Positions 1 to 64,000 of a stretch of DNA of 64,000 bases are shown in pieces. Location of the stretch: NCBI RefSeq assembly GCF_009469605.1, contig NZ_SSXU01000002.1, positions 114,807-178,806 of the forward strand. Direction: 5' to 3'. Source of the stretch: Zoogloea sp. 1C4 (GTDB lineage: Bacteria; Pseudomonadota; Gammaproteobacteria; Burkholderiales; Rhodocyclaceae). The notes beneath the pieces were generated by a model, which was not told the DNA's origin, did no database searches, and was given only the letters and a program-made list of their open reading frames with translations. How positions within the stretch are numbered: the first letter of the stretch is position 1; the number at the start of each line of letters is the position of its first letter. Both the position numbers and the translations under genes were made by a program.

Positions 1-1
1 G

Positions 2-3000
2 GGTTACACCGATGTGGGCGACATCGACGGCGGCAACCCCAACAGCATCGCCGTGACCCTCACCCCGGGTCAGTCCAGCACCGGCAACGACTTCGTTGAC
101 GAGCGTCCCGCCACCCTGGGCGACAAGGTCTGGGAAGACACCAACGCCAACGGCGTGCAGGACGCGGGCGAAGCCGGCATCGCTGGCGTCACCGTCGTGC
201 TGAAGGACGCCGCTGGCACCCCGATCAGCTCGACCACCACCGACAGCAACGGCAACTACAGCTTCACCGTGACCCCCGGCACCTACTCGGTCGCCGTGCA
301 GGCCCCGGCGGGCTACGTGGTCACCGGTCAGGACCAGGGCGGCAACGACACCACCGACTCCGACGTCAATAGCGCCGGCCAGTCGGGCAACGTCACGCTG
401 CTCAGCGGCCAGAACAACCCGACCCTCGACGCCGGCCTCTACAAGCTGGCCGAACTGGGCGACAAGGTCTGGCTCGACAGCAACAGCAACGGCGTGCAGG
501 ACGCGGGCGAAGCCGGCGTCACCGGCGTCAAGGTGACCCTGCTCGACGCCGCCGGCAACGCGGTGACCAGCACCACCACCGACGCTTCCGGCAACTACCT
601 GTTCTCGAACCTCAAGCCGGGCACCTACTCGGTCCAGTTCGACAAGACCACCCTGCCGGCCGGCTACGCCTTCACCACCAAGGACGTGGGCGCTGACAGC
701 GCCGACAGCGACGCCGACACCACCACCGGCAAGACCATTCAGACCGTGCTCGACTCCGGCGAGTCCGACCGCAGCTGGGACGCCGGCATCGTGGCCAACA
801 CCGGCAACATCAGCGGCACCGTGCGCGAGGATCTGGACAACAACAACACTGGCGATGCCCCCATTGCCGGCGTGACCGTTGCCCTGGTCAACCCGACCAC
901 TGGCGCCATCATCGCGACCACCACCACCGACGTGAATGGCAACTATGTCTTCACCAACGTGCCGGCGGGTTCGTACAACGTGGTCGAGACCAACAAGACC
1001 GGCTACATCGACGTGTCCGACAAGGATGGCGGCAACCCGAACAGCATCTCCGTGACGCTGACCCCGGGCCAGTCCAGCACCGGCAACGACTTCGTCGATG
1101 AGCGCACCGCTGCCATCGGTGACAAGGTGTGGCTCGACAACAACGCCAACGGCGTGCAGGACGCGGGCGAAGCCGGTGTTTCCGGCGTGACCGTGAAGCT
1201 GCTCGACAGCACCGGCAACGTAGTCTCCACCACCGCCACCGACGCCAACGGCAACTACCTGTTCAGCAGCCTCGCCCCCGGCGACTACGCGATCCAGGTG
1301 ACGGCGCCGGCTGGCTACGTGGTGACCGGCAAGGATCAGGGTGGCAACGACGCCACCGACAGCGACATCGATCCGACCACCGGCAAGACCATCAACACCA
1401 CCCTCAGCGCCGGCGAAACCGACCTCTCCTGGGATGCGGGCATCTACAAGACCGCCTCGCTGGGTGACAAGGTCTGGCTCGACAGCAACAAGAACGGCGT
1501 GCAGGACGCAGGCGAAGCCGGCGTTTCCGGCGTGACCGTGAAGCTGCTCAACGCCGCCGGCACCGTGGTGGCCACCGCCACCACCGACGCCAACGGCAAC
1601 TACCTGTTCAGCAACCTGACCCCGGGCAGCTACGCCGTCCAGGTTGTTGCGCCGGCGGGCTACTCCTTCACCACGAAGGACTCTGCCGCCGCCACCGACC
1701 TGACCGACAGCGACGTGGATGCCACCACCGGCAAGACCGTTCTGACGACCCTCGACTCCGGTGAAAACGACCTGAGCTGGGACGCTGGCCTGGTTGCGCC
1801 GACCGCCTCCTACGGCGACAAGGTGTGGCTGGACAAGAACGCCAACGGCATTCAGGACGCGGGCGAAGCCGGTCTCTCCGGTGTCACCGTGAAGCTGCTC
1901 AACAGCGCCGGTTCCGTGGTCGCGACCACCACCACCGACGCCAACGGCAACTACCTGTTCAACAACCTGACCCCGGGTGACTACTCGGCCCAGGTGGTGG
2001 CGCCGACCGGCTACTTCATCAGCGCCAAGGACCAGGGCGGCAACGACGCCACCGACAGCGACTTCGATCCGACCACCGGCAAGACCATCACGACGACCCT
2101 CTCGGCCAACGAGAACGACCTGTCGTGGGATGCGGGCCTGTACCAGAAGGCTTCCATCGGCGACAAGGTGTGGGCCGACTGCAATAACAACGGTCTGCAG
2201 GATGCCGGCGAAGCCGGCGTGCCGGGCATCACCGTCAAGCTGCTGAACGCCAGCGGCAACGTGGTCGCCACCACCCTGACCGACATCAACGGCAACTACG
2301 TCTTCAAGGACCTGATGCCGGGCACCTACTCCGTGCAGTTCGTGGCCCCCGCCGGCTACACCTTCACGACCAAGGATGTGGGGTCCAATGATGCGATCGA
2401 CTCCGACGTTGGCGCCGGCACCGTGCTGGGCACCACCAACCTGATCGTCAATGGCAGCTTCGAGAACGGCACCACCGGCTGGTGCGGTTACGGGGACTCC
2501 ATCGAGATCAACACCGCAGGTGCCTACGGCGTCTCCGCCGTGACCGGCGCCATGGTGGCCGAGCTCGATGCCAACTGCACCGGCACCGTCACCGGCTTCT
2601 ACCAGGATGTCACCACCGTCGCCGGCCAGAGCTACCAGCTCTCCGTCGATGTGGCCCAGCGTGCCGGCTACGCTGCTTCCACCAACACCGTGGAAGTGTT
2701 CTGGGAAGGGGTGAAGATCGCCACCATCGATCCGACCTCCACCGCGCTCACCAAGTACACCTTCACCGTGACTGCGGCCGATGCCAGCAGCCGCCTGGAG
2801 TTCCGTGAGCAATCCGGCGACGACGACAGCGTTGGCGGCATCATCGACAACGTCAGTCTGGTCACCATCAACGGCGGCGGTACGGTCGGCACCACCATCC
2901 AGACCGTTCTGGAATCCGGTGAGAACGACCTGACCTGGGACGCCGGCCTGACCGTGAAGGCGGTTACCGCCACCTTCGACTTCACCGGCAACACCGCGAC

Positions 3001-5353
3001 CGACGGCACCGATGGCAACCTCCTGTGCTACAGCAACAACGGCATCTCGGTGAACGCCAGCGCCTTCAGCCGTGACAAGGCGACCGGTGCGTGGGCCAAG
3101 GCCTACCTCGGCGCCTACGGTGGTGGCCTGGGCGTGACCGACAGCAGCGAAGGCTCCGGCTCCGGCAGCACCCACACGGTGGACAACAACGGCACCCGCG
3201 ACAACTACGTGCTGTTCGAGTTCTCCCAGACCGTGGTGGTGGACAAGGCCTACCTGGGCTACGTGGTCGGCGACAGCGATGCCAAGGTGTGGATCGGCAC
3301 CGTCAATGGCGCCTTCGACAGCCACATCACCCTCAGCGACGCCGTGCTCACCAGCATGGGCTTCACCGAGGTGAGCGCCAGCACCCTGACCTCTGCCCGC
3401 TGGGCCGAGCTCAATGCCGGTGGCGTGGCAGGCAACGTGCTGATCGTCGCGGCCAATCCGGGCGAGACCGACGACTACTTCAAGATCCAGCAAGTCGTGG
3501 TCAGCACCCCGAACGCCTTCTGCGCCACCGACGTCTCCATCGGCGACAAGGTGTGGAACGACACCAACATGAACGGCGTGCAGGACGCGGGCGAAGCCGG
3601 CATCTCCGGCGTGACCGTCAAGCTGCTCAACGGCGCCGGCTCGGTGATCGCCACGACCACCACCGACGCGAACGGCAGCTACCTGTTCGAGAAGCTGGCT
3701 GCGGGCGACTACAAGATCCAGGTCGTCACCCCCAACGGCTACGCCATCACCTCCAAGGATGCTGGCGGCAACGATGCCACCGACAGTGACATCGACTCGA
3801 CCGGCACCACCGGGCTCTACACCCTGACCCAGGGCAGCAACAACCTGACCGTCGATGCCGGCTTCTACAAGCCGAGCGCCGCCACGGCCAGCATTGGCGA
3901 CCGGGTGTGGGAGGACAAGAACTTCAACGGCATCCAGGATGCCGGCGAAGCGGGCGTCAGGGGCGTGACCGTCAAGCTGCTCAACAGCGCCGGCTCCGTG
4001 GTGGCCACCGCCACGACCGACGCGAGCGGCAACTACCTGTTCAGCAACCTCGCCGCCGGTGACTACAAGGTTCAGGTGGTGACCCCGACCGGTTACTACG
4101 TGACCAAGCAGGACCAGGCCGGCTGGAACGGCACCGACAGCGCCGTCAATGCCTCCGGCTACACCGGCACCATCGCCCTGGCGGCGGGCCAGTCCCTCCT
4201 GAAGGCGGATGCCGGCCTGTATCGCAAGGCCAGCGTTGGCGACAAGGTCTGGCTGGACAGCGACAGCGACGGTAAGCAGGACAGCGGTGAGTGCGGTGTG
4301 GCCAACGTCACGGTCAAGCTGCTGAACGCCGCCGGTGCCGTGATTGCCACCACGACCACCGATTCCGCCGGGTGCTACAAGTTCAGCAACCTGGATCCGG
4401 GTCAGTACAGCCTGCAGTTCGACAAGAGCAACGCCTACTACTACACCGGTTCGTACGATTGGTGGGGCAATGCCAAGACCCAGAACGTGTCCTCCACTGG
4501 CTACCAATGGACCACGAAGGACGTCGGCAGCAACGCCTACGACACCACCGACAGCGATGTCGCCCGTGTGTCCTCGACGTACTACAACCAGGGCAACACC
4601 GACAAGTTCACCCTGGTGTCGGGCCAGTACGACAGCAGCCGCGACGCTGGTGTGTGCCCGATCGTGATCGACCTGGACGGTAACGGCATCCAGACGATCA
4701 GCCGTGAAAACGCCAATGGCACCTTCGACCTGTTTGGTACCGGCGTGGCCGTCAGCTCCGGCTGGCTGTCCAGCGGCGATGCCTTCCTGGCGATCGACGC
4801 CAACGGCAACGGTGTGATTGACGGCATCAACGAGCTGTTCGGCGGCAACGGTGCCGGTCAGGGCTTCGCCAAGCTGGCGTCCTTCGACAGCAACGGTGAC
4901 GGTGTGGTCGATGCCGGCGATGCGGCCTTTGCCAGCCTCTCCGTGTGGCGTGACGCCAACAGCAATCAGCAGACCGACGCCGGCGAGCTGATGAGCCTGT
5001 CGGAGGCCGGTGTGGCCAGCATGGCGGTTTCGTACTTCGCCCTGCCGGCGGTCGATGAGCAGGGCAACCTGCACCTCGAGCGCAGCACCGCGACCCTGGC
5101 TGACGGCAGCTCGGTGGACATGACTGACGTGTATTTCAACGTCGATGCCGCCGAAGCCGCCCAGGCCGGGATCACCCTGCCGACCATCTCCGAGCTGCTG
5201 AGCAACGATGTCAGCCTCGACGAGGTGCTGGGTGCTTCCGTGGCGGTGGGTGAAGTGGCTGCCCCGGTGACTGTCAGCGACAGCGCCGTGGCTGCCCTGA
5301 GCCAGCTCAGCCACCTCTACGAAGAGCAGCAGTTCGCCCTGGCAGCAGCCTAA
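2..5353 (+). CDS. Giant SdrD-B-repeat secreted adhesin-like protein, 5' end outside window
   Basis: The reading frame is open to the left edge, so only the C-terminal part (about 1783 residues) is visible. It consists of roughly 115-residue Ig-like units that begin GDKVW, carry NGVQDAGEAG and DANGNYLF motifs and end in WDAG, the pattern of SdrD B-type (Ca-binding) domains of surface adhesins. At least ten GDKVW units and a variant unit (about 805-1110) are seen. Two non-repeat domains interrupt them: one resembling a secreted carbohydrate-binding jelly roll (about 2427-2877, beginning NLIVNGSFENG) and a second at about 2956-3516. The C-terminal 230 residues carry Asp/Asn-rich Ca-binding loops such as DLDGNGI, DANGNGVIDG and DSNGDGVVDAGD, as in RTX-type proteins, and there is no PEP-CTERM or LPXTG signal. 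Type I secretion is an inference. Likely role: cell-surface adhesion or matrix protein. Confidence 0.8.
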   Translation, partial: GYTDVGDIDGGNPNSIAVTLTPGQSSTGNDFVDERPATLGDKVWEDTNANGVQDAGEAGIAGVTVVLKDAAGTPISSTTTDSNGNYSFTVTPGTYSVAVQAPAGYVVTGQDQGGNDTTDSDVNSAGQSGNVTLLSGQNNPTLDAGLYKLAELGDKVWLDSNSNGVQDAGEAGVTGVKVTLLDAAGNAVTSTTTDASGNYLFSNLKPGTYSVQFDKTTLPAGYAFTTKDVGADSADSDADTTTGKTIQTVLDSGESDRSWDAGIVANTGNISGTVREDLDNNNTGDAPIAGVTVALVNPTTGAIIATTTTDVNGNYVFTNVPAGSYNVVETNKTGYIDVSDKDGGNPNSISVTLTPGQSSTGNDFVDERTAAIGDKVWLDNNANGVQDAGEAGVSGVTVKLLDSTGNVVSTTATDANGNYLFSSLAPGDYAIQVTAPAGYVVTGKDQGGNDATDSDIDPTTGKTINTTLSAGETDLSWDAGIYKTASLGDKVWLDSNKNGVQDAGEAGVSGVTVKLLNAAGTVVATATTDANGNYLFSNLTPGSYAVQVVAPAGYSFTTKDSAAATDLTDSDVDATTGKTVLTTLDSGENDLSWDAGLVAPTASYGDKVWLDKNANGIQDAGEAGLSGVTVKLLNSAGSVVATTTTDANGNYLFNNLTPGDYSAQVVAPTGYFISAKDQGGNDATDSDFDPTTGKTITTTLSANENDLSWDAGLYQKASIGDKVWADCNNNGLQDAGEAGVPGITVKLLNASGNVVATTLTDINGNYVFKDLMPGTYSVQFVAPAGYTFTTKDVGSNDAIDSDVGAGTVLGTTNLIVNGSFENGTTGWCGYGDSIEINTAGAYGVSAVTGAMVAELDANCTGTVTGFYQDVTTVAGQSYQLSVDVAQRAGYAASTNTVEVFWEGVKIATIDPTSTALTKYTFTVTAADASSRLEFREQSGDDDSVGGIIDNVSLVTINGGGTVGTTIQTVLESGENDLTWDAGLTVKAVTATFDFTGNTATDGTDGNLLCYSNNGISVNASAFSRDKATGAWAKAYLGAYGGGLGVTDSSEGSGSGSTHTVDNNGTRDNYVLFEFSQTVVVDKAYLGYVVGDSDAKVWIGTVNGAFDSHITLSDAVLTSMGFTEVSASTLTSARWAELNAGGVAGNVLIVAANPGETDDYFKIQQVVVSTPNAFCATDVSIGDKVWNDTNMNGVQDAGEAGISGVTVKLLNGAGSVIATTTTDANGSYLFEKLAAGDYKIQVVTPNGYAITSKDAGGNDATDSDIDSTGTTGLYTLTQGSNNLTVDAGFYKPSAATASIGDRVWEDKNFNGIQDAGEAGVRGVTVKLLNSAGSVVATATTDASGNYLFSNLAAGDYKVQVVTPTGYYVTKQDQAGWNGTDSAVNASGYTGTIALAAGQSLLKADAGLYRKASVGDKVWLDSDSDGKQDSGECGVANVTVKLLNAAGAVIATTTTDSAGCYKFSNLDPGQYSLQFDKSNAYYYTGSYDWWGNAKTQNVSSTGYQWTTKDVGSNAYDTTDSDVARVSSTYYNQGNTDKFTLVSGQYDSSRDAGVCPIVIDLDGNGIQTISRENANGTFDLFGTGVAVSSGWLSSGDAFLAIDANGNGVIDGINELFGGNGAGQGFAKLASFDSNGDGVVDAGDAAFASLSVWRDANSNQQTDAGELMSLSEAGVASMAVSYFALPAVDEQGNLHLERSTATLADGSSVDMTDVYFNVDAAEAAQAGITLPTISELLSNDVSLDEVLGASVAVGEVAAPVTVSDSAVAALSQLSHLYEEQQFALAAA
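107..4654 (+). repeat. Tandem SdrD-B-type coding repeats, about 345 bases per unit
   Basis: GDKVW/GDRVW unit starts recur near positions 118, 457, 1114, 1462, 1813, 2158, 3541, 3895 and 4237, with a variant unit near 805. DNA similarity between units is high, especially in the segment encoding NGVQDAGEAG. The segment 2-130 is nearly repeated at 1003-1140, which indicates recent internal duplication. The regular spacing is broken between 2427 and 3516 by two unrelated domains. Confidence 0.8.
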
Positions 5354-5360
5354 GAAGTCG

Positions 5361-5394
5361 CCTGACCCCGGCCGGGTTCGCCCGGCCGGCCAGG
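5361..5394 (+). terminator. GC-rich hairpin after the repeat protein, no T-tract
   Basis: GGCCGGG (5370-5376) pairs with CCCGGCC (5381-5387) around a TTCG loop, extended by CCTG/CAGG at the base. No T-run follows, so it may be an mRNA 3' stabiliser or weak terminator rather than a classic Rho-independent one. Confidence 0.5.
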
Positions 5395-5446
5395 CACCTG
5401 AATTAAGCAGTACCTGAAATCACTTTTTTAACGTAGGAGCGAGTAA

Positions 5447-6106
5447 ATGATGCAAATCTCCAACATGAAGAAGGCTGCCCTTGCCTTCGCCGCCGCCGGC
5501 CTGATGGCCAGCGCTTCCGCCCACGCCGACTCCCTGCTGCTGGACCAGGACGTGAACACCCTGCTGGCCTTCACGGTGGACGTCTCCGGCCTGTCGAAGA
5601 GCGTCGAAACCGGCGTCTTCAACGTCGCCAACCAGACCACTGGCGGCTCCTTCCTGGCCTTCTGCTCGGAGCTGCTGCAGGGCGTCTCCGTCGATGCCGT
5701 GACCACCGGCCTCGAATTCAGCCCCTCCGGCGCCGTGCCGGCTGCCGTGCAGACCCTCTACAACCAGAGCTTCAGCCTGGTGAACCCGACCAGCGCCGTT
5801 GAAGTTGCCGGTTTCCAGATCGCCCTGTGGGAAGCCCTGGATGACGGCGACCTGTACGGTGGCGCCCTGCAGAACTGGGCTGGCAAGACCGGCTCCGTGA
5901 CCGAGAGCGAAGCCCTCGACCAGGCCTGGATCTACCTGACCGCCCTGGCTGATGGTGACCCCGCCACCGCCAGCTACAAGCTGACCAACTGGGGCAACGC
6001 CCTGAGCCAGGACATCATCGAAGCCAAGATCCCTGAGCCCACCAGCATGGCCCTGGGCGCCCTGGGCCTGGCCGGTCTGTCGCTCGTCCGTCGCCGCAAG
6101 TCCTGA
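5447..6106 (+). CDS. PEP-CTERM sorting-domain protein with possible thioester motif
   Basis: This is a 219-residue exported protein. A signal peptide (residues 1-27, ending ASAHA) is followed by a globular domain and a C-terminal PEP-CTERM signal (195-219): IPEP, a hydrophobic segment, then RRRKS. Such signals are processed by exosortase (EpsH/XrtA type), and the protein is then released or anchored together with exopolysaccharide; no exosortase gene is in this window. An AGGAG ribosome site (5435-5439) precedes the paired ATGs at 5447/5450. Cys73 sits in FCSEL and Gln124 in QIALWEA. These resemble the Cys and QxAxW elements of thioester-forming surface domains and recur in many PEP-CTERM proteins. 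The specific function is unknown. A strong terminator follows. Confidence 0.85.
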   Translation: MMQISNMKKAALAFAAAGLMASASAHADSLLLDQDVNTLLAFTVDVSGLSKSVETGVFNVANQTTGGSFLAFCSELLQGVSVDAVTTGLEFSPSGAVPAAVQTLYNQSFSLVNPTSAVEVAGFQIALWEALDDGDLYGGALQNWAGKTGSVTESEALDQAWIYLTALADGDPATASYKLTNWGNALSQDIIEAKIPEPTSMALGALGLAGLSLVRRRKS

Positions 6107-6170
6107 TTGCGGGCCGAGGTGGTGCGGGCTTGCCGCGTCACCTCGCCGAAGCAGGGCCGGTAACGGCATC

Positions 6171-6203
6171 GCGAAAAGGGGGCTCGCCCCCTTTTCGCCT
6201 TTT
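6171..6203 (+). terminator. Rho-independent terminator after the PEP-CTERM gene
   Basis: A perfect 12-bp stem (6171-6182 with 6187-6198) closes a CTCG loop and is followed by CTTTTC. It ends the PEP-CTERM transcript. The rest of the 292-base gap up to 6399 holds a short palindrome, GGCCTGC-T-GCAGGCC (6277-6291), and nothing else I recognise. Confidence 0.85.
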
Positions 6204-6398
6204 CTGGCAGCCGCCGGGAGGCATCGACCCGCCGCTGTCACCAATTAAATCTCGATCGTCCCCAAACAGTCGGCGTGGCCTGCTGCAGGCCGTGACGTAT
6301 GCATTCGTCCGGGGCGCGGGCCTCGGCTATCGTCTGCCGAACGTCCGTGAACCGTGAATGTCCGGTTCCGCACCCCGCCATTCGCACCCGAGGTTGTC

Positions 6399-8123
6399 AT
6401 GTATCGAACCCGTTCCCTTCCCGCCGTCCTGATTGGCGCCAGCCTGGCCATGCTGGCTGCCCCGGTCTGCGCCGAGGTGCTGCTCACCACCCCCCAGAGT
6501 CCCCTCTCGGCGGCCCCTGGCCGGTCCGACCTCGAGGCGCTCAACAAGGGGCAGCAGGCCCTCGCGGTGCGCCAGTTCGAGCAGGCCGAAAAGTATTTCG
6601 GCGAGGCCTACAAGCTCAATCCCCGCTCCATCGAAGCCATGCTCGGGCTGGCCGCTGCGGCCCACGGCGCCGGCAAGTCCAAGTTGGCCCGGGACTGGAT
6701 GAGCAGCGCAGTGGCCATGGCGCCCGGTCAGGCCAATGTGCTGCAGGCCCAGGCCAAGCTGCTGGTGGAGCTCGGCCTCACGACCGAGGCGGAAGAGAGC
6801 TACCGCGCCGCGATCGCCGGCCAGCCCGGCCTCGTGCAGCTCAAGCTGGATCTTGCCGCGCTGTACCTCGAAAAACTCAAGAAGCCGGCCCAGGCCGCCG
6901 CGGTGCTGCGGGACGTGCTCAAGCAGCACCCCGAGATGGCCGCCGCCCACCTGGGGCTCGGCCTCGCCCTGTCGGCCGACGGCAAGATCGAGGAAGCCTC
7001 CCGGGTGCTCGACGAGGCCGTCCGCCGTGATCCGAACAACCCCTTCGCGCTCCATGCCCAGGGCCTCGTGGCCCTGCGCCTGAGCCAGGCCGACCGGGCG
7101 CTCGCCGCCTTCGACAAGGCGCTCACGCTGCGCAAGGATTTTGCCGGCGCCATGATCGGCCGCGGCGACGCGCTCCTGGCCCTCGGCAAGGGCGACCAGG
7201 CCATCGACGCCTATACCCGTGCCGGCGCGCTGGCGCCCAGGAGCGCCTATCCCCACGCCCTGCGCGGCATCGCGTTCGAGAAGATGAAGCGTCTGCCCGA
7301 GGCCGAGGCCGCCTATCGGGAAGCCCTGAAGATCGACCCCGAAGATGTGCGCATCATGAACAATCTGGCCTTCGTGCTGGCCAGCCAGAAGGTGAAGCTG
7401 GACGAAGCCCTCAAGCTCGCCGAGCGTGCGGTGGCCAAGGACGGCAACCGGGCCAGCCTCTACGACACCCTGGGTGTGGTACAGCTCGCCCGCAACGACT
7501 CGAAGGCGGCGCGTCAGGCCTTCGAGAAGGGCCTGGCCCTGGAGCCCGGCAACCTGACCCTGCGCCAGCATCACACCATGCTCGGGTCCAACCAGACCGT
7601 CGCAACCACCAGCGCGCCGGCCGCGCCGGTCAAGCCCGCGGCTGTCGTGGCGGCCCCTGCGCCGGCACCCGTGCCAGCCCCCGCGCCCGCCGTGGTGGCG
7701 AGCGCCCCGAAGGCCGCGCCAGCCGTTGCTCCGGCCCCTGCAGCGGCCCCGGCCCCTGCAGCGAAGCCGGCCGCAGTCGATGCCGATGCGACCAAGGCCG
7801 TCGCGAGCCGGCTGGAATCCTGGCGGCAGGCCTGGGAAGCCAAGGACACCAACCGCTATCTGGCTTTCTATGGCGCCGACTTCGTGCCCGCCGACAAGCG
7901 CGCCCGTAGCGCCTGGGAGGCCGACCGCCGGGTGAAGCTCGACAAGAAGGGCGACATCCGCGTCCAGGTGGATGCCCCCAGCTTCAAGCTGGAAGGCAAT
8001 GTGGTGGTGGTCACCTTCGAGCAGCGCTACAAGTCCGGCAACTACAGCGACGCCGGCCGCAAGCGCCTGGAGTGGGTGAAGGACGGCAGCGACTGGAAGA
8101 TCCGCCGCGAAGCCCAGCAGTAA
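6399..8123 (+). CDS. Exported TPR protein with C-terminal NTF2/SnoaL-like domain
   Basis: The protein has 574 residues from the ATG at 6399, chosen because it gives a clean signal peptide (MYRTRSLPAVL to VCAEV) and has GAGG six bases upstream; an in-frame GTG at 6354 would spoil the signal. Residues of about 40-400 form many tetratricopeptide repeats (for example the segment with LAPRSAYPHALRGIAFEKM). A Pro/Ala-rich linker (about 405-465) leads to a C-terminal domain of about 105 residues, with the motif SWRQAWEAKDTNRYLAFY, that resembles NTF2-like domains at the ends of periplasmic TPR or L,D-transpeptidase-linked proteins. It probably acts as a periplasmic scaffold. The gene converges with the cyclase gene, 9 bases apart. 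Confidence 0.75.
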   Translation: MYRTRSLPAVLIGASLAMLAAPVCAEVLLTTPQSPLSAAPGRSDLEALNKGQQALAVRQFEQAEKYFGEAYKLNPRSIEAMLGLAAAAHGAGKSKLARDWMSSAVAMAPGQANVLQAQAKLLVELGLTTEAEESYRAAIAGQPGLVQLKLDLAALYLEKLKKPAQAAAVLRDVLKQHPEMAAAHLGLGLALSADGKIEEASRVLDEAVRRDPNNPFALHAQGLVALRLSQADRALAAFDKALTLRKDFAGAMIGRGDALLALGKGDQAIDAYTRAGALAPRSAYPHALRGIAFEKMKRLPEAEAAYREALKIDPEDVRIMNNLAFVLASQKVKLDEALKLAERAVAKDGNRASLYDTLGVVQLARNDSKAARQAFEKGLALEPGNLTLRQHHTMLGSNQTVATTSAPAAPVKPAAVVAAPAPAPVPAPAPAVVASAPKAAPAVAPAPAAAPAPAAKPAAVDADATKAVASRLESWRQAWEAKDTNRYLAFYGADFVPADKRARSAWEADRRVKLDKKGDIRVQVDAPSFKLEGNVVVVTFEQRYKSGNYSDAGRKRLEWVKDGSDWKIRREAQQ

Positions 8124-8132
8124 AGTCGCCCC

Positions 8133-9296
8133 TCAGAGCAGCATCCAGCGGCTCCCGCCGGCCTGCTTGGCGGCGTACATCGCCCGGTCGGCCTGGCCGA
8201 GGATGTGGTGCAGGTCGTAACCGTCCTTCGGGTAGGTGGCGATGCCGATGCTGGCCCCGAGGGCGTTGCCCGGGCAGATGTCGTCGGGAATGTCGCCAAT
8301 GGCCGCCACCAGCCGGTTGCAGAACTGCCCGATGTGCTCCGGGTCGTGGAGGTTGGGGCACAGGATCGCGAACTCGTCGCCCCCCAGCCGGGCCACCAGA
8401 TCGGTGGTGCGGGCGGTGGATTCCAGGCGTGCCGCCAGCTGCACCAGCACCTGGTCGCCGGTGGCGTGGCCGAAGCGGTCGTTGATCGGCTTGAAGCCAT
8501 CCAGGTCGATCACCAGCACCGCGCCGGCCGAGCCGTCGACCCGCGCACGGGCCAGGATGCCCAGCCCGGTTTCGGTGAAGGCCTTGCGGTTGGCGAGGCC
8601 GGTCAGCGGATCATGGCGGGCCATCTCGCGCCAGCGTTCGCTCTCCTTCTCCATCTGCCGGTGCCGGCGCAGCATCCCCAGCACGATCACCAGGAAATTG
8701 CCCAGCGCCAGCACGAAGGCGCCGGTCTGGATCGCCCGCAGATCCCGCGAGCGGCGCACCGAGTCGTGTTCGAGGGCGGTGGTGAGCCTGTTCATCAGCG
8801 CCAGGATCTCCCGGTTGTTGCCCACCATGTAATCGGCCGCAGCGGTATAGGCGCGCCCCTCCTGTGCGGTGGCTGCGGCGGGCAGCAAGCCACGCACTGG
8901 CGTGATGAGTGTCCGGGCCCGGGCCACGACCTCGGCGGCCTCGCCCTCCACGGCCTGCAGGGTGACCGGCGCATCGTCGCCCCCGGTGGTCTGGCCGCCG
9001 TCGGCGAAGGCCAACAGGGTGCGCTCGAACAGCCCGAAGGCGAGGTCCACCTCCTGGGCTGCTGCGTTGACTTCGTTCGGGGTGGTGGCGCGGGTGGTGA
9101 GGAGCAGCGCCTTGGTGGTCTGCTGGGAGAGCATCCGCTGGCGCCCGGCCAGGTTGATCGCGACAGCATCCTGGGCGATCTGGTTGGCCAGCCACAGGTT
9201 GATCATCAGCACGCTGAGGTCCAGCGCGGCAAACATCACGATGGCGGTGATGAGTCGACGGGGCGAACCTATCAGGGTACTGACCGGGATCGGCAT
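8133..9296 (-). CDS. Membrane diguanylate cyclase with PilJ/NarX-like sensor
   Basis: This 387-residue protein is predicted to make cyclic di-GMP from GTP. A first membrane helix (about 15-35) is followed by a periplasmic four-helix sensor with INLAGRQRMLSQQTTKAL, typical of the type IV pili/NarX-like N-terminal domain. A second helix lies at about 195-215 (TGAFVLALGNFLVIVLGML). The C-terminal GGDEF domain has the intact signature RLGGDEFAIL and an allosteric I-site RTTD five residues before it, so product inhibition is expected. It converges with the TPR gene and shares no operon. The signal sensed is unknown. Confidence 0.9.
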   Translation of the reverse strand: MPIPVSTLIGSPRRLITAIVMFAALDLSVLMINLWLANQIAQDAVAINLAGRQRMLSQQTTKALLLTTRATTPNEVNAAAQEVDLAFGLFERTLLAFADGGQTTGGDDAPVTLQAVEGEAAEVVARARTLITPVRGLLPAAATAQEGRAYTAAADYMVGNNREILALMNRLTTALEHDSVRRSRDLRAIQTGAFVLALGNFLVIVLGMLRRHRQMEKESERWREMARHDPLTGLANRKAFTETGLGILARARVDGSAGAVLVIDLDGFKPINDRFGHATGDQVLVQLAARLESTARTTDLVARLGGDEFAILCPNLHDPEHIGQFCNRLVAAIGDIPDDICPGNALGASIGIATYPKDGYDLHHILGQADRAMYAAKQAGGSRWMLL

Positions 9297-9395
9297 GGAC
9301 GTTGTAGCACCCCGCCGGGTTGTCGGCGACGGCGGGGCTGGCAGGACGATGAGCTGATTATCGGCACGAAAGCCCCGCCTGTGTAGGGCTACGCC

Positions 9396-9425
9396 TCCAA
9401 AAATGCCAAACGGCCCGAAGGCCGT
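9396..9425 (-). terminator. Terminator of the tkt-gap-pgk cluster
   Basis: On the minus strand, ACGGCC-TTCG-GGCCGT (9425 down to 9410) is followed by TTGGCATTTTTGG. It lies 30 bases past the pgk stop codon. Confidence 0.75.
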
Positions 9426-9454
9426 CTGGAAAAGGGTGAGGCGGCAGGGCCGGA

Positions 9455-10639
9455 TCAGTCCTTGTAGCGCTCTTCGAGGGCCGCGATGGCCGGCAGGGTC
9501 TTGCCTTCGAGGAACTCGAGGAAGGCGCCGCCGCCGGTGGAGATGTAGCCCACGTCGTCGGCGATGTGGAACTTGGCGATGGCCGCCAGGGTGTCGCCGC
9601 CGCCAGCGATGGAGAAGGCTTCGGAGTGGGCGATGGCGGAGGCCATCATCTTGGTGCCGCCGGCGAACTGGGGCAGCTCGAACACGCCGACCGGGCCGTT
9701 CCAGACGATGGTGCCGGCGTTGGCGATGATCTCGCCCAGGCGCGCGGCGCTCTTCGGGCCGATGTCGAGGATGCGGTCGTGGGCGGCCACGTCATCGACG
9801 GAGATCTTGTTGGCGCGGGCCAGGGCGGAGACTTCGTCGGCCACCACCACGTCGGTCGGCAGGGGCACTTCGGCGCCGCGTTCCTTCATGATGTCCATGA
9901 TCGCGTGGGCTTCCTTGACCAGGTCGGGCTCGGCCAGGGATTCGCCGATGCGCTTGCCGGAGGCCAGCAGGAAGGTGTTGGCGATGCCGCCGCCAACGAT
10001 CAGTTGGTCCACCTTGTCGGCCAGCGACTTGAGGATGGTCAGCTTGGACGACACCTTGGAGCCGCCGACGATGGCGACCAGCGGGCGGGCCGGGTTGCCC
10101 AGGGCCTTGCCCAGCGCGTCGATTTCGGCGCCCATCAGGATGCCGGCGCAGGCCACGGGGGCGAAGCGGGCGATGCCGTGGGTGGTGGCTTCGGCGCGGT
10201 GGGCGGTGCCGAAGGCGTCGTTCACGTAGATGTCGCACAGGGCGGCCATCTTCTTGGCGAGCTCTTCGTTGTCCTTCTTCTCGCCCTTGTTGCAGCGGCA
10301 GTTTTCGAGCAGCACGACTTCGCCGGCGGCGACTTCGAAGCCACCGTCGACCCAGTTCTGGATCAGGCGCACGGGTTTGCCCAGCAGCTGGCCCAGGCGC
10401 ACGGCGACCGGCGCGAGGGTGTCGTCGGCCTTCAGCTCGCCCTCGGTCGGGCGACCCAGGTGGGAGGTGACCATGACTGCGGCGCCGCCTTCGACGGCGT
10501 ACTTGATGGACGGGATGGAGGCGCGGATGCGGGTGTCTTCGGTGATGTTGCCGGCGTCGTCCTGGGGCACGTTCAGGTCGGCACGGATGAAGACACGCTT
10601 GCCCTTGACGTCGAGATCGGTGAGTTTCTTGACTTGCAT
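9455..10639 (-). CDS. pgk: Phosphoglycerate kinase
   Basis: This 394-residue cytosolic enzyme interconverts 3-phosphoglycerate + ATP and 1,3-bisphosphoglycerate + ADP, in glycolysis or the Calvin cycle. Signature regions are present: RADLNVP near the N-terminus, SHLGRPTE, the substrate-lobe [19 protein letters not shown] and the nucleotide-lobe GGGDTLAAI. The length is normal. It is the last gene of a minus-strand cluster tkt-gap-pgk and is separated from gap by a terminator-like hairpin, so its expression may be lower than or uncoupled from that of gap. Confidence 0.97.
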
Positions 10640-10661
10640 GATGATGTTCTTCGAGGCTTCG

Positions 10662-10692
10662 GAATGAAAAACGCCCCGCGCAGGCGGGGCGT
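10662..10692 (-). terminator. Intercistronic terminator/attenuator between gap and pgk
   Basis: On the minus strand a 9-bp GC stem (10692-10684 with 10679-10671) closes a 4-base loop and runs into TTTTTCATTCC. It lies between the gap stop and the pgk start, so it should reduce or partly terminate gap transcripts before pgk. Confidence 0.75.
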
Positions 10693-10705
10693 CGAAACAA
10701 CAGGC

Positions 10706-11734
10706 TTACTTGGCGTTGACGTAGGCGCGGGCCGCGTCGAGCATGCGGCAGGAGTAGCCCCACTCGTTGTCGTACCAGGCCAGCACCTTGACCAGCACGG
10801 AGCCGTCTTCACCCTTGATGACGCGGGTCTGGGTGGCGTCGAAGGTGGAGGAGACGGTGGTGTGGTTGAAGTCGGAGGACACCAGAGGCTCGTTGTTGAC
10901 GGCCAGGATGCCCTTCAGCGGGCCGTTGGCCGCGGCGGTCATCAGCGCGTTGATTTCTTCCTTGGTGGTGGCGCGCTCGGCGGTGAAGGTGAGATCCACC
11001 AGCGAGACGTTGATGGTCGGCACGCGCAGGGCGAAGCCATCGACCTTGCCAACCAGCTGCGGCAGCACCAGGCCGACGGCCTTGGCGGCGCCGGTCTTGG
11101 TCGGGATGATGTTGGCGGCAGCGGCGCGGGCGCGGCGCAGATCCTTGTGGCGGACGTCCACGGTCACCTGGTCGTTGGTGTAGGCGTGGATGGTGGTCAT
11201 CAGGCCCTGCTTGATGCCGACGCTGTCGGCCAGGATCTTGGCGACCGGGGCCAGGCAGTTGGTGGTGCAGGAGGCGTTGGAGACGACGGTCATGTCGGCA
11301 CGCAGCGCTTCTTCGTTGACGCCCATGACGATGGTGGTGTCCACGTCGTCACCGCCCGGGGCGGAGATCAGCACGCGCTTGGCGCCCTGGTCGAGCAGCG
11401 CCTGGGCCTTGGCCTTGGTGGTGTAGGCGCCGGTGCACTCGAGCAGCACGTCCACGCCGTGGGAACCCCAGTTGACGCCCTTCGGATCCTTGGTGGAGTA
11501 GAACGGGATCTTCTTGCCGTCGATGATGATGACGTTGTCGCCTTCGGTTTCGACGGAGGTCGCAAAGCGGCCGTGGGTGGTGTCGTACTTGAGCAGGTGG
11601 GCGTTGGTGGCCAGATCGCCGGAGGCGTTGATGGCGACCACTTCGAATTCGTTCTGCAGACCTTGCTCGTAAATGGCGCGCAGCGTGCAGCGACCGATAC
11701 GACCGAAACCATTGATGGCAACTTTGATGCTCAT
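10706..11734 (-). CDS. gap: Glyceraldehyde-3-phosphate dehydrogenase, possibly NADP-preferring
   Basis: The enzyme (342 residues) has the Rossmann INGFGRIGR motif and the catalytic [12 protein letters not shown] Cys region. At the cofactor-specifying position the sequence reads VAINASGD instead of the AIND of classical NAD-dependent GapA. As I recall, the same loss of the Asp occurs in anabolic, NADP-preferring GapB enzymes, so a reductive (Calvin/gluconeogenic) role is inferred. A strong ribosome site (GGGAGAAGG) precedes the ATG. A GC palindrome at 11782-11801 lies in the 90-base gap after tkt. The gene sits with tkt and pgk, and a phosphoribulokinase gene lies 6 kb away. Confidence 0.95.
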
Positions 11735-11824
11735 CGAGCCTTCTCCCTAGTTAATTACACGAAACCGAAATCATGTTGCTTGCGGCGCCCGGGGGCGCCG
11801 CGCCTGTATTGTGGTGCGCCTGGA

Positions 11825-13855
11825 TCAGGCGAGCACCTTCTTCACGGCGGCGACGACTGCCTCGGCGGTGATGCCGAAATACTTGAACAGTTCGCCGGCC
11901 GGGGCCGATTCGCCGAAGCGGTCGAGGCCGATGACCTCGCCCTCGAGGCCCACGTACTTGCGCCAGCCGTCGGTGACGCCGGCTTCCACGGCGACGCGAG
12001 GCAGGCCCTTGGGCAGCACGGCGGCGCGGTAGGCGGCGTCCTGGCGGTCGAAGACGTTGGTGCTGGGCATCGACACCACGCGCACGGCCACGCCATCAAT
12101 GGCGAGCTGCTTCTGGGCGGCCATGGCGAGGGCGACCTCGGAGCCGGTCGCTATGATAACGGCTTGCGGCGAAACCGGCTGTGACACAGTGCCCGCTTCG
12201 GACAACACGTAACCGCCGCGGCGGATGTCGGCCACCTGCTGGCTGCTGCGCGGCTGGAAGGGCAGGTTCTGACGCGAGAAGGCCAGCGAGCTGGGGCCGG
12301 TGGCGCGTTCGATCGACGCCGCCCAGGCGACCGCCGATTCGGTGGTGTCGCAGGGGCGCCAGACGTCCATGTTGGGGATCAGGCGCAGGGAGGCAGTCTG
12401 CTCGACCGGCTGGTGGGTTGGGCCGTCTTCGCCGAGGCCGATCGAGTCGTGGGTGAACACGAAGATCTGGCGCACCTTCATCAGCGCCGCCATGCGCAGG
12501 GCGTTGCGGGCGTATTCGCTGAACATCAGGAAGGTGGCGGTGTAGGGGATCAGGCCGCCGTGCAGCGCGATGCCGTTGGCGATGGCCGCCATGCCGAACT
12601 CGCGCACGCCGTAGTAAACGTAGTTGCCGCCGGTGCTGCGGGAGACGCCCTTGGCGCCGGACCACAGGGTGAGGTTGGAGCCGGCCAGGTCGGCCGAGCC
12701 GCCGAGGAGTTCGGGCAGCTTGGGCGCGAAGGCTTCGATACTGTTCTGGCTGGCCTTGCGGGTGGCGATGGTCTCGGCCTTCTCGGTGACCTTGGCGAGC
12801 ACTGCATCCACGTGGGCAGCCCAGTCGGCGGGCAGCTCACCGGCCATGCGGCGGGTGAATTCGGCGGCGAGCTCGGGGAACTCGGCGGCGTAGGCGGCGA
12901 AGCGGGTGTTCCAGTCGGCCTCGAAAGCGGCGCCCTTGGCGCGGGCATCCCAGGCTTCGTAAACATCCGCCGGGATCTCGAAGGGCGGGTGGTTCCAGCC
13001 GATGTAGGCGCGGGCGGCTTCGATCTCGGCGGCACCCAGCGGGGCGCCGTGGACGTCGTGGCTGTCCTGCTTGTTGGGGCTGCCGGCGCCGATGATGGTC
13101 TTGCAGCAGATCAGCGACGGCTTGCCGGTCTCGGCCTGGGCGGCCTTCAGGGCGGCCTCGATGGCGACCGGGTCGTGGCCCTGGACGTCGCGCACCACGT
13201 GCCAGCCGTAGGCCTCGAAGCGCTTCGGGGTTTCGTCGGTGAACCAGCCCTCGACGTGGCCGTCGATGGAGATGTTGTTGTCGTCGTAGAAGGCGATCAG
13301 CTTGCCCAGGCCCCAGGTGCCGGCGAGCGAACAGGCTTCGTGGGAGACGCCTTCCATCAGGCAGCCGTCGCCCAGGAAGACGTAGGTGTGGTGATCGATG
13401 ATGTCGTGGCCGGGACGGTTGAAGTCGGCGGCGAGGATCTTCTCGGCCAGCGCCATGCCGACCGCGTTGGTGATGCCCTGGCCCAGCGGGCCGGTGGTGG
13501 TCTCGACGCCGGGGGTGTAGCCGACTTCCGGGTGGCCCGGGGTCTTGCTGTGCAGCTGGCGGAAGTTCTTCAGGTCGTCGATCGACAGATCGTAGCCGGT
13601 GAGGTGCAGCAGGGCGTAGATCAGCATCGAGCCGTGGCCGTTGGACTGGACGAAGCGGTCGCGGTCAGCCCACTTGGGATTTGCCGGGTTGTGGCGCAGA
13701 TGGCGGCGCCACAGGACTTCGGCGATCTCGGCCATGCCCATCGGGGCACCAGGATGGCCGGAGTTGGCCTTCTGGACGGCGTCCATGGCCAGCGCGCGAA
13801 TCGCGCCAGTCAGGGGGTTGAAGACGGGCGGCTTGACATTACGCGAAGAAGACAT
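11825..13855 (-). CDS. tkt: Transketolase
   Basis: This 676-residue thiamine-diphosphate enzyme moves two-carbon units between sugar phosphates in the pentose-phosphate and Calvin cycles. Visible marks are [15 protein letters not shown], the ThDP motif [13 protein letters not shown], and the C-terminal transketolase region with [19 protein letters not shown] chose the ATG at 13855 ([11 protein letters not shown]), which has GAAGG upstream; an upstream in-frame start at 13963 would add 36 residues that look like non-coding sequence. It is the first gene of tkt-gap-pgk and is divergent from the lipoprotein gene at 14029. Confidence 0.96.
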
Positions 13856-14028
13856 CTGGGAACCTTCGGCCGGGGAGAGCGGCGCGCAAAGACCGCAATT
13901 ATCTTTGATTTCCCGGGGCTTGGGTAGCCTTGGCGGCTTGAATCCACCTGTTGGGCCCGTCACGGCCGGGATGGAAAAACTCCGGCATAATCCCGGACGC
14001 CTTACATTTTCTTACATCGCGCCCGCCG

Positions 14029-15414
14029 ATGCGTCTGCTCTCCCGCTGGACCGCCCTCGTCGTCGTCCTTGCCGCCCTGCTGCTGGGCGGTTGTGGCGGC
14101 ATGAAATACACCGTTGATGATGGCCGCAAGGTCAATGAGACGCTGCTCGGCAACCTGCGTGCCCTGGGCCACGGCGAGCGCGCGCTGCGCCCGGCCATCG
14201 TGCGCTCCGCGGCCCTCAAGGACCCGGACTGCAGCCACCAGTGGGAGCTGCCCTTCAGCGTGGCGACGAGCTACGAGTGGGAAGAGGACGACCGGGTGGC
14301 GTGGGTGCGCGCGCTGCAGGTGGACGAGCGGCTCACCGTGGTGGCCGCCGCGCCGGACATCGGCCTTGCGCCCGGCGACAAGATCGTCGAGATCAAGGGC
14401 TACAAGAAGAACGACGCCAACAAGATGCTGGCCGAGCTCGCCGAACTGCGTGACGACGGCGAGCCTTTCCCCATCAGGACGGCCGCCGGCAAGACGGTGA
14501 CCATCAAGCCCCTGCAGGTGTGCCGTGGCTATGCCCGGCTGGCGCCGCCGGTCACGCCCGGCTACCAGGATTTTCACTGGCTGATGAGCATTCATCCGCT
14601 GGAGATCTTCGGCCCCCAGATCACCCCCGACGAAGCCCTGTGGATGGTGCTGTGGACCCAGGGCCTGTCGGAAGAGGGTGGGGCGCGGATGAAGACCTAC
14701 CACTACAGCAAGGAGATCGTCTCCACGCTGTTCGAGATCGCGTCCCTTGCCACCGGCCTCAACGCCGCGGCGCAGGCCGCCAAGGTGGCGGCCAACCAGG
14801 CAGCCCAGGCGGCGGCTGCGGCGGCCGCCAAGTCGGCATCCGAAGCGGTCGCCAAGCAGGCGCTGCAGGAGGCCGCCAGGAAGCTGGCCGAACAGGCCGC
14901 CCAGGATTACGTCCAGAAGATTGGTGAGGAAGTGGTGAAGTCGGTCGGCCGCCAAGCTGGCAATGTGCTGCGGGACACCTTCATGGCGCGGATGGGGATG
15001 GCGGTGTCGAGCCTGTCGTGGGTGGCCACCACGGCTTTCGACGATGCCGACCGCTGGGCTTACGACCGCATCGGCAAGCTTGGCGGCGACCCGCTGGCCG
15101 GCGCAAGCCTGCATCAGAAGCTCCTCGACCAGAACCGCATCAGCAACGTCTTTGTGCTGGATGAAGAGCGGTTGGCCAAGTTCGTGAACCTCGCCCGCCA
15201 GACCCAGCGTGAAGAAATGCTCGCGGCTGTCCTCAAGGGCGCGTCGCTGGAGGCGTTTACGTTGAAGCTCTCCGATCTGCCCAGCGCCTCCGACGAAATC
15301 GGCGGCATGGCGCTCGCCTCGGACAGCGAGGAGATCAAGCCGCCTTCGGGCCTTGGCCAGACCGGCCTGATCGATGCAATGCTGAGAATGCCCCTCGAAT
15401 CGGGCGACGAATGA
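14029..15414 (+). CDS. PDZ-containing lipoprotein resembling a catalytically dead M48 protease
   Basis: The protein has 461 residues. The ATG at 14029 gives a lipoprotein signal with lipobox LGGC (Cys22); earlier in-frame starts do not. Residues of about 90-165 look like a PDZ fold (VVAAAPDIGLAPGDKIVEIKG). The overall plan matches betaproteobacterial M48 metallopeptidases with an N-terminal PDZ domain. However, where HExxH is expected, after TPDEALWMVL (199-208), the sequence reads WTQGLSEE, and the third-ligand region reads FDDADRW (337-343) instead of an E-x-x-x-D motif. A long Ala-rich coiled segment (about 245-300) is inserted. I therefore read it as a pseudoprotease, with moderate confidence. 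The MORN gene follows after 3 bases, so the two are surely co-transcribed. Confidence 0.6.
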   Translation: MRLLSRWTALVVVLAALLLGGCGGMKYTVDDGRKVNETLLGNLRALGHGERALRPAIVRSAALKDPDCSHQWELPFSVATSYEWEEDDRVAWVRALQVDERLTVVAAAPDIGLAPGDKIVEIKGYKKNDANKMLAELAELRDDGEPFPIRTAAGKTVTIKPLQVCRGYARLAPPVTPGYQDFHWLMSIHPLEIFGPQITPDEALWMVLWTQGLSEEGGARMKTYHYSKEIVSTLFEIASLATGLNAAAQAAKVAANQAAQAAAAAAAKSASEAVAKQALQEAARKLAEQAAQDYVQKIGEEVVKSVGRQAGNVLRDTFMARMGMAVSSLSWVATTAFDDADRWAYDRIGKLGGDPLAGASLHQKLLDQNRISNVFVLDEERLAKFVNLARQTQREEMLAAVLKGASLEAFTLKLSDLPSASDEIGGMALASDSEEIKPPSGLGQTGLIDAMLRMPLESGDE

Positions 15415-15417
15415 GTC

Positions 15418-17184
15418 ATGAAGAAGATGCGAATCCTTGATCTGTGCGGTGCCCTGGCCTGTTCGCTCATCACCGCGGCGGTCGCCCAGACGTCGCCGCC
15501 GGCCTCGTCGATGCCCGACGACTCCGGCGCCCAGCTGGATTGCCCGGCCGCCATGCAGCAGGCCGAGCTGACCTTCGAACGCGGCCAGCAGGTGGCCGCC
15601 GCCAAGCGCTGGAAGGACGCCCAGCCCCTGCTTGCCGAAGCCAGCGGCGCCTTTCTGAGCATCGCCGCCAACTGCCCGGCGGTGGCGGCCCAGGCCAACA
15701 AGCATGGCGACAAGGCCGCCGCGCTCCTCAAGCAGGTGGACGCGGCGTCGAGCCACCAGAGCGAATGCCTGCCGCGCCTCGACAAGGCCCTCGATCTGGA
15801 GGTGAAGGTGGCGGCGGCCCGTGGCGAGAAGGGCGATCCGGCCCAGATCGAACGTCTGCTGGCCGATGCCGAGAATGTTTGGCGTGAGGCGGCCGACCTG
15901 TGCCATCCACCCCACAAGGAGAAAGCCGAGAAGAGCCTCGCGGCCACCGTGCGCGCCCGGGCGGCCAATGCCGAGCTCCTCAGTTCCGGCCCGGCCTGCG
16001 ATGCGGCCTGGAAGAGTGCCACGTCCCTCGGCGACTACGCCCGCGTGGCCTGGAAGGACAAGCGCTGGGACGACGCCGCGTCCCTCTACAGCAAGGCCGT
16101 GCTGGCCTGGGAAGGCGCCGCCGATAAATGCGCCGGCACCCGCCAGACCCAGGCCATGCGCAAGGTCGAGCAGACCCAGATCGACGCCCACAACGCCGAA
16201 CACTGCGGCCCCCTGTGGGATTCGGCCACCGACCAGACCCAGCAGCTGCGTACCACCGGGCAGGCGGTGTCGGCCACCGAGAAGGACGTGCTGTCGGTGA
16301 AGGCCGAGGTGGCCTGGCGCGACGCGGTGATCCAGTGCCGCGGCAACCCCCAGAGCCTGGCCCGCACCAACGCAGACGCGATCTCCCGGGAGCGCGGCAC
16401 GCCGCTGCCCCAGAATGCGATGGCCCTGTACGGCAGCCGCAAGGCGCCGCCGCCGGCCATCGTCACCAATCAGCCGGTGGTGGCGCCGGTGGTCGTCCAG
16501 CCGGCTGCCTCGGCGGTCGCCAAACTGCCGGCTGCCGCCGCGGTAACGGCCACGGCAGCCGCGGCGACGACCGCCGCCCCAGCGCCGGCACCGGCACCCA
16601 AGCCTGCGCCGGTGGCCGAGAACAAACCTGCCGCTCCGACCCCGGCCGCTCCGCCGGGCGAAGTGGTGCTGGTGGCGGGCGACACCACTTATCGCGGCGC
16701 CTTCACGCTCGAGCGCCAGACTGGGGCGGTGAGCGGTACCGGCACCGTCGAATGGACCAACGGCGAGCGTTACGTGGGCACCCTGGTCAATGGCCGCAAG
16801 CACGGCAAGGGGCGCTTCGAGTGGGTGGGCGGCCAGTGGTACGAGGGCGACTGGGTGGATGACCAGGCCGTCGGCTACGGGGTGATCCGCTTTGCTGGTG
16901 GCAACCGCTACGAGGGCGCGGTGAAGGATGGCGAGCCCAACGGGCGCGGCACCCAGATCTTCCCCAGCGGCGACAGCTACACCGGCGACTTCGTGCGCGG
17001 GGTGTTCCACGGCCAGGGCAGCTACGCCTGGAAGAACGGCAACCGCTACGACGGCACCTGGAACATGGGCCGCAAGCACGGCCAGGGCCGGCTGACCTGG
17101 GCCAGCGGCGAAGGCTGGGAGGGCGAATTCCAGAACGACCAGCAGACCGACAAGGGCAAGAACCTCACCGCATCGGTCAAGTAA
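15418..17184 (+). CDS. Exported MORN-repeat protein
   Basis: This is a 588-residue protein with a signal peptide (MKKMRILDLCGALACSLITA, cleavage near VAQ). The N-terminal 340 residues are Cys-containing and helical, with no family I recognise. A Pro/Ala linker (about 360-415) leads to six or seven C-terminal MORN repeats (from about residue 421), for example YVGTLVNGRKHGKGRFEW and YDGTWNMGRKHGQGRLTW. MORN repeats form elongated beta-hairpin stacks that often bind lipids or act as scaffolds. The gene starts 3 bases after the pseudoprotease-like lipoprotein gene, which suggests that the two proteins act together at the envelope. Confidence 0.8.
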   Translation: MKKMRILDLCGALACSLITAAVAQTSPPASSMPDDSGAQLDCPAAMQQAELTFERGQQVAAAKRWKDAQPLLAEASGAFLSIAANCPAVAAQANKHGDKAAALLKQVDAASSHQSECLPRLDKALDLEVKVAAARGEKGDPAQIERLLADAENVWREAADLCHPPHKEKAEKSLAATVRARAANAELLSSGPACDAAWKSATSLGDYARVAWKDKRWDDAASLYSKAVLAWEGAADKCAGTRQTQAMRKVEQTQIDAHNAEHCGPLWDSATDQTQQLRTTGQAVSATEKDVLSVKAEVAWRDAVIQCRGNPQSLARTNADAISRERGTPLPQNAMALYGSRKAPPPAIVTNQPVVAPVVVQPAASAVAKLPAAAAVTATAAAATTAAPAPAPAPKPAPVAENKPAAPTPAAPPGEVVLVAGDTTYRGAFTLERQTGAVSGTGTVEWTNGERYVGTLVNGRKHGKGRFEWVGGQWYEGDWVDDQAVGYGVIRFAGGNRYEGAVKDGEPNGRGTQIFPSGDSYTGDFVRGVFHGQGSYAWKNGNRYDGTWNMGRKHGQGRLTWASGEGWEGEFQNDQQTDKGKNLTASVK

Positions 17185-17197
17185 GGTCGGGCGTGAA

Positions 17198-17232
17198 AAT
17201 GAAACGGGGCAGCCGCGGCTGCCCCGTTGTCG
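17198..17232. terminator. Bidirectional terminator between the MORN and prk genes
   Basis: An 11-bp stem (17204-17214 with 17217-17227) is flanked by TGTCGTTT on the plus side and by TTCATTTTC when read on the minus strand. It can end both converging transcripts. Confidence 0.8.
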
Positions 17233-17245
17233 TTTCAGGCTGGCG

Positions 17246-18121
17246 TCACACCCACTGGCGACGGCGTTCCATCAGTTTCCAGATCAGCGGGGTGAGGATC
17301 AGCTGCATCGCCAGATCGAGCTTGCCGCCGGGCACCACGATGGTGTTGGCGCGGGACATGAAGCTGCCGTCCACCATCCGCAGCAGGTAGGGGAAATCCA
17401 CGCCCCGCGGATCGCGGAAGCGGATGATGACCATCGACTCGTCGGCGGTGGGGATGTCGCGGGCGATGAACGGGTTCGACGTATCCACCATCGGCACCCG
17501 CTGGAAGTTGATGTGCGTGTGCGAGAACTGCGGGACGATGTAATGCACGTAGTCGTGCATCCGCCGCAGGATGGTCTCCTGCACGGCCTCGAGGGAATAG
17601 CCGCGGGTTTTCGTGTCCCGGTGGATCTTTTGTATCCACTCCAGGTTGGTGATTGGAACGACGCCGATCAGCAAGTCGGCGTGGCGGCAGATGTTCACCT
17701 TGTCGGTGATCACCGCGCCGTGCAGGCCTTCGTAGAACAGACAGTCGGTGTCCGGCGGGATGTCTTCCCAGGGCGTGAAGCTGCCCACCTTCAGGCCGCG
17801 GCGGGCGGCTTCTTCGGAATGGTGGAGGTAATGGCGGCGCCGGCCGCTGCCCGATTCGCCGTAGGTGCGGAAGAGCTGTTCGAGGTCTTCGAGCAGGTTG
17901 GCCTCGGGGCCGAAGTGGCTGATCCCGCGCTGGCCCTTGTTTTCGGCGTCGATGATGAGTTCGCGGATCTCGTCGCGGGTGTAGCGGTGGAAGCTGTCGC
18001 CTTCGATGATGGCGGCGTTGACCTTCTCGCGCCAGAAGATGCCTTCAAAGGTGTGCTTCACGGTCGTCGTGCCGGAGCCGGACGAGCCGGTCACCACGAC
18101 GATGGGGTGCTTCATGGACAT
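17246..18121 (-). CDS. prk: Phosphoribulokinase, CbbP type
   Basis: This 291-residue enzyme phosphorylates ribulose-5-phosphate to ribulose-1,5-bisphosphate, the Calvin-cycle-specific kinase step. The P-loop GSSGSGTTT, the IEGDSFHRY segment, FYEGLHGAV and the C-terminal GGKLDLAMQLILTP match CbbP of autotrophic proteobacteria better than the non-autotrophic PrkB group. The start at 18121 (MSMKHP) has TGGAGC upstream; the longer open frame is not coding-like. No RuBisCO or cbbR gene is in the window, so autotrophy is suggested but not shown. It converges with the MORN gene. Confidence 0.93.
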   Translation of the reverse strand: MSMKHPIVVVTGSSGSGTTTVKHTFEGIFWREKVNAAIIEGDSFHRYTRDEIRELIIDAENKGQRGISHFGPEANLLEDLEQLFRTYGESGSGRRRHYLHHSEEAARRGLKVGSFTPWEDIPPDTDCLFYEGLHGAVITDKVNICRHADLLIGVVPITNLEWIQKIHRDTKTRGYSLEAVQETILRRMHDYVHYIVPQFSHTHINFQRVPMVDTSNPFIARDIPTADESMVIIRFRDPRGVDFPYLLRMVDGSFMSRANTIVVPGGKLDLAMQLILTPLIWKLMERRRQWV

Positions 18122-18251
18122 GGATTGCTCCAGAAAATGAGTGTTTTTGGAGCAGGCCACGGGGTCATGAACTGTTCCAAAAGCACTCCAGCAACTTTCC
18201 GGAGCGAGCGGGGTTAGCTCAGCAATATCTGTGCCGAGTCTCCTGAGGGCC

Positions 18252-19061
18252 TCATGCGTGGCTGTGCAGCCACACGCGCCACTCTTCAAACAGGGCCGGG
18301 CTGGCGGCGGCGATCACCGAGCGCTTGATGGCCGGCCCGGCGGTGAGCGGCGTGCCGCCCAGGGTGCTGTAGGCACCACCGGCTTCGTCGAGGATCAGGC
18401 GACCGGCGGCGTAGTCCCAAAGCATTTGCCCGCCGTGGATGTACACGTCGAGCCGGCCGGCGGCCACGTAGCACCATTCGAGGGCGCTGGAGCCGAAGTT
18501 GCGCTGGGAGTAATACGGCGGGCGCACCGCGAGCTCGTCGCCCAGGTGGTGGCTGATGCGTTTGAAGTCGACGCCGGCGACGGCGTCCTTGAGGCGTGCG
18601 GCCGGGCTGCGCAGGGGCAGCGCCACGTCGTTGAGCCAGGCGCCGGCGCCGCGGGCGGCGTAAAAGGCTTCGTCGGTGATCGGGTTGTAGACCACCCCGA
18701 GCTGGGTCTTGTGGTCGATAAGATAGGCCACCGCCACGCCGAAGAAGGGAATCCCGTTGGCGAAGTTGGTGGTGCCGTCGATGGGGTCGATGACCCACAG
18801 GCCGCCCTTGCCCAGGTGCCACACACGTCCTTGCTCCTCGGCGCTCATCTCTTCGCCGAGCACGGCGCCGGGGATGAGCCTGGGCAGGCGTTCGACCAGC
18901 GCGGCCTGGGAGGCCAGATCGGCTTCGGTGAGCACGCTGCCGTCGGCCTTGTGCTCGCGCACGGCGCTGAGGTAGCGGGGCAGAATGGTTTCCTTGGCCA
19001 TCTCGCGGACGAGATCGGCCAGGGCGCGGGCCTGTTCGAGGCGTTGGGCGGCGTTCAGCAT
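18252..19061 (-). CDS. Inositol monophosphatase family phosphatase
   Basis: The product has 269 residues and the metal-binding motifs of the IMPase/FBPase-like superfamily: GEEM, DPIDGTTNF and WDYAAGRLILDEAGG. Members dephosphorylate inositol phosphates, fructose-1,6-bisphosphate or 3'-phosphoadenosine phosphates, and the substrate cannot be told from sequence. The closeness of a Calvin-cycle kinase makes a sugar bisphosphatase role conceivable but unproven. Its start codon overlaps the end of the upstream thioredoxin-like gene by 7 bases, indicating translational coupling. Confidence 0.9.
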   Translation of the reverse strand: MLNAAQRLEQARALADLVREMAKETILPRYLSAVREHKADGSVLTEADLASQAALVERLPRLIPGAVLGEEMSAEEQGRVWHLGKGGLWVIDPIDGTTNFANGIPFFGVAVAYLIDHKTQLGVVYNPITDEAFYAARGAGAWLNDVALPLRSPAARLKDAVAGVDFKRISHHLGDELAVRPPYYSQRNFGSSALEWCYVAAGRLDVYIHGGQMLWDYAAGRLILDEAGGAYSTLGGTPLTAGPAIKRSVIAAASPALFEEWRVWLHSHA

Positions 19062-19615
19062 GGGGCCCGCCACTTGATGGAGCAGCCGATGCTGGGCGTC
19101 TGTTCGGCCGGGCCGTGGCCGGTTTCGGCCACCTGGCGCATGGCCTCGAAAAGCTCGCGGCGGGCGTCTTCGGGGGCGGGGTTCTTGCCGGAGGCGTCGA
19201 GGCGGCCGCGATACTGCAGGCCGAGCCCGGCGTCGAAGCCGAAGAAATCCGGCGTGCACACCGCGCCGTAGGCCCTGGCGACGGCCTGGCTCTCGTCGAG
19301 CAGGTAGGGAAAGGGGAAATCCATGTCGGCGGCGATGCGCTGCATGTTCTCCGGGGAGTCCTCGGGGTAGTCGGCCGGATCGTTGGACATGATGGCCACG
19401 CAGCCGATGCCTAGGCCGGCCAGCTCGCGGCAGTCGCGCACGAGGCGCGGCAGCACGGCCTTCACGTAGGGGCAATGGTTGCAGATGAACATCACCAGCA
19501 GCCCCTTGGGGCCGCGGCAACTGGAAAGGCTGTGGGGCTTGCCGTCGACACCGGGCAGTACGAAGTCCGGGGCGGACCAGCCGAAATCGCACAGGGGCGT
19601 GGTAAGACTGACCAT
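19055..19615 (-). CDS. Thioredoxin-like (AhpC/TSA-type) protein
   Basis: This is a 186-residue cytosolic protein of the thioredoxin-fold peroxiredoxin/Tlp group. It has an FVLPGVDGKPHSL beta-hairpin start and FICNHCPYVKA at the position of the redox CxxC. No signal peptide is visible. The family is annotated as a thioredoxin-family protein; the physiological substrate is unknown. It is the first gene of a two-gene minus-strand unit with the IMPase-like gene and is divergent from rsmE, 45 bases away. Confidence 0.85.
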   Translation of the reverse strand: MVSLTTPLCDFGWSAPDFVLPGVDGKPHSLSSCRGPKGLLVMFICNHCPYVKAVLPRLVRDCRELAGLGIGCVAIMSNDPADYPEDSPENMQRIAADMDFPFPYLLDESQAVARAYGAVCTPDFFGFDAGLGLQYRGRLDASGKNPAPEDARRELFEAMRQVAETGHGPAEQTPSIGCSIKWRAPC

Positions 19616-19660
19616 GATCTTCGTTTGGTTTCAATCCCGTGGAGGCACGCGGATAATAGC

Positions 19661-20404
19661 ATGATGAACCCGCGCTTCTTTTGCCCCGACGGCCTCGTGC
19701 CCGATTCCGACATGCCGCTGCCGGCGGCCGTTGCCCACCATGCCGAGCGCGTGCTGCGCCTTGCGGTGGGTGACGCGGTGACCCTCTTCGACGGCCGTGG
19801 CGGTGAGTGCGCGGCCACCCTCGTCGCCCTCGGCAAGCAGCCGCTGGCGCGGCTCGGCCCGCGGCTCAATGCCGAGCGGGAATCGCCGCTGGCGATCACC
19901 CTGGTGCAGGCCCTGGCGAGCGCCGACAAGATGGACTGGGTGGTGCAGAAGGCGGTCGAGCTGGGCGTGGCCGCGATCCAGCCGGTGGCGGCCGAGCGTT
20001 CGGTGCTCAAGCTGTCGGGCGACCGGGCGGACAAGCGCCGCGCCCACTGGCAGCAGATCGCGGTGTCGGCCTGCGAGCAGTCCGGCCGCAACCGGGTGCC
20101 GGAGGTGGCCGAGATCCTGCCGCTGGCCAAGTATCTGGCCCGGGATTTTGCCGGCACGCGGATGATCCTCGCGCCGGGCGCGGAGGGCGCGCTGGCCCGC
20201 AAGTCGCGTCCGGCCGGGCCGGTGGCGATCCTGATCGGGCCGGAGGGCGGCTGGTCGCCGGCCGAACTGGCCCTGGCCGATCGCGCCGGCTGCGAGCCCC
20301 TGGCCCTCGGGCCGCGGGTGCTGCGCACCGAAACCGCGGGCCTGGCGGCCATCGCGGCCATGCAAACCCTGTGGGGCGATTTTCCGGGAGACCTTGATGT
20401 TTGA
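19661..20404 (+). CDS. rsmE: 16S rRNA (uracil-1498-N3)-methyltransferase
   Basis: This is a SPOUT-class methyltransferase of 247 residues that methylates U1498 of 16S rRNA with SAM. The N-terminal PUA-like region is followed by the knot motifs ILIGPEGGWSPAE and ALGPRVLRTETAGLAA, diagnostic for RsmE. The double ATG at 19661/19664 follows GGAGG (19641-19645) at rather long spacing, so the exact start is uncertain by one codon. The polyphosphate kinase gene overlaps its 3' end by 8 bases. Confidence 0.95.
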   Translation: MMNPRFFCPDGLVPDSDMPLPAAVAHHAERVLRLAVGDAVTLFDGRGGECAATLVALGKQPLARLGPRLNAERESPLAITLVQALASADKMDWVVQKAVELGVAAIQPVAAERSVLKLSGDRADKRRAHWQQIAVSACEQSGRNRVPEVAEILPLAKYLARDFAGTRMILAPGAEGALARKSRPAGPVAILIGPEGGWSPAELALADRAGCEPLALGPRVLRTETAGLAAIAAMQTLWGDFPGDLDV

Positions 20405-21884
20405 GTCAGCCGAGCTGGGCCACAAGCTGTCGAAGGAAGAGTACGCGACGATCGAGCCGCAGCTGCGCACCGACCTGCTGAACACCCAGTTCGACCTCCT
20501 CGAACACAAGGATTTCGCCGCGGTGATCCTCATCAACGGGATCGACGGCGCCGGTCGCGGCGAGACGGTGAATCTGCTCAATGAGTGGATGGACCCGCGA
20601 CACATCGAGGTGCACGCCTTCGATCAGCCCACCGACGAGGAGCGCCAGCGGCCCCGTCTGTGGCGCTTCTGGCGGGCGCTGCCGGCCAAGGGCAAGATCG
20701 GCATCCTGTTCGGCAACTGGTATTCCGAGCCCATCAACGAGCGCAGCTTCAAGCGGATGAAGAAGGCGCATCTCGATCAGCGCCTGTCGGAGCTCAACCG
20801 CTTCGAGGCGATGCTCGCCGCCGAGGGCGTGGTGCTCATCAAGTTCTGGTTCCACCTCTCCCAGGCGGGGCAGAAAAAACGCCTCAAGGCGCTGGAGGCC
20901 AACCCGGACACCCGCTGGCGGGTGCGCGAGGCCGACTGGGAGATCTACGAGCACTACGACCGCTACCGCGAGGTGGCCGAGCATGTGCTGCGCCGCACGA
21001 GCACCGGCATTGCGCCGTGGGTGATCGTCGATGGCAGCGACCCTCAATACCGGGCCGTGCACGTGGGCAAGACGCTCCTCGAGCGGCTGCAGCGACGCAT
21101 CGAGTTCGTCCGCAAGGGCTTTCGCACGCGGCAGACCGCCGCGCCGCTGGTGGCCGCGCCGGACGAGCGCAACCTGCTCAACGCGCTGGTGCTCGACCAG
21201 CCGATGGACAAGAAGGACTACGAGAGCCAGCTGGAGAAACTCCAGGGCCGGCTGGCCCTGGCGGTGCGCAGTGAGGAGTTTGCGAAACGCAGCCTGGTGC
21301 TGGTCTTCGAGGGCATGGACGCTGCCGGCAAGGGCGGGGCGATCCGCCGTGTCACCGCGGCGCTCGACACCCGCCAGTACCACGTCATCCCCATCGCCGC
21401 ACCTTCCGACGAGGAGGCTGCGCAGCCTTACCTGTGGCGCTTCTGGCGGCGCCTGCCGCGTCAGGGCAAGGTGGCGATCTTCGACCGCTCCTGGTACGGC
21501 CGGGTGCTGGTGGAGCGGGTCGAGGGCTTCTGCTCCGAGGCCGACTGGATGCGCGCCTACGCCGAGATCAACGATTTCGAGGATCAGCTGGTGTCGGCCG
21601 GGGCCATCGTCGTGAAGTTCTGGCTGTCGGTGAGCGACGCGGAGCAGCTGCGGCGCTTCAAGGCGCGGGAAGAAGAAGCCTTCAAACGCTACAAGATCAC
21701 CCCGGACGACTGGCGCAACCGCGAGAAGTGGCCCCTCTACGAGCCCGCGGTGTGCGACATGATCGACCGCACCAGCACCGAAAACGCGGCTTGGACCCTC
21801 GTCGAGGCCGATAACAAATATTATGCGCGGGTAAAGATTCTGCGCGTCCTGGTCGATAAGCTCGAATCGGCCCTGAAACACTGA
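20397..21884 (+). CDS. pap: Polyphosphate:AMP phosphotransferase, two fused PPK2 domains
   Basis: The enzyme (495 residues) transfers phosphate from polyphosphate to AMP, yielding ADP. Two PPK2 domains are fused in tandem. Domain 2 has a full P-loop, EGMDAAGKGGAIR (about residue 305), plus FDRSWYGRVLVERV. Domain 1 has a weaker P-loop, GIDGAGRGETVN (about 48-58), with Arg in place of Lys. This is the class II PPK2 arrangement, in which the C-terminal domain carries the main activity. The start at 20397 has GGGAG upstream and overlaps rsmE. Its presence fits an organism that stores polyphosphate. Confidence 0.93.
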   Translation: MFESAELGHKLSKEEYATIEPQLRTDLLNTQFDLLEHKDFAAVILINGIDGAGRGETVNLLNEWMDPRHIEVHAFDQPTDEERQRPRLWRFWRALPAKGKIGILFGNWYSEPINERSFKRMKKAHLDQRLSELNRFEAMLAAEGVVLIKFWFHLSQAGQKKRLKALEANPDTRWRVREADWEIYEHYDRYREVAEHVLRRTSTGIAPWVIVDGSDPQYRAVHVGKTLLERLQRRIEFVRKGFRTRQTAAPLVAAPDERNLLNALVLDQPMDKKDYESQLEKLQGRLALAVRSEEFAKRSLVLVFEGMDAAGKGGAIRRVTAALDTRQYHVIPIAAPSDEEAAQPYLWRFWRRLPRQGKVAIFDRSWYGRVLVERVEGFCSEADWMRAYAEINDFEDQLVSAGAIVVKFWLSVSDAEQLRRFKAREEEAFKRYKITPDDWRNREKWPLYEPAVCDMIDRTSTENAAWTLVEADNKYYARVKILRVLVDKLESALKH

Positions 21885-21920
21885 CCTGGACAACGGATAG
21901 CCCGATCACTCCCCAAGGCT

Positions 21921-23282
21921 GTGGAACAACCCGTGAACTCACCCGACAATTCGCCGGCGCTCGCGCCCAATGATCTCTCCCAGCGCTTCGTCGCCTGGGT
22001 GCGGGCGGCTGCGCCCTTCATCCACGCGTTTCGTGGCAAGACCTTCGTGCTGGGCTTTGGCGGCGAGGTGGCTGCCGGCCAGCTCGCCGAGAAGCTCGCC
22101 TACGACTGCAACCTGCTGGCGGCCCTTGGCGTGCGGCTGGTGCTGGTGCATGGCGCGCGTCCGCAGATCGAGGCCGAGCTGGCCCGCCGCGGGCTTACGC
22201 CGCGTTATCACAACGGTTTGCGCGTCACCGATGCGGCCGCGCTCGAATGCGTGAAGGCGGCCGTGGCCGTCACCCGCATCGAGGTCGAGGCGCTGCTCTC
22301 CCAGGGCCTGCCTAACACGCCGATGGCCGGCAGCTACATGCGCGTGACGGGCGGCAACTTCGTCACCGCCAAGCCGGTGGGCGTGGTGGATGGCGTCGAT
22401 TACGGCTTCACCGGCGCCGTGCGCAAGGTGATCGCCGAGGAAATCGCCGCCGACCTGGACCAGCAGAACGTGGTGCTGATGTCGTCGCTGGGGGTGTCGC
22501 CAGCCGGCGAGATCTTCAACATGAGCATGGAGGCGGTGGCCGAGGCCGTCGCCATTGCCCTCAAGGCCGAGAAGCTGATCTACCTGTGCGATGCGCCGGG
22601 CTTGCTGGACAAGCACGGCAGCCTGATCGAGGCGATCACCGCCGACGATGCCGAAGCCATGCTGAAGGCTGGCGAGGGGATGACCGAGGATCTGGATCTG
22701 TATCTGCCCTGCGCGATCCGCGCGGTGCGCAAGGGCGTCGGCCGTGCCCACCTGATTGACCGGGACAAGGATGGCGGCCTGCTTCTGGAGTTCTTCACCC
22801 CGCTGGGTGTGGGCACGGTGCTGACCCGCGATCCGCTGTTCCGCCTGCGCGAGGCAACCATCGAGGATGTGGGCGCGCTGGGCGCGGTGATCGCCCCGAT
22901 GGAGGCCGACGGCACTCTGGTGCGGCGCAGCCGCGAGCGCCTGGAGGCCGAGATCGAGCGTTTCACCGTCGTCGAGTACGACGGGGTGCTGGTGGGGTGT
23001 GCGGCGCTGTATCCGTTCATTGACGAGCGCGCGGCCGAGATGGCCTGCGTGGCCGTGGTGCCGGAGCACCGCCGGGCCGGGCTGGGCGAGATGCTGCTCA
23101 AGCGGATGGAATCCCGGGCACGGAAGATCGGCGTCGAGCGCCTGTTCGTGCTCACCACCCGCACTTCCGACTGGTTCCGTGAGCGGGGTTTCCGCCAGGC
23201 GCCGCCCGAGGATCTGCCGCGGCAGAAGCGCGAGATGTACGACGTGAGCCGCCGCTCCAAGGTTTTCATGAAAACGCTGTGA
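21921..23282 (+). CDS. argA: N-acetylglutamate synthase
   Basis: This 453-residue enzyme makes N-acetylglutamate from glutamate and acetyl-CoA, the first step of arginine synthesis. The N-terminal amino-acid-kinase domain (about 35-290, starting KTFVLGFGGEVAAGQ) is expected to bind arginine for feedback control. The C-terminal GNAT domain (about 300-453) shows EMACVAVVPEHRRAGLGEMLL, the acetyl-CoA loop. The start is a GTG at 21921; a second GTG at 21933 is possible. It lies 36 bases after the polyP:AMP phosphotransferase gene. Confidence 0.94.
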   Translation: MEQPVNSPDNSPALAPNDLSQRFVAWVRAAAPFIHAFRGKTFVLGFGGEVAAGQLAEKLAYDCNLLAALGVRLVLVHGARPQIEAELARRGLTPRYHNGLRVTDAAALECVKAAVAVTRIEVEALLSQGLPNTPMAGSYMRVTGGNFVTAKPVGVVDGVDYGFTGAVRKVIAEEIAADLDQQNVVLMSSLGVSPAGEIFNMSMEAVAEAVAIALKAEKLIYLCDAPGLLDKHGSLIEAITADDAEAMLKAGEGMTEDLDLYLPCAIRAVRKGVGRAHLIDRDKDGGLLLEFFTPLGVGTVLTRDPLFRLREATIEDVGALGAVIAPMEADGTLVRRSRERLEAEIERFTVVEYDGVLVGCAALYPFIDERAAEMACVAVVPEHRRAGLGEMLLKRMESRARKIGVERLFVLTTRTSDWFRERGFRQAPPEDLPRQKREMYDVSRRSKVFMKTL

Positions 23283-23307
23283 GCGGCGCTGCCGCGAAAG
23301 TGATTGT

Positions 23308-24960
23308 GTGAGTTTCCGACTCCTTCGCCCGGTTTTTCCGTCCTGCATCCGCCAGCTGGCTGGCGTTGGCCTGGCGCTCGCGCTACCGGCCGCACCAGCC
23401 TGGGCGGCGCTGCCCGAGGCATTCGCCTCGCCGGTCGTCACCATCTGCACCGGCCTTGCGGCCATGCTGGGGACGGGCGGCGGCATCTACCTGATGCTCC
23501 TGCGCCGCCGGCTTGCCGCCTGTGAGGCCGAACTTGCCGCCCTTCGGGCCACGCCGGTGGTGTCGCCCGAGGCGGGGGAGCCACTCGCGCCGCTGCCGGC
23601 GGAGGGCATCAGCCGGCATTTCCAGCGGGCGGTGACGGACGGCCTGAATCTCGAAGGCTGGGTTGATCGGGAGGGGCGTTTCTTCTGGGTGAGCCAGGTC
23701 ATCGAGCGTTACACCGGGCGCACCGCGGCCGAGGTGCTGGCCGGCGATTTCATCGATCTGGTGGTCTACGAGCGCGACCGGAGCTACTGCCGGGACCAGA
23801 TCCGCCGGGCGCTGGCCGACGAGCAGATCAGCGAGCTCGAGTTGCGCCTGATCGGCGGCAGCCGCGGTGTACATTGGATCAGCTGGCACTGGCAGCCCAT
23901 CCGCGATGGTGAGGGCCTGCTGCTCGGGCTGCGGGTCACGATGAGCGACGTGCAGGCGCGCAAGGAGGCGGAGTTCAAGCTCCTCGAAACCGTGGCCGCC
24001 CTGCGCCGCGCCCAGGCGCTTTCCGAACACTATCTGCGCCGCAGCAACGAGGAGCGTTCGCGCCTGTCGGCCCTGCTCGACGTGGTGCGGATGGGCATCC
24101 TGTTCATGGACACCGACCGGCGGGTGGTCTATTGCAACCGCGCCCTCTACGAAATCTGGCGGATGAACGACGGCGACGGCTTCGTCGGCGTACGCGACGT
24201 GGTGCTTCAGCAGCACGTGCTGCAGTTCGTGGCCGATCCGGTGGCGTTCATGGAGCACGTCAATCACGTGTTGAGCCACCGCATGCCCAGCGAACCCTAC
24301 GAGATCCTGTTCAGCGACGGGCGGGTCGTCACCGACTTCTCGCGGGTCGTGCCGGGGCCGGACGGCGGCCGCTCCCTGGGGCGGATCTGGGTGTTCGAGG
24401 ATGTCACCGAGCAGCGCCGCGTGGCTCGTCAGCTGTTGCACATGGCCGAGCGCGATCCTCTCACCAATCTCTACAACCGTCGGCGTTTCCATGAAGAGCT
24501 GGCGCGGATGCTGGCCGACAGCAGCCGCCATCGGGAGTGCGTGGGCCTGCTGGCGATCGACCTGGACGGCTTCAAGCCGGTGAACGACCGCTTCGGCCAT
24601 CAGGCCGGTGACGAGGTGCTGGTGGATCTGGCGAGCGAGCTGGGGTCGGTGGTCCGGCGCAACGAGATGTTCTTCCGGCTCGGGGGGGACGAGTTCGCGA
24701 TCCTCGTGCCGTCGGCCTCGGCCAGCGAGCTCTCGGAACTCGCCCGGCGCCTGTGTGCGTGCATCGCCGGCATGAGCTTCAATTTCAACAATCAGCCGGC
24801 TGGTGTCACCGCGAGCATCGGCATCGCCCTCAGCGCCCGGGACGGGGAGAACCCCGAAAGCCTGATCGGCGCAGCAGACCGGGCGATGTACCTGGCCAAG
24901 GCGCTGGGCGGCAACTGCTGGGAGTTTGCCCGGGAGTCCGTCGGTGAAACCGTGGCGTGA
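23308..24960 (+). CDS. Membrane PAS-PAS diguanylate cyclase
   Basis: The protein has 550 residues. The N-terminus has a signal/anchor region and a membrane helix (about 45-70). Two PAS-like sensor domains (about 105-220 and 250-365, the second with GILFMDTDRRVVYCNRALYE) precede a GGDEF domain with RLGGDEFAIL. The I-site position reads RRNE rather than RxxD, so product inhibition may be weak or absent, unlike the cyclase at 8.1-9.3 kb. No EAL domain is seen. The start is a GTG at 23308 with a poor ribosome site, 25 bases after argA. Confidence 0.9.
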   Translation: MSFRLLRPVFPSCIRQLAGVGLALALPAAPAWAALPEAFASPVVTICTGLAAMLGTGGGIYLMLLRRRLAACEAELAALRATPVVSPEAGEPLAPLPAEGISRHFQRAVTDGLNLEGWVDREGRFFWVSQVIERYTGRTAAEVLAGDFIDLVVYERDRSYCRDQIRRALADEQISELELRLIGGSRGVHWISWHWQPIRDGEGLLLGLRVTMSDVQARKEAEFKLLETVAALRRAQALSEHYLRRSNEERSRLSALLDVVRMGILFMDTDRRVVYCNRALYEIWRMNDGDGFVGVRDVVLQQHVLQFVADPVAFMEHVNHVLSHRMPSEPYEILFSDGRVVTDFSRVVPGPDGGRSLGRIWVFEDVTEQRRVARQLLHMAERDPLTNLYNRRRFHEELARMLADSSRHRECVGLLAIDLDGFKPVNDRFGHQAGDEVLVDLASELGSVVRRNEMFFRLGGDEFAILVPSASASELSELARRLCACIAGMSFNFNNQPAGVTASIGIALSARDGENPESLIGAADRAMYLAKALGGNCWEFARESVGETVA

Positions 24961-24992
24961 TGCGGCGCGATCGCCCCGGGGCCGGGCTGACC

Positions 24993-24998
24993 TATAAT
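24993..24998 (+). promoter_or_regulatory. Candidate -10 box for yggX
   Basis: A perfect TATAAT lies 60 bases before the yggX start, but the -35 position has no TTGACA-like sequence. A 7-bp inverted repeat, GCCGGCG/CGCCGGC (25010-25016 with 25028-25034), lies in the predicted leader. Confidence 0.45.
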
Positions 24999-25057
24999 CA
25001 CGGCACCTGCCGGCGATGGCGCAACCGCGCCGGCATCCCCAACTCATGAGGTGAAAC

Positions 25058-25330
25058 ATGGCACGGATGGTTAATTGTGTGAAGCTCGGCCGCGAGGCTG
25101 AAGGTCTGGATGTTCCGCCGCTTCCCGGCGAACTTGGCAAGCGCGTCTTCGAGAACGTCTCGAAGGAAGGCTGGCAGCAATGGGTGCGGCATCAGACGAT
25201 GCTGATCAACGAAAACCGTCTCAACCTGATGGATGCCCGGGCCCGCAAGTATCTGGCCGAGCAGATGGAGCGCTATTTCTTCGGTGGCGGCGCCGATCAG
25301 GTGAGCGGCTACGTTCCGCCCCAGCAGTAA
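25058..25330 (+). CDS. yggX: Fe(2+)-trafficking protein YggX
   Basis: This 90-residue cytosolic protein protects Fe-S clusters and moves ferrous iron. It starts [18 protein letters not shown] with the conserved Cys7 and contains the family motif [18 protein letters not shown]. The start has GAGG upstream. It is monocistronic, with a candidate -10 box before it and a hairpin terminator after it. Confidence 0.97.
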
Positions 25331-25373
25331 GCACGGTTCGACGGCCGGCGGTGATGCCGGCTGGTGCGCACAG

Positions 25374-25401
25374 ACGGCCCCGTTTCGGGGCCGTTGTCAT
25401 T
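25374..25401 (+). terminator. Terminator of yggX
   Basis: A 9-bp stem, ACGGCCCCG (25374-25382) with CGGGGCCGT (25386-25394), is followed by TGTCATTT. The stem lies just past the stop codon of the converging FlhB-like gene, but the minus side has no T-run. Confidence 0.7.
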
Positions 25402-25699
25402 TGGGCGGTGGTCGGTTGTCGGACTGGCCGTTCTCGATGGCGTACAGCCAGGCGAGCAGTTCGGCCACGGCCACGTAGAGTTCGGGGGGAATCCGGGCGT
25501 CCAGGTCCACCTGCATGAGCAGGGCGACGAGCTCGGGGGATTCGTGGACGTACACCCCGGCATCCTTGGCCCGGTTGATGATTTCGGCGGCGATCAGGCC
25601 GCGGCCCTTGGCCACCACGGTCGGGGCGGACTGCCCGGCGGTGTAGGCGAGGGCGACCGCCTCGGCACGTTGCTCGCCGGGGTGCTCGGGGCGGTTCAC
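25397..25699 (-). CDS. FlhB C-terminal-like export switch protein
   Basis: This short protein (100 residues) corresponds to only the cytoplasmic C-terminal part of FlhB/YscU export-switch proteins, with no membrane helices (AVALAYTAGQSAPTVVAKGRG, then IPPELYVAVAELLAWLY). The usual NPTH autocleavage site is absent. Such FlhB-like stubs are common next to fliK. The start is a GTG at 25699 that overlaps the fliK stop by 4 bases (GTGA), so the two are translationally coupled. Confidence 0.8.
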   Translation of the reverse strand: MNRPEHPGEQRAEAVALAYTAGQSAPTVVAKGRGLIAAEIINRAKDAGVYVHESPELVALLMQVDLDARIPPELYVAVAELLAWLYAIENGQSDNRPPPK

Positions 25700-26772
25700 G
25701 GGGCGCTCCGGCGTTCTGCGACGAGGCCGGTGAGGGGGACGTTGGCGGCGGCAAGGGCGTCGGCCAGGCGCTGCTGGCCGGCGTCGAGGGCGTCGCGAGT
25801 GGTGTCGCTGTCGGTGATCAGGCGCATGGCCACGCCGGCCGGGGTGAGGTGGAGGCGGGCCTCGACGCCGCCCAGGCCCGGCAGGGTGAGGCGCAGGGTG
25901 GTGTTCCAGTAGGGCTCGGCGCCTTCTTCCGCTGCGGCGCGATCCTGCTCCGGGTCTTCGATCTCCCATTCCATCATCTGCCCGGGCCACACCTGGCCCT
26001 GCCACACCATGTGCTGGGTGGCGATGGCGTCGAGTTGCTGATGGACCAGCGGCAGCAGGCGTTCGGGGATGGGTGACGGGCTGTCGGCGGCGGGGCGCGA
26101 GGTGGCAGCAGCGGCGGTGTCGGCCGATGCGGCGTTGCCGGTGCTGGTGGTCGCGGCCGAAGCGCTGGCCTGGGTTGCGGTTAGGCGACCCTGGGGCTCC
26201 TGCTTCAGGCTGGCGGTGTCGATCTGCCCGGAGAGCCAGCGGGCCTGGTGGGATTCGTAGAACAGTCCGCTCTGGCTGACCGCGTTGCCGAGTCTGGCGG
26301 CGAGCTGGGCGGCGCCGGTGCCGGCGGTGGGCGGCGATGCGAGCAGGGGTTCGCCACCGGCGAGGCTGGCGGTTTCGGGGGCGGGCTGGCCGGTGAGGAG
26401 AAAGCTGATCAGCTTGCCGGCCTGGCTGAGGGCCGGGCGGCTGGCGGCGGCTGCGGCGTCGGGCGTCGGCTGGGCGAGGGTGGCGAAGACGGCCCGGGGC
26501 GTGACGTGGCTGACGACCAGCTCGAGGGTGTCGCCGGCCTTGACGGACTGGGGCAGGGCCAGGGTGACTTCGCGCCCGTCGACCCGGGCGAGGAAGGTGT
26601 TGTCGGCGCTGGTGGCCTGGAGATTGGCGACGATGCGCTGGCCAGGGGTGAAATCGGGGAGGTGGTTCGAGATGCCCTTGACGCGGGCCAGGGGGGCGAC
26701 GGTGGGTTCGCCCTGAAAGAAACTGGCCTCGGTGAGCATCCGGAGGCGGGCAGCGAGATCGCCGGGAATCAT
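25696..26772 (-). CDS. fliK: Flagellar hook-length control protein, FliK type
   Basis: The protein has 358 residues, with a low-complexity Ala/Thr middle and a compact C-terminal domain (about 250-358) containing RLTLPGLGGVEARLHLTPAGVAMRL, as in Flg_hook domains. It is expected to measure hook length and switch export specificity together with FlhB. I chose the ATG at 26772 (MIPGDLAARL); an upstream Arg-rich extension of the open frame does not look coding. It follows the fliT-like gene by 29 bases and overlaps the FlhB-like stub. It is short for FliK. Confidence 0.75.
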   Translation of the reverse strand: MIPGDLAARLRMLTEASFFQGEPTVAPLARVKGISNHLPDFTPGQRIVANLQATSADNTFLARVDGREVTLALPQSVKAGDTLELVVSHVTPRAVFATLAQPTPDAAAAASRPALSQAGKLISFLLTGQPAPETASLAGGEPLLASPPTAGTGAAQLAARLGNAVSQSGLFYESHQARWLSGQIDTASLKQEPQGRLTATQASASAATTSTGNAASADTAAAATSRPAADSPSPIPERLLPLVHQQLDAIATQHMVWQGQVWPGQMMEWEIEDPEQDRAAAEEGAEPYWNTTLRLTLPGLGGVEARLHLTPAGVAMRLITDSDTTRDALDAGQQRLADALAAANVPLTGLVAERRSAP

Positions 26773-26801
26773 GACGGCCTCGTCAGCCCGCCTGCACTGG
26801 A

Positions 26802-27149
26802 TCAGGCGTCGCCGTCGTTGCCGCCGTAGGCGTTGCGCAGATTGCGTTCGCGCACGCCGCCGGAGAGCATCTGGCGGACGCTGTCCATCCACGGCTCGGT
26901 GTGGACGCGGACTTCCTTGTCGTCGTCGAGGATGCGCCGGATCAGGGCGATCTTGCGGGCGCGCTCGTCTTCGGACATGCGTCGGGGGCGGCTCGGAAAG
27001 GCCAGGGCCTCTTCGACGCCGATGCGGTCGCGCAGGGAGGCGACCTGCTTTTCAAGACGCGTCAGGCGATCCCAGTCGTTGGCGCGCGCCGCATCCACCA
27101 TTTCGGTGGAGTAGTTGCTCATCTGTTCCAGGAGGGCGAGGGAACTCAT
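26802..27149 (-). CDS. fliT: FliT-like flagellar chaperone
   Basis: This helical protein of 115 residues starts MSSLALLEQMSNYSTEM. It has the length, helical character (DWDRLTRLEKQVASLRD) and genomic position, directly after fliS, of FliT, the FliD export chaperone. Sequence identity among FliT proteins is low, so the call leans on position. Confidence 0.75.
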   Translation of the reverse strand: MSSLALLEQMSNYSTEMVDAARANDWDRLTRLEKQVASLRDRIGVEEALAFPSRPRRMSEDERARKIALIRRILDDDKEVRVHTEPWMDSVRQMLSGGVRERNLRNAYGGNDGDA

Positions 27150-27167
27150 GAAGATGTCTCCGGCAAT

Positions 27168-27581
27168 CTAACGGTCTGCCTGGTCGGAATTGCCGATGGC
27201 GGCCCAGGCGTCTTTCAGTTCGGTGAGCAGTTGAGTGACTTCGTCCATCGCGGGCCGGCTGTTGTGCAGGTTAGCGTAGAGAAGTCGCTGTGTCATGTAG
27301 TCGTAAAGGGAAGCGAGGCGCTGGGCGAGTTCGCCGCCGGCCTCGTAGTCGAGACTGACCTTGAGTCCGTTCAGGATGATTTCGATGGCCTTCGAGATCG
27401 CCGTGCCCTTGCCGGGGACGTCCTTGTTCTCGAGGGCGATGGCGGCCGTCCCGACCTGCAGGATGGCGCCGTCGAAAAGCATGAGGATCAACTTGTGGGG
27501 GTCGGCGGTGGAAACGCCGGTTTCGACGCCTACTGCGCTGTAGGCAGCAGCGCCGCGACGGGCCGCGAGTCCAAACGACAT
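27168..27581 (-). CDS. fliS: Flagellin export chaperone FliS
   Basis: The product has 137 residues and starts with AAYSAVGVETGVSTADPHKLILMLFDGA, the FliS signature region (shown here only as landmarks YSAVGVET and PHKLILMLFDGA). FliS binds the C-terminus of flagellin and prevents early polymerisation. The gene is 21 bases downstream of fliD and 18 bases upstream of fliT. Confidence 0.95.
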   Translation of the reverse strand: MSFGLAARRGAAAYSAVGVETGVSTADPHKLILMLFDGAILQVGTAAIALENKDVPGKGTAISKAIEIILNGLKVSLDYEAGGELAQRLASLYDYMTQRLLYANLHNSRPAMDEVTQLLTELKDAWAAIGNSDQADR

Positions 27582-27602
27582 GTAGTTGCTCTCCGGTCGG
27601 GG

Positions 27603-28997
27603 TTAGTTGCTGGCCATGCTGCTGAGAAGGCTCAACTGCTGTGACAGGTAACTGCTGGTGGTCGTCATGCTGGTCATGCTGGTGTCGAGCGCGGTGAACT
27701 TGGCGCGGTAGGTCTTTTCGATCATGGTCAGGCGCGTCTCGAAGGCGTCGATCTGATTGCCCATGGATTTGATGCTGCTGTTCAGGCCGTCGGTGCGGCT
27801 GGCGATCACCCCGTTGCTGGCAAGCAGGTTGGTGGTGGTCGTCTTCATCGTGCTGCCGAAGGCGCCGATCACTGCGGCGGTGGCCGAAAAGTTGGCGCTG
27901 GCCGCCTTGTCGAACTTGGCGCTGTCGATCTTCAGGCTGCCGTCGGTCTGAAAGGCGATGCCGATGTCGCTGAGGGTCTTGTAGGTGGCGCCGCTCAGGG
28001 ACGCGGGAACGCTGCCGATGGTGTTGCGCACCTGGGACTGGATGCTGCGCAGGGTCGAGTCGCCGTTGAGCACGGCAGCCGTCTTGGTGCTGGCGTTGTA
28101 GGCGCCCAGGTTTTTCAGCGAGGTGTTGAGGCTGTTGTAGGCGTTGATGAAGGTGTCGAGCTTGCTCTTCAGGTCGGTGTTGTCGCGGGTGACGGAGAGG
28201 GTGGTGGTGCCGGTCTTGGTGAGCTCGAGGTTCACCCCGTCAATGGCGTTGGTGATCGAGTTGCCGCTGGTGGCGATCGACACGCCCTGGATCTTCACCG
28301 CCGCGTCGCTGGCGGCAAGGGTCTGGTTGAAGGCGCTGGAGGCGGCGATCGGCGAGCCCGGTGCGGCAGCGTCGATGAAGGTGGCGGTGCCGCCGATGGT
28401 CACCGCGTTGGCGGTGCCGCCGGACGTGGCGGTGAGCAGCAGGTTCTGCTTGCCGCTGGTGTCGGTGACGATGGAGGCGCTCACGCCGGGCTCGGCCTTG
28501 TTGATGGCGTCGCGCACGGCCGCCAGGGTGTTCTGGCTGCTTTCCAGGGTGACGGTGGTGGTCGTGCTGCCCTTGGTGAAGGTGAGCGTGCGGCTGCTGT
28601 CGGTGCCGAAATCGAGCGCCGCGTCGCCGGCGGCGAAGGTCTTGCCCAGCGCGTAGCGCTGGCTGGTGGCCAGGGCGGTGACTTCGAGGGAGTAGCTGCC
28701 GGCAACGGCCGAGCTGGTCGTTGTTGCCGTTGCGATGGTCGAATCGGCAAGAGTTGCCTTATAGGCGGACAAAGATGCCGTTGCCGTGCTGCCGGTTGCC
28801 GGTGTCAGGGCCTTGGCGGCGGTCTGCAGGGTGGACAGGGCGCTCTTGAGCGTGCCGAGGGCGGAGATCTTCGATTCGTAGCTGCTCTGGCGCGACTGGA
28901 GTTTCGTAAGGGGCTGTTTTTCAACAGACATCAGCGAACTGACGAGCGATTCGACGTTGATTCCCGAGCCGACTCCAGCTGATGAGATTGTGGCCAT
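27603..28997 (-). CDS. fliD: Flagellar filament cap protein FliD
   Basis: The protein (464 residues) starts MATISSAGVGSGINVESLV, the standard FliD N-terminus. It has Ser/Thr-rich central domains and a C-terminal coiled coil ending SYLSQQLSLLSSM. It caps the filament and assists flagellin folding; it may also act as an adhesin. A near-consensus sigma-54 promoter lies about 90 bases upstream, and a terminator for flaG stands between, so fliD-fliS-fliT-fliK-flhB' is probably its own transcription unit. Confidence 0.95.
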   Translation of the reverse strand: MATISSAGVGSGINVESLVSSLMSVEKQPLTKLQSRQSSYESKISALGTLKSALSTLQTAAKALTPATGSTATASLSAYKATLADSTIATATTTSSAVAGSYSLEVTALATSQRYALGKTFAAGDAALDFGTDSSRTLTFTKGSTTTTVTLESSQNTLAAVRDAINKAEPGVSASIVTDTSGKQNLLLTATSGGTANAVTIGGTATFIDAAAPGSPIAASSAFNQTLAASDAAVKIQGVSIATSGNSITNAIDGVNLELTKTGTTTLSVTRDNTDLKSKLDTFINAYNSLNTSLKNLGAYNASTKTAAVLNGDSTLRSIQSQVRNTIGSVPASLSGATYKTLSDIGIAFQTDGSLKIDSAKFDKAASANFSATAAVIGAFGSTMKTTTTNLLASNGVIASRTDGLNSSIKSMGNQIDAFETRLTMIEKTYRAKFTALDTSMTSMTTTSSYLSQQLSLLSSMASN

Positions 28998-29088
28998 GAT
29001 GGACCCCTTGTGGTGCGGTGAAGCGATTGACGGAAATTACGACCGCACCCCGGAAAACTTGAGTGTGGTCGCGTGTTGTCAGTTGGAA

Positions 29089-29104
29089 TGCATTAGTTGT
29101 GCCA
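29089..29104 (-). promoter_or_regulatory. Sigma-54 (RpoN)-type promoter for the fliD operon
   Basis: Read on the minus strand, 29104 down to 29089 is TGGCACAACTAATGCA. Compared with the consensus TGGCAC-R-N4-TTGCW there is a single mismatch, and the GG and GC are correctly spaced. Predicted transcription starts about 80 bases before the fliD ATG. FlrC/FleR-type control of fliD by sigma-54 is known in polar flagellar systems. Confidence 0.75.
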
Positions 29105-29130
29105 GGTTCAGTTGTCCGGCATGTGGCGGC

Positions 29131-29158
29131 AAAAAAAATCCCACCGCGAGGGTGGGAT
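29131..29158 (-). terminator. Terminator after flaG
   Basis: On the minus strand an 8-bp stem, ATCCCACC/GGTGGGAT (29158-29151 with 29145-29138), is followed directly by a run of seven or eight T residues. It ends the fliC-flaG transcript 45 bases past the flaG stop. Confidence 0.9.
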
Positions 29159-29202
29159 CAAATCTGCGCCAGGGGAGGGTCTGGCGGCTTGGGGTGTCCG
29201 GA

Positions 29203-29586
29203 TCAGGCCTGCTGCTTGACGAGCAGTCCCTGCAATTTGTCGAGCGCCTTGGCGATGGCCAGCACCTCTTCCGACGGAATCTGCCGGATGAGCTTTTTGG
29301 ACTCGGTGTCCACCACCTTGACGATGGAGACGCCCAGGTCTTCGTCGATGGAGAACTGCAGGCTGTTGGCGGTCTGCTTGATGACGTCCTGGATCTGCTT
29401 GACCGCCTGGTTGAGTTGTTCGTTGCTCGGGGGCGCGACCTTGCCGGTCTGGGCGGTGCTCTGGGATGCCTGAACCGCACCGGTGCTTGCGGCGTTCTCG
29501 GTTGCACGGGAGGCGCCGGCGCCCGTCGAGGCATTGACGGGTGGCACATACTGCGCGCTGCTTGTGCCGACTGGCTGGATGCTCAT
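29203..29586 (-). CDS. flaG: FlaG family flagellar protein
   Basis: The protein has 127 residues. The C-terminal FlaG domain contains LQFSIDEDLGVSIVKVVDTE and LIRQIPSEEVLAIAKAL. FlaG affects filament length in polar flagella. The SD GGGGGAG (29594-29600) is only one base from the first ATG (29592) but 7 bases from the second (29586), so the second is chosen. The gap to fliC contains a GC hairpin (29616-29632). It is likely transcribed with fliC. Confidence 0.9.
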   Translation of the reverse strand: MSIQPVGTSSAQYVPPVNASTGAGASRATENAASTGAVQASQSTAQTGKVAPPSNEQLNQAVKQIQDVIKQTANSLQFSIDEDLGVSIVKVVDTESKKLIRQIPSEEVLAIAKALDKLQGLLVKQQA

Positions 29587-29662
29587 GCTCATCTCCCCCT
29601 TGTGCTGGCGGCGCCGCCGCCCTGTGGGCGGCCGCGCACGTCAGGGTTACGTCTGTATCGCG

Positions 29663-30487
29663 TTACTGGAGCAGGGACAGCACGTTGTTCGGCATGCTGT
29701 TGGCCTGCGAGACCATCGCGGTGCCAGCCTGCTGGAGGATCTGGGCGCGGGTCATGTTGGCGGTTTCCTTCGCGAAGTCGGCATCCATGATCCGGCCGCG
29801 GGACGCTTGCGCGTTTTCGGAGGCGACGGACAGGGTCTGCACGACCGAGCTGAAGCGGTTCTGGACAGCACCCCAGGTGGCACGGGCGGTGTTCAGGTTG
29901 TTGATCTGGGTGTCGATGCTCGCAATCGCTGCGGTCGCGGCGCCGACGCTGGAGACGCTACCGGACACCGCGGCGGACACGCCGGACAGGGTGACCGCGC
30001 TGCCCTGGACCGTGATGGTGTCGGTGGTGGCAGTGCCCGCGCCGACCTGGAAGGTCACGGCAGAGGTGAGGTTCAGCACGTTCTGGCCGTTGAAGGTGGT
30101 GCCGCCGACGACGCGCTGGATTTCCGACTGCAGCTGCTGGAATTCGGTGTCGAGGTTGGCCTGGTCACCCGAGGTGTAGGTGCCGTTGGCAGCCTGGACG
30201 GCCAGTTCGCGCATCCGCTGCAGGTTGTCGGTGACGGCCTGCATCGCCGATTCGGCGGTCTGCGCCATCGAGATGCCGTCGTTGGCGTTGCGGATCGCAA
30301 CGTCGAAGCCCTTGGCCTGGGAGTTCATGCGGTCGGCAATCGCCAGGCCGGCAGCATCGTCCTTCGCGCTATTGACGCGCAGGCCGGACGACAGGCGTTG
30401 AACCGAGGTCGCCAGGCTGGCCTGGGACGTGGAAAGGTTGCGTTGCGCATTCAGCGACATCGCATTGGTGTTGATAGTGGCAGCCAT
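29663..30487 (-). CDS. fliC: Flagellin
   Basis: This is a 274-residue flagellin with conserved D0/D1 ends (N-terminal [13 protein letters not shown] and [19 protein letters not shown]-terminal [20 protein letters not shown] and LSLLQ). The central variable part (about 140-195) is short and rich in Ser and Thr, so there is no large D2/D3 domain; such small flagellins are often O-glycosylated on that surface. The ribosome site AGGAG sits 7 bases before the ATG. A sigma-28-type promoter lies about 95 bases upstream. The glycosylation island ends just upstream of this promoter. Confidence 0.97.
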
Positions 30488-30581
30488 TTTGGTTCTCCTT
30501 AATTCCGTTCAAGATAAGCGACGAGGCTTAACTTTGGTTCGCCTTGCCCGGTGTGTGTAAGGCAACCGCCGTTGAATTCAT

Positions 30582-30609
30582 TAACGGAGTTGGCTGGCGC
30601 TACTTTAGA
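30582..30609 (-). promoter_or_regulatory. Sigma-28 (FliA)-type promoter of fliC
   Basis: On the minus strand CTAAAG (30609-30604), with TAAA at 30608-30605, is followed by exactly 15 bases and then TCCGTTAA (30589-30582). The consensus is TAAA-N15-GCCGATAA; six of eight -10 bases match. Expected transcription start is near 30575. The 288-base fliC upstream gap holds this promoter and the terminator of the preceding glycosyltransferase gene. Confidence 0.75.
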
Positions 30610-30704
30610 AGAAATGTTGACATTTTCGTTTTTGTGTGCTTCGCGTTTTTTCTGCGGATTACCGCTTGGCTTTTGATAGCGGCTCAGAAAATCAAAGCTT
30701 TAGC

Positions 30705-30742
30705 ACCAAAAATCACGAACCGGCGCGGTTTTCCGGCCGGTT
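30705..30742 (-). terminator. Terminator of the glycosyltransferase operon
   Basis: On the minus strand AACCGGC (30742-30736) pairs with GCCGGTT (30724-30718) across an 11-base loop and is followed by CGTGATTTTTGG. It lies about 35 bases past the glycosyltransferase stop and insulates fliC. Confidence 0.65.
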
Positions 30743-30775
30743 GTCGTTATGCTTTTGGGGTGGGGGCGATGCCCT

Positions 30776-33700
30776 TCAGGGTCCGTAGGCCGCAAACCAG
30801 CTTGTGGCGTGGTTTTCGAGGATGTAGCCGTCGCGCACCCAGGCCTGAAGCAGGCGCCCGGCGTGCTGCAGCGCGGCAGGGTCGGCGAGCTGTTCGCGGA
30901 TCGTGCTGATCCACTTTTCGGGTTCGTTGGGCAGGCGGGTGACCGGGGCGTTCTGGTAGGGATAGATGTCGGTGCAGATCACCGGCCAGCCCATCGCGCC
31001 GTATTCGAGCAGGCGCAGGTTGCTCTTGCACTCGTTGAAGGCGTGGATTTCGAGCGGGGCGATGGCCAGGTCGAGGTCGAGCCGGGCCAGGGCCTGGGGA
31101 TAGGTTCGGAAATCCTGCACGAAGCCGTGGGACTCGCGCACGAAGGGCTTGAGGGGCTCGGGGCACATGCCCATGAAGATCCAGTCCACCTCGTCGGCCA
31201 GGGCTTCGACCACCGGGTAGATGAGTTCCAGATCGCCCAGATGCTGCTGGGCGCCGGCCCAGCCGACGCGCGGCTTCTTGCGCGGCAGGCGCGGCGGGGC
31301 GACGTCGTTCCAGAGGGCGCCTTCAAGGCAGTTGGGCATGATCCGGATGTCGCCGATCATGTCGGCGCAGATGTCGGCCAGCGGGCGGGTGCTTACCACC
31401 AGCCGGTCGGCGAGGCCGAGGGTGCGGCGCAGGCGCGGGCGGGCGTCCTTGAAGCCGGCCTTGTAGAAGGAGTTCTTCTTGGGCAGCGCGGTGATGAGGT
31501 CGTCGATGGTGATGATGCGCCGCACCTGGGGCATGAAGCGTTTGTAGGCTTCGAGGGCGTCGGTCTGCGGGTCGTCGAGCGGCTGGTGCATGATGATCGC
31601 GTCCGGCGCGGCGCGGGCCAATTCGACGGGCGACAGGATTCGCACCGAGAAGGCCTTGGGCGGTTCGCAGATCATGGTCTGGGCAAGGCCGGCCTGGCCG
31701 ATGGCGCGCAGGGGGGCGCGCAGGCGGTATTCGCCGGCGCCACCGGTGAGCGGCACGCCGAGGATGCGCGGGCGGTCGTGGAAGTGGGTGTCCCAGTCGA
31801 TCGGGGCCACGTGCTCGGGCTTGAAGGGATCGGCGAGGCTCAGATTGCGGTTGTAGGCCGGGTCGTGGGCGAGCTTGGGGAGCCAGCGTTCGAGCAGGCG
31901 GTCGTTGGCGGCCATGGCGCCGAGCAGGTCGGCGAGCATGCCGTCGGGCTTGCGCTGGCGGGCCTTGAGGGAGATGGCGTCGAAGTGGACCAGCATCGAG
32001 TAGGGCGTCCACACGATCTTGCTGCCGGCTTCGCGGGCACGCAGGCACAGGTCGAGGGTGCCGTGGGAGAGCGGGAAGCCCTCGGCGTCGATGCCGCCCA
32101 GCTGATCGAACAGGCTGCGCCGCACGAGCAGGGCCGAGCCGCACACGGCGCTGACGTTCTGGTCGCACAGGGCGCGGGCCATGTAGCCCGGATCGGTGAT
32201 CTCGAGGTCGTTGTTCCAGGGGCTGCCGGCGCTGCCGCGCAGGCCGAGCACCCAGCCGGTGTGCTGGACCTTGGCGGTTTCCGGGTAGGTGAGGCGCGGG
32301 CCGACGATGCCGACTTCCGGTCGCATGGCGATGTCCATCATTCGGACGAGCCATTCGTCCTGCACGACGTGGGTGTCGTTGTCGAGGAACAGCAGGTAGT
32401 CGCCGTGGGCGGCGGCGGCGCCGGCGTTGGCGCCGCGGGCGTGGCTGAACTCGCCGGGGCAGGCCACGACGCGGCAGCGGCCGGCCCAGCGGGCTTCGGT
32501 CGCGAGGCCGCGCAGGTAGGCGACGGCGTCGGGGTCGGTGCTGTCGTTGTCGACGACGACGAGCTCGTAGTTCGGGTAATCGGTGCGGGTGGCGATGCTG
32601 TCGAGCAGCGGACGCAGGTATTCCTCCCGGTCGCGGGTCTGGATGACGATGCTGACGAGGGGCGCGTCGGCCCAGCGGTACTGCACGCGGCGGGTGCCGA
32701 AGGACGCGCCGTCGTGGATCACCGCGTCGAGGCCGTGGCGGGCGAGGTGGTCGGCGAGGGCGGCCTTCTCGGCGGCCGGGTTCATGGTGCGTGCCGAGGC
32801 CCGGGGCAGGTGGGCGAGCATCTGGTCGATGTGGCCGATGGCGGCTTCGCCGGCGTGGTCGAGCACCCGCAGGGCGAGGTCGTAGTTTTCGGCGCCGCTG
32901 TGGCTGCCATAGCGGCCGGCGGCCAGGAAGGCGTCCTTGGCGACCACCACGAAGCTGCCGAAGTAGGCCTGGGCGCGCAGCAGGTCGAGGTTGAAGTCAG
33001 GCTTGAAGCAGGGCTGGCTGTAGCGGCCGTCGGGTTCGCGGGTGTCTTCGTCGGTGTAGATGAGGCGCCAGTCGGGGCGGATGTTGATGTAGTCGGCGAC
33101 GACCTGCAGGGTGTGCGGCTCGAAGGTGACGCCCGGCTCGATGCGGGCCAGCCAGCTGCCCGGCGAGGCGGCGGCCATCTCACCCAGCACGTAGTCGATG
33201 TGGGCGGCGTCGCGCAGGGCGAGCCACTGCAGGTTGGGGATGTCGCCCAGGCCCTCGGGCGTGGGCAGCACGGTGGCGACGGTGAGCAGCCACTCGGGGT
33301 AGAGCTGGGCGGCGAGGCTGTCGAGGGTGTCGGCGAGGAGGTTTTCCTCGCCCGGGTGGACGGCCATCAGCAGGTGGATGCCCGGGCGGGTCTTCCAGGT
33401 GAGCACCATGCGCTCGGCGAGCAGCTGGGCGTCGATCTCCTGCAGCGTGCGGCGGGCGCGCCAGGTTTCGTAGAGCTTGGAGAGTTCGTCCTCGGCCTTG
33501 TCGGGGAGCGGGCGTTTGCGTGGGGGACAACGGGTGGCAGCGCGCTGAGTCTCGCGCACCAGATCAGCAAGATCGTCCCAGAAGCGAGTTTCGAGTTCCT
33601 GATAGCGTCGGTCGAGTTCCGGCAGCGCGGCCCGGGCTGCCGCGAGCGTTTCGGGCGCGTCACCGTCGGTCAGGCCCAAGTCCAGGCCGAGGTGGGTGCC

Positions 33701-34417
33701 CCACGGCTTGGCCGGATTGAGGAAGCTGCTGGGAAGCTGCACGACGGGGCAACCGCAGAGGCGGGCTTCCATCGTGACGGAGGTGTTTTCGAAGCAATAC
33801 AGGTGCGTGCTGCGGCGCAGGAGTGCGGCGAGTTCTTCGTGGGTCGCCGGAAAATCCTTGGTGATGACCGTGCAGCGATCGGCCAGCTCGGCGTGTTCCC
33901 GCTGTCCTTCCCGGTAGCGCCCGAAATAGATGCAGGCACCACTTCGTTGGTCGTCGTCGGGATTGTCCCTGTTGTGGAAGAGCGAGGTGTCCACGGGGGG
34001 GAGATACAGCGTGCCAATCGCGTTGGGCACGTATTCCCGCAATTCGTCGGAGTGAATCCAGAAGAGGTCGGTGTTTGCGTAGGCGGGCTTTTCGCCGAGT
34101 ACGCCGGGGCGGTTGAGGATGTAGCGCACGACCACGTCGCAGTCGAGCGGGTTGGCGCCGACGATCTCGGGGTAGATGGCGATCGGACGCAAACCGGCTT
34201 CTTCGTGACGGGCGCGGACCGCGTCGGTTAGCAGGGGGGTGTTGAGCCTTGGATTGACGACCTGTGTGGTGAGGTAGGCTTCTTCGCCAAGCCGATTGAG
34301 CGTGTCGCAGATCTGGTGCATGACCCGAATGCCGGCCGACGTCCGCACGTAGTCTGGTGCGAACACGTAGTACGGATGGCGGCGCCTGGCGTAGAGGCTG
34401 GGGGGGCTTGCGGGCAT
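30776..34417 (-). CDS. Multidomain glycosyltransferase (GT4-like, two GT2 modules, GT4-like)
   Basis: The 1213-residue protein has at least four sugar-transfer modules. An N-terminal GT4-like domain (about 15-330) is followed by a first GT2-type domain (about 345-560, with IYTDEDTREP), a second GT2 domain (about 580-830, starting PLVSIVIQTRDREEYL with the metal-binding LFLDNDTHV) and a C-terminal GT4-like domain (about 880-1213, with GWAGAQQHLGDLELIYPVVE and LRLLEYGAMGWPVICTDIYP). Multi-GT proteins of this kind assemble short glycans on LPS, capsules or flagellin. It is the last gene of the sugar island, directly before fliC. The acceptor and donor sugars are unknown. Confidence 0.88.
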   Translation of the reverse strand: MPASPPSLYARRRHPYYVFAPDYVRTSAGIRVMHQICDTLNRLGEEAYLTTQVVNPRLNTPLLTDAVRARHEEAGLRPIAIYPEIVGANPLDCDVVVRYILNRPGVLGEKPAYANTDLFWIHSDELREYVPNAIGTLYLPPVDTSLFHNRDNPDDDQRSGACIYFGRYREGQREHAELADRCTVITKDFPATHEELAALLRRSTHLYCFENTSVTMEARLCGCPVVQLPSSFLNPAKPWGTHLGLDLGLTDGDAPETLAAARAALPELDRRYQELETRFWDDLADLVRETQRAATRCPPRKRPLPDKAEDELSKLYETWRARRTLQEIDAQLLAERMVLTWKTRPGIHLLMAVHPGEENLLADTLDSLAAQLYPEWLLTVATVLPTPEGLGDIPNLQWLALRDAAHIDYVLGEMAAASPGSWLARIEPGVTFEPHTLQVVADYINIRPDWRLIYTDEDTREPDGRYSQPCFKPDFNLDLLRAQAYFGSFVVVAKDAFLAAGRYGSHSGAENYDLALRVLDHAGEAAIGHIDQMLAHLPRASARTMNPAAEKAALADHLARHGLDAVIHDGASFGTRRVQYRWADAPLVSIVIQTRDREEYLRPLLDSIATRTDYPNYELVVVDNDSTDPDAVAYLRGLATEARWAGRCRVVACPGEFSHARGANAGAAAAHGDYLLFLDNDTHVVQDEWLVRMMDIAMRPEVGIVGPRLTYPETAKVQHTGWVLGLRGSAGSPWNNDLEITDPGYMARALCDQNVSAVCGSALLVRRSLFDQLGGIDAEGFPLSHGTLDLCLRAREAGSKIVWTPYSMLVHFDAISLKARQRKPDGMLADLLGAMAANDRLLERWLPKLAHDPAYNRNLSLADPFKPEHVAPIDWDTHFHDRPRILGVPLTGGAGEYRLRAPLRAIGQAGLAQTMICEPPKAFSVRILSPVELARAAPDAIIMHQPLDDPQTDALEAYKRFMPQVRRIITIDDLITALPKKNSFYKAGFKDARPRLRRTLGLADRLVVSTRPLADICADMIGDIRIMPNCLEGALWNDVAPPRLPRKKPRVGWAGAQQHLGDLELIYPVVEALADEVDWIFMGMCPEPLKPFVRESHGFVQDFRTYPQALARLDLDLAIAPLEIHAFNECKSNLRLLEYGAMGWPVICTDIYPYQNAPVTRLPNEPEKWISTIREQLADPAALQHAGRLLQAWVRDGYILENHATSWFAAYGP

Positions 34418-34471
34418 GGTGGCGGTCTGGTTGGGCGGAGCGTGCTCCGCTGACGGGTTTCGGGTTTCTGT

Positions 34472-35266
34472 TTAGCGGGTTTCGAGGACGGAGATACCGC
34501 TCCACCAGTATTCGGCGGTCTGGCCGAGGTGAGCCCGCCGGTTGAAGGTGAGGTCGTGGCCGTAGGCCTCGAAGTGATAGCCGATGCCGGGCTTCTCGCC
34601 TGCGAGGCCGGTGAGCCACAGGAGCGGCGGGTAGCCGTCGGTGCGCAGCAGCAGGTCGGGCACGCCCACGAAGGCGGCGGCGGTGTCGAAGCCGCCGGCG
34701 AGCAGGAGGTGATCCGGCAGGCTGGCGATCTGCTCGACCGCTGCGGGCAGGGAGTATTCGGTGAGGCAGGGGAAGTACAGCCCGACCACCTCGTCGTCGC
34801 CCATCGCCTCGATCAGCCGCTCGTGGCGCGAGCCGGGCTGGACGGTGAGCTTGCCGGCAAGGCCGAGCTTGACGTGGTTGGTGAAGCGCTCGGCCGGGAA
34901 GGCTTCTTCAAAGCTGCGGGCGACGGCCGGCAGGTAGCCTTCTTCCATCAGCGTACCGATCTCGGTCACCGGCGTGCGCGGCACGATGAAGGGCACGGCG
35001 AGGCCGTTGAGCATCCCGGCAGTGGCGGGATCGGCCGCCAGGCGGGCGCGGATGGCGTCGATGCGGCGGGTGAAGCTGTTCACATCCAGGCCCTTGCCGG
35101 CGCCCAGATGGCGGCCCAGGCGGGCGAGGATGGCGGCGGGATCGACGGCCGGCGTGCCGAGGCGGAAATAGCGCCGCGACTGCCGATGCACCGGCGACTG
35201 GACGGCGGTGGGCAGGCAGCGGCCGAATTCGTCGAAGGCGGCGGGGGCGAGGGTGGCTGTGCTCAT
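34472..35266 (-). CDS. Unrecognised protein coupled to a radical SAM gene
   Basis: I do not recognise this 264-residue protein. It has no signal peptide or membrane helix and no Cys cluster. Visible landmarks are VPFIVPRTPVTEIGTLMEEG, AEAMGDDEVVGLYFPCLTEY-like central strands and a C-terminal GIGYHFEAYGHDLTFNRR segment rich in His and aromatics. Its ATG overlaps the stop of the radical SAM gene by 4 bases, so the two are made together and it may be a substrate-binding or processing partner. The giant glycosyltransferase gene follows after 54 bases. Confidence 0.8.
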   Translation of the reverse strand: MSTATLAPAAFDEFGRCLPTAVQSPVHRQSRRYFRLGTPAVDPAAILARLGRHLGAGKGLDVNSFTRRIDAIRARLAADPATAGMLNGLAVPFIVPRTPVTEIGTLMEEGYLPAVARSFEEAFPAERFTNHVKLGLAGKLTVQPGSRHERLIEAMGDDEVVGLYFPCLTEYSLPAAVEQIASLPDHLLLAGGFDTAAAFVGVPDLLLRTDGYPPLLWLTGLAGEKPGIGYHFEAYGHDLTFNRRAHLGQTAEYWWSGISVLETR

Positions 35267-36378
35267 TTTTCGTCCTGCAGCGAGTCGTTGTCCGAGAAGC
35301 CCTTGCCCCAGGGCAGGGGCAGGTGGGTGGCACCCTTGGTGCGTTCGGTGTGGATCTTGATGAACTGCGGGTCTTCGCCGATCAGGCAGTCGGGCCGGTG
35401 CGGTCCGAGCCAGGGGTTGCGCATGCCTCGATCGAGGATCTCCTTGAGGGAGTTCTGGCGCAGGTTGCCCAGGGAGAAGTCGATGTACGGGCAGGGGGTG
35501 ATCTCGGCGGTGGAGGTGACGGTGATGATGCCCTTCACCGTGATGCAGCCCTTGAACGAGCCGTAGGAGGGCGTCATGTGGGTGAACACCGGGTAGCTCT
35601 TTTCGAGCTCGCGCACCACGTCGGCGTCTTCCTTGTCGATGACGAATTCGGGGTGGTCGGTGCATGAGCCGGTGGGTTTGGCGTAGGACACGTACAGCCC
35701 GATGCCCTTCGACTTGGCGAACTCGCACATCTGGCGGAACTCGTCGCTCTTGCCGCGGCCGCGCACCAGCACGGTGGACAGGATCAGGTTGAGGCCGGCT
35801 TCCAGCGAGGCGTCGATGGCGCGCATCACCCGCTTGTAGGAGCCCGGCTTGTTGCGGAACTTGTCGTGCTCGGCCTCGATCATGCTGTCGAGGGACAGCT
35901 GGACCTTCTCGACGCCGATGGCCTTGAGGTGCCTGGCGCGTTCCAGGTCGAGGAACCAGCCGTTGGTGTCGGTGATGACGTAGTGGCGGTCCGGGTCGAT
36001 GGCTTCGACGACGGCGTCGAAATCCTTCATCACCAGCGGTTCGCCGCCGGTGATGACGAAGCGGGCGAGGCCCAGCTCGTCGGCTTCCTTCGAGAGGCGG
36101 CGGATGTCGTCCAGGTCGATCTTCTGGCGCTCGTCCTTGATCTTGAAAACCTTCTCCAGGTGCCGGTCCATGTAGTACTCGGCGGAGCAGTGGGTGCACT
36201 GGAAGTTGCACAGATAGCTTTTTTCCAGGCGGATGATCGGACTGATCTCGCCGCGTTCTTCCATCTCGGCGACGCGGGCGAGCTTGGCGGCGACGTGGGG
36301 CTTCCGGGACGCGAGATCGTTGCGCTTCGCAGCTTCGGAGGCGGTGAGGCCGGGGTCTGCAGTCAGGGTGGCGGTCAT
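35263..36378 (-). CDS. Radical SAM protein with SPASM-like C-terminus
   Basis: The enzyme has 371 residues from the ATG at 36378 (MTATLTADPG). The radical SAM cluster motif CNFQCTHC places Cys57, Cys61 and Cys64; FVITGGEPL is the SAM-binding GGE. C-terminal Cys residues in GCITVKG, TPCPY and PDCLI suggest one auxiliary Fe-S cluster of SPASM/Twitch type. Such enzymes modify peptides, proteins or sugars. It overlaps the unrecognised partner gene by 4 bases and is separated from the SDR gene by 246 bases, so it may begin a new transcript. That gap shows nothing I can name. Confidence 0.88.
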   Translation of the reverse strand: MTATLTADPGLTASEAAKRNDLASRKPHVAAKLARVAEMEERGEISPIIRLEKSYLCNFQCTHCSAEYYMDRHLEKVFKIKDERQKIDLDDIRRLSKEADELGLARFVITGGEPLVMKDFDAVVEAIDPDRHYVITDTNGWFLDLERARHLKAIGVEKVQLSLDSMIEAEHDKFRNKPGSYKRVMRAIDASLEAGLNLILSTVLVRGRGKSDEFRQMCEFAKSKGIGLYVSYAKPTGSCTDHPEFVIDKEDADVVRELEKSYPVFTHMTPSYGSFKGCITVKGIITVTSTAEITPCPYIDFSLGNLRQNSLKEILDRGMRNPWLGPHRPDCLIGEDPQFIKIHTERTKGATHLPLPWGKGFSDNDSLQDEK

Positions 36379-36624
36379 GGTTCGAATCTCGTTTTGGCGT
36401 CGGGAGCCGGACAGGACGCGCCGGGTGCCGACAGGCTGTTGGGGCTTGCGCGGTTTTTCGGGGGCTTTGCGGGGCTCGCCCGGAGCCGGGAAAAACGCGG
36501 TGGTGTCGGCACTTACGGCTTGTTGTCCGCTTTCTGAAGGGCACGATGCCATTTCAGGGTCTGGCTACGGATTGTGCGATTTGCCCGGCCTGGGGCATGG
36601 CCGGAATAGGGGGAGGACGGCGGC

Positions 36625-37677
36625 CTAATTCCGGCTTTCGGCGCAGCGGGCGGTGAGCCGGATGGCTTCGTCGAGGGGCGTCCACAGGTCCAGCCCCAGC
36701 TCGCTGCGGGCCCGGGCGACGCTGGGCAGGTAGATGTTGCGGGTGGGCAGGCCGGTGGCCTGGCCGAGGATGCGCACGGGCTTGCCCGGCGCAACGACGC
36801 GGCCGACGCGGTGGGCCAGATCGCCGATGGTGACGGCTTCGTCCGAGCCCACGTTGTAGGCACGGCCGTTGGCGCCCCGCACGAGCAGGGTGAGCAGCCA
36901 CACCACCAGATCGCCGGCGTACATATAGGAGCGCACCGGCGTGCCGTCGCCGCCGACGGTGATCGCCTCGCCCCCCAGGGCGTCGCGGATGAAGTTGCCG
37001 ATGGCGTAGTGCAGGTCGAGGGGCAGGTGCGGGCCGATGAAGGAGAAGCAGCGCGCGGTGCTGTACGACAGACCGTGGCGGTCAGCGTAGGCGGCGCAGA
37101 GGAATTCGGCGGCGCGTTTGGCTTGGCCGATGGCGACGTCCAGGTTGTCGGCCGCCGGGGCGACCGGGTAGTCCTCGGTGTAGGCGCCGTGGCCGGGCAG
37201 GAGCGGGCCGTAGAAGGCGCCAGAGCCCAGCATCAGCAGGCGCGGGATGCGCCGCTCGGCGGCGAGGTCCAGCACCCGGCGGGCGCCCTGGAGCGTGGTG
37301 TCGAACTTGGTGAGCGGGTCTTCCTGCCGGTGGAAGGTGGCGGCGGCCGAGGTGGCGGCGGCGTGGATCAGGTGGGTGAAGTCGCCGGCGGGAAAGGCGA
37401 AATCGCGCACGTCGCCCGGGTGAAAGCGGATCGCCGGGCTGGTGGCGACTTCGGGCGCGTCGGCGAGGAAGCGGGCCGGATCGCGGCTGAGGGCGGTGAC
37501 GCGCAGATCGAGGCCGAGGGTGTCGTTGGCGCGGGCGAGTGCCGGGAGCAGCCAGCGTCCGAAGTAGCCGGTGCCGCCGGTGATGAAGATGCGCGCGCCG
37601 CGCAGGGCATCCCAGCCGTTGCCGAAGCGGGCGACGGCGGTGTCGATCTCGGCGGCGAAAAGCGGCGCGGCGGTCAT
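36625..37677 (-). CDS. NAD-dependent epimerase/dehydratase-like SDR lacking the catalytic Tyr
   Basis: This extended SDR has 349 residues. The nucleotide motif GGTGYFG (34-40) and GSGAFYGP (Ser152 region) are intact. Where the catalytic YxxxK is expected the sequence reads IGQAKRAAE, so Ile183 replaces Tyr while Lys187 is kept. Family members reduce, epimerise or dehydrate NDP-sugars. In this cluster it could act as the last reductase on a CDP-keto sugar (compare abequose-type synthases and YerF), though the missing Tyr argues for altered chemistry. The ATG at 37677 lies 4 bases after the glycosyltransferase stop. Confidence 0.85.
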   Translation of the reverse strand: MTAAPLFAAEIDTAVARFGNGWDALRGARIFITGGTGYFGRWLLPALARANDTLGLDLRVTALSRDPARFLADAPEVATSPAIRFHPGDVRDFAFPAGDFTHLIHAAATSAAATFHRQEDPLTKFDTTLQGARRVLDLAAERRIPRLLMLGSGAFYGPLLPGHGAYTEDYPVAPAADNLDVAIGQAKRAAEFLCAAYADRHGLSYSTARCFSFIGPHLPLDLHYAIGNFIRDALGGEAITVGGDGTPVRSYMYAGDLVVWLLTLLVRGANGRAYNVGSDEAVTIGDLAHRVGRVVAPGKPVRILGQATGLPTRNIYLPSVARARSELGLDLWTPLDEAIRLTARCAESRN

Positions 37678-37681
37678 GGCG

Positions 37682-38758
37682 TCAGCTTGCCCGGCCGCCC
37701 ATGGGCGCGCGGCGTTTCTCCGGCATGGTGTCGGGCGGCAGGGTTTCCAATGTTGCTGCGAGGGCATCGAGCGTCGCCGTGGGCTCCATCTGGTAGTGAT
37801 CGCGCCACTTGGGTGAGTCGAAGATCATCACGCGCAGGGCGTCGTGTAGGGCCGTGAGGAATCCCTTGCGGAGCGGATTGATCTCCGGGCCTGTTTCGGT
37901 GCTGGCGAGCATGTCGATGGCGGTCTTCACCAGGCCGTTGTCGGTGAGAAGCCGGCCCACTTCGTTCACCTTGACCAGGTAGCGGGTCACATCGTCGAAG
38001 AGGTCGTGGTCGTCGTAGATGTAGTCGTATGTGCGAATGGCTTCCTGGATGAGGCGTCGTCGTTCGGCGGTCTGGGTGAACTGGCTTTTTTCGTGGATGC
38101 GGTAGTAGCCGAGAGGCGCATCGACCACGTAGGCGGGGCCGGTGGTGGCGAGGCGCGCCCACATGTAGTGATCGACGAAGCCACCGCGGAGGCTGACGGA
38201 GTCGTTGCCCCAGAAGCGGGAAATGTGGCGGTCGAAGCCACCTACCGCGTCGAAGTTGGCACGGCGGAACACGGCGAAGGACTGGATGATCCAGCTCGTG
38301 AAGCACAGGGGGCCCATGACCTGCTGCACGCCGGTCGGGAGGTTCGGCCGGTATTGGTGCGTGCCCTCGACCGCTACCCCGTTGATGAGGCGATAGAACA
38401 GGCTGTAGCCGAACGCGCATTCGGGATGCCTGGCAAGGCCGTTGGCAAGTACCTCGGTGAGGAAATCCGGATGCAGGACGTCATCCACGTGCATCTGGAG
38501 CACGTACTCGGCGGACGTCATTCGATACGCGATGTTGGCCGAGGCAATGTGGCCGACGTTCTGCTCATTGCGGTAGTAGCGGATGCGTGGGTCGCGATCG
38601 AGCCAGTCGGCCATGGCCTCGGCGGTGTCATCGGTGGAGGCGTTGTCGATCACCAGCACCTGGAAGTCGCGGTAGCTCTGGTTGCGGATCGAGCGCAGGC
38701 AGTCGTTGAGGTGATGGGCACCGTTGTAGGTGGTGACGATGATATCGAGGGGGGGCAT
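37682..38758 (-). CDS. Family 2 glycosyltransferase
   Basis: This 358-residue enzyme has a GT-A fold: N-terminal DIIVTTYNGAHHLNDCLRSI, VIDNASTDDTAE and a metal-binding LQMHVDDVLHPDF. There are no membrane helices. It should transfer a sugar from a nucleotide donor during glycan assembly. It lies between the SDR gene and the Nudix gene in the minus-strand island with short gaps (4 and 16 bases), so it is co-transcribed. Confidence 0.93.
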   Translation of the reverse strand: MPPLDIIVTTYNGAHHLNDCLRSIRNQSYRDFQVLVIDNASTDDTAEAMADWLDRDPRIRYYRNEQNVGHIASANIAYRMTSAEYVLQMHVDDVLHPDFLTEVLANGLARHPECAFGYSLFYRLINGVAVEGTHQYRPNLPTGVQQVMGPLCFTSWIIQSFAVFRRANFDAVGGFDRHISRFWGNDSVSLRGGFVDHYMWARLATTGPAYVVDAPLGYYRIHEKSQFTQTAERRRLIQEAIRTYDYIYDDHDLFDDVTRYLVKVNEVGRLLTDNGLVKTAIDMLASTETGPEINPLRKGFLTALHDALRVMIFDSPKWRDHYQMEPTATLDALAATLETLPPDTMPEKRRAPMGGRAS

Positions 38759-38774
38759 GGGGCCGCCTTCAGTG

Positions 38775-39296
38775 TCAGTCGAAATAGGGGCGGTAAATGT
38801 GCTGCTGCACGATCAGGTCGTTCGGGGCTCCGCTGTGCCAGGCCCAGTCGCCAACCCTGGGATTCGACGGATCGAAGCGGCGGGCATCATCTGGTGGTGC
38901 TGCAAGGGTGCAGTGGTACAGCAGCGAAATGAAGTGGCCGCGCACGTCGCGTTTCGGGTTGGTGATCTCGAAGATGCCCAGTGGTGTGCTGTCGAAGTTC
39001 ACCTTGGTGCCGAGTTCGCCCTGGGCCACGGCGGCAATGCGGTTGGCAGCAGATTCCTTGAAACGGATGATGCCGCCCGGTACGTGCCAGCCTGGGCCAT
39101 AGAAGGCGTCGTGTCGCCAGGTGAGCAGCGTGCGGTCGGTGTCGTCGCGGATCAGCAGGTCGACGTTGATCATCGGCATGAGGCTGCTGGCGAAGAGGAA
39201 GATCTCTTCCGGAAGTCCGCCGCGGGCGGAAGGGCCGACGGCGGAACGCAGGGTGGCAATGGCCTCGTGGATGGCGTCTGGAGTTGGTGTGGTCAT
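38775..39296 (-). CDS. Gmm-like Nudix hydrolase
   Basis: The protein has 173 residues. The Nudix region is GGIIRFKESAANRI followed by AAVAQGELG. The usual REuxEE core is altered in the same way as in GDP-mannose mannosyl hydrolases, which end this motif with ELG and cleave the sugar rather than the pyrophosphate. A role in trimming or policing an NDP-sugar pool is inferred; with CDP-sugar genes around it the substrate may not be GDP-mannose. Its ATG overlaps the methyltransferase stop by 4 bases. Confidence 0.85.
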   Translation of the reverse strand: MTTPTPDAIHEAIATLRSAVGPSARGGLPEEIFLFASSLMPMINVDLLIRDDTDRTLLTWRHDAFYGPGWHVPGGIIRFKESAANRIAAVAQGELGTKVNFDSTPLGIFEITNPKRDVRGHFISLLYHCTLAAPPDDARRFDPSNPRVGDWAWHSGAPNDLIVQQHIYRPYFD

Positions 39297-40438
39297 GGGG
39301 CGATCACGGTTTCGAGGCGGTTGCCCTTCAGCACGGCCACGGTGAAGCGGTTGCCGTGGCGCTCGCGAAGGATGCGCGCGACTTCGTCGGAGTAGCTGGC
39401 GGCGAGCACGATCACCGCGTCCACCTCGCCATCGGCCAGACGCTCAGGCGCGACGATGGGCAGGTGGGTGGCGGGGGTGAAGCGGCCCTGCTTGAAGGGG
39501 GCGGAATCGACCACGTAGCGGATGCGCGGAGCGAGCTCCATCAGGCTGACGAGGGCCAGGGCCTGGTGGCCGGCGCCCCAGATCGCCACCCGGCCGGCGG
39601 CAAACGGGGCGAGGAAGGCGTCGAAGCTCGCCTTGAGCCCGGCCTGGCAGGCGGCAAGCGGCGTCAGATCGAGCGGGCGGCGCTTCTTCACGGTGGCCGA
39701 GAGCACGTAGTCGTGCCATTCGGGGCTGCAGTCGAGCACCTCGAAGCCGTTGGATTCCAGCAGCGTGGTGAGGGTCTGGCGGGTGAAGTAGAACAGGTGA
39801 TCCGGGATGAACTCGGCGAACAGACCGGCCGTGAGGATCATGTCGAAGTTGGGCACCTCGACGAGCCCGGTGGCGCCATCGGCCAGGTTGGCGGCGATGC
39901 CGCGCAGGGTGAGGTGGGCCGTGGGGATGTGTTCGAGGAAGTTGAGGATCGCGAAGCCGTCGAAGGGGGCGCTTGCAAGGCGGGTGTCGGGACCGTCGAT
40001 GAAGCCTTCGACCACCGGCAGCCCGGCGGCGTGGCAGGCCGCCACCGAGGCGGGCAGGTGTTCGATGCCGGAGGCGTCGGCGCCGGCTTCCCGCAGCAGA
40101 CTCAGGTATTCGCCGCGGCCGCAGCCGACTTCGAGCACCTTGCGGCCCTGGAGGCCGTGTTCAGCCAGCCAGCGGCCGAACTGCTCGAGCCGGTAGGCGC
40201 GCATCTCGGCGGAGATGCCGGCGGCGCGGATCACGTCACGCCAGTAGGCCACTGGCTCGGCGACGAGCTGGACGGTGCCGCAGCCGCTGCACTGGTGGAG
40301 CGCCAGCGTGACGCCCAGGTCGGTGTCGAGCTGATCTGCGGTGGGCAGGCCCTGGGCGGCCGCCGGCATGTCGCGCTGGACGAGCAGCGCTTCAGGAAAC
40401 AGCGGCTGTGCGCAGAGCCGGCAGGCCGTGGCGGGCAT
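39293..40438 (-). CDS. NDP-hexose C-methyltransferase family protein
   Basis: The enzyme has 381 residues in three parts. An N-terminal zinc-site domain carries Cys6, Cys9, Cys50 and Cys53. A SAM-binding Rossmann core has VLEVGCGRGEYLSLL (about 99-113). A C-terminal domain has VAIWGAGHQALALVSLME and VVDSAPFKQGRFTPATHLPI, as in the C-terminal part of sugar C-methyltransferases of the TylC3/NovU type. These add a methyl branch to a keto-sugar carbon. It belongs to the overlapping minus-strand run with the B12 radical SAM gene upstream and the Nudix gene downstream. Confidence 0.88.
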   Translation of the reverse strand: MPATACRLCAQPLFPEALLVQRDMPAAAQGLPTADQLDTDLGVTLALHQCSGCGTVQLVAEPVAYWRDVIRAAGISAEMRAYRLEQFGRWLAEHGLQGRKVLEVGCGRGEYLSLLREAGADASGIEHLPASVAACHAAGLPVVEGFIDGPDTRLASAPFDGFAILNFLEHIPTAHLTLRGIAANLADGATGLVEVPNFDMILTAGLFAEFIPDHLFYFTRQTLTTLLESNGFEVLDCSPEWHDYVLSATVKKRRPLDLTPLAACQAGLKASFDAFLAPFAAGRVAIWGAGHQALALVSLMELAPRIRYVVDSAPFKQGRFTPATHLPIVAPERLADGEVDAVIVLAASYSDEVARILRERHGNRFTVAVLKGNRLETVIAP

Positions 40439-40452
40439 CGTGGGGCTTCCGC

Positions 40453-42123
40453 TCAGGCGGCCAGGGCGACGGCCGGCTCGACGACCAGCCCGAAGTGGTC
40501 TCGGTAGCGTTGCCAGAAGGTGCTGGCGGCAAAGAACTCGACGGCCCTGGCGTGGTACTGGGCGGCGCGGTCGTGATCGCCGAGCTGCGTGAAGCAGCGG
40601 GCCGCGTAGTAGTACGCGAAGGCGTGGTCGCTCTTGGCGCGGATCGCGTTGAGGAGTCCCTTGAGTGCGCTGCTGTAGTCGCCCAGGCGCATGTCCGCGT
40701 TATGGACGAAGTTCAGTTCCAGGTTGAGGAGATAGATCTGTTCCTGGATGTACTCGGCGCTGAAGTCCTCGGTCTCGACGACGGCGCTCTTATAGTCCTG
40801 GCCGATGTAGCCTTCCGTCAGGTAGCCCTTGGATTCGCAGATTTCGTGCATCTCGCTGCCCACGAGCGGCGCGGCGGCGAAGATGATGAACCAGTTGGCG
40901 TCGACGGTGCGCAGGAACTGGCGGGTGTCCTCGATGTCCTGCTTGGTCTCGCCGGGCAGGCCGATGAGGATGTTGGCGTTGGTGTAGATGCCGAGCTCCC
41001 GGCAGTCCGCGGCGACGCGCTTGGCGATCGACACCTTGAGCGGCTTCTTCATGATGTCCTTGAGCACCCGCGCACTGCCGGATTCGATGGACAGCATCAG
41101 GTGGTACACGCCGGCCCGGTGCATGGCCTCGAGCATCGGCCGTTCGAGTGCGTAAAGGGCGAGGCCGTTCTGGAACACGGCGGTCATGCCCATCTCGCCG
41201 ATCATGTCGACGATGGCCCGCGCGCGTTCCTTGTCGCCCATGAAGTGGTCGTCCTGGACGACAAGGGTGCGGGCGCCGTACTGGTCGCGCAGGCGCTCGA
41301 AGTCGGCGCGGACGCGCTCGAGGCTGTAGTAGCGCATCTTGCGGCCATGCACCTGGTGGGATGCGCAGAAGGTGCACTTGAACGGGCAGCCACGGGAGGT
41401 CATCACGTGGAAGTTGTTGGTCTTGTCTTCGATGGCGGCGTAGGCGGTGAGCGCCGGGTTGAGCCCGTAGCGCTCGAACTCGCATAGCTCGTAATCGTAG
41501 AAAGGCAGTTCGTCGAGGTTGTCGATGAAGTCGTGGGCAAACTGTTCGCCGCGCAGGATCTTGTCGATGGTGATCCACGACGGGCTGGCGGCGATGTAGG
41601 CACGGCGGTCGGTGGCGCGGACGAGATCGAGCAGCGGCTTCTCGCCTTCGCCGTAGCACAGGGCGTCGAAGTCTGGGCACTGCCGGAAGATCTGCCGGTA
41701 CATGCTCGACGGCACGCTGCCGCCGGCGATCACCAGCGCGTCCGGGAAGCAGGCCCGCGCACTGCGTCCGAGGGCGAGCAGGTTGTGGTACGAGGGGGTG
41801 AACAACGACGAGATGCCGACGATGTCGGGCTGGAAGTCGGCGTAGCGTTCGGCGAGGGTGGCGCTGAAGTACTCGTCGAAGCTTGCCGCGTCGAAGCGGT
41901 CGAGGGCGTTGAGCTCGATGTTGAAGTCGATGAGCTGGATCGTCAGCGCCTCGGTGTTTTCCTTGAGGTAGGCGCTCATCGACATGATGCCGAGGGGCAT
42001 GTCGGTGGCGAGGTTGCCGTACATCCGTCCGTCCGCCTTTGGGACGTGGCGCGTGTTGTCGGCAGGATTCACGTACTTGTCGAAGGGCAGATTGGGCGGA
42101 ACGATGAACAGGATCCGGGTCAT
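40453..42123 (-). CDS. B12-binding-domain radical SAM protein
   Basis: The product has 556 residues. An N-terminal cobalamin-binding-like Rossmann domain (1-170, with DIVGISSLFTPSYHNL and ALVIAGGSVPSSMY) precedes the radical SAM core, whose motif CPFKCTFC gives Cys246, Cys250 and Cys253. A C-terminal helical part (about 480-540) resembles TPR units. Related enzymes methylate unactivated carbons or rearrange substrates, and BchE is a cyclase. In a sugar cluster it could act on a carbohydrate or a protein. It is co-transcribed between the ThDP enzyme gene and the C-methyltransferase gene. Confidence 0.88.
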   Translation of the reverse strand: MTRILFIVPPNLPFDKYVNPADNTRHVPKADGRMYGNLATDMPLGIMSMSAYLKENTEALTIQLIDFNIELNALDRFDAASFDEYFSATLAERYADFQPDIVGISSLFTPSYHNLLALGRSARACFPDALVIAGGSVPSSMYRQIFRQCPDFDALCYGEGEKPLLDLVRATDRRAYIAASPSWITIDKILRGEQFAHDFIDNLDELPFYDYELCEFERYGLNPALTAYAAIEDKTNNFHVMTSRGCPFKCTFCASHQVHGRKMRYYSLERVRADFERLRDQYGARTLVVQDDHFMGDKERARAIVDMIGEMGMTAVFQNGLALYALERPMLEAMHRAGVYHLMLSIESGSARVLKDIMKKPLKVSIAKRVAADCRELGIYTNANILIGLPGETKQDIEDTRQFLRTVDANWFIIFAAAPLVGSEMHEICESKGYLTEGYIGQDYKSAVVETEDFSAEYIQEQIYLLNLELNFVHNADMRLGDYSSALKGLLNAIRAKSDHAFAYYYAARCFTQLGDHDRAAQYHARAVEFFAASTFWQRYRDHFGLVVEPAVALAA

Positions 42124-42176
42124 GGCGTCACCTCGCTGGGGTTGGGTCGATCGTTGTCGTTGTTGTCGTTACGGGG

Positions 42177-44015
42177 TCAGGCCTCCGCGGCCGCGGGCGG
42201 TCGCGGAGCCTCGAGTGAAGCAGGCAGTAGCGGCACGATCATCTCGGCCTTGAGGGTTTCGAGGGGCAGCAGGGGGCTCATGTCTTCCAGCGGCATCGAG
42301 ACGATGGAGCCATCGGCGCGGGGGATGGCGGCGCACTTGGGTTGCAGGGTTTCGTCGGGCACCAGCTGCACGTCGATCAGGCAGGGGCGTGGCAGCTGCT
42401 GGGCGCGGGCCAGGGCATCGGCGAGGCTGGCGCAGTCGTCGATGCGCATGAAGGGCAGGCCATACACGGCGGCGAGCTTTTCGAGATCCGGCATCGTGAG
42501 GCCCGAGGCCGGGCCGCTGCCCACGTAACGCCCGTTGAAGTAGTTGCGCTGGGTGTTGCGGATGGAGGCGTAGCCGCCGTTGTTCATGATGAACAGGCAG
42601 ATCGGGAGCTGGAGCCCGGCGAGGGTGGCGAGCTCCTGCAGGTTGAGCTGCAGGCTGCCGTCGGATTCCACGGCCAGCATGGGCTGGCGGTCGTTGCCGA
42701 GGCAGGCGCCGATGGCCGCCGGCAGCCCGTAGCCCATCGCGCCGAGGCCGGAGGTGAGGAAGCTGCGCTGGCCCGGCTTGTTGCGGAAGCCCGCGTAGAA
42801 GAACTCCACCGCCAGGCCGGAGCTGCCGGTGGCGATGAGGGTGTGCTCGGGTGCGGCGTCCGACAGCGCCTCGACGAAATGGGCGTGGCCGATGGGGCCG
42901 GACGGCGGGAAGACGCGGCCTTCGTTCTGGGTGTAGCGGGCCTTCCAGCTCGTGCAGCGGGCGCGCCAGTTGGCGGTGTCGCCGGGCGTGGCGGCGGCCT
43001 GCAGGGCGCGGATGAAGTCGCCAGCGTCCATCGCCAGGGGCTGGTCGATGGCCATCGCGGCCTTGTCGGCGAGCTCATGGGCGTCCACGTCCACCACCAC
43101 CTTGCGCGCGGCTCGGGCGAAGCCCTTGGGGTTGTAGGTGGTGACGATCATGTCGAGGCGGGCGCCGATGGCAATCAGCAGGTCGCAGTTCTGCACCGCG
43201 AAGTTGGCGGCGCGGGCGGCGACCACGCCGGGGCGGCCGATGTTGAGGGGGTGGTCGTAGGGCAACAGGTCCAGCGCGTTCCAGGTGAGCACGGCGGGCA
43301 CCTGCAGGCGGTCGACGAGCTGGCGGAAGGCATCCGCGGCACCGGCGAGGCGCACGCCGTGGCCGGCGAGGATCAGCGGGCGCTTCGCTTCGGCGAGCAT
43401 CGCCAGCACGGGAGCGAGGTCGGGCGTCGGGGCGGTGGCCTCGGCCGGCGGCGTCCAGCCGGGCAGGGTGTCCGGGTCGATGGGGGCGGCCTGCACGTCG
43501 AGGGGCACGTCGATCCACACCGGGCCGGGGCGGCCGGATTTCATCAGGTGCAGGGCTTGCTCGAGATGGACGCGCACCATCTGCGGGTCGTCCAGCGTGA
43601 CGGCGTATTTGGTGATCGGGCGGACGATGGGGACGATGTCCACTTCCTGAACGCCGCCCTGGCGGATCGGGCGGCCGGCAAGGCGGTCGGGGCGCTTGGC
43701 CTGGCCGGAGAGCACCAGCATGGGCACCGAGTCGATCCACGCGCCGGCCACTGGGGTGATGGCGTTGGTGGCGCCGGGGCCGGTGGTGACCATCGTCACG
43801 CCGAAGCCCGGGTTGCCGGCGTTGCCGGTGCGGCCGGCGGCCTCGGCGGCGATGGCGGCGGCCTGCTCGTGGTGGCAGGGCACGGCGGCCAGGCGCGGTT
43901 CGCAGGCCACGGCGTCGTTGAGGTACATGGCGCCGCCGCCGGGCAGCATGAAGATGTGGCGGATGCCCTCGTCGGCCAGGCGACGCAGCATCCAGTCGGC
44001 AACGCGGATCGTCAT
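42177..44015 (-). CDS. ThDP-dependent acetolactate-synthase-like enzyme
   Basis: This is a 612-residue enzyme of the acetohydroxyacid synthase/pyruvate oxidase superfamily. The catalytic Glu50 sits in CHHEQAAAIAAEAAGR, TTGPGATNAITPVAGAW follows, and the ThDP-Mg motif appears as SDGSLQLNLQELAT to NNGGY. It is not beside ilvN or ilvC. Its position downstream of rfbF-rfbG-rfbH recalls YerE, which adds an acetyl branch from pyruvate to CDP-3,6-dideoxy-4-keto-glucose in yersiniose A synthesis. That role is inferred. It begins 5 bases after the NeuB-cupin stop. Confidence 0.87.
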   Translation of the reverse strand: MTIRVADWMLRRLADEGIRHIFMLPGGGAMYLNDAVACEPRLAAVPCHHEQAAAIAAEAAGRTGNAGNPGFGVTMVTTGPGATNAITPVAGAWIDSVPMLVLSGQAKRPDRLAGRPIRQGGVQEVDIVPIVRPITKYAVTLDDPQMVRVHLEQALHLMKSGRPGPVWIDVPLDVQAAPIDPDTLPGWTPPAEATAPTPDLAPVLAMLAEAKRPLILAGHGVRLAGAADAFRQLVDRLQVPAVLTWNALDLLPYDHPLNIGRPGVVAARAANFAVQNCDLLIAIGARLDMIVTTYNPKGFARAARKVVVDVDAHELADKAAMAIDQPLAMDAGDFIRALQAAATPGDTANWRARCTSWKARYTQNEGRVFPPSGPIGHAHFVEALSDAAPEHTLIATGSSGLAVEFFYAGFRNKPGQRSFLTSGLGAMGYGLPAAIGACLGNDRQPMLAVESDGSLQLNLQELATLAGLQLPICLFIMNNGGYASIRNTQRNYFNGRYVGSGPASGLTMPDLEKLAAVYGLPFMRIDDCASLADALARAQQLPRPCLIDVQLVPDETLQPKCAAIPRADGSIVSMPLEDMSPLLPLETLKAEMIVPLLPASLEAPRPPAAAEA

Positions 44016-44020
44016 CGGGC

Positions 44021-45514
44021 TTACATCCAGTAGGTGAGCCAGGTCTTGCGGCTGGGGTTGGCCGCGATCGCCGGGTCGGTGTAGTAGGAGTCGTGCTTGT
44101 CGTGGGTGGAGGAGATCTCCTCGAACACCACGCCCTCGGTGGTCTTGAAGGTGTGCTTCACGCCGCGGGCGACGGTGATGACGTCGCCGGCGCTGGCCTC
44201 GCGCTCCTCGCCGTCGAGCCACAGGGTGAGACGGCCGTGGAGGACGACGAAGGTCTCTTCCTTCTTCTGGTGGTATTGCTCCGGGTGGGTCTGGCCGGGG
44301 AGCATCACCAGCAGCTTCTTGCAGTATTCGCGATTGACGACGGTGACCATCGTCAGGCCGAACTCGTTGAAGCGCTCCAGCCCGTAGTGGTGGGAGATCT
44401 CCAGATCGGACTTGCCGGGCACGACCACGTTGCCGGCCTTGAGCAGCGCCTTCACGGCGGTGACGATCTCCAGCACCTGGCCGCGCAACTGGGTCTCGGC
44501 AACCTGGGCGTGGCGCACCGGCTGGCCGGCGGGGATGGCTTCCGTGGTGATGAAGCGGGCGTACTTGGACCACTCGTTGGCGGTGACCTGGCCTTCGACC
44601 GGCGGGAAGGCGAACTCGATCATGTCGGCGGCGATCACGCTGCCCGCGGGGATGTCGCGGGTGGCGAACACGCCCCGGCGCAGGGAATGCAGGCTGGCCC
44701 GCTCGCCGGCGGAGGGCTGGTAGCGCTCATGGCTGCCGCAGATGGCACGGGCGCGGCGGCAGGCGCCCAGCCAGGCGCGGATCTGATCCGGGTTGGCGGA
44801 GTAGGCGTTGGCGGCGTATTTGTCGGTGGGCAGCACCACGTGCTTCTCGAACACGCTGGCGCCCTTGGCCAGTGCGAGGCCCACGGCGAAGGTGTTGTCC
44901 GGTGATTCGTGGGTGGAGTAGCCCACGCGCACGCCGGGGTAGCGGGCGCGCAGCAGCTCGATCTGATTGACCTGCAGGGCTTCGTCGGGCGTCGGGTATT
45001 CGGCGACGCAGTGCATCAGGGTGAGATCCTTGCCCCGGTGCAGGAAGAAGCTCGTCACGTTGTCGATTTCATCCAGCGTGGCGCCGGCGGTGGAGGCGAT
45101 CACCGGCTTGTCGGCGGCGGCGATGCGCTCCAGCAGCGGCCAGTCGGTGAAGGAGCAGCTGGCGATCTTGATGGTGTGGATGCCGTGGGCTTCAATGCGG
45201 CCGACCGAGTTCTCGTCGAAGGGCGTGCACACGGTGATGAAGCCCTGGGCGTCCATCTCGGCCACCAGGGCGCGGAAGGCTTCGTCGGAGAGCCGGGTTT
45301 CCTCGAAGCGCTTGACGTACTTGATGTCGTCGCGGCCGCGGGCGGAGGCGTGGATGAAGGTGTCCAGATCGCGGTACTGGAGCTTGAAGGCGAAGTCGAA
45401 GTCGTCTTCAAAGCCGCGGCAGGCCTCGCGGATCGCGCGGATGGTGGCGATGCCGTGGGGCAGGTCGCCCATGTGGTTGTTGGCCATTTCATAGACCATC
45501 AGGGGCTTGGTCAT
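44021..45514 (-). CDS. NeuB-family sialic acid synthase-like enzyme fused to a cupin
   Basis: The protein has 497 residues. The N-terminal TIM barrel of the NeuB family (1-270) has [30 protein letters not shown] and GYSTHE. A SAF domain follows (about 278-340, [16 protein letters not shown]), and then a C-terminal cupin (about 380-470) with the metal-type motif [19 protein letters not shown] and GVKHTF. NeuB enzymes condense phosphoenolpyruvate with an aldose. No NeuC- or CMP-sugar-synthetase gene is in the window, so the product is not ordinary sialic acid, or its partners are elsewhere. The ATG overlaps the rfbH stop (ATGA). Confidence 0.88.
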
Positions 45515-46884
45515 AGGTCGACTCCGAGGAAGGTGCGGATGTGGCTGGCGGTGTAGTCGAGCTGGGCGCTGGTGAGCCCCGGCCACACGCCGATCCAGAA
45601 GGTGTCCCGCATGATGCGGTCGGCCACCGGCAGATCGCCGACGACGCGGAAGTTGCGCCCGGCCATCGAGGGCTGGCGGACGAGGTTGCCGGCAAACAGC
45701 AGGCGGGTGCCGATCTTGTGCTGGTCGAGGTATTGCAGGAGGTCCACGCGATTGACGCCGGCCTCGGGGCGCAGGGTGATGGGGTAGCCGAACCACGACG
45801 GATCGCTGCCGGGCGTGGCTTCGGGCAGCACGAGGAGATCCCGCGCGTCGGCCAGCGCCTCGGTGAGCCACGCGAAGTTGCGCTTGCGGGCGGCGATGAA
45901 GCCGTCGAGCCGATCCAGCTGGGCCAGCCCGCAGGCGGCCTGCATGTCGGTGATCTTGAGGTTGTAGCCGATGTGGCTGTAGGTGTACTTGTGGTCGTAG
46001 CCCTGCGGCAGGCTGCCCAGCTGCCAGCCGAAGCGCTTGCCGCAGGTGTTGTCGCAGCCGGGCTTGCACCAGCAGTCGCGCCCCCAGTCGCGGAAGGATT
46101 CGGCGATCTGGCGCAGGCTCGGATCGCTGGTGAGCACCGCGCCGCCTTCGCCCATGGTGATGTGGTGGGCGGGGTAGAACGACAGCGTGGCCAGATGACC
46201 GAAGGTGCCGACCTTGCGGCCCATCCAGGTGGAGCCGAGGGCGTCGCAGCAGTCTTCCACCAGCCACAGGCCGTGGGCTTCGCAGAAGGCGCAGACGGCG
46301 GTGAGGTCGAAGGGGTTGCCGAGGGTGTGGGCGATCATCACCGCCTTGGTGCGCGGCGAGAGCGCGGCTTCGAGCATGGCCACGTCGATGTTGTAGCCGG
46401 GCAGGGTGGCATCGACGAACACCGGCACCGCGCCGTTCTGGATGATCGGATTGACGGTGGTGGGAAAGCCGGCAGCAACGGTGATGACCTCGTCGCCCGG
46501 GCGGATGGCACGCTCGCCGAGCTTGGGTGAGGTGAGGGTGGAGAAGGCCACCAGGTTGGCCGACGAGCCGGAATTGACGGTGAGGGCGTAGGTGGTGCCG
46601 ACGAACTCGGCGAGGCGCGCCTCGAAGGCGTCGTTGAAGCGGCCAGTGGTGAGCCAGGCGTCGAGGGCCGCGTCGATCATCGCGTCCTTCTCGGGATCGC
46701 CGACGACCTTGCCGGAGGGCGGCACCGGGTCAATGCCCGGGCGCCAGCCGCGGGGCGCGGCGGCGGCGCGGGCGGGGCGGACGATGACTTCGAGATCCTG
46801 CCCGGCGAGCTCGGGGTGGGCGGAGAGATCCAGCTGCAGGCTGCCGTCGGCGCCGGGGGTGAGGGTCTGGCGGATGATGCTCAT
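45511..46884 (-). CDS. rfbH: CDP-4-dehydro-6-deoxyglucose 3-dehydrase (E1)
   Basis: The enzyme (457 residues) removes the C3 hydroxyl of CDP-4-keto-6-deoxyglucose through a PMP and [2Fe-2S] mechanism. The diagnostic features are present: His instead of the usual PLP-binding Lys in [13 protein letters not shown] (240-241), and the cluster Cys residues in [14 protein letters not shown] (Cys271, 273, 277, 281). An extra N-terminal stretch of about 45 residues is unlike other RfbH proteins I know. The reductase partner (ascD/ddhD) is not in the window. It overlaps rfbG and the NeuB-cupin gene by 4 bases each. Confidence 0.95.
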
Positions 46885-47948
46885 GAGTTGCTTCCGAAGG
46901 CGGCGATTTCGTCGAGGGTGTAGCGGTGCATGTCGGCACCGTTCTGCCAGGCTTGATACCAGGCGAGGCTGCGCGCCACGGCTTCGTCGGCCCGCCAGCG
47001 GGGGCGCCAGCCCAGGCGGACGCGGGCCTTGGTGCAGTCGAGCTTGAGGGTGTGGGCCTCATGCACCTGGGGCGTGGCGGCGCTGGCCCAGTGGGCGGCG
47101 GGGCCCCAGCCTTCGGCGAGCTGCTGTACGACCCACGCGACGCTGCGGGCGTCGGTTTCGTCGGGGCCGAAGTTCCAGCCCTCGGCAAAGGCGGCGCTTT
47201 CATCCACGAGGCGCTCGGCGAGCTGGAGATAGCCGGAGAGGGGTTCGAGCACGTGCTGCCAGGGGCGGATCGCGCCGGGGCTGCGCAGGGTGACGGGCTC
47301 GCCGGCGGTGAAGGCGGCGAGCACGTCGGGCGCCAGGCGGCTGGGCGTCCAGTCGCCGCCGCCGATCACGTTGCCGGCGCGGGCGCTGGCGAGCGGAATG
47401 CCCGCCGCGGCGAGGAACGAACGCCGGTAGCTGGCGACGATCAGCTCGGTGCAGCCCTTGCTGGCCGAGTAAGGGTCGTGGCCGCCCATCGGGTCGGTCT
47501 CGCGGTAGCCCCACAGCTGCTCGCGGTTTTCGTAGCACTTGTCGCTGCTGACCACCACGACCGCCCGGATGCCCGCCACGTGGCGGCAGGCTTCGAGCAG
47601 ATGGACGGTGCCCATGGCGTTGGTGGCGAAGGTGTCCACCGGGGTTTCGTAGGACAGCGGCACCAGCGGCTGGGCGGCCAGGTGGAAGACGACCTCGGGT
47701 CGGGCGGCCTGCATGGCGGCGAGGAGCGCCGGGTAGTCGCGCACGTCGCCGATGGTGGAGTGCATGTCGCGGCCGACGGCGGCCACGTCGAAAAGGGCCG
47801 GGTCGGTGGCCGGGGCGAGGGCGAAGCCGTGGACTTCGGCGCCCAGCTCCTGAAGCCACAGGCAGAGCCAGCCACCCTTGAAGCCGGTGTGGCCGGTGAG
47901 GAAGACCCGCCGGCCGCGCCAGAAGGCGGGGGTCACCAGGTTTTCCAT
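46881..47948 (-). CDS. rfbG: CDP-glucose 4,6-dehydratase
   Basis: This 355-residue extended SDR converts CDP-glucose to CDP-4-keto-6-deoxyglucose. It has [14 protein letters not shown] as the nucleotide motif, the [13 protein letters not shown] segment typical of Rfb[12 protein letters not shown], and an intact [11 protein letters not shown] catalytic region (YxxxK). It overlaps rfbF by 16 bases and rfbH by 4, so the three genes form one translationally coupled unit. Confidence 0.96.
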
Positions 47949-48709
47949 GGCGCCTCGCCGCTCTGCCAGAGTTCTTCGAGGAGGGTCTTGTCGCGCAGGG
48001 TGTCCATCGGGCGCCAGAAGCCGGTGTGCTGGAAGGCGGCGAGCTGCTTTCTGGCGATGAGCTGGGCGAGCACCGGGCCTTCAAAGATGGTCTGGTCGCC
48101 TTCGTTGATGTAGTCGAGCACCTTGGGCGACAGCACGAAGAAGCCGCCGTTGATGAAGCCGCCATCGCCCAGGGGCTTCTCGACAAAGGCGCTGACGCAG
48201 CCACCGCTTGCGATCTTGAGGGCGCCGAAGCGGCCCGGGGGCTGCACAGCGGCTACCGTGGCAAGCTTGCCGTGGGCCTTGTGAAAGCCAATCTCGGCGC
48301 TGATGTCGATGTCGGCCACGCCGTCGCCGTAGGTGAAGCAGAAGGCGTCTTCGTCCTGCACGTACTGGCGCACCCGGGCGAGGCGGCCGCCGGTCTGGGT
48401 GCTGTCGCCGGTATCCACCAGGGTGACGCGCCACGGTTCGGCGTGGCGCTCGTGGATTTCCATGCGGTTGTTGGTCATGTCGAAGGTGACGTCCGACATG
48501 TGCAGGAAGTAGTTGGCGAAGTACTCCTTGATCACGTAGCCCATGTAGCCGCAGCAGATCACGAAGTCGTGAATGCCGTGGGCCGAGTAGATCTTCATGA
48601 TGTGCCAGAGAATGGGCCGACCGCCGATGCCGATCATCGGCTTCGGGCGGTTGACGGTCTCTTCGCTGATGCGGGTGCCGAGGCCACCCGCGAGAATCAC
48701 GGCTTTCAT
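47933..48709 (-). CDS. rfbF: Glucose-1-phosphate cytidylyltransferase
   Basis: This 258-residue nucleotidyltransferase makes CDP-glucose from CTP and glucose-1-phosphate. The N-terminal [22 protein letters not shown] motif region (landmark [13 protein letters not shown]) and [14 protein letters not shown] are diagnostic for RfbF. It is the first gene of the CDP-sugar run, with GGAG five bases before the ATG. Confidence 0.96.
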
Positions 48710-48808
48710 CGTCGCTCCATGAAGGATGGGGACGATGTTATGCGTGGCGGTGGAAGGGCTTAGGGCGGAACAGGGGGGGAAAGACGGGGTTATTCTTCCG
48801 GCGCGGGA

Positions 48809-49393
48809 TCAGCGCCGGTTGCCCATGGGGGATTCGGGCGGATTGGCGCCGCAGGCGATGTAGTCGTCGTCGCGCATCACGGGCTTGATCTCGCAGGCGG
48901 TGGCCATGACCGGCAGGGCGGTGAAGCGGTTGAAGTCGGGCTCGGCGTTGTTGCGCACGGCGCGGACCGTGGGCAGGGCGGCGGTGGGCACCTGCAGGGG
49001 GGCGCTGACGACCGGCGCGAGCGGCTCGGCGCCGCCATCGACGGGGACCGCCGCCTCGCTGCCGCCGACGCGGCGGTTGGCGGCAGCGAGGCGTTGTTGC
49101 TGCTGGGCTTCGAGGTTGGCGCGGCGGATCAGAAAGGCGCTTTCCCGGCCGATGTCCTGGAGGGGAAAGTGGCTGGCGGTGGCCGGCACGGCCTGGGCGC
49201 TGGCGCCCTGGATGGTGGTGCTGCGCACGGCGACGGGGCGCAGCGGGGCTTCGGTGACGCTGGTCGAGCGGCTCATGCCGCTGCTGCGGCCGCCGCCGAC
49301 GCGCCGGGCGTCGGCAGGATCACTGGCCACGAGGCCGAGGAGCAGGGTGGCGAGGAGCGTGGAGGCGGGGCGGTTGAGTCTGAAGCGGGTCAT
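48809..49393 (-). CDS. Hypothetical exported protein
   Basis: The protein has 194 residues from the ATG at 49393, which gives a signal peptide (MTRFRLNRPASTLLATLLLG to ADA). Another in-frame ATG lies at 49432. The mature part is rich in Ala, Arg, Gln and Pro with low complexity and has two Cys near the C-terminus (ACEIKP and IACGANPP) that could form a disulfide. I recognise no family. A GC hairpin, CCGGCGC/GCGCCGG (48798-48818), straddles the stop codon. It is a separate unit from the downstream rfbF. Confidence 0.6.
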   Translation of the reverse strand: MTRFRLNRPASTLLATLLLGLVASDPADARRVGGGRSSGMSRSTSVTEAPLRPVAVRSTTIQGASAQAVPATASHFPLQDIGRESAFLIRRANLEAQQQQRLAAANRRVGGSEAAVPVDGGAEPLAPVVSAPLQVPTAALPTVRAVRNNAEPDFNRFTALPVMATACEIKPVMRDDDYIACGANPPESPMGNRR

Positions 49394-49471
49394 CGTGAGC
49401 TGCACGGGAATCTGCAAATATTTGCAAAGCATGCAAGTCTAGCGAATCTCCGCCGGTAATGCTATTCGAAT

Positions 49472-50128
49472 TCAGTCGGCGAGCAGCGCTGCCAGCATGG
49501 CGTCCGGCGTGCCCACCGCGCGCCAGTGGGGCGGCATTTCTTCAGGCGCGATGCTGCCGTAGCCCCAGGTGGCGGCGAGGAAGGGCAGCTGGTTGGCGTC
49601 GGCGGATTCGCCGTCTTCGCTGCGGTCGCCGATGTAGATCGAGGTGGCCACCGGGATCTCGTGATCGGCCAGCAGCCGTCCGATCATCGCCGCCTTGTTG
49701 GGCAGGCGCGGCGCGAACAGGTCGAGGGCGTAGATGTGGTCGAAATGCCCCAGCCAGCCCAGGTGGTCGAGGATCAGCCGGGTGGGGTGGATGCGCTTGT
49801 TGGTGGCGATGGCGAGGCTGAGCCCGGCCGCCTTGAGGCTGGCGAGCATCTCGCCGACGCCGGCGTAGGGGGCGGTGGCCTTGTAGCCTTCGGTGTCGTA
49901 GCTGGCCTTGAAGCCGTCGGCGAGGCGGTCGATGAGCGCGGCGTCCTTCGAGCCGGCGAGCAGCTGCAGGGTTTCGGTGAGCGGCGGGCCGATGATGCTG
50001 TCGTCGATGGCGATGACCGGCGTCAGGCCGGCGCGGGCGAAGGCGTCGCGGAAGCTGGCGAGGATGGCCGGGGCGGAGTCGATGAGGGTGCCGTCGAGGT
50101 CGAACAGGATGTGGCTGTAGCGGGGCAT
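49472..50128 (-). CDS. HAD-family phosphatase, phosphoglycolate-phosphatase-like
   Basis: The enzyme has 218 residues with HAD motifs FDLDGTLIDSAPAI (nucleophile Asp), LAIATNKR, the conserved Lys in RLPNKAAMIG and YIGDRSEDGESA. Family members include phosphoglycolate phosphatase and sugar phosphatases. A photorespiratory role would fit a Calvin-cycle organism, but substrate specificity cannot be read from sequence. It is divergent from tcdA, 86 bases away. Confidence 0.88.
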   Translation of the reverse strand: MPRYSHILFDLDGTLIDSAPAILASFRDAFARAGLTPVIAIDDSIIGPPLTETLQLLAGSKDAALIDRLADGFKASYDTEGYKATAPYAGVGEMLASLKAAGLSLAIATNKRIHPTRLILDHLGWLGHFDHIYALDLFAPRLPNKAAMIGRLLADHEIPVATSIYIGDRSEDGESADANQLPFLAATWGYGSIAPEEMPPHWRAVGTPDAMLAALLAD

Positions 50129-50214
50129 GGCGATGGAGGCGTTGGGAAGGCGGTCGTGATTATCGCGCGCTCGGGTATATTTGCGCGCTCGTTCCGCCCT
50201 TCCGTTCTGCCGCC

Positions 50215-51000
50215 ATGGAAAACTCCGATCTCTCCACGCCCGACGACGCCCGCCGCTTTGGCGGTCTTGCCCGACTCTACGGCGATGCCGGTCGGGCCCG
50301 GCTGGCGGCGGCGCATGTGTGCGTGGTGGGCATCGGCGGGGTGGGTTCGTGGGCGGTGGAGGCGCTGGCCCGGAGCGGCGTGGGCCGGCTCACGCTGATC
50401 GACCTGGACCACGTGGCGGAGTCGAACATCAACCGCCAGATCCATGCCAGCGACGCGACCCTCGGCCAGGCCAAGGTGGAGGCGATGCGCGAGCGGATCG
50501 CCGGCTACAACCCGGCCTGCCAGGTGGCGGTGGTGGATGATTTCGTGACCGTGGATAACTGCGCCGAAGTGCTGGGCGCCGGCTTCGACTACGTGATCGA
50601 CGCGATCGATTCGGTGCGCGTGAAGGTGGCGATGATCGCCTTCTGCCGCAGCGCGGGTGTGCCGGTGGTGACCTGCGGCGCGGCGGGCGGGCAGATCGAT
50701 CCGACCCAGATCCGCGTTGATGATCTGTCGCGGACGATCCAGGACCCGCTGCTCGCCAAGGTGCGCGGGCAGCTGCGCAAGGGCCACGGTTTTACCCGTG
50801 ACCCGAAGAAGAAATTTGGCGTGGAGGCGGTGTTCTCCACGGAGCCGCTGCGCTATCCCGCGCCCGATGCCGCCTGCGAGCTGCCCGCCTCCGGGCCGGC
50901 CGGCCTCAACTGCGCCGGCTTCGGATCGATCGTCACGGTGACGGCCTGCGTCGGGATGTTTGCCGCGGCTCGGGCGATCAACGCGCTGGCGGCGGGGTGA
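50215..51000 (+). CDS. tcdA: tRNA threonylcarbamoyladenosine dehydratase
   Basis: This E1-like ATP-dependent enzyme of 261 residues cyclises t6A to ct6A at position 37 of ANN-decoding tRNAs. It shows VVGIGGVGSWAVEALARSG, DLDHVAESNINRQIHA, the Asp-rich DYVIDAIDS and the C-terminal Cys-containing GLNCAGFGSIVTVTA. It overlaps the converging M23 peptidase gene by 23 bases at the 3' ends. Confidence 0.95.
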   Translation: MENSDLSTPDDARRFGGLARLYGDAGRARLAAAHVCVVGIGGVGSWAVEALARSGVGRLTLIDLDHVAESNINRQIHASDATLGQAKVEAMRERIAGYNPACQVAVVDDFVTVDNCAEVLGAGFDYVIDAIDSVRVKVAMIAFCRSAGVPVVTCGAAGGQIDPTQIRVDDLSRTIQDPLLAKVRGQLRKGHGFTRDPKKKFGVEAVFSTEPLRYPAPDAACELPASGPAGLNCAGFGSIVTVTACVGMFAAARAINALAAG

Positions 51001-51805
51001 TGAAGAGCGCCGGGTCCACCGCTGCGCCATTGAGATAGACGCTCCAGTGCAGGTGCGGGCCAGTGGCGCGGCCGCTCATGCCCGACTGGCCCAGTACCTC
51101 GCCCCGACGCACCGGCTGGCCGGGTGTCACCGTGGTGTCGCTGAGGTGGCAGACCATCGTGACGAAGCCCTGGCCGTGGTCCACGAAGACCGTCTTGCCG
51201 TTGAAGTAGAGGTCGTCCACCAGCGTGACGACGCCGTCGGCGGGGGCGCGGATGGGGGTGCCGGTGGGCACCGCCACGTCGAGCCCGGTGTGGGGCGCGC
51301 GGGGTTCGCCGTTGAACACCCGACGCAGGCCGAAGCGGCTCGACAGGCGGCCTTCGGCGGGCAGGGTGAGGTCGGCGCGGGGCACCGGCACGTCGCGGAA
51401 CTGGCTGCGGATGTCCAGCTGGCGCTTGCGTTCGGCGTCGATGCGGGCGACGTCGGCGGGGTCGGGGGTGACCATCTTGGGGTTCTTGATGGTGAGCTTC
51501 TGGACCGGATAGGCCTTGGGCATCACCGGAAAACTCAGGCTGCGGGCCTGGCCTTCGGGGCCGACTTCGAGGGTCTGGTCGCCGATGGGGGTGTCGAGGG
51601 ACAGGCCGACCAGCGCGTGCCAGCCGTCGCGCTGTTGCTGGAGGAGAACCGGGCGCCCGCCAAAGCGCACTTCGGGGCGCGGCGAGCCGGCCGGGGCGAC
51701 ATGGATCTCGGCGACGCCGCCGGGCACCGCTTCTGGCCGGAACCCGGCGTGGGCATTGGCGATCAGCGATGTGGCGGCGGCAATGAGGGCTATAACTTTA
51801 GTCAT
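50978..51805 (-). CDS. M23-family (LytM) peptidase
   Basis: The protein has 275 residues from the ATG at 51805, which gives a signal peptide (MTKVIALIAAATSLIANAHA). The C-terminal M23 domain (about 150-270) has the Zn ligands in HTGLDVAVP and HLHW, plus GRLSSRFGLRRVFNGEPRAP. All catalytic ligands appear intact, so it is predicted to cleave peptidoglycan cross-bridges in the periplasm. An N-terminal domain of about 120 residues probably folds as a beta-rich substrate-binding part. Confidence 0.92.
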   Translation of the reverse strand: MTKVIALIAAATSLIANAHAGFRPEAVPGGVAEIHVAPAGSPRPEVRFGGRPVLLQQQRDGWHALVGLSLDTPIGDQTLEVGPEGQARSLSFPVMPKAYPVQKLTIKNPKMVTPDPADVARIDAERKRQLDIRSQFRDVPVPRADLTLPAEGRLSSRFGLRRVFNGEPRAPHTGLDVAVPTGTPIRAPADGVVTLVDDLYFNGKTVFVDHGQGFVTMVCHLSDTTVTPGQPVRRGEVLGQSGMSGRATGPHLHWSVYLNGAAVDPALFITPPPAR

Positions 51806-52022
51806 GAATTCAGTGGCAACCGGGACTATTTCACACGCGGCTGCAGGAAGTTGGGCGGGAACGCGGATTTGAGCATGGACAAGCCTTTGCACGGTTTAAC
51901 ATCTTGTAAAGACTGGTCTGCTTCCAGAGAGGGCGTTGTCGCCCTTTGATGCTGGTCCGAAAGGGCCGGTCAGGTTGATCGATGGTCTGTGCCGGCAAGC
52001 CGGCCAGACGCGGGAGTGATGG

Positions 52023-52409
52023 ATGTCGCAGGAAGCAATCGTACTGTTTGCCCACGGGGCGCGTGATCCGATCTGGGCCCTGCCGGCCCAGCGGGTGGCT
52101 GAGGAGGTGCGTCGGCTGCGTCCGGGCACGCTGGTCAGCGTGGCGTTTCTCGAGCTGATGACGCCGACCCTGGCCGAGGCGGTGGAAGCCGCGGCGGCAT
52201 CGGGGGCGCGTGACGTGCGCGTGGTGCCGCTGTTCCTGGCCCAGGGCGGGCACCTCAAGCGCGACGTGCCGGCGCTGATCGAGGCGGTCGAGGCCAAGCA
52301 TCCAGGGTGCCGGATCGAACTGGTGACCGCCGTCGGCGAGGACGCGGGCGTGGTCCAGGCGATGGCGGCTTATGCGGCGGGGGCTGGCGGTGTTGCGTCG
52401 GCCGACTGA
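52023..52409 (+). CDS. cbiX: Small CbiX/SirB-type chelatase
   Basis: The product has 128 residues, the single-domain length of small CbiX/SirB. It has AIVLFAHGARDPIW (metal-ligand His10) and VVPLFLAQGGHLKRDVP (His near 77). It inserts metal (Co or Fe) into sirohydrochlorin for cobalamin or siroheme. The upstream gap of 217 bases (51806-52022) has only weak hairpins (for example GGGCG/CGCCC at 51931-51944) and no cobalamin riboswitch that I can see. GGGAG precedes the ATG. Confidence 0.92.
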   Translation: MSQEAIVLFAHGARDPIWALPAQRVAEEVRRLRPGTLVSVAFLELMTPTLAEAVEAAAASGARDVRVVPLFLAQGGHLKRDVPALIEAVEAKHPGCRIELVTAVGEDAGVVQAMAAYAAGAGGVASAD

Positions 52410-52431
52410 GACAGGGGAGGTCTGGGGTTCG

Positions 52432-53274
52432 ATGGCTAGTCGCATCTGGCTGGTGGGGGACAATCCCCAGTTGGCAGGGCAGATCGAGGCTTGGCTGGCG
52501 CCGGCCGGGTACGCGTGCAGTCAGCTTGCCTGTGCCGAGGCGAGCATGCGCCTCGCGGATGAACTCATGCCCGCCGATCGCGTGATCGTGGATGCGGCCT
52601 CGGATGAGTGTTCGCTGGCGTTGCTGGCGCTCCTGAAGGATGCCGGCGTGCAGGTGACGCTGCTGCTCGAAGCCGAGGATCTGCTGGCGGTGGAGACCGG
52701 GCTGTACGCCACGGTGTCGGGTTTCCTGGTCAAACCCTTCGAGCGCCAGGCCCTGGTGGCGGCGCTGGCCCTGCCGTGGGGCGGCGTAAGCGCGCCGGCG
52801 GGCGGCTATTTCCCGTTCCGCACCCTGGAGGACGTCACCGGCCTGTCGCAGCTGGTGGCGGGGCTGTGCCCCGAATCCGAGATGGTGCAGATCGCCCTTT
52901 CCGAGCTGATGCTCAACGCCGTGGAGCACGGCAACCTGGGGCTGGGTTTCGTGCGCAAGGGCGAGCTGATGAGCTGTGGCGCGTGGCGTAACGAGGTCGA
53001 GCGCCTGCTCGACACGCCGGCCTATCTCGAACGGTTTGCCTACCTGCGGGTGGAGCTGCGCCCGCGGGAAGTGCGCTTCCTGATCCGCGATCAGGGCAAC
53101 GGCTTCGATCCGGGGCCTTATCTCAACCTCAATCCGGCGCGCTCGGTCGAGCCCCACGGGCGCGGCATCGCGATCGCCCGGATGCTGGCCTTCCCCGATC
53201 TGGTCTTCCTCGAAGGCGGTCGCTGCGTGGAAGGGGTGGTGCGCCGGCTGGCTGCACTCGATCTGGCGGCCTGA
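52432..53274 (+). CDS. Receiver-like domain fused to RsbW-type HATPase
   Basis: The protein has 280 residues from the ATG at 52432, with GGGAGG upstream. The N-terminal receiver-like domain (1-115) keeps the phospho-acceptor region VIVDAA and the Lys in FLVKPF, but the acidic pair is GD rather than DD. The C-terminal HATPase_c domain (about 150-270) has ALSELMLNAVEHGN (N box), RDQGNGFDP (G1) and HGRGIAIARM (G2), as in anti-sigma-factor kinases. It has the same architecture as the protein at 61360-62277 but no adjacent kinase. It lies 22 bases after cbiX and is followed by a GC hairpin (53288-53307) without a T-run. Confidence 0.85.
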   Translation: MASRIWLVGDNPQLAGQIEAWLAPAGYACSQLACAEASMRLADELMPADRVIVDAASDECSLALLALLKDAGVQVTLLLEAEDLLAVETGLYATVSGFLVKPFERQALVAALALPWGGVSAPAGGYFPFRTLEDVTGLSQLVAGLCPESEMVQIALSELMLNAVEHGNLGLGFVRKGELMSCGAWRNEVERLLDTPAYLERFAYLRVELRPREVRFLIRDQGNGFDPGPYLNLNPARSVEPHGRGIAIARMLAFPDLVFLEGGRCVEGVVRRLAALDLAA

Positions 53275-53308
53275 GGCCGCAGTTTGACCGGCGGGAGGCC
53301 CCGCCGGC

Positions 53309-53349
53309 TTGACGGAACATAATATAAGCGTATTCTTATATTATGTTCC
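53309..53349 (+). promoter_or_regulatory. Palindromic operator overlapping a leaderless promoter and start codon
   Basis: A perfect 15-bp inverted repeat, GGAACATAATATAAG (53314-53328) and its complement (53335-53349), is separated by CGTATT. A TTGACG -35 (53309-53314) with a 16-base spacer leads to a TATTCT -10 (53331-53336), which puts the transcription start at about 53343, the A of the efflux-adaptor ATG. AT-rich palindromes of this kind are typical of ArsR-, TetR- or MarR-type repressors; none is encoded in the window. Confidence 0.7.
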
Positions 53350-54407
53350 TATACACTTCTCTCCGTCTTTCCGGTGCGTCCGGCCTGCTCGCGGCAGTGC
53401 TGGCGCTGTCTCCTGTCGCAGCTCCTGCCGTCCCGACGCTGGCCGACGTGCCTACCGTGCGCATCGGCCTGCAGGCCCACGCCCAGACCTACGCCAGCGA
53501 GGCGACCATCGAGGCGATCCGTCAGGCCACCGTGGCCGCCCAGGTGCAGGGGCGGGTGCTGGAGGCGCGGGTCGATGCCGGCGCCCGGGTGCGCCGTGGC
53601 GACGTGCTGATGCGCATCGACACCCGCGAGGCCGATCAGGCCGTGGCGGCGGCCACCGCCAACGTGGCGGCGGCCCAGGCCCGGGTGGTCGAGGCCAGGG
53701 CCAGCCTTGAACGCACCCGCAGCCTGAAGGCGCGCAATTTCATCAGCGCCGCGGCGGTGGATCAGGCCCAGGCGGCCTTCGATTCTGCCGCGGCCCAGCA
53801 CAAGTCGGCCGAGGCGGCGCGGGCTCAGGTGGATGCCTCCCGCGGGTTTGCGACGGTGACTTCGCCCATCGACGGGGTGGTCGCCCAGCGCCTCACCGAA
53901 GCCGGCGAGATGGCCCAGCCGGGCCGTCCGCTGATGACGATCTACGAACCCGGCGGTCTGCGCGCGGTGGTGGATGTGCCCCAGTCGCGCCTTGCCGAGC
54001 TGGGCAAGGCCGGCCTCAAGGCGAAGGTGGAATTCCCCGAGAGCGGCCTCTGGCTGGATGCGGCGGCGATCGTCGTGCTGCCTTCGGCCGATCCGCGCAC
54101 CCACACCGCGCGGGTGCGGGTGAGCCTGCCCGCCGACGCTGCCGGCGTGGTGCCGGGCATGGCGGCGCGGGTGCATTTCGTGGTCGGCGATGCGCCGCGG
54201 CTGGCGGTGCCGGCGGGGGCGATCCTGCGCCGGGGCGAGATCACTGGTGTTTACGTGGCTGACGGCAAGGGCGGTTTCAGCCTGCGCCAGCTACGGGTGG
54301 GCAGCCCGCTCGCCGATGGCAGCGTCGAGGTGCTGGCAGGGCTCTCCGGCGGCGAGCTGGTCGCCCTCGATCCGGTGCGCGCCGGTCTGCTTCGTCAGGC
54401 GCGCTGA
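53343..54407 (+). CDS. RND efflux periplasmic adaptor (membrane fusion protein)
   Basis: The adaptor has 354 residues. The signal peptide (MFLYTSLRLSGASGLLAAVL, to about residue 30) is followed by a lipoyl half (ATVAAQVQGRVLEARVDAGARV), a coiled-coil hairpin (about 95-160), the second lipoyl half (FATVTSPIDGVVAQR), and beta-barrel and membrane-proximal domains. It links an inner-membrane RND pump to an outer-membrane channel; no TolC-like gene is nearby. The ATG lies inside the palindrome and no ribosome site precedes it, so translation may be leaderless. It starts the operon with the pump gene 3 bases downstream. Confidence 0.9.
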   Translation: MFLYTSLRLSGASGLLAAVLALSPVAAPAVPTLADVPTVRIGLQAHAQTYASEATIEAIRQATVAAQVQGRVLEARVDAGARVRRGDVLMRIDTREADQAVAAATANVAAAQARVVEARASLERTRSLKARNFISAAAVDQAQAAFDSAAAQHKSAEAARAQVDASRGFATVTSPIDGVVAQRLTEAGEMAQPGRPLMTIYEPGGLRAVVDVPQSRLAELGKAGLKAKVEFPESGLWLDAAAIVVLPSADPRTHTARVRVSLPADAAGVVPGMAARVHFVVGDAPRLAVPAGAILRRGEITGVYVADGKGGFSLRQLRVGSPLADGSVEVLAGLSGGELVALDPVRAGLLRQAR

Positions 54408-54410
54408 GCC

Positions 54411-57400
54411 ATGGGGATCTCTGGCCGTATTGCGGCGCTGTTCCAGCGCAACGCGCTCACCCCGCTCCTCGCCCTGGTGCTGATGCTGCTGGGCGTCTTT
54501 GCCACCCTCGTCACCCCCAAGGAAGAAGAGCCCCAGATCGATGTGACCATGGCCGACGTGATGGTGGCCTTTCCCGGCGCCTCGGCCAAGGACGTGGAGG
54601 CGCTGGTCGCCCGCCCGGCCGAGCAGGTGCTGTCGCGCATCGCCGGGATGGACCACGTGTATTCGGTGTCGCGCCCGGGCATGGCGATCATCACCGTGCA
54701 GTTCAAGGTGGGTGTGAAGAACCAGGACGCCATCGTGCGCCTGTACGACACCATCCACAGCCACCGGGACTGGATCTCCCCCGAGCTGGGCGTGGCGGAG
54801 CCGGTCGTCAAGCCCAAGGGCATCGACGACGTGCCCATCGTCGCGCTCACCCTGTGGACGCGTGATCCGGCCCGTTCAGCCTTCGACCTGCAGCAGGTGG
54901 GCCGCGCGGTGGAGGTGGAGCTCAAGCGCGTCAAGGGCACGCGGGACGTGAGCACCATCGGTGGCCCGGACCACGTGCTGCGGGTGTTGATGGACCCGGG
55001 CCGGATGAACGCCTATGGCCTCACGCCGCAAGACCTGAAAGGTGCGCTGCTGCTGGCCAACGCGTCCCAGCCCAGCGGCAAACTGATCGACCAGAACCAG
55101 GAAGTGCTGGTGCAGACCGGCACCTATATCGAGAGCGCCGACGACGTGCGCCGGCTGGTGGTGGGCGTCTCTGGCGGCAAGCCGGTGACGATGGCCGACG
55201 TGGCCACGGTGGTGGATGGAGCGGATCAGCCGTCGCGCTACGTGTGGCACGCCCTCGGCAAGGGCGCGGGGGATGCTGCCGCCAGCGGCGAACGCTTCCC
55301 GGCCGTGACGCTGTCGATCTCCAAGAAGCCCGGCGAGAACGCCGCCGACGTGGCCGACGGCCTGATCCGTCGGATCGAGCAGCTCAAGGGCAGCATCGTG
55401 CCCGACGGCGTCGAGGTGACGGTGACCCGCAACTACGGCGCCACTGCAACCGAGAAGGCCGACAAGCTGATCGGCAAGCTGGTTTTTGCCACCTCGGCGG
55501 TGGTGCTGCTGGTGTTTTTTGCGCTGGGCAGGCGCGAGGCGGTGATCGTCGGTGCGGCGGTCACGCTCACCCTGGCGGCCACGCTGTTTGCCTCGTGGGC
55601 GTGGGGCTTCACCCTCAACCGGGTGTCGCTGTTTGCGCTGATCTTCTCCATCGGCATCCTGGTGGACGACGCCATCGTGGTGGTGGAAAACATCCACCGC
55701 TGGCACACGCTCGAGCCGGCCACGCCCCTGTGGCAGCTGATCCCGAAGGCGGTGGACGAAGTCGGCGGGCCGACCATCCTCGCCACCTTCACGGTGATCG
55801 CGGCGCTGCTCCCGATGGCTTTTGTGTCAGGCCTGATGGGGCCGTACATGAGCCCGATCCCGATCAACTCGTCGATGGGCATGTTCATCTCCCTGGCGGT
55901 GGCCTTCATCGTCACGCCGTGGCTGGCGGGCAAGCTGATGGCTGGCGGCGGGCATGGCGCGATGGCGGTCGACCACGGGCCGGACAAGCTCACCCAGCGC
56001 CTGGAGGCCCTGTTCCGCCGCATCATGACCCCGCTGCTCGACCCCAAAACCGGCGGCCGGGCACGGATGAAATTGTGGCTGGGCGTGGTGCTGGCGATTG
56101 CCCTGTCGGTGTCGCTGGCGGTGGTGCAGCTGGTGGTGCTCAAGATGCTGCCCTTCGACAACAAGAGCGAGTTCCAGGTGGTGCTCGACATGCCGGTGGG
56201 CACGCCTGTCGAGACGACCACCGAGGTGCTGCGGGAGATCGGCGACGAGCTGGCGAAGGTCGATGAAGTGACCGACTTCCAGACCTACGCCGGGACCGCT
56301 GCGCCGATCAACTTCAACGGGCTGGTGCGCCAGTATTACCTGCGCGCCCTGCCCGAGATGGGGGACATCCAGGTCAATCTGGTGGACAAGCACAAGCGCA
56401 GCCGCAAGAGCCACGAGATCGCGGTGTCGGTGCGCGACGTGGTGGCCTCCATCGCCCTCAGGCACGGCGGCAACGCCAAGGTCGTCGAGGTGCCCCCCGG
56501 CCCGCCGGTGCTCTCGCCCATCGTGGCCGAGGTGTACGGCCCGGACTACGCCGGCCAGGTGGCGGTGGCGGGCACCCTGCGCAAGGCTTTTGAATCGACG
56601 CCGGACATCGTGGGCGTGGACGACACCGTGGACGAGGCTGCGCCCAAGCTGGTGCTGCGGGTCAATCAGGCCAAGGCGGCGCGCCTCGGCGTGGCTCAGG
56701 CCGACATCGTCGAGGTAGTGCGCCTTGGTCTTGGTGGCGAGAACGTCACCCCGGTGCATGGCGGCGACAACAAGTACGAGCTGCCGGTGCGCCTCACTCT
56801 GCCGCCGGAGCGGTTGTCGTCGGTGGAGCAGATCCTCCAGATGAAGGTCCGCGCGCGTGCGCCGGAGGCCGGCGGCGCGCTGGTGCCGGTGTCGGAGCTG
56901 GTGCAGGTGCAGCCCACCCGCCGCGAGCAGGTGATCTACCACAAGGATCTGCTGCCGGTGGTTTACGTGACCGGCGACATGGGCGGCAAGCTGGATTCGC
57001 CCCTCTACGGCATGTTCGACATCCGCAGCAAGGTGAAGGACCTGCCGCTGGTGGGCGAGGGGCTGGCGGGCGTGCTGGGCGAGTGGTTCATCCACCAGCC
57101 CGACGACCCCTACGCCGCCTACGCCATCAAGTGGGACGGCGAATGGCAGATCACCTACGAGACCTTCCGTGACATGGGCGCCGCCTACGCCGTGGGCTTG
57201 GTGCTGATCTACGTGTTGGTGGTGGCGCAGTTCAGGAGCTATCTGGTGCCGCTCATCATCATGGCGCCGATCCCGCTCACCATCATCGGCGTGATGCCGG
57301 GCCACGCGCTGCTCGGCAGCCAGTTCACCGCCACCAGCATGATCGGGATGATCGCGCTGGCGGGGATCATCGTGCGCAACTCGATCCTGCTGGTGGATTT

Positions 57401-57668
57401 CATCGACCAGCAGGTGGCAGCCGGCACAAGCTTCGCAGAGGCCACCATCCACGCCGCCGCGGTGCGCGCCAAGCCCATCGGGCTCACTGGCCTCGCGGCG
57501 ATGATCGGCGCGCTGTTCATCCTCGACGACCCGATCTTCAACGGGCTGGCGATCAGCCTGGTGTTTGGCGTGCTGGTGTCCACCCTGCTGACCCTGGTGG
57601 TCATTCCCGTCCTGTATTACGCGGCCACCCACAAGCGGCGCGCCGCAACCGAAGGAGAAGTCTCATGA
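54411..57668 (+). CDS. RND efflux transporter permease
   Basis: This 1085-residue AcrB-type permease is longer than a typical AcrB. The first membrane helix (about 15-35) is followed by a large periplasmic porter domain with VARPAEQVLSRIAGMDHVYS. The TM4 proton-relay motif GILVDDAIVVVENIHRW is intact. A second half with the same layout ends in LVFGVLVSTLLTLVVIPVLYY. The substrate is not predictable. The stop overlaps the next gene (ATGA), so the three genes form one operon. Confidence 0.94.
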   Translation: MGISGRIAALFQRNALTPLLALVLMLLGVFATLVTPKEEEPQIDVTMADVMVAFPGASAKDVEALVARPAEQVLSRIAGMDHVYSVSRPGMAIITVQFKVGVKNQDAIVRLYDTIHSHRDWISPELGVAEPVVKPKGIDDVPIVALTLWTRDPARSAFDLQQVGRAVEVELKRVKGTRDVSTIGGPDHVLRVLMDPGRMNAYGLTPQDLKGALLLANASQPSGKLIDQNQEVLVQTGTYIESADDVRRLVVGVSGGKPVTMADVATVVDGADQPSRYVWHALGKGAGDAAASGERFPAVTLSISKKPGENAADVADGLIRRIEQLKGSIVPDGVEVTVTRNYGATATEKADKLIGKLVFATSAVVLLVFFALGRREAVIVGAAVTLTLAATLFASWAWGFTLNRVSLFALIFSIGILVDDAIVVVENIHRWHTLEPATPLWQLIPKAVDEVGGPTILATFTVIAALLPMAFVSGLMGPYMSPIPINSSMGMFISLAVAFIVTPWLAGKLMAGGGHGAMAVDHGPDKLTQRLEALFRRIMTPLLDPKTGGRARMKLWLGVVLAIALSVSLAVVQLVVLKMLPFDNKSEFQVVLDMPVGTPVETTTEVLREIGDELAKVDEVTDFQTYAGTAAPINFNGLVRQYYLRALPEMGDIQVNLVDKHKRSRKSHEIAVSVRDVVASIALRHGGNAKVVEVPPGPPVLSPIVAEVYGPDYAGQVAVAGTLRKAFESTPDIVGVDDTVDEAAPKLVLRVNQAKAARLGVAQADIVEVVRLGLGGENVTPVHGGDNKYELPVRLTLPPERLSSVEQILQMKVRARAPEAGGALVPVSELVQVQPTRREQVIYHKDLLPVVYVTGDMGGKLDSPLYGMFDIRSKVKDLPLVGEGLAGVLGEWFIHQPDDPYAAYAIKWDGEWQITYETFRDMGAAYAVGLVLIYVLVVAQFRSYLVPLIIMAPIPLTIIGVMPGHALLGSQFTATSMIGMIALAGIIVRNSILLVDFIDQQVAAGTSFAEATIHAAAVRAKPIGLTGLAAMIGALFILDDPIFNGLAISLVFGVLVSTLLTLVVIPVLYYAATHKRRAATEGEVS

Positions 57669-57889
57669 AGCTCACCGTCAACCAGTTCGTGCGCATCTTT
57701 GCCGGCGCTTTCGTGCTGATCTCGCTGGCCCTCGGCGTGGAGGGAAGCCCGCTTTTCGTGAACAGCAAGTTCCTGTGGTTCACCGCCTTCGTGGGGGTCA
57801 ATCTGTTCCAGAGCGGCTTCACGCGCTTCTGTCCGCTCGAGAACATCCTGCGTAAGTTTGGCGTGAAGGACAGCACTGGCTGCGCCTGA
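57665..57889 (+). CDS. DUF2892-type small membrane protein
   Basis: This is a 74-residue protein with two membrane segments (about 8-28 and 35-50) and a C-terminal FTRFCPLENILRKFG motif with Cys56, as in DUF2892/YgaP-like proteins. DUF2892 genes are often found with ArsR-family-regulated sulfur or efflux genes. Its ATG overlaps the permease stop by 4 bases, so it is translated with the pump and may assist it. Function unknown. Confidence 0.88.
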   Translation: MKLTVNQFVRIFAGAFVLISLALGVEGSPLFVNSKFLWFTAFVGVNLFQSGFTRFCPLENILRKFGVKDSTGCA

Positions 57890-57904
57890 TCCAGCCCCTA
57901 TGAC

Positions 57905-57931
57905 AAAGCTTGAGGCGAGCCCTCAAGCTTT
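57905..57931 (+). terminator. Terminator of the RND operon
   Basis: A perfect 11-bp stem, AAAGCTTGAGG (57905-57915) with CCTCAAGCTTT (57921-57931), closes a CGAGC loop and ends in TTT. It lies 15 bases past the DUF2892 stop. Confidence 0.7.
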
Positions 57932-57958
57932 ATGGCGCGGGGCCGTTCACCTCGGGCA

Positions 57959-60900
57959 ATGAGCCCGCGACACCCTCCTTTCTCGAGATTTGACCGGGCC
58001 CTCCGCTCACAGGGTTCATCGCCTTTGCTGGAGGGCCGCTGGTTCGTTGCGGCCTTCGCGCTGGGGATGCTCATCACTGCGCTGGTGTGGGCCCATCTGC
58101 GCGACCACGAGCGCGATCTCGAAAAGGCCCATCATGCGGCGGCGGCCGACCGGCTGGTGCATCAGCTCAACGAACGCCTGGGCAAGGTGGATTTCATCCT
58201 GCGCGGGGTCGCCGGCCTGTTCTCGGCCCAGAATCTCGTCGAGAAGCGCGAATTCGAAACCTACGTAGCCGGCCTCAAGCCCACCGAGACCCTGCCCGAG
58301 GTCGTGGCGATCGGGCTGGTACGGCGCGTGGATGCCGCCCGGGTGCCGGCGGTCGAGGCGCTGCTGTCGGCGGCCTACGAGCGGGAGATCCGCATTACGC
58401 CGCCGCCCGACGCTGCCCGCGCCGGGGTGACCTATCCGGTGGTTTATGTGTGGCCGCTCGATGCCCAGACCACGCGGGCCATTGGTTACGACGGCTATTC
58501 CGAGCCGCTGCGCCGCCAGGCCATCGACGACGCGCTGCGTCTTGACGGCATGGCGATGACCGAGCCGATCGCCATGCGCGCGCTGGGGGATGCCCAGCGC
58601 GGTGCCGCCGTGATGCTCTATCGGGTTGCCCGCTCGGCTGACGACCTGAGTCCGAGCGAGGCCCAGGATGGTCTGGTTGGCCTCGGGATCGATGTGAACC
58701 GGATGTTCGACGGGCTCGCCGAGTCGGCCATCGCCGGCTATCGGGTGCGCGTCGACGACGTGTCCAGCAGTGATCCGGCGCTGCTCTACAACACAATTGG
58801 CGACGCCACCGCATCCCTGGCCGAAGTCCGCACCGCCAGCTTTGGCGGGCGGGTGTGGCGCCTGTCCCTGGCGGCGCCGCCGCCGGCCGAGCTGATTGCA
58901 GTCTCGTCCCTGGTGGCGCTGGGCGGGGTGGCCGGCAGCGGCCTGCTGGCGTTTCTCCTGGCCAGCCTGTCGGGGCAGCAGAAGCGTGCCCGCGAGCTGG
59001 CCGATCTGATGACTTCCGAATACCGGGCCAGCCAGATGCGTTTCGAGCTGGCGGTTTCCGCCACCGAGGAAGGCATCTGGGAATGGCAGGCCGGGCAGAC
59101 GCGGCTGTTCCTGTCACCCCGCTGCGACACCCTGCTCGGCTATCCGAAAGGGGGCCTGCCGCGCACCGTCCGTGGTCTGCTGCGCCATCTGGCGCGGCCG
59201 ATCCGGCGGGAGTTCCTGATCTCGTTGCGGGGTCACCTGTCCGGCAAGGGCGCCCTCGACAGCGTGTTGCCGGTGACCCGGATTGACGGCAGCGTGGGCT
59301 GGTTCCACGTGGCCGGCAAGACCGAGTTCCGTGCCGGCGGTCGGCCGGAGCGCACCGCCGGCGCCATCGCCGACGTGACCGGGCTGCGCCGCGCCCAGCA
59401 GGAAGTGATCGATTCCCACGCCCGGCTCGACGCGCTGTACCGCCACGCCTCCCTCGGCATGGCCATGGTGGACGGCAAGGGGCGCTATCTGCAGGCCAAC
59501 TCGGAATTCTGCCGGATCGTCGGCTACAGTGAAGATGAGCTGTGCTGCGACCAGCCGCCGCTGCTCACCCCCGCCGAATACGCGGCGCGGGATGCCCGGG
59601 CGGTGGTGGATGCCTGCCTCGGTGCCCGGGGCAAGGCCTATGAGAAGGAGCTCCTCCACAGCAGCGGGAAGCGGGTGCCGGTGATGGTGATGACGACCGT
59701 CGTGGGCGGCAGCGATGGCTCCCACCGCTGGATCGTCGTCGAGGATGTGACCGAACGGAAGCGGGAGCAGCGGGCCGTGCAGGAGGCCAATGCCACCAAC
59801 GAATCGCTGATCGCCGCCATGCCTGACATGCTTTTTCAGCTCGATGGCGACATGCGCATCGTGCGCTACCACGCCGACAAGCCGGACCTGACGGTGCCGC
59901 CGGAAGCCTTCATGGGCAAGCGGCTCGATGAAGTGCTGTCGGCCCGCACGGCCCGGGCCTTCTTCAATGCGGTGCATGCCGCGGGGCGCAGCGGCCAGCT
60001 GCAGCGGCTGGAGTATTCGTCCCGGCGCGGCGCAGATCGCCTGCGCCACTTCGAGGCCCGCCTGCGCATGGTGCCCACCGGGGGCGCGCTGGTGGTCATC
60101 CGCGACATGACCGACCAGAAGGAAACCGAGCTGGCCCTGCGGGAGAGCGAGGCGCGCTGGCAGTTCGCCCTCGACGGCGCCGGCGACGGGGTGTGGGACT
60201 GGAACATCGCCGAGAACCGGGTGTTCCGCTCCGACCGCTGCAAGACCATGCTCGGCTACGCGGTGGACGAGCTGCCCGATGACCACGCCAGCTGGGCTGC
60301 GCTGGTCCATCCGGAAGACCTGCCCGCCTTGCTGGAGGCCCGGCGCATTCATCTCAAGGGCGAATCGCCGATGCTCGCCATGGAGGTCCGGACGCGCGCC
60401 AGATCGGGGCGCTACAAGTGGGTGCTGGTGCGGGGCCTGGTGGTCGAGCGGGATGCCGACGGCCGCGCGCTGCGCATGATCGGCACCCATTCCGACATCG
60501 ACGACGCCAAGTCGCGCGAGGCCCAGATCCTAGACCACAACCTCAATCTGGCGACGCTGGTGGATGAGCGCACCAAGGACCTGCAGGCCGCCAAGGATGC
60601 CGCCGAAGCCGCCAACGAGGCCAAGTCGGCCTTCCTTGCCAACATGTCCCACGAGCTGCGCACCCCGATGCACGGCATCCTCGGCTACGCCAAGCTGGGC
60701 GAGACCCGGGTGGCCAGCGCCGGGCACGAGAAGCTGCGCAACTACTTCGGCCGCATCCGCCTCTCCGGCGAGCGGATGCTGTTGCTGGTGAACGATCTGC
60801 TCGATCTCTCCAAGCTGGAAGCCGGGCAGATGGTGCTCAACCTGGAAACCGGCGCCTTGTCCGAGGTGGTGTCGGAGGTGATCGCCGAGTTCGATCTGCT

Positions 60901-61360
60901 GGTCCAGGCCCGGCGGCAGTCCATCGAGCTGTCGGTGGATGAGGCGCTGCCCCCGTGCCGCTGTGATCGGGCCCGGATTGGCCAGGTGGTCCGTAACCTG
61001 CTTTCAAATGCGGTGAAGTTCACGCCGGAGGGGCGGACGATCCGCGTCCGGCTCGGGACGGGCCTGCTGCCCGATGCCCGGCCGGCGCTTGTCCTGGGCG
61101 TGTCCGACGAGGGCGTGGGGATTCCGGTCAGCGAACTGGAGCTGGTCTTCGACAAATTTGTACAAAGCTCGCGCACCCGGACGGGCGCGGGCGGAACGGG
61201 ACTCGGCCTGGCGATCTGTCACGAGATCGTCGAGGCCCACCACGGGCGTATCACGGCCCGGAACAATGCCGTCTGCGGAGCGGAGTTCATCGTCGAGTTG
61301 CCGGCCCTGGGCCGGACCGAAGAGATGGCGCCCGCCCTTGCGGCACAGGGAGAAGCTTGA
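57959..61360 (+). CDS. CHASE-PAS(4) sensor histidine kinase
   Basis: The kinase has 1133 residues. Two membrane helices (about 27-47 and 300-325) flank a CHASE periplasmic ligand-binding domain. Four PAS-type domains follow (about 345-475, 480-605, 610-720, 725-860; the second with GMAMVDGKGRYLQANSEF, the last with GAGDGVWDWNIAENRVF). HisKA has the phospho-acceptor His in ANMSHELRTPMHG (about 895), and the ATPase domain has NLLSNAVKFTPEG, DEGVGIP and GTGLGLAIC. I chose the ATG at 57959 because the one at 57932 abuts the upstream terminator stem. The stop overlaps the next start by 1 base, so the receiver proteins downstream are its likely targets. Confidence 0.9.
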   Translation: MSPRHPPFSRFDRALRSQGSSPLLEGRWFVAAFALGMLITALVWAHLRDHERDLEKAHHAAAADRLVHQLNERLGKVDFILRGVAGLFSAQNLVEKREFETYVAGLKPTETLPEVVAIGLVRRVDAARVPAVEALLSAAYEREIRITPPPDAARAGVTYPVVYVWPLDAQTTRAIGYDGYSEPLRRQAIDDALRLDGMAMTEPIAMRALGDAQRGAAVMLYRVARSADDLSPSEAQDGLVGLGIDVNRMFDGLAESAIAGYRVRVDDVSSSDPALLYNTIGDATASLAEVRTASFGGRVWRLSLAAPPPAELIAVSSLVALGGVAGSGLLAFLLASLSGQQKRARELADLMTSEYRASQMRFELAVSATEEGIWEWQAGQTRLFLSPRCDTLLGYPKGGLPRTVRGLLRHLARPIRREFLISLRGHLSGKGALDSVLPVTRIDGSVGWFHVAGKTEFRAGGRPERTAGAIADVTGLRRAQQEVIDSHARLDALYRHASLGMAMVDGKGRYLQANSEFCRIVGYSEDELCCDQPPLLTPAEYAARDARAVVDACLGARGKAYEKELLHSSGKRVPVMVMTTVVGGSDGSHRWIVVEDVTERKREQRAVQEANATNESLIAAMPDMLFQLDGDMRIVRYHADKPDLTVPPEAFMGKRLDEVLSARTARAFFNAVHAAGRSGQLQRLEYSSRRGADRLRHFEARLRMVPTGGALVVIRDMTDQKETELALRESEARWQFALDGAGDGVWDWNIAENRVFRSDRCKTMLGYAVDELPDDHASWAALVHPEDLPALLEARRIHLKGESPMLAMEVRTRARSGRYKWVLVRGLVVERDADGRALRMIGTHSDIDDAKSREAQILDHNLNLATLVDERTKDLQAAKDAAEAANEAKSAFLANMSHELRTPMHGILGYAKLGETRVASAGHEKLRNYFGRIRLSGERMLLLVNDLLDLSKLEAGQMVLNLETGALSEVVSEVIAEFDLLVQARRQSIELSVDEALPPCRCDRARIGQVVRNLLSNAVKFTPEGRTIRVRLGTGLLPDARPALVLGVSDEGVGIPVSELELVFDKFVQSSRTRTGAGGTGLGLAICHEIVEAHHGRITARNNAVCGAEFIVELPALGRTEEMAPALAAQGEA

Positions 61361-62277
61361 TGAGCATGGCAAAGATACTGGTCGTGGATGACGAGCCGTT
61401 CAACCTCGACATCGTGGCTGAATACCTGGATGGGATGGATTTCGAGCTGGTGATGGTCGAGTCCGGCGAGGCCGCGTGGGCCGAGCTGGAACAGCCCGAT
61501 TCCACCTTCGATCTGGTCCTGCTCGACCGCATGATGCCGGGCATGGACGGCATCCAGGTGCTCACCCGCATGAAGGCCGACCAGCGCCTGCACTCGATCC
61601 CGGTGATCATGCAGACGGCGGCCACCTCGCCCGAGCAGATCCGCGAAGGCCTGGCCGCCGGCGCCTTCTACTACCTCACCAAGCCCTTCGAGGGCGAGGC
61701 CCTGCAGACCATCATCCGCTCGGCCCTCGACGACATGCGGACCCGCCGGGAGTTGAGCGCCAACCTGGCCGATCACGCGGTGGCGCTGGGTTTCCTGGGC
61801 GAGGGCGAGTTCGTCATCCGCACCCTCGACGAAGCCCACAAGCTCGCCTCCTTCGTGGCCCTTCTTGGCCCGCAGCCGGAAACCCTGGCGATGGGCCTGT
61901 CCGAGCTGCTGGTCAATGGCATCGAGCACGGCAACCTGGGCATCGACTTTGCCGAGAAGAGCCGGCTGCGCGAGGCCGACCGCTGGGAAGACGAAGTGGA
62001 TCGACGGCTCGCGCTGCCCGAGAACCAGAAGCGGGTGGTGCGGCTGCGCGTCCTGCGCGATGAGGACCGCTGGGTTTTCGAGATATCCGACGACGGCCCG
62101 GGCTTCGACTGGCGGCGCTTCCTCGATTTCGACCCGGAGCGGGCCTTCGCGCCCAATGGCCGGGGCATCGCCCTGTCGCGTCAGCTGTCGTTCTCGAGCC
62201 TGACCTACATTCCGCCCGGCAACGTGGTCATCGTGACCGTGCCGCGGGTGCACCGCGACAAGGCGGCCAGCCAGTAA
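61360..62277 (+). CDS. Response-regulator receiver fused to RsbW-like HATPase
   Basis: The protein has 305 residues. A full receiver (1-120) has the acidic pair in LVVDDEP, the phospho-Asp in LVLLDRMMPGMDG and the Lys in YYLTKPF. The C-terminal half (about 165-295) is an ATPase of the anti-sigma-kinase type with LSELLVNGIEHGN, SDDGPGFDW and NGRGIALSRQL. The family suggests a Ser/Thr switch kinase or a binding partner whose activity is set by phosphorylation. Translation is coupled to the histidine kinase (TGATG) with GGGAGA upstream. Confidence 0.9.
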   Translation: MSMAKILVVDDEPFNLDIVAEYLDGMDFELVMVESGEAAWAELEQPDSTFDLVLLDRMMPGMDGIQVLTRMKADQRLHSIPVIMQTAATSPEQIREGLAAGAFYYLTKPFEGEALQTIIRSALDDMRTRRELSANLADHAVALGFLGEGEFVIRTLDEAHKLASFVALLGPQPETLAMGLSELLVNGIEHGNLGIDFAEKSRLREADRWEDEVDRRLALPENQKRVVRLRVLRDEDRWVFEISDDGPGFDWRRFLDFDPERAFAPNGRGIALSRQLSFSSLTYIPPGNVVIVTVPRVHRDKAASQ

Positions 62278-62380
62278 TGGCCCCGACGAACCGGAATCCG
62301 GCATGCCGCGAGGCGTGCCCCCGATCGAACTTCCAGGCGGCGGCGAGCGTCCGCTGCCTGCCAACGGTAGAGTGCTGCTG

Positions 62381-63919
62381 ATGGCTGAAAATCCACTCCG
62401 GGTGCTCGTCGCAGACGATATTGCATCCAACCGAACCATCGTGGGGGCTTTCCTCGCCCACCTGAACTGCACGCCGATCTACGCCACCGACGGCGTCGAG
62501 GCAGTCGAGCTGTTCCGCATGGAATCCCCCGATGTGGTCCTGATGGACCTGATGATGCCGCGCATGGATGGCTTCGAGGCCATCAAGCAGATCCGCGCGA
62601 TGGTCGACGACCACTGGGTGCCGATCATCATCCTGTCGGCCCTGTCGGGCGAGGGCGACATCGTGCATGGCCTGGAGATCGGTGCCGACGACTATCTGGC
62701 CAAGCCCTTGTCGTTCCCGGTGTTTGCCGCCCGCTTCAAGGCCCTGCGCCGGCTGCTCGACATGCAGCGCCGGCTCGCCGGATCGCTGGAGCAGGTGCGC
62801 GCGGTGGCCAACGGCGTGATCGACGGGATCATCTCGGCGGACGAGAAGGGCACGATCCTCTCCGTCAATCGTTCTGCCACCCAGATCTTCGGCTATACCG
62901 CCAACGAGCTGGTCGGCCAGAACCTGCGGATGCTGATGCCCAACCCCCACCGGGACAAGCACGACGAATACCTTGGCCGCTACCTGAGCACCGGCGAGAA
63001 GCACGTGGTCGGCCAGATCCGCGAGCTCTCGGGCGTGCGCAAGGACGGCACCGAGTTTCCGCTGGAGCTGGGTGTCTCCGACATCACCCTGCCCAACCGC
63101 CGGATGTTCATCGGCGTGGTGCGCGATGTCTCCGAGATGCGCCGAATCCAGCGCCAGCTGGCCGAGGACGCGGCGCGGCTGCAGCGCTACCACGACGAAT
63201 CCGAGCGCGAGCAGGAGCTCGCCATGGCGATCATGGAGCGCCAGGTGCGCAGCGACTGGCTGCGCGACGGCGCCGTGCAGTACGCGGTGATGCCCGCGCG
63301 CAACTTCTCCGGCGACGTGGTGGCCGTGGCCCGCTCGCCCCAGGGGGCGCTCTACGCCATGCTGGCCGACGCCACCGGTCACGGCCTGGCGGCGGCGGTG
63401 AGCGTGCTGCCGGCCCTCGGCGCCTTCTACCGGGGCGCCGCGGCCAACCAGTCACTCACCGAGCTGGTGACCGAACTCAACGGCCTGCTGTGCGGCCTGC
63501 TGCCCAAGGGGCGTTTCGTTGCCGCATCGCTGGTGCGCCTCGAGGCCGGCACCCACAAGGGCCAGATCTGGGTGGGCGGCGTGCCCGACGTGCTGCGCAT
63601 CGACGACGGCGGCAAGGTGGTGCAGCGCTTCAGCTCCCGCCAGCTGCCGCTGGGCATCCTCCCTTCGGAAGAAGCGGGGATCAGCCACGAGGGGTTCGTC
63701 TGGAGCGAGGTGTCGCAGATCGTGCTGTGTTCCGACGGCCTCACCGAGGCGGAGAACACCAGCGGCGAAGCCTTCGGGATGCGTGGCCTGGAGGCGACGC
63801 TGCAGGGCTCGCCGCGCAGTGGTCGGGTCAGCCGGTTGCGTCAGGCGCTCACCCGTCACCTGGGGCGCCAGGCCGCCGGCGACGACGTCTCGGTGCTGAT
63901 CCTCGACTGCGCCGTGTAA
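62381..63919 (+). CDS. Receiver-PAS-SpoIIE-type phosphatase
   Basis: The protein has 512 residues. The receiver (1-125) has VLVADDIASNR, VVLMDLMMPRMDG and DYLAKPL. A PAS domain (about 145-260) has GIISADEKGTILSVNRSATQIFG-type sequence (landmark ILSVNRSATQIF). A PP2C/SpoIIE domain (about 300-512) carries the metal-binding acids in FSGDVVAV, LADATGHGLAAA, CSDGLTEAEN and GDDVSVL. SpoIIE-type enzymes dephosphorylate STAS anti-anti-sigma proteins. The start at 62381 has GGTAGAG upstream; upstream in-frame ATGs are not favoured. It lies 103 bases after the receiver-HATPase gene. Confidence 0.9.
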   Translation: MAENPLRVLVADDIASNRTIVGAFLAHLNCTPIYATDGVEAVELFRMESPDVVLMDLMMPRMDGFEAIKQIRAMVDDHWVPIIILSALSGEGDIVHGLEIGADDYLAKPLSFPVFAARFKALRRLLDMQRRLAGSLEQVRAVANGVIDGIISADEKGTILSVNRSATQIFGYTANELVGQNLRMLMPNPHRDKHDEYLGRYLSTGEKHVVGQIRELSGVRKDGTEFPLELGVSDITLPNRRMFIGVVRDVSEMRRIQRQLAEDAARLQRYHDESEREQELAMAIMERQVRSDWLRDGAVQYAVMPARNFSGDVVAVARSPQGALYAMLADATGHGLAAAVSVLPALGAFYRGAAANQSLTELVTELNGLLCGLLPKGRFVAASLVRLEAGTHKGQIWVGGVPDVLRIDDGGKVVQRFSSRQLPLGILPSEEAGISHEGFVWSEVSQIVLCSDGLTEAENTSGEAFGMRGLEATLQGSPRSGRVSRLRQALTRHLGRQAAGDDVSVLILDCAV

Positions 63920-64000
63920 GCCCCAGCCGTCGGGCGGCGTGGCGCAGGGCCAAAGCTGGCGTGCTTTTTGCTGAGGTAAATCGGTACTCTTTAAGGTCCG
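63920..64000. other. Right edge, intergenic
   Basis: The last 81 bases hold no gene I can support. An AT-richer stretch with GTGCTTTTTGCTGAGG and CTCTTTAAGG may be the leader of a gene beyond the window. Confidence 0.4.

Follow-up and report, generated by a model that had tools for sequence, protein, structure and literature searches.

The RfbF, RfbG and RfbH route to CDP-3,6-dideoxy-4-ketohexose is established chemistry. The branch of gastriose has seven carbons and is deoxy at carbon 2, which equals a pentose plus phosphoenolpyruvate minus CO2. Among YerE-like ThDP enzymes, ErwE, MMAR_2332 and MygE use long keto-acids (PMC12247030). The same source describes MygE as accepting C3–C8 keto-acids with benzaldehyde and as inactive with ketones under the conditions tried, the ketone test of MMAR_2332 as pending, and two further putative members as without shown ketone acceptance (PMC12247030); a coupling to a ketone mimicking the sugar is published for ErwE. 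JanthE takes 4-hydroxy-2-oxovalerate with benzaldehyde as acceptor (PMC12188165), and the caryophyllose branch is a 1,3,4,5-tetrahydroxyhexyl group that is deoxy at carbon 2 (PMC5706390).

Here we analyse a locus in a 64,000-nucleotide stretch of DNA from Zoogloea sp. 1C4 (the window). Judging from its sequence, the locus likely encodes a pathway to a long-branched sugar of the gastriose/caryophyllose type within a flagellar glycosylation island.

Results

Gene content of the locus

Ten genes between positions 36625 and 48709 share the minus strand and are spaced by -16 to +53 bases, forming the tight series that an earlier, sequence-only reading had described. The range given there was too short: because they are conserved in related loci, a radical SAM/SPASM gene and the conserved gene next to it are also assigned to the run. 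The comparison set comprises 80 of 112 relatives of the NeuB fusion (Table 1). At E 1e-60 the SPASM family was found in 1 of 369 genomes of the class, the window's own, and a Pfam search with one member of the neighbouring family gave no match. Scanning for promoters and terminators yielded nothing usable (three promoter-like sites versus 0.7 expected, with one on the minus strand; six terminator-like sites versus 7.1 expected). An HAD phosphatase of the window (49472–50128; best model phosphoglycolate phosphatase, under cut-off), which may be a required component of the pathway, has relatives upstream of rfbF in L015, L017, L021, L022 and L023.

Table 1 Features of the locus, with positions in the window.
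Feature	Positions	Strand	Basis
Flagellin, candidate acceptor protein	29663..30487	-	PF00669, PF00700
Large protein with GT2 domain, candidate transferase	30776..34417 (start not certain)	-	PF00535; family in 7/80 loci
Conserved protein, no assigned function	34481..35266 (ends approximate)	-	tblastn match to family of 14 related loci
Radical SAM/SPASM enzyme	35263..36552	-	PF04055, PF13186; family in 31/80 related loci
Extended SDR	36625..37677 (start 37767 also possible)	-	PF01370
Family 2 glycosyltransferase	37682..38758	-	PF00535
Nudix protein resembling GDP-mannose mannosyl hydrolase	38775..39296	-	PF00293, 21.8 bits (cut-off 21.1)
Sugar C-methyltransferase, putative tailoring	39293..40438	-	PF13489, PF08484; family in 40/80 loci
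B12-binding radical SAM enzyme with C-terminal TPR-like stretch, putative tailoring	40453..42123	-	PF02310, PF04055; family in 9/80 loci
YerE-like ThDP carboligase (612 aa, start 44015)	42177..44015	-	nearest structure JanthE 8rph; trees
NeuB-SAF-isomerase fusion, putative keto-acid synthase	44021..45514	-	PF03102, PF08666, PF07883
C-terminal cupin domain of the fusion, D-lyxose-isomerase type	44021..44473	-	AlphaFold, Foldseek, residue conservation
RfbH/DdhC (E1), CDP-4-keto-6-deoxyglucose 3-dehydrase	45511..46884	-	NF011936, 724 bits (cut-off 423)
RfbG/DdhB, CDP-glucose 4,6-dehydratase	46881..47948	-	TIGR02622, 478 bits (cut-off 278)
RfbF/DdhA, glucose-1-phosphate cytidylyltransferase	47933..48709	-	TIGR02623, 454 bits (cut-off 300)

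The predicted CDP-3,6-dideoxy-4-ketohexose precursor held up, with RfbF, RfbG and RfbH all above their cut-offs and the RfbH motifs in place. RfbH carries His240-His241, presumably the site at which its relatives hold the PLP lysine, and the cysteine pattern Cys213-X57-Cys271-X-Cys273-X7-Cys281; we take a histidine replacing that lysine, together with a C-X57-C-X-C-X7-C cluster motif, to mark RfbH/DdhC (E1). His240 is kept in 53 of 53 sequences. Looking elsewhere in the genome for an ascD/ddhD reductase, as had been advised, gave ten NAD_binding_1 matches; four were scanned, of which one is BenC and three received no assignment, and no dedicated reductase was identified among them.

Pfam confirmed the families of the B12 radical SAM enzyme, C-methyltransferase, SDR and glycosyltransferase. 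The Nudix protein, whose family occurs in 33 of the 80 loci, has a Pfam match that just clears its cut-off; its likeness to GDP-mannose mannosyl hydrolase is weak (NF011963, 21.7 bits, cut-off 146). The methyltransferase, Nudix and SPASM genes are missing from mycobacterial loci, and the core pathway does not account for these three. Together with the 34481..35266 protein they were also weighed as possible makers of the NeuB substrate, although the mycobacterial loci manage without the three.

Where several flagellin genes had been read beside the run, the window holds one; of the genome's two Flagellin_N matches it is the better (1.1e-44 versus 1.3e-15). Of 20 related genomes searched, 14 have a flagellin on the same contig, 9–31 kb away. 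From gene context, the locus appears to be a flagellar glycosylation island with a conserved flagellin linkage, and its sugar is probably destined for flagellin.

The ThDP protein groups with JanthE

The ThDP protein scores under the cut-off in all 25 listed of the 54 NCBIfam families it matched, the best being acetolactate synthase (345 bits, cut-off 538). Its closest solved structure is 8rph (JanthE, YerE-like; 407.6 bits), followed at a distance by 5ahk (258.9 bits) and E. coli AHAS I (238.2 bits). In two trees, the first of which contains no rows for the ThDP matches L004-L007 of the same genome, it groups with JanthE and apart from the AHAS rows (support 100/99 and 99/96). The assignment to the YerE kind thus stands, and the clustering with true acetohydroxyacid synthases named earlier as a refutation was not seen. 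In these trees the YerE-like class is not one clade, since 5ahk, which we take to be PpYerE, has a long branch and lies on the side of the AHAS rows. A search of plasmids with the ThDP enzyme at E 1e-80 gave no match.

A NeuB domain fused to an isomerase-type domain

The NeuB-cupin fusion is present as described, starting at 45514, and its cupin part can be specified further: by predicted fold (AlphaFold pLDDT 93.8) it is a D-lyxose-isomerase-type domain. D-lyxose isomerases, or the E. coli sugar isomerase belonging to the same family, make up the ten best Foldseek matches in the PDB. Metal ligands in such cupins are three histidines and one glutamate; His415, Glu420 and His454 are identical in 81 of 81 sequences, and the position of the first ligand holds Gln in 69%, among them the window, and His in 31%.

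The NeuB domain (PF03102, 144 bits) has 3g8r as its nearest solved structure. It keeps the meningococcal NeuB positions E25, T110, K129, S132, S154, S213, H215, E234 and H236, presumably PEP and metal-site residues; K53 aligned to Asp40, probably a misalignment for which Lys44 is the intended partner. Arg314, which in the SAF domain of sialic acid synthase serves the N-acetyl sugar, is replaced by Pro304 in the window and by proline in 81 of 81 sequences.

A single PF02348 (CTP_transf_3) gene was found in the genome, KdsB, and hence no NeuA or PseF among the genes of this family. At most one such match occurs in 14 of 30 related genomes and two to six, counted at the level of the family, in the other 16. 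In G398 a CTP_transf_3 match lies about 17 kb from the NeuB fusion.

Donor-making genes beside the ThDP gene

In the 80 loci, a pairing of NeuB fusion and ThDP gene occurs 73 times, with the two at most 1 kb apart in 70 of these 73, and it crosses phylum boundaries. Among the 60 NeuB-fusion loci whose flanks exceed 4 kb on either side, 58 carry the ThDP gene, whereas at E 1e-95 such a gene was found in 7 of the 369 class genomes sampled, one of them the window's own, indicating that the pairing is not chance. The fusion stands without a ThDP gene in L053 and L070, both with wide flanks, and, of the four genomes in the class sample that have the fusion, in two (G279, G227). In G227 it is followed by an HAD phosphatase and then a CTP_transf_3 gene, an order implying that fusions of this family can supply pathways to CMP-activated sugars.

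In 16 of 17 ThDP-positive genomes from two surveys, the ThDP gene has, no more than about 2 kb away, a gene for an enzyme that joins pyruvate units to aldehydes; 4 of the 17 are the window's own genome or entered through NeuB-fusion loci. The gene in question is a NeuB fusion in six genomes, NeuB alone in four, an HpcH/HpaI aldolase in four (G078, G437, G501, G565) and a 4-hydroxy-2-oxovalerate aldolase with acetaldehyde dehydrogenase in two (G175, G282), both aldolases occupying the slot of the NeuB fusion. In the seventeenth, G429, no gene of this sort was recognised near the ThDP gene. One or two genes intervene between the ThDP and donor genes in G078 and G308. On the tree, the partner of related ThDP enzymes alternates between NeuB and HpcH aldolase in two places, and the ThDP enzymes adjoining the 4-hydroxy-2-oxovalerate aldolase group with JanthE (100/100).

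Discussion

Proposed pathway and alternatives

In the pathway that we propose, CDP-3,6-dideoxy-4-ketohexose would be the product of RfbF, RfbG and RfbH together with an electron-transfer reductase whose gene lies elsewhere. The D-lyxose-isomerase-type domain may convert a ketose to the free aldose. The NeuB domain would join this aldose to phosphoenolpyruvate, yielding a 2-keto-3-deoxy sugar acid. After decarboxylating this acid, the ThDP enzyme would attach the remaining acyl chain at the C4 ketone of the CDP sugar, so that C4 becomes a tertiary alcohol bearing a CO-CH2-CHOH... branch. The oxidoreductase, methyltransferase, radical SAM and Nudix proteins may tailor the product, and glycosyltransferases would attach it, most likely to flagellin. 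The M. gastri sugar points to a pentose as the aldose; in that case a C13 sugar would result, and the 3-deoxy-ulosonic acid would be C8 and Kdo-like, and not itself used as a sugar. Donor cassettes in bacteria and archaea would be chosen among NeuB fusion, NeuB, HpcH aldolase and 4-hydroxy-2-oxovalerate aldolase. Taken jointly, we lean towards a reading in which the ulosonic acid made by the fusion is spent as the ThDP donor, the flagellin sugar has thirteen or more carbons, and an exchangeable donor gene sets branch length.

Several pieces of evidence argue for one convergent step in which NeuB feeds the ThDP enzyme: (i) the conserved context across phyla, (ii) the swaps with two kinds of aldolase, (iii) the isomerase-type cupin, and (iv) the lack of a CMP-sialate-type synthetase among the genome's CTP_transf_3 genes. 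The same observations speak against the separate C2 addition (pyruvate through ThDP) and C3 addition (NeuB) of the sequence-only reading, whose scheme of independent C2, C1 and C3 additions is probably wrong; its comparison with caryophyllose is supported. We count against the proposed pathway the cases of G429, G279, G227, L053, L070 and G398, the genes that intervene in G078 and G308, the 16 related genomes with two or more CTP_transf_3 matches, the loci without RfbF and RfbH, the mycobacterial loci without the methyltransferase, Nudix and SPASM genes, the published results on ketones for MygE, MMAR_2332 and the two putative members, the glutamine as first ligand, and the lack of an identified ddhD/ascD.

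Two separate sugars, a yersiniose-like one with a two-carbon branch made by the ThDP enzyme from pyruvate and an independent nonulosonic-type acid from the NeuB fusion, are unlikely. YerE of Yersinia does use pyruvate (PMC12247030), and the G227 gene order fits a fusion working towards a CMP sugar. Against this stand the pairing of ThDP gene and fusion across phyla, the absence of a CMP synthetase besides KdsB among those found in the genome, and the swaps of NeuB for pyruvate aldolases beside related ThDP enzymes; on the last two grounds a separate nonulosonic acid was judged less likely.

It is rather improbable that the donor route is right and the acceptor is not, or not only, CDP-3,6-dideoxy-4-ketohexose, with the ThDP enzyme acting on another keto-sugar. 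RfbF and RfbH are both absent from the flank at 21 of the 80 loci, several of them in Lachnospiraceae, and the acceptor may therefore differ there; at least one of the two is present at the other 59, and in the window RfbF, RfbG, RfbH, the NeuB fusion and the ThDP gene are five consecutive genes.

We give very little weight to a scheme in which the Nudix protein releases the CDP-bound dideoxy sugar, which NeuB then extends at C1 to a branched nonulosonic acid. Nonulosonate pathways have a hydrolase step before NeuB, and the protein weakly resembles GDP-mannose mannosyl hydrolase; its family, however, is absent from the mycobacterial loci and most others, KdsB is the sole CMP synthetase found, and the aldolase swaps would go unexplained. 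Least credible is an ordinary acetohydroxyacid synthase in a chance mix of genes: AHAS models are the best NCBIfam matches, yet under cut-off, and the trees, the nearest structure (8rph) and the conserved cluster refute it as far as sequence can.

Implications

Coupling by long-donor YerE-like enzymes is published; the source of the long donor may be new. A literature search of limited reach found no report of a NeuB fusion as donor-maker or with a ThDP enzyme, and none of NeuB with 'lyxose isomerase' or with 'branched-chain sugar' and thiamine; 'NeuB' does not occur in the main text of PMC12247030. For monosaccharides of twelve or more carbons, the literature covered thus provides the coupling enzyme and not the donor source. 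If the proposal is correct, the gene beside the ThDP gene would predict the branch, so that glycan structures become predictable from genomes; a matched donor-maker and ligase pair would be available for making tertiary alcohols by biocatalysis; the solved NeuB-type protein 3g8r would gain a suggested role; and flagella of several bacterial groups might carry such sugars.

Comparison with known systems

Yersiniose A biosynthesis through YerE shares with the pathway proposed here the CDP-linked acceptor and ThDP coupling (PMC12247030); its donor is pyruvate, hence the branch has two carbons and no donor-making enzyme is needed. The sialic, pseudaminic and legionaminic acid pathways share the NeuB-type PEP condensation. 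In contrast to them, the window has a fused isomerase domain, a genome in which no dedicated CMP synthetase was found, a substitution at Arg314 of sialic acid synthase, and a product predicted to be spent as a carbon donor. In the caryophyllose (MMAR_2332) and erwiniose (ErwE) pathways, the YerE-like ThDP enzymes take as donors long keto-acids bearing hydroxyl groups, like that predicted here, and the relatives with aldolases (G078, G437, G501, G565, G175, G282) would make sugars of these types.

A close counterpart is the M. gastri locus L043, where the ThDP gene is, we infer, MygE. Gastriose is a mycobacterial lipooligosaccharide sugar, whereas the window is a flagellar island, and the M. 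gastri locus has an HAD phosphatase and an FkbM-type methyltransferase instead of relatives of the C-methyltransferase, Nudix and SPASM proteins. As in the window, it holds RfbF, RfbG, RfbH, the NeuB fusion (58% identical) and the ThDP enzyme (55%) within about 8 kb.

Gene run and CDP-sugar precursor

The run comprises ten minus-strand genes, with −16 to +53 bases between neighbours. A radical SAM/SPASM gene lies 72 bases downstream of these ten, followed by a conserved gene of unknown function, and the run extends through both. In HMM scans of the window, RfbF, RfbG and RfbH score above curated cut-offs, and the scans also support the NeuB-SAF-cupin (NeuB fusion), ThDP, B12 radical SAM, C-methyltransferase, Nudix, GT2 and SDR proteins. 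Functions throughout are inferred, on the basis of sequences, structure predictions and genomic neighbourhoods. RfbH has His240 in 53 of 53 sequences and His241 in 52 of 53, at what we take to be the site of the PLP lysine in relatives, and the window protein carries Cys213-X57-Cys271-X-Cys273-X7-Cys281, presumably the E1 motif. The RfbH-like proteins of related loci L100 and L102, judged by sequence, perhaps offer an iron-sulphur-free route to the same CDP-3,6-dideoxy-4-keto sugar, presumably of ColD-like type.

A scan of the genome collection gave 112 relatives of the NeuB fusion; the analysis used the best 80. Because C-methyltransferase (40/80), Nudix (33/80), SPASM (31/80) and B12 radical SAM (9/80) families recur in these best 80 loci, and because a search of 369 class genomes at E 1e-60 found the SPASM gene only in the genome of the window, these tailoring genes probably belong to the product. 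Among the best 80 loci, the nearest named relative of the window's 5.0 Mb genome is a Zoogloea MAG (NeuB fusion, 98%). Cultured relatives include Zoogloea dura G-4-1-14 (L017) and Thauera aminoaromatica S2 (L016).

Features in the window and in related loci (L numbers)
Sequence	Positions	Feature	Remarks
Window	48709 to 36625	Ten-gene run	Minus strand
Window	48809-50128	Protein of unknown function and HAD phosphatase, upstream of rfbF	HAD relatives upstream of rfbF in L015, L017, L021, L022, L023; relatives of the other protein in L015, L017
Window	42657-42665	ThDP motif, residues 451-453	SDG in place of GDG
Window	34481-35266	Protein of unknown function with relatives in 14 loci	Relative has no Pfam or NCBIfam match
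L100	12326-13534	RfbH-like protein	Under RfbH cut-off; His kept at PLP-lysine place, C-X-C motif absent
L102	15253-16524	RfbH-like protein	As L100
L019	from 7167	Second ThDP (39%), second NeuB (28%), aminotransferase-like gene	Downstream of first set
L023	from 10533	As L019	Downstream of first set
L130	6108-8842	HpcH/HpaI aldolase, small SDR, 3-dehydroquinate-synthase-like protein, by ThDP gene	Module recurs in L132, L134, L100
L101		Dehydroquinate-synthase-like gene	Between ThDP and NeuB
L106	10851-13714	NeuB fusion, then overlapping HAD phosphatase and CTP_transf_3 genes	No ThDP gene

The NeuB fusion and the ThDP enzyme

The C-terminal 150 residues of the NeuB fusion have a predicted fold with pLDDT 93.8. 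In Foldseek searches of the PDB, D-lyxose isomerases, together with the E. coli sugar isomerase that belongs to their family (3kmh, 3mpb), make up the ten top matches of this domain. L-ribose isomerases and further cupins rank below them, and phmmer concurs (2y0o, E 8e-13). Across 81 sequences His415, Glu420 and His454 are invariant, and position 413 is Gln (69%, the window's protein included) or His (31%). Of the meningococcal NeuB positions compared, E25, T110, K129, S132, S154, Y186, S213, H215, E234 and H236 are kept, Glu134, Asn184, Asp247 and Arg314 are replaced, and the alignment of Lys53 to the fusion is probably wrong. Given the D-lyxose-isomerase fold matches and this pattern of kept and replaced positions, the protein resembles an isomerase fused to a PEP aldol synthase that takes another acceptor.

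The window ThDP protein matches 54 NCBIfam families, and for each of the 25 listed its score is below the cut-off. The closest solved structure is 8rph, which PMC12188165 identifies as JanthE. In a 46-row tree the protein groups with JanthE, and E. coli AHAS I falls outside this group along with two AHAS-like proteins encoded in the window's genome (support 100/99); a 35-row tree places it in the same way (99/96). The structure 5ahk, which we take to be PpYerE, sits on the AHAS side of the tree on a very long branch, so we do not claim the YerE-like enzymes as a single clade. At the variable position of the ThDP motif, 74 relatives have Gly in 53% and Ser in 46%; JanthE has CDG there (PMC12188165).

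Among the best 80 of 112 fusion loci, 73 have a ThDP gene, at most 1 kb away in 70 of the 73, and the proportion is 58 of 60 where more than 4 kb is present on both sides. Of the seven loci without one, five have a contig that is short or ends nearby (L052, L075, L077, L086, L087), and two (L053, L070) lack it despite wide flanks. Hosts of these 80 loci include Betaproteobacteria, mycobacteria, Magnetococcales, a cyanobacterium, Lachnospiraceae and archaeal MAGs; RfbF is present in 49 loci, RfbH in 52 and at least one of them in 59. The link is weaker in the unselected sample of 369 class genomes, where two of four fusion-positive genomes also carry the ThDP gene. A small protein found in 17 of the best 80 loci sits between NeuB and ThDP in 13; its model (pLDDT 95.7) has as top Foldseek matches 5'(3')-deoxyribonucleotidases, which are HAD phosphatases. 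Five mycobacterial loci have a HAD phosphatase gene after ThDP. Phosphatases beside NeuB and ThDP are consistent with a pathway that starts from sugar phosphates. The second gene sets of L019 and L023 suggest two branched sugars from one cluster.

Proposed exchange of the donor gene beside ThDP

A search for the ThDP enzyme in 369 class genomes gave 7 that were positive at E 1e-95, and the M. gastri protein, used as query against 198 genomes of that genus, gave 10 at E 1e-80. In the positive genomes we read the neighbourhoods, counting genes that adjoin the ThDP gene or lie no more than about 2 kb away.

Genes beside the ThDP gene in surveyed genomes (G numbers)
Neighbour	Genomes
NeuB fusion	G000, G160, G381, G382, G383, G517
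NeuB alone	G068, G308, G451, G509
HpcH/HpaI aldolase	G078, G437, G501, G565
4-hydroxy-2-oxovalerate aldolase and acetaldehyde dehydrogenase	G175, G282
No recognised gene	G429

A candidate donor gene was near ThDP in 16 of 17 genomes, or 12 of 13 without G000, G381, G382 and G383, which are the centre or entered via NeuB-fusion loci. These counts depend on the chosen thresholds, and a single genus contributes three of the four HpcH cases as well as two of the four with NeuB alone. For every neighbour kind, one or two members were matched to Pfam or NCBIfam and the others by tblastn. The G175 4-hydroxy-2-oxovalerate aldolase scores 388 bits against TIGR03217 (cut-off 286), and the G282 protein is 89% identical. 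One gene intervenes between ThDP and donor gene in G308 and two in G078; the G451 NeuB match is split in two near its end, and the G437 ThDP match ends at residue 495.

On the ThDP tree the fusion label forms one group (0 of 500 shuffles). NeuB and HpcH alternate among close mycobacterial enzymes, L129 and L131 being nested among L130, L132 and L134, and again within one genus (G308 versus G078). Taken singly, neither of these two labels is more clustered than shuffled labels would be (71 and 66 of 500 shuffles were as low); this is compatible with exchange, although having four rows each also contributes. By established enzymology, NeuB, HpcH/HpaI and 4-hydroxy-2-oxovalerate aldolases all join a pyruvate unit onto an aldehyde, giving a 4-hydroxy-2-oxo acid. 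The simplest reading is that each neighbouring enzyme supplies the donor of the ThDP enzyme.

Possible other fates of the fusion product, and flagellin

A sialic-type acid is rejected as a less likely product in the window's genome, whose single CTP_transf_3 gene is KdsB. Thirty related genomes from the best 80 of 112 loci have one CTP_transf_3 match in 13 cases, none in 1 and two to six in 16. In G227 the fusion lacks a ThDP gene, and genes for a HAD phosphatase and a CTP_transf_3 protein come directly after it. This is the gene order to expect if the fusion product were an ulosonic acid that is activated in G227 and used by ThDP elsewhere. For L106, a CMP-activated ulosonic acid is a possible product.

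Of 20 related genomes, hand-picked and mostly Proteobacteria, 14 have a flagellin gene on the contig that carries the NeuB fusion, at a distance of 9-31 kb; of the other six, three have it only on other contigs and three give no match at E 1e-20. The window's genome has two Flagellin_N matches, and the flagellin in the window is the stronger one.

Known chemistry and the predicted branch

PMC12247030 reports that ErwE favours hydroxylated donors longer than C4, that MMAR_2332 acts in a similar way and that MygE accepts C3-C8 acids with benzaldehyde; JanthE accepts 4-hydroxy-2-oxovalerate with benzaldehyde (PMC12188165). Against this fit, MygE was inactive on ketones in the assays made, and MMAR_2332 is described as awaiting its ketone test (PMC12247030). 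The caryophyllose branch is 1,3,4,5-tetrahydroxyhexyl (PMC5706390). Its deoxy carbon 2 is expected from a pyruvate-derived CH2. M. gastri (L043) carries the same five core genes: RfbF, RfbG, RfbH, NeuB fusion and ThDP enzyme. The gastriose branch is 1,3-dimethoxy-4,5,6,7-tetrahydroxyheptyl, which corresponds to pentose plus PEP minus CO2. Unmodified and reduced, a C13 sugar with a branch of this length would be C13H26O10, with a calculated mass of 342.15 Da (residue 324.14 Da). Because gastriose fits this sum and M. gastri has the core five, we predict by analogy, with moderate confidence, a seven-carbon branch for the window's sugar too.
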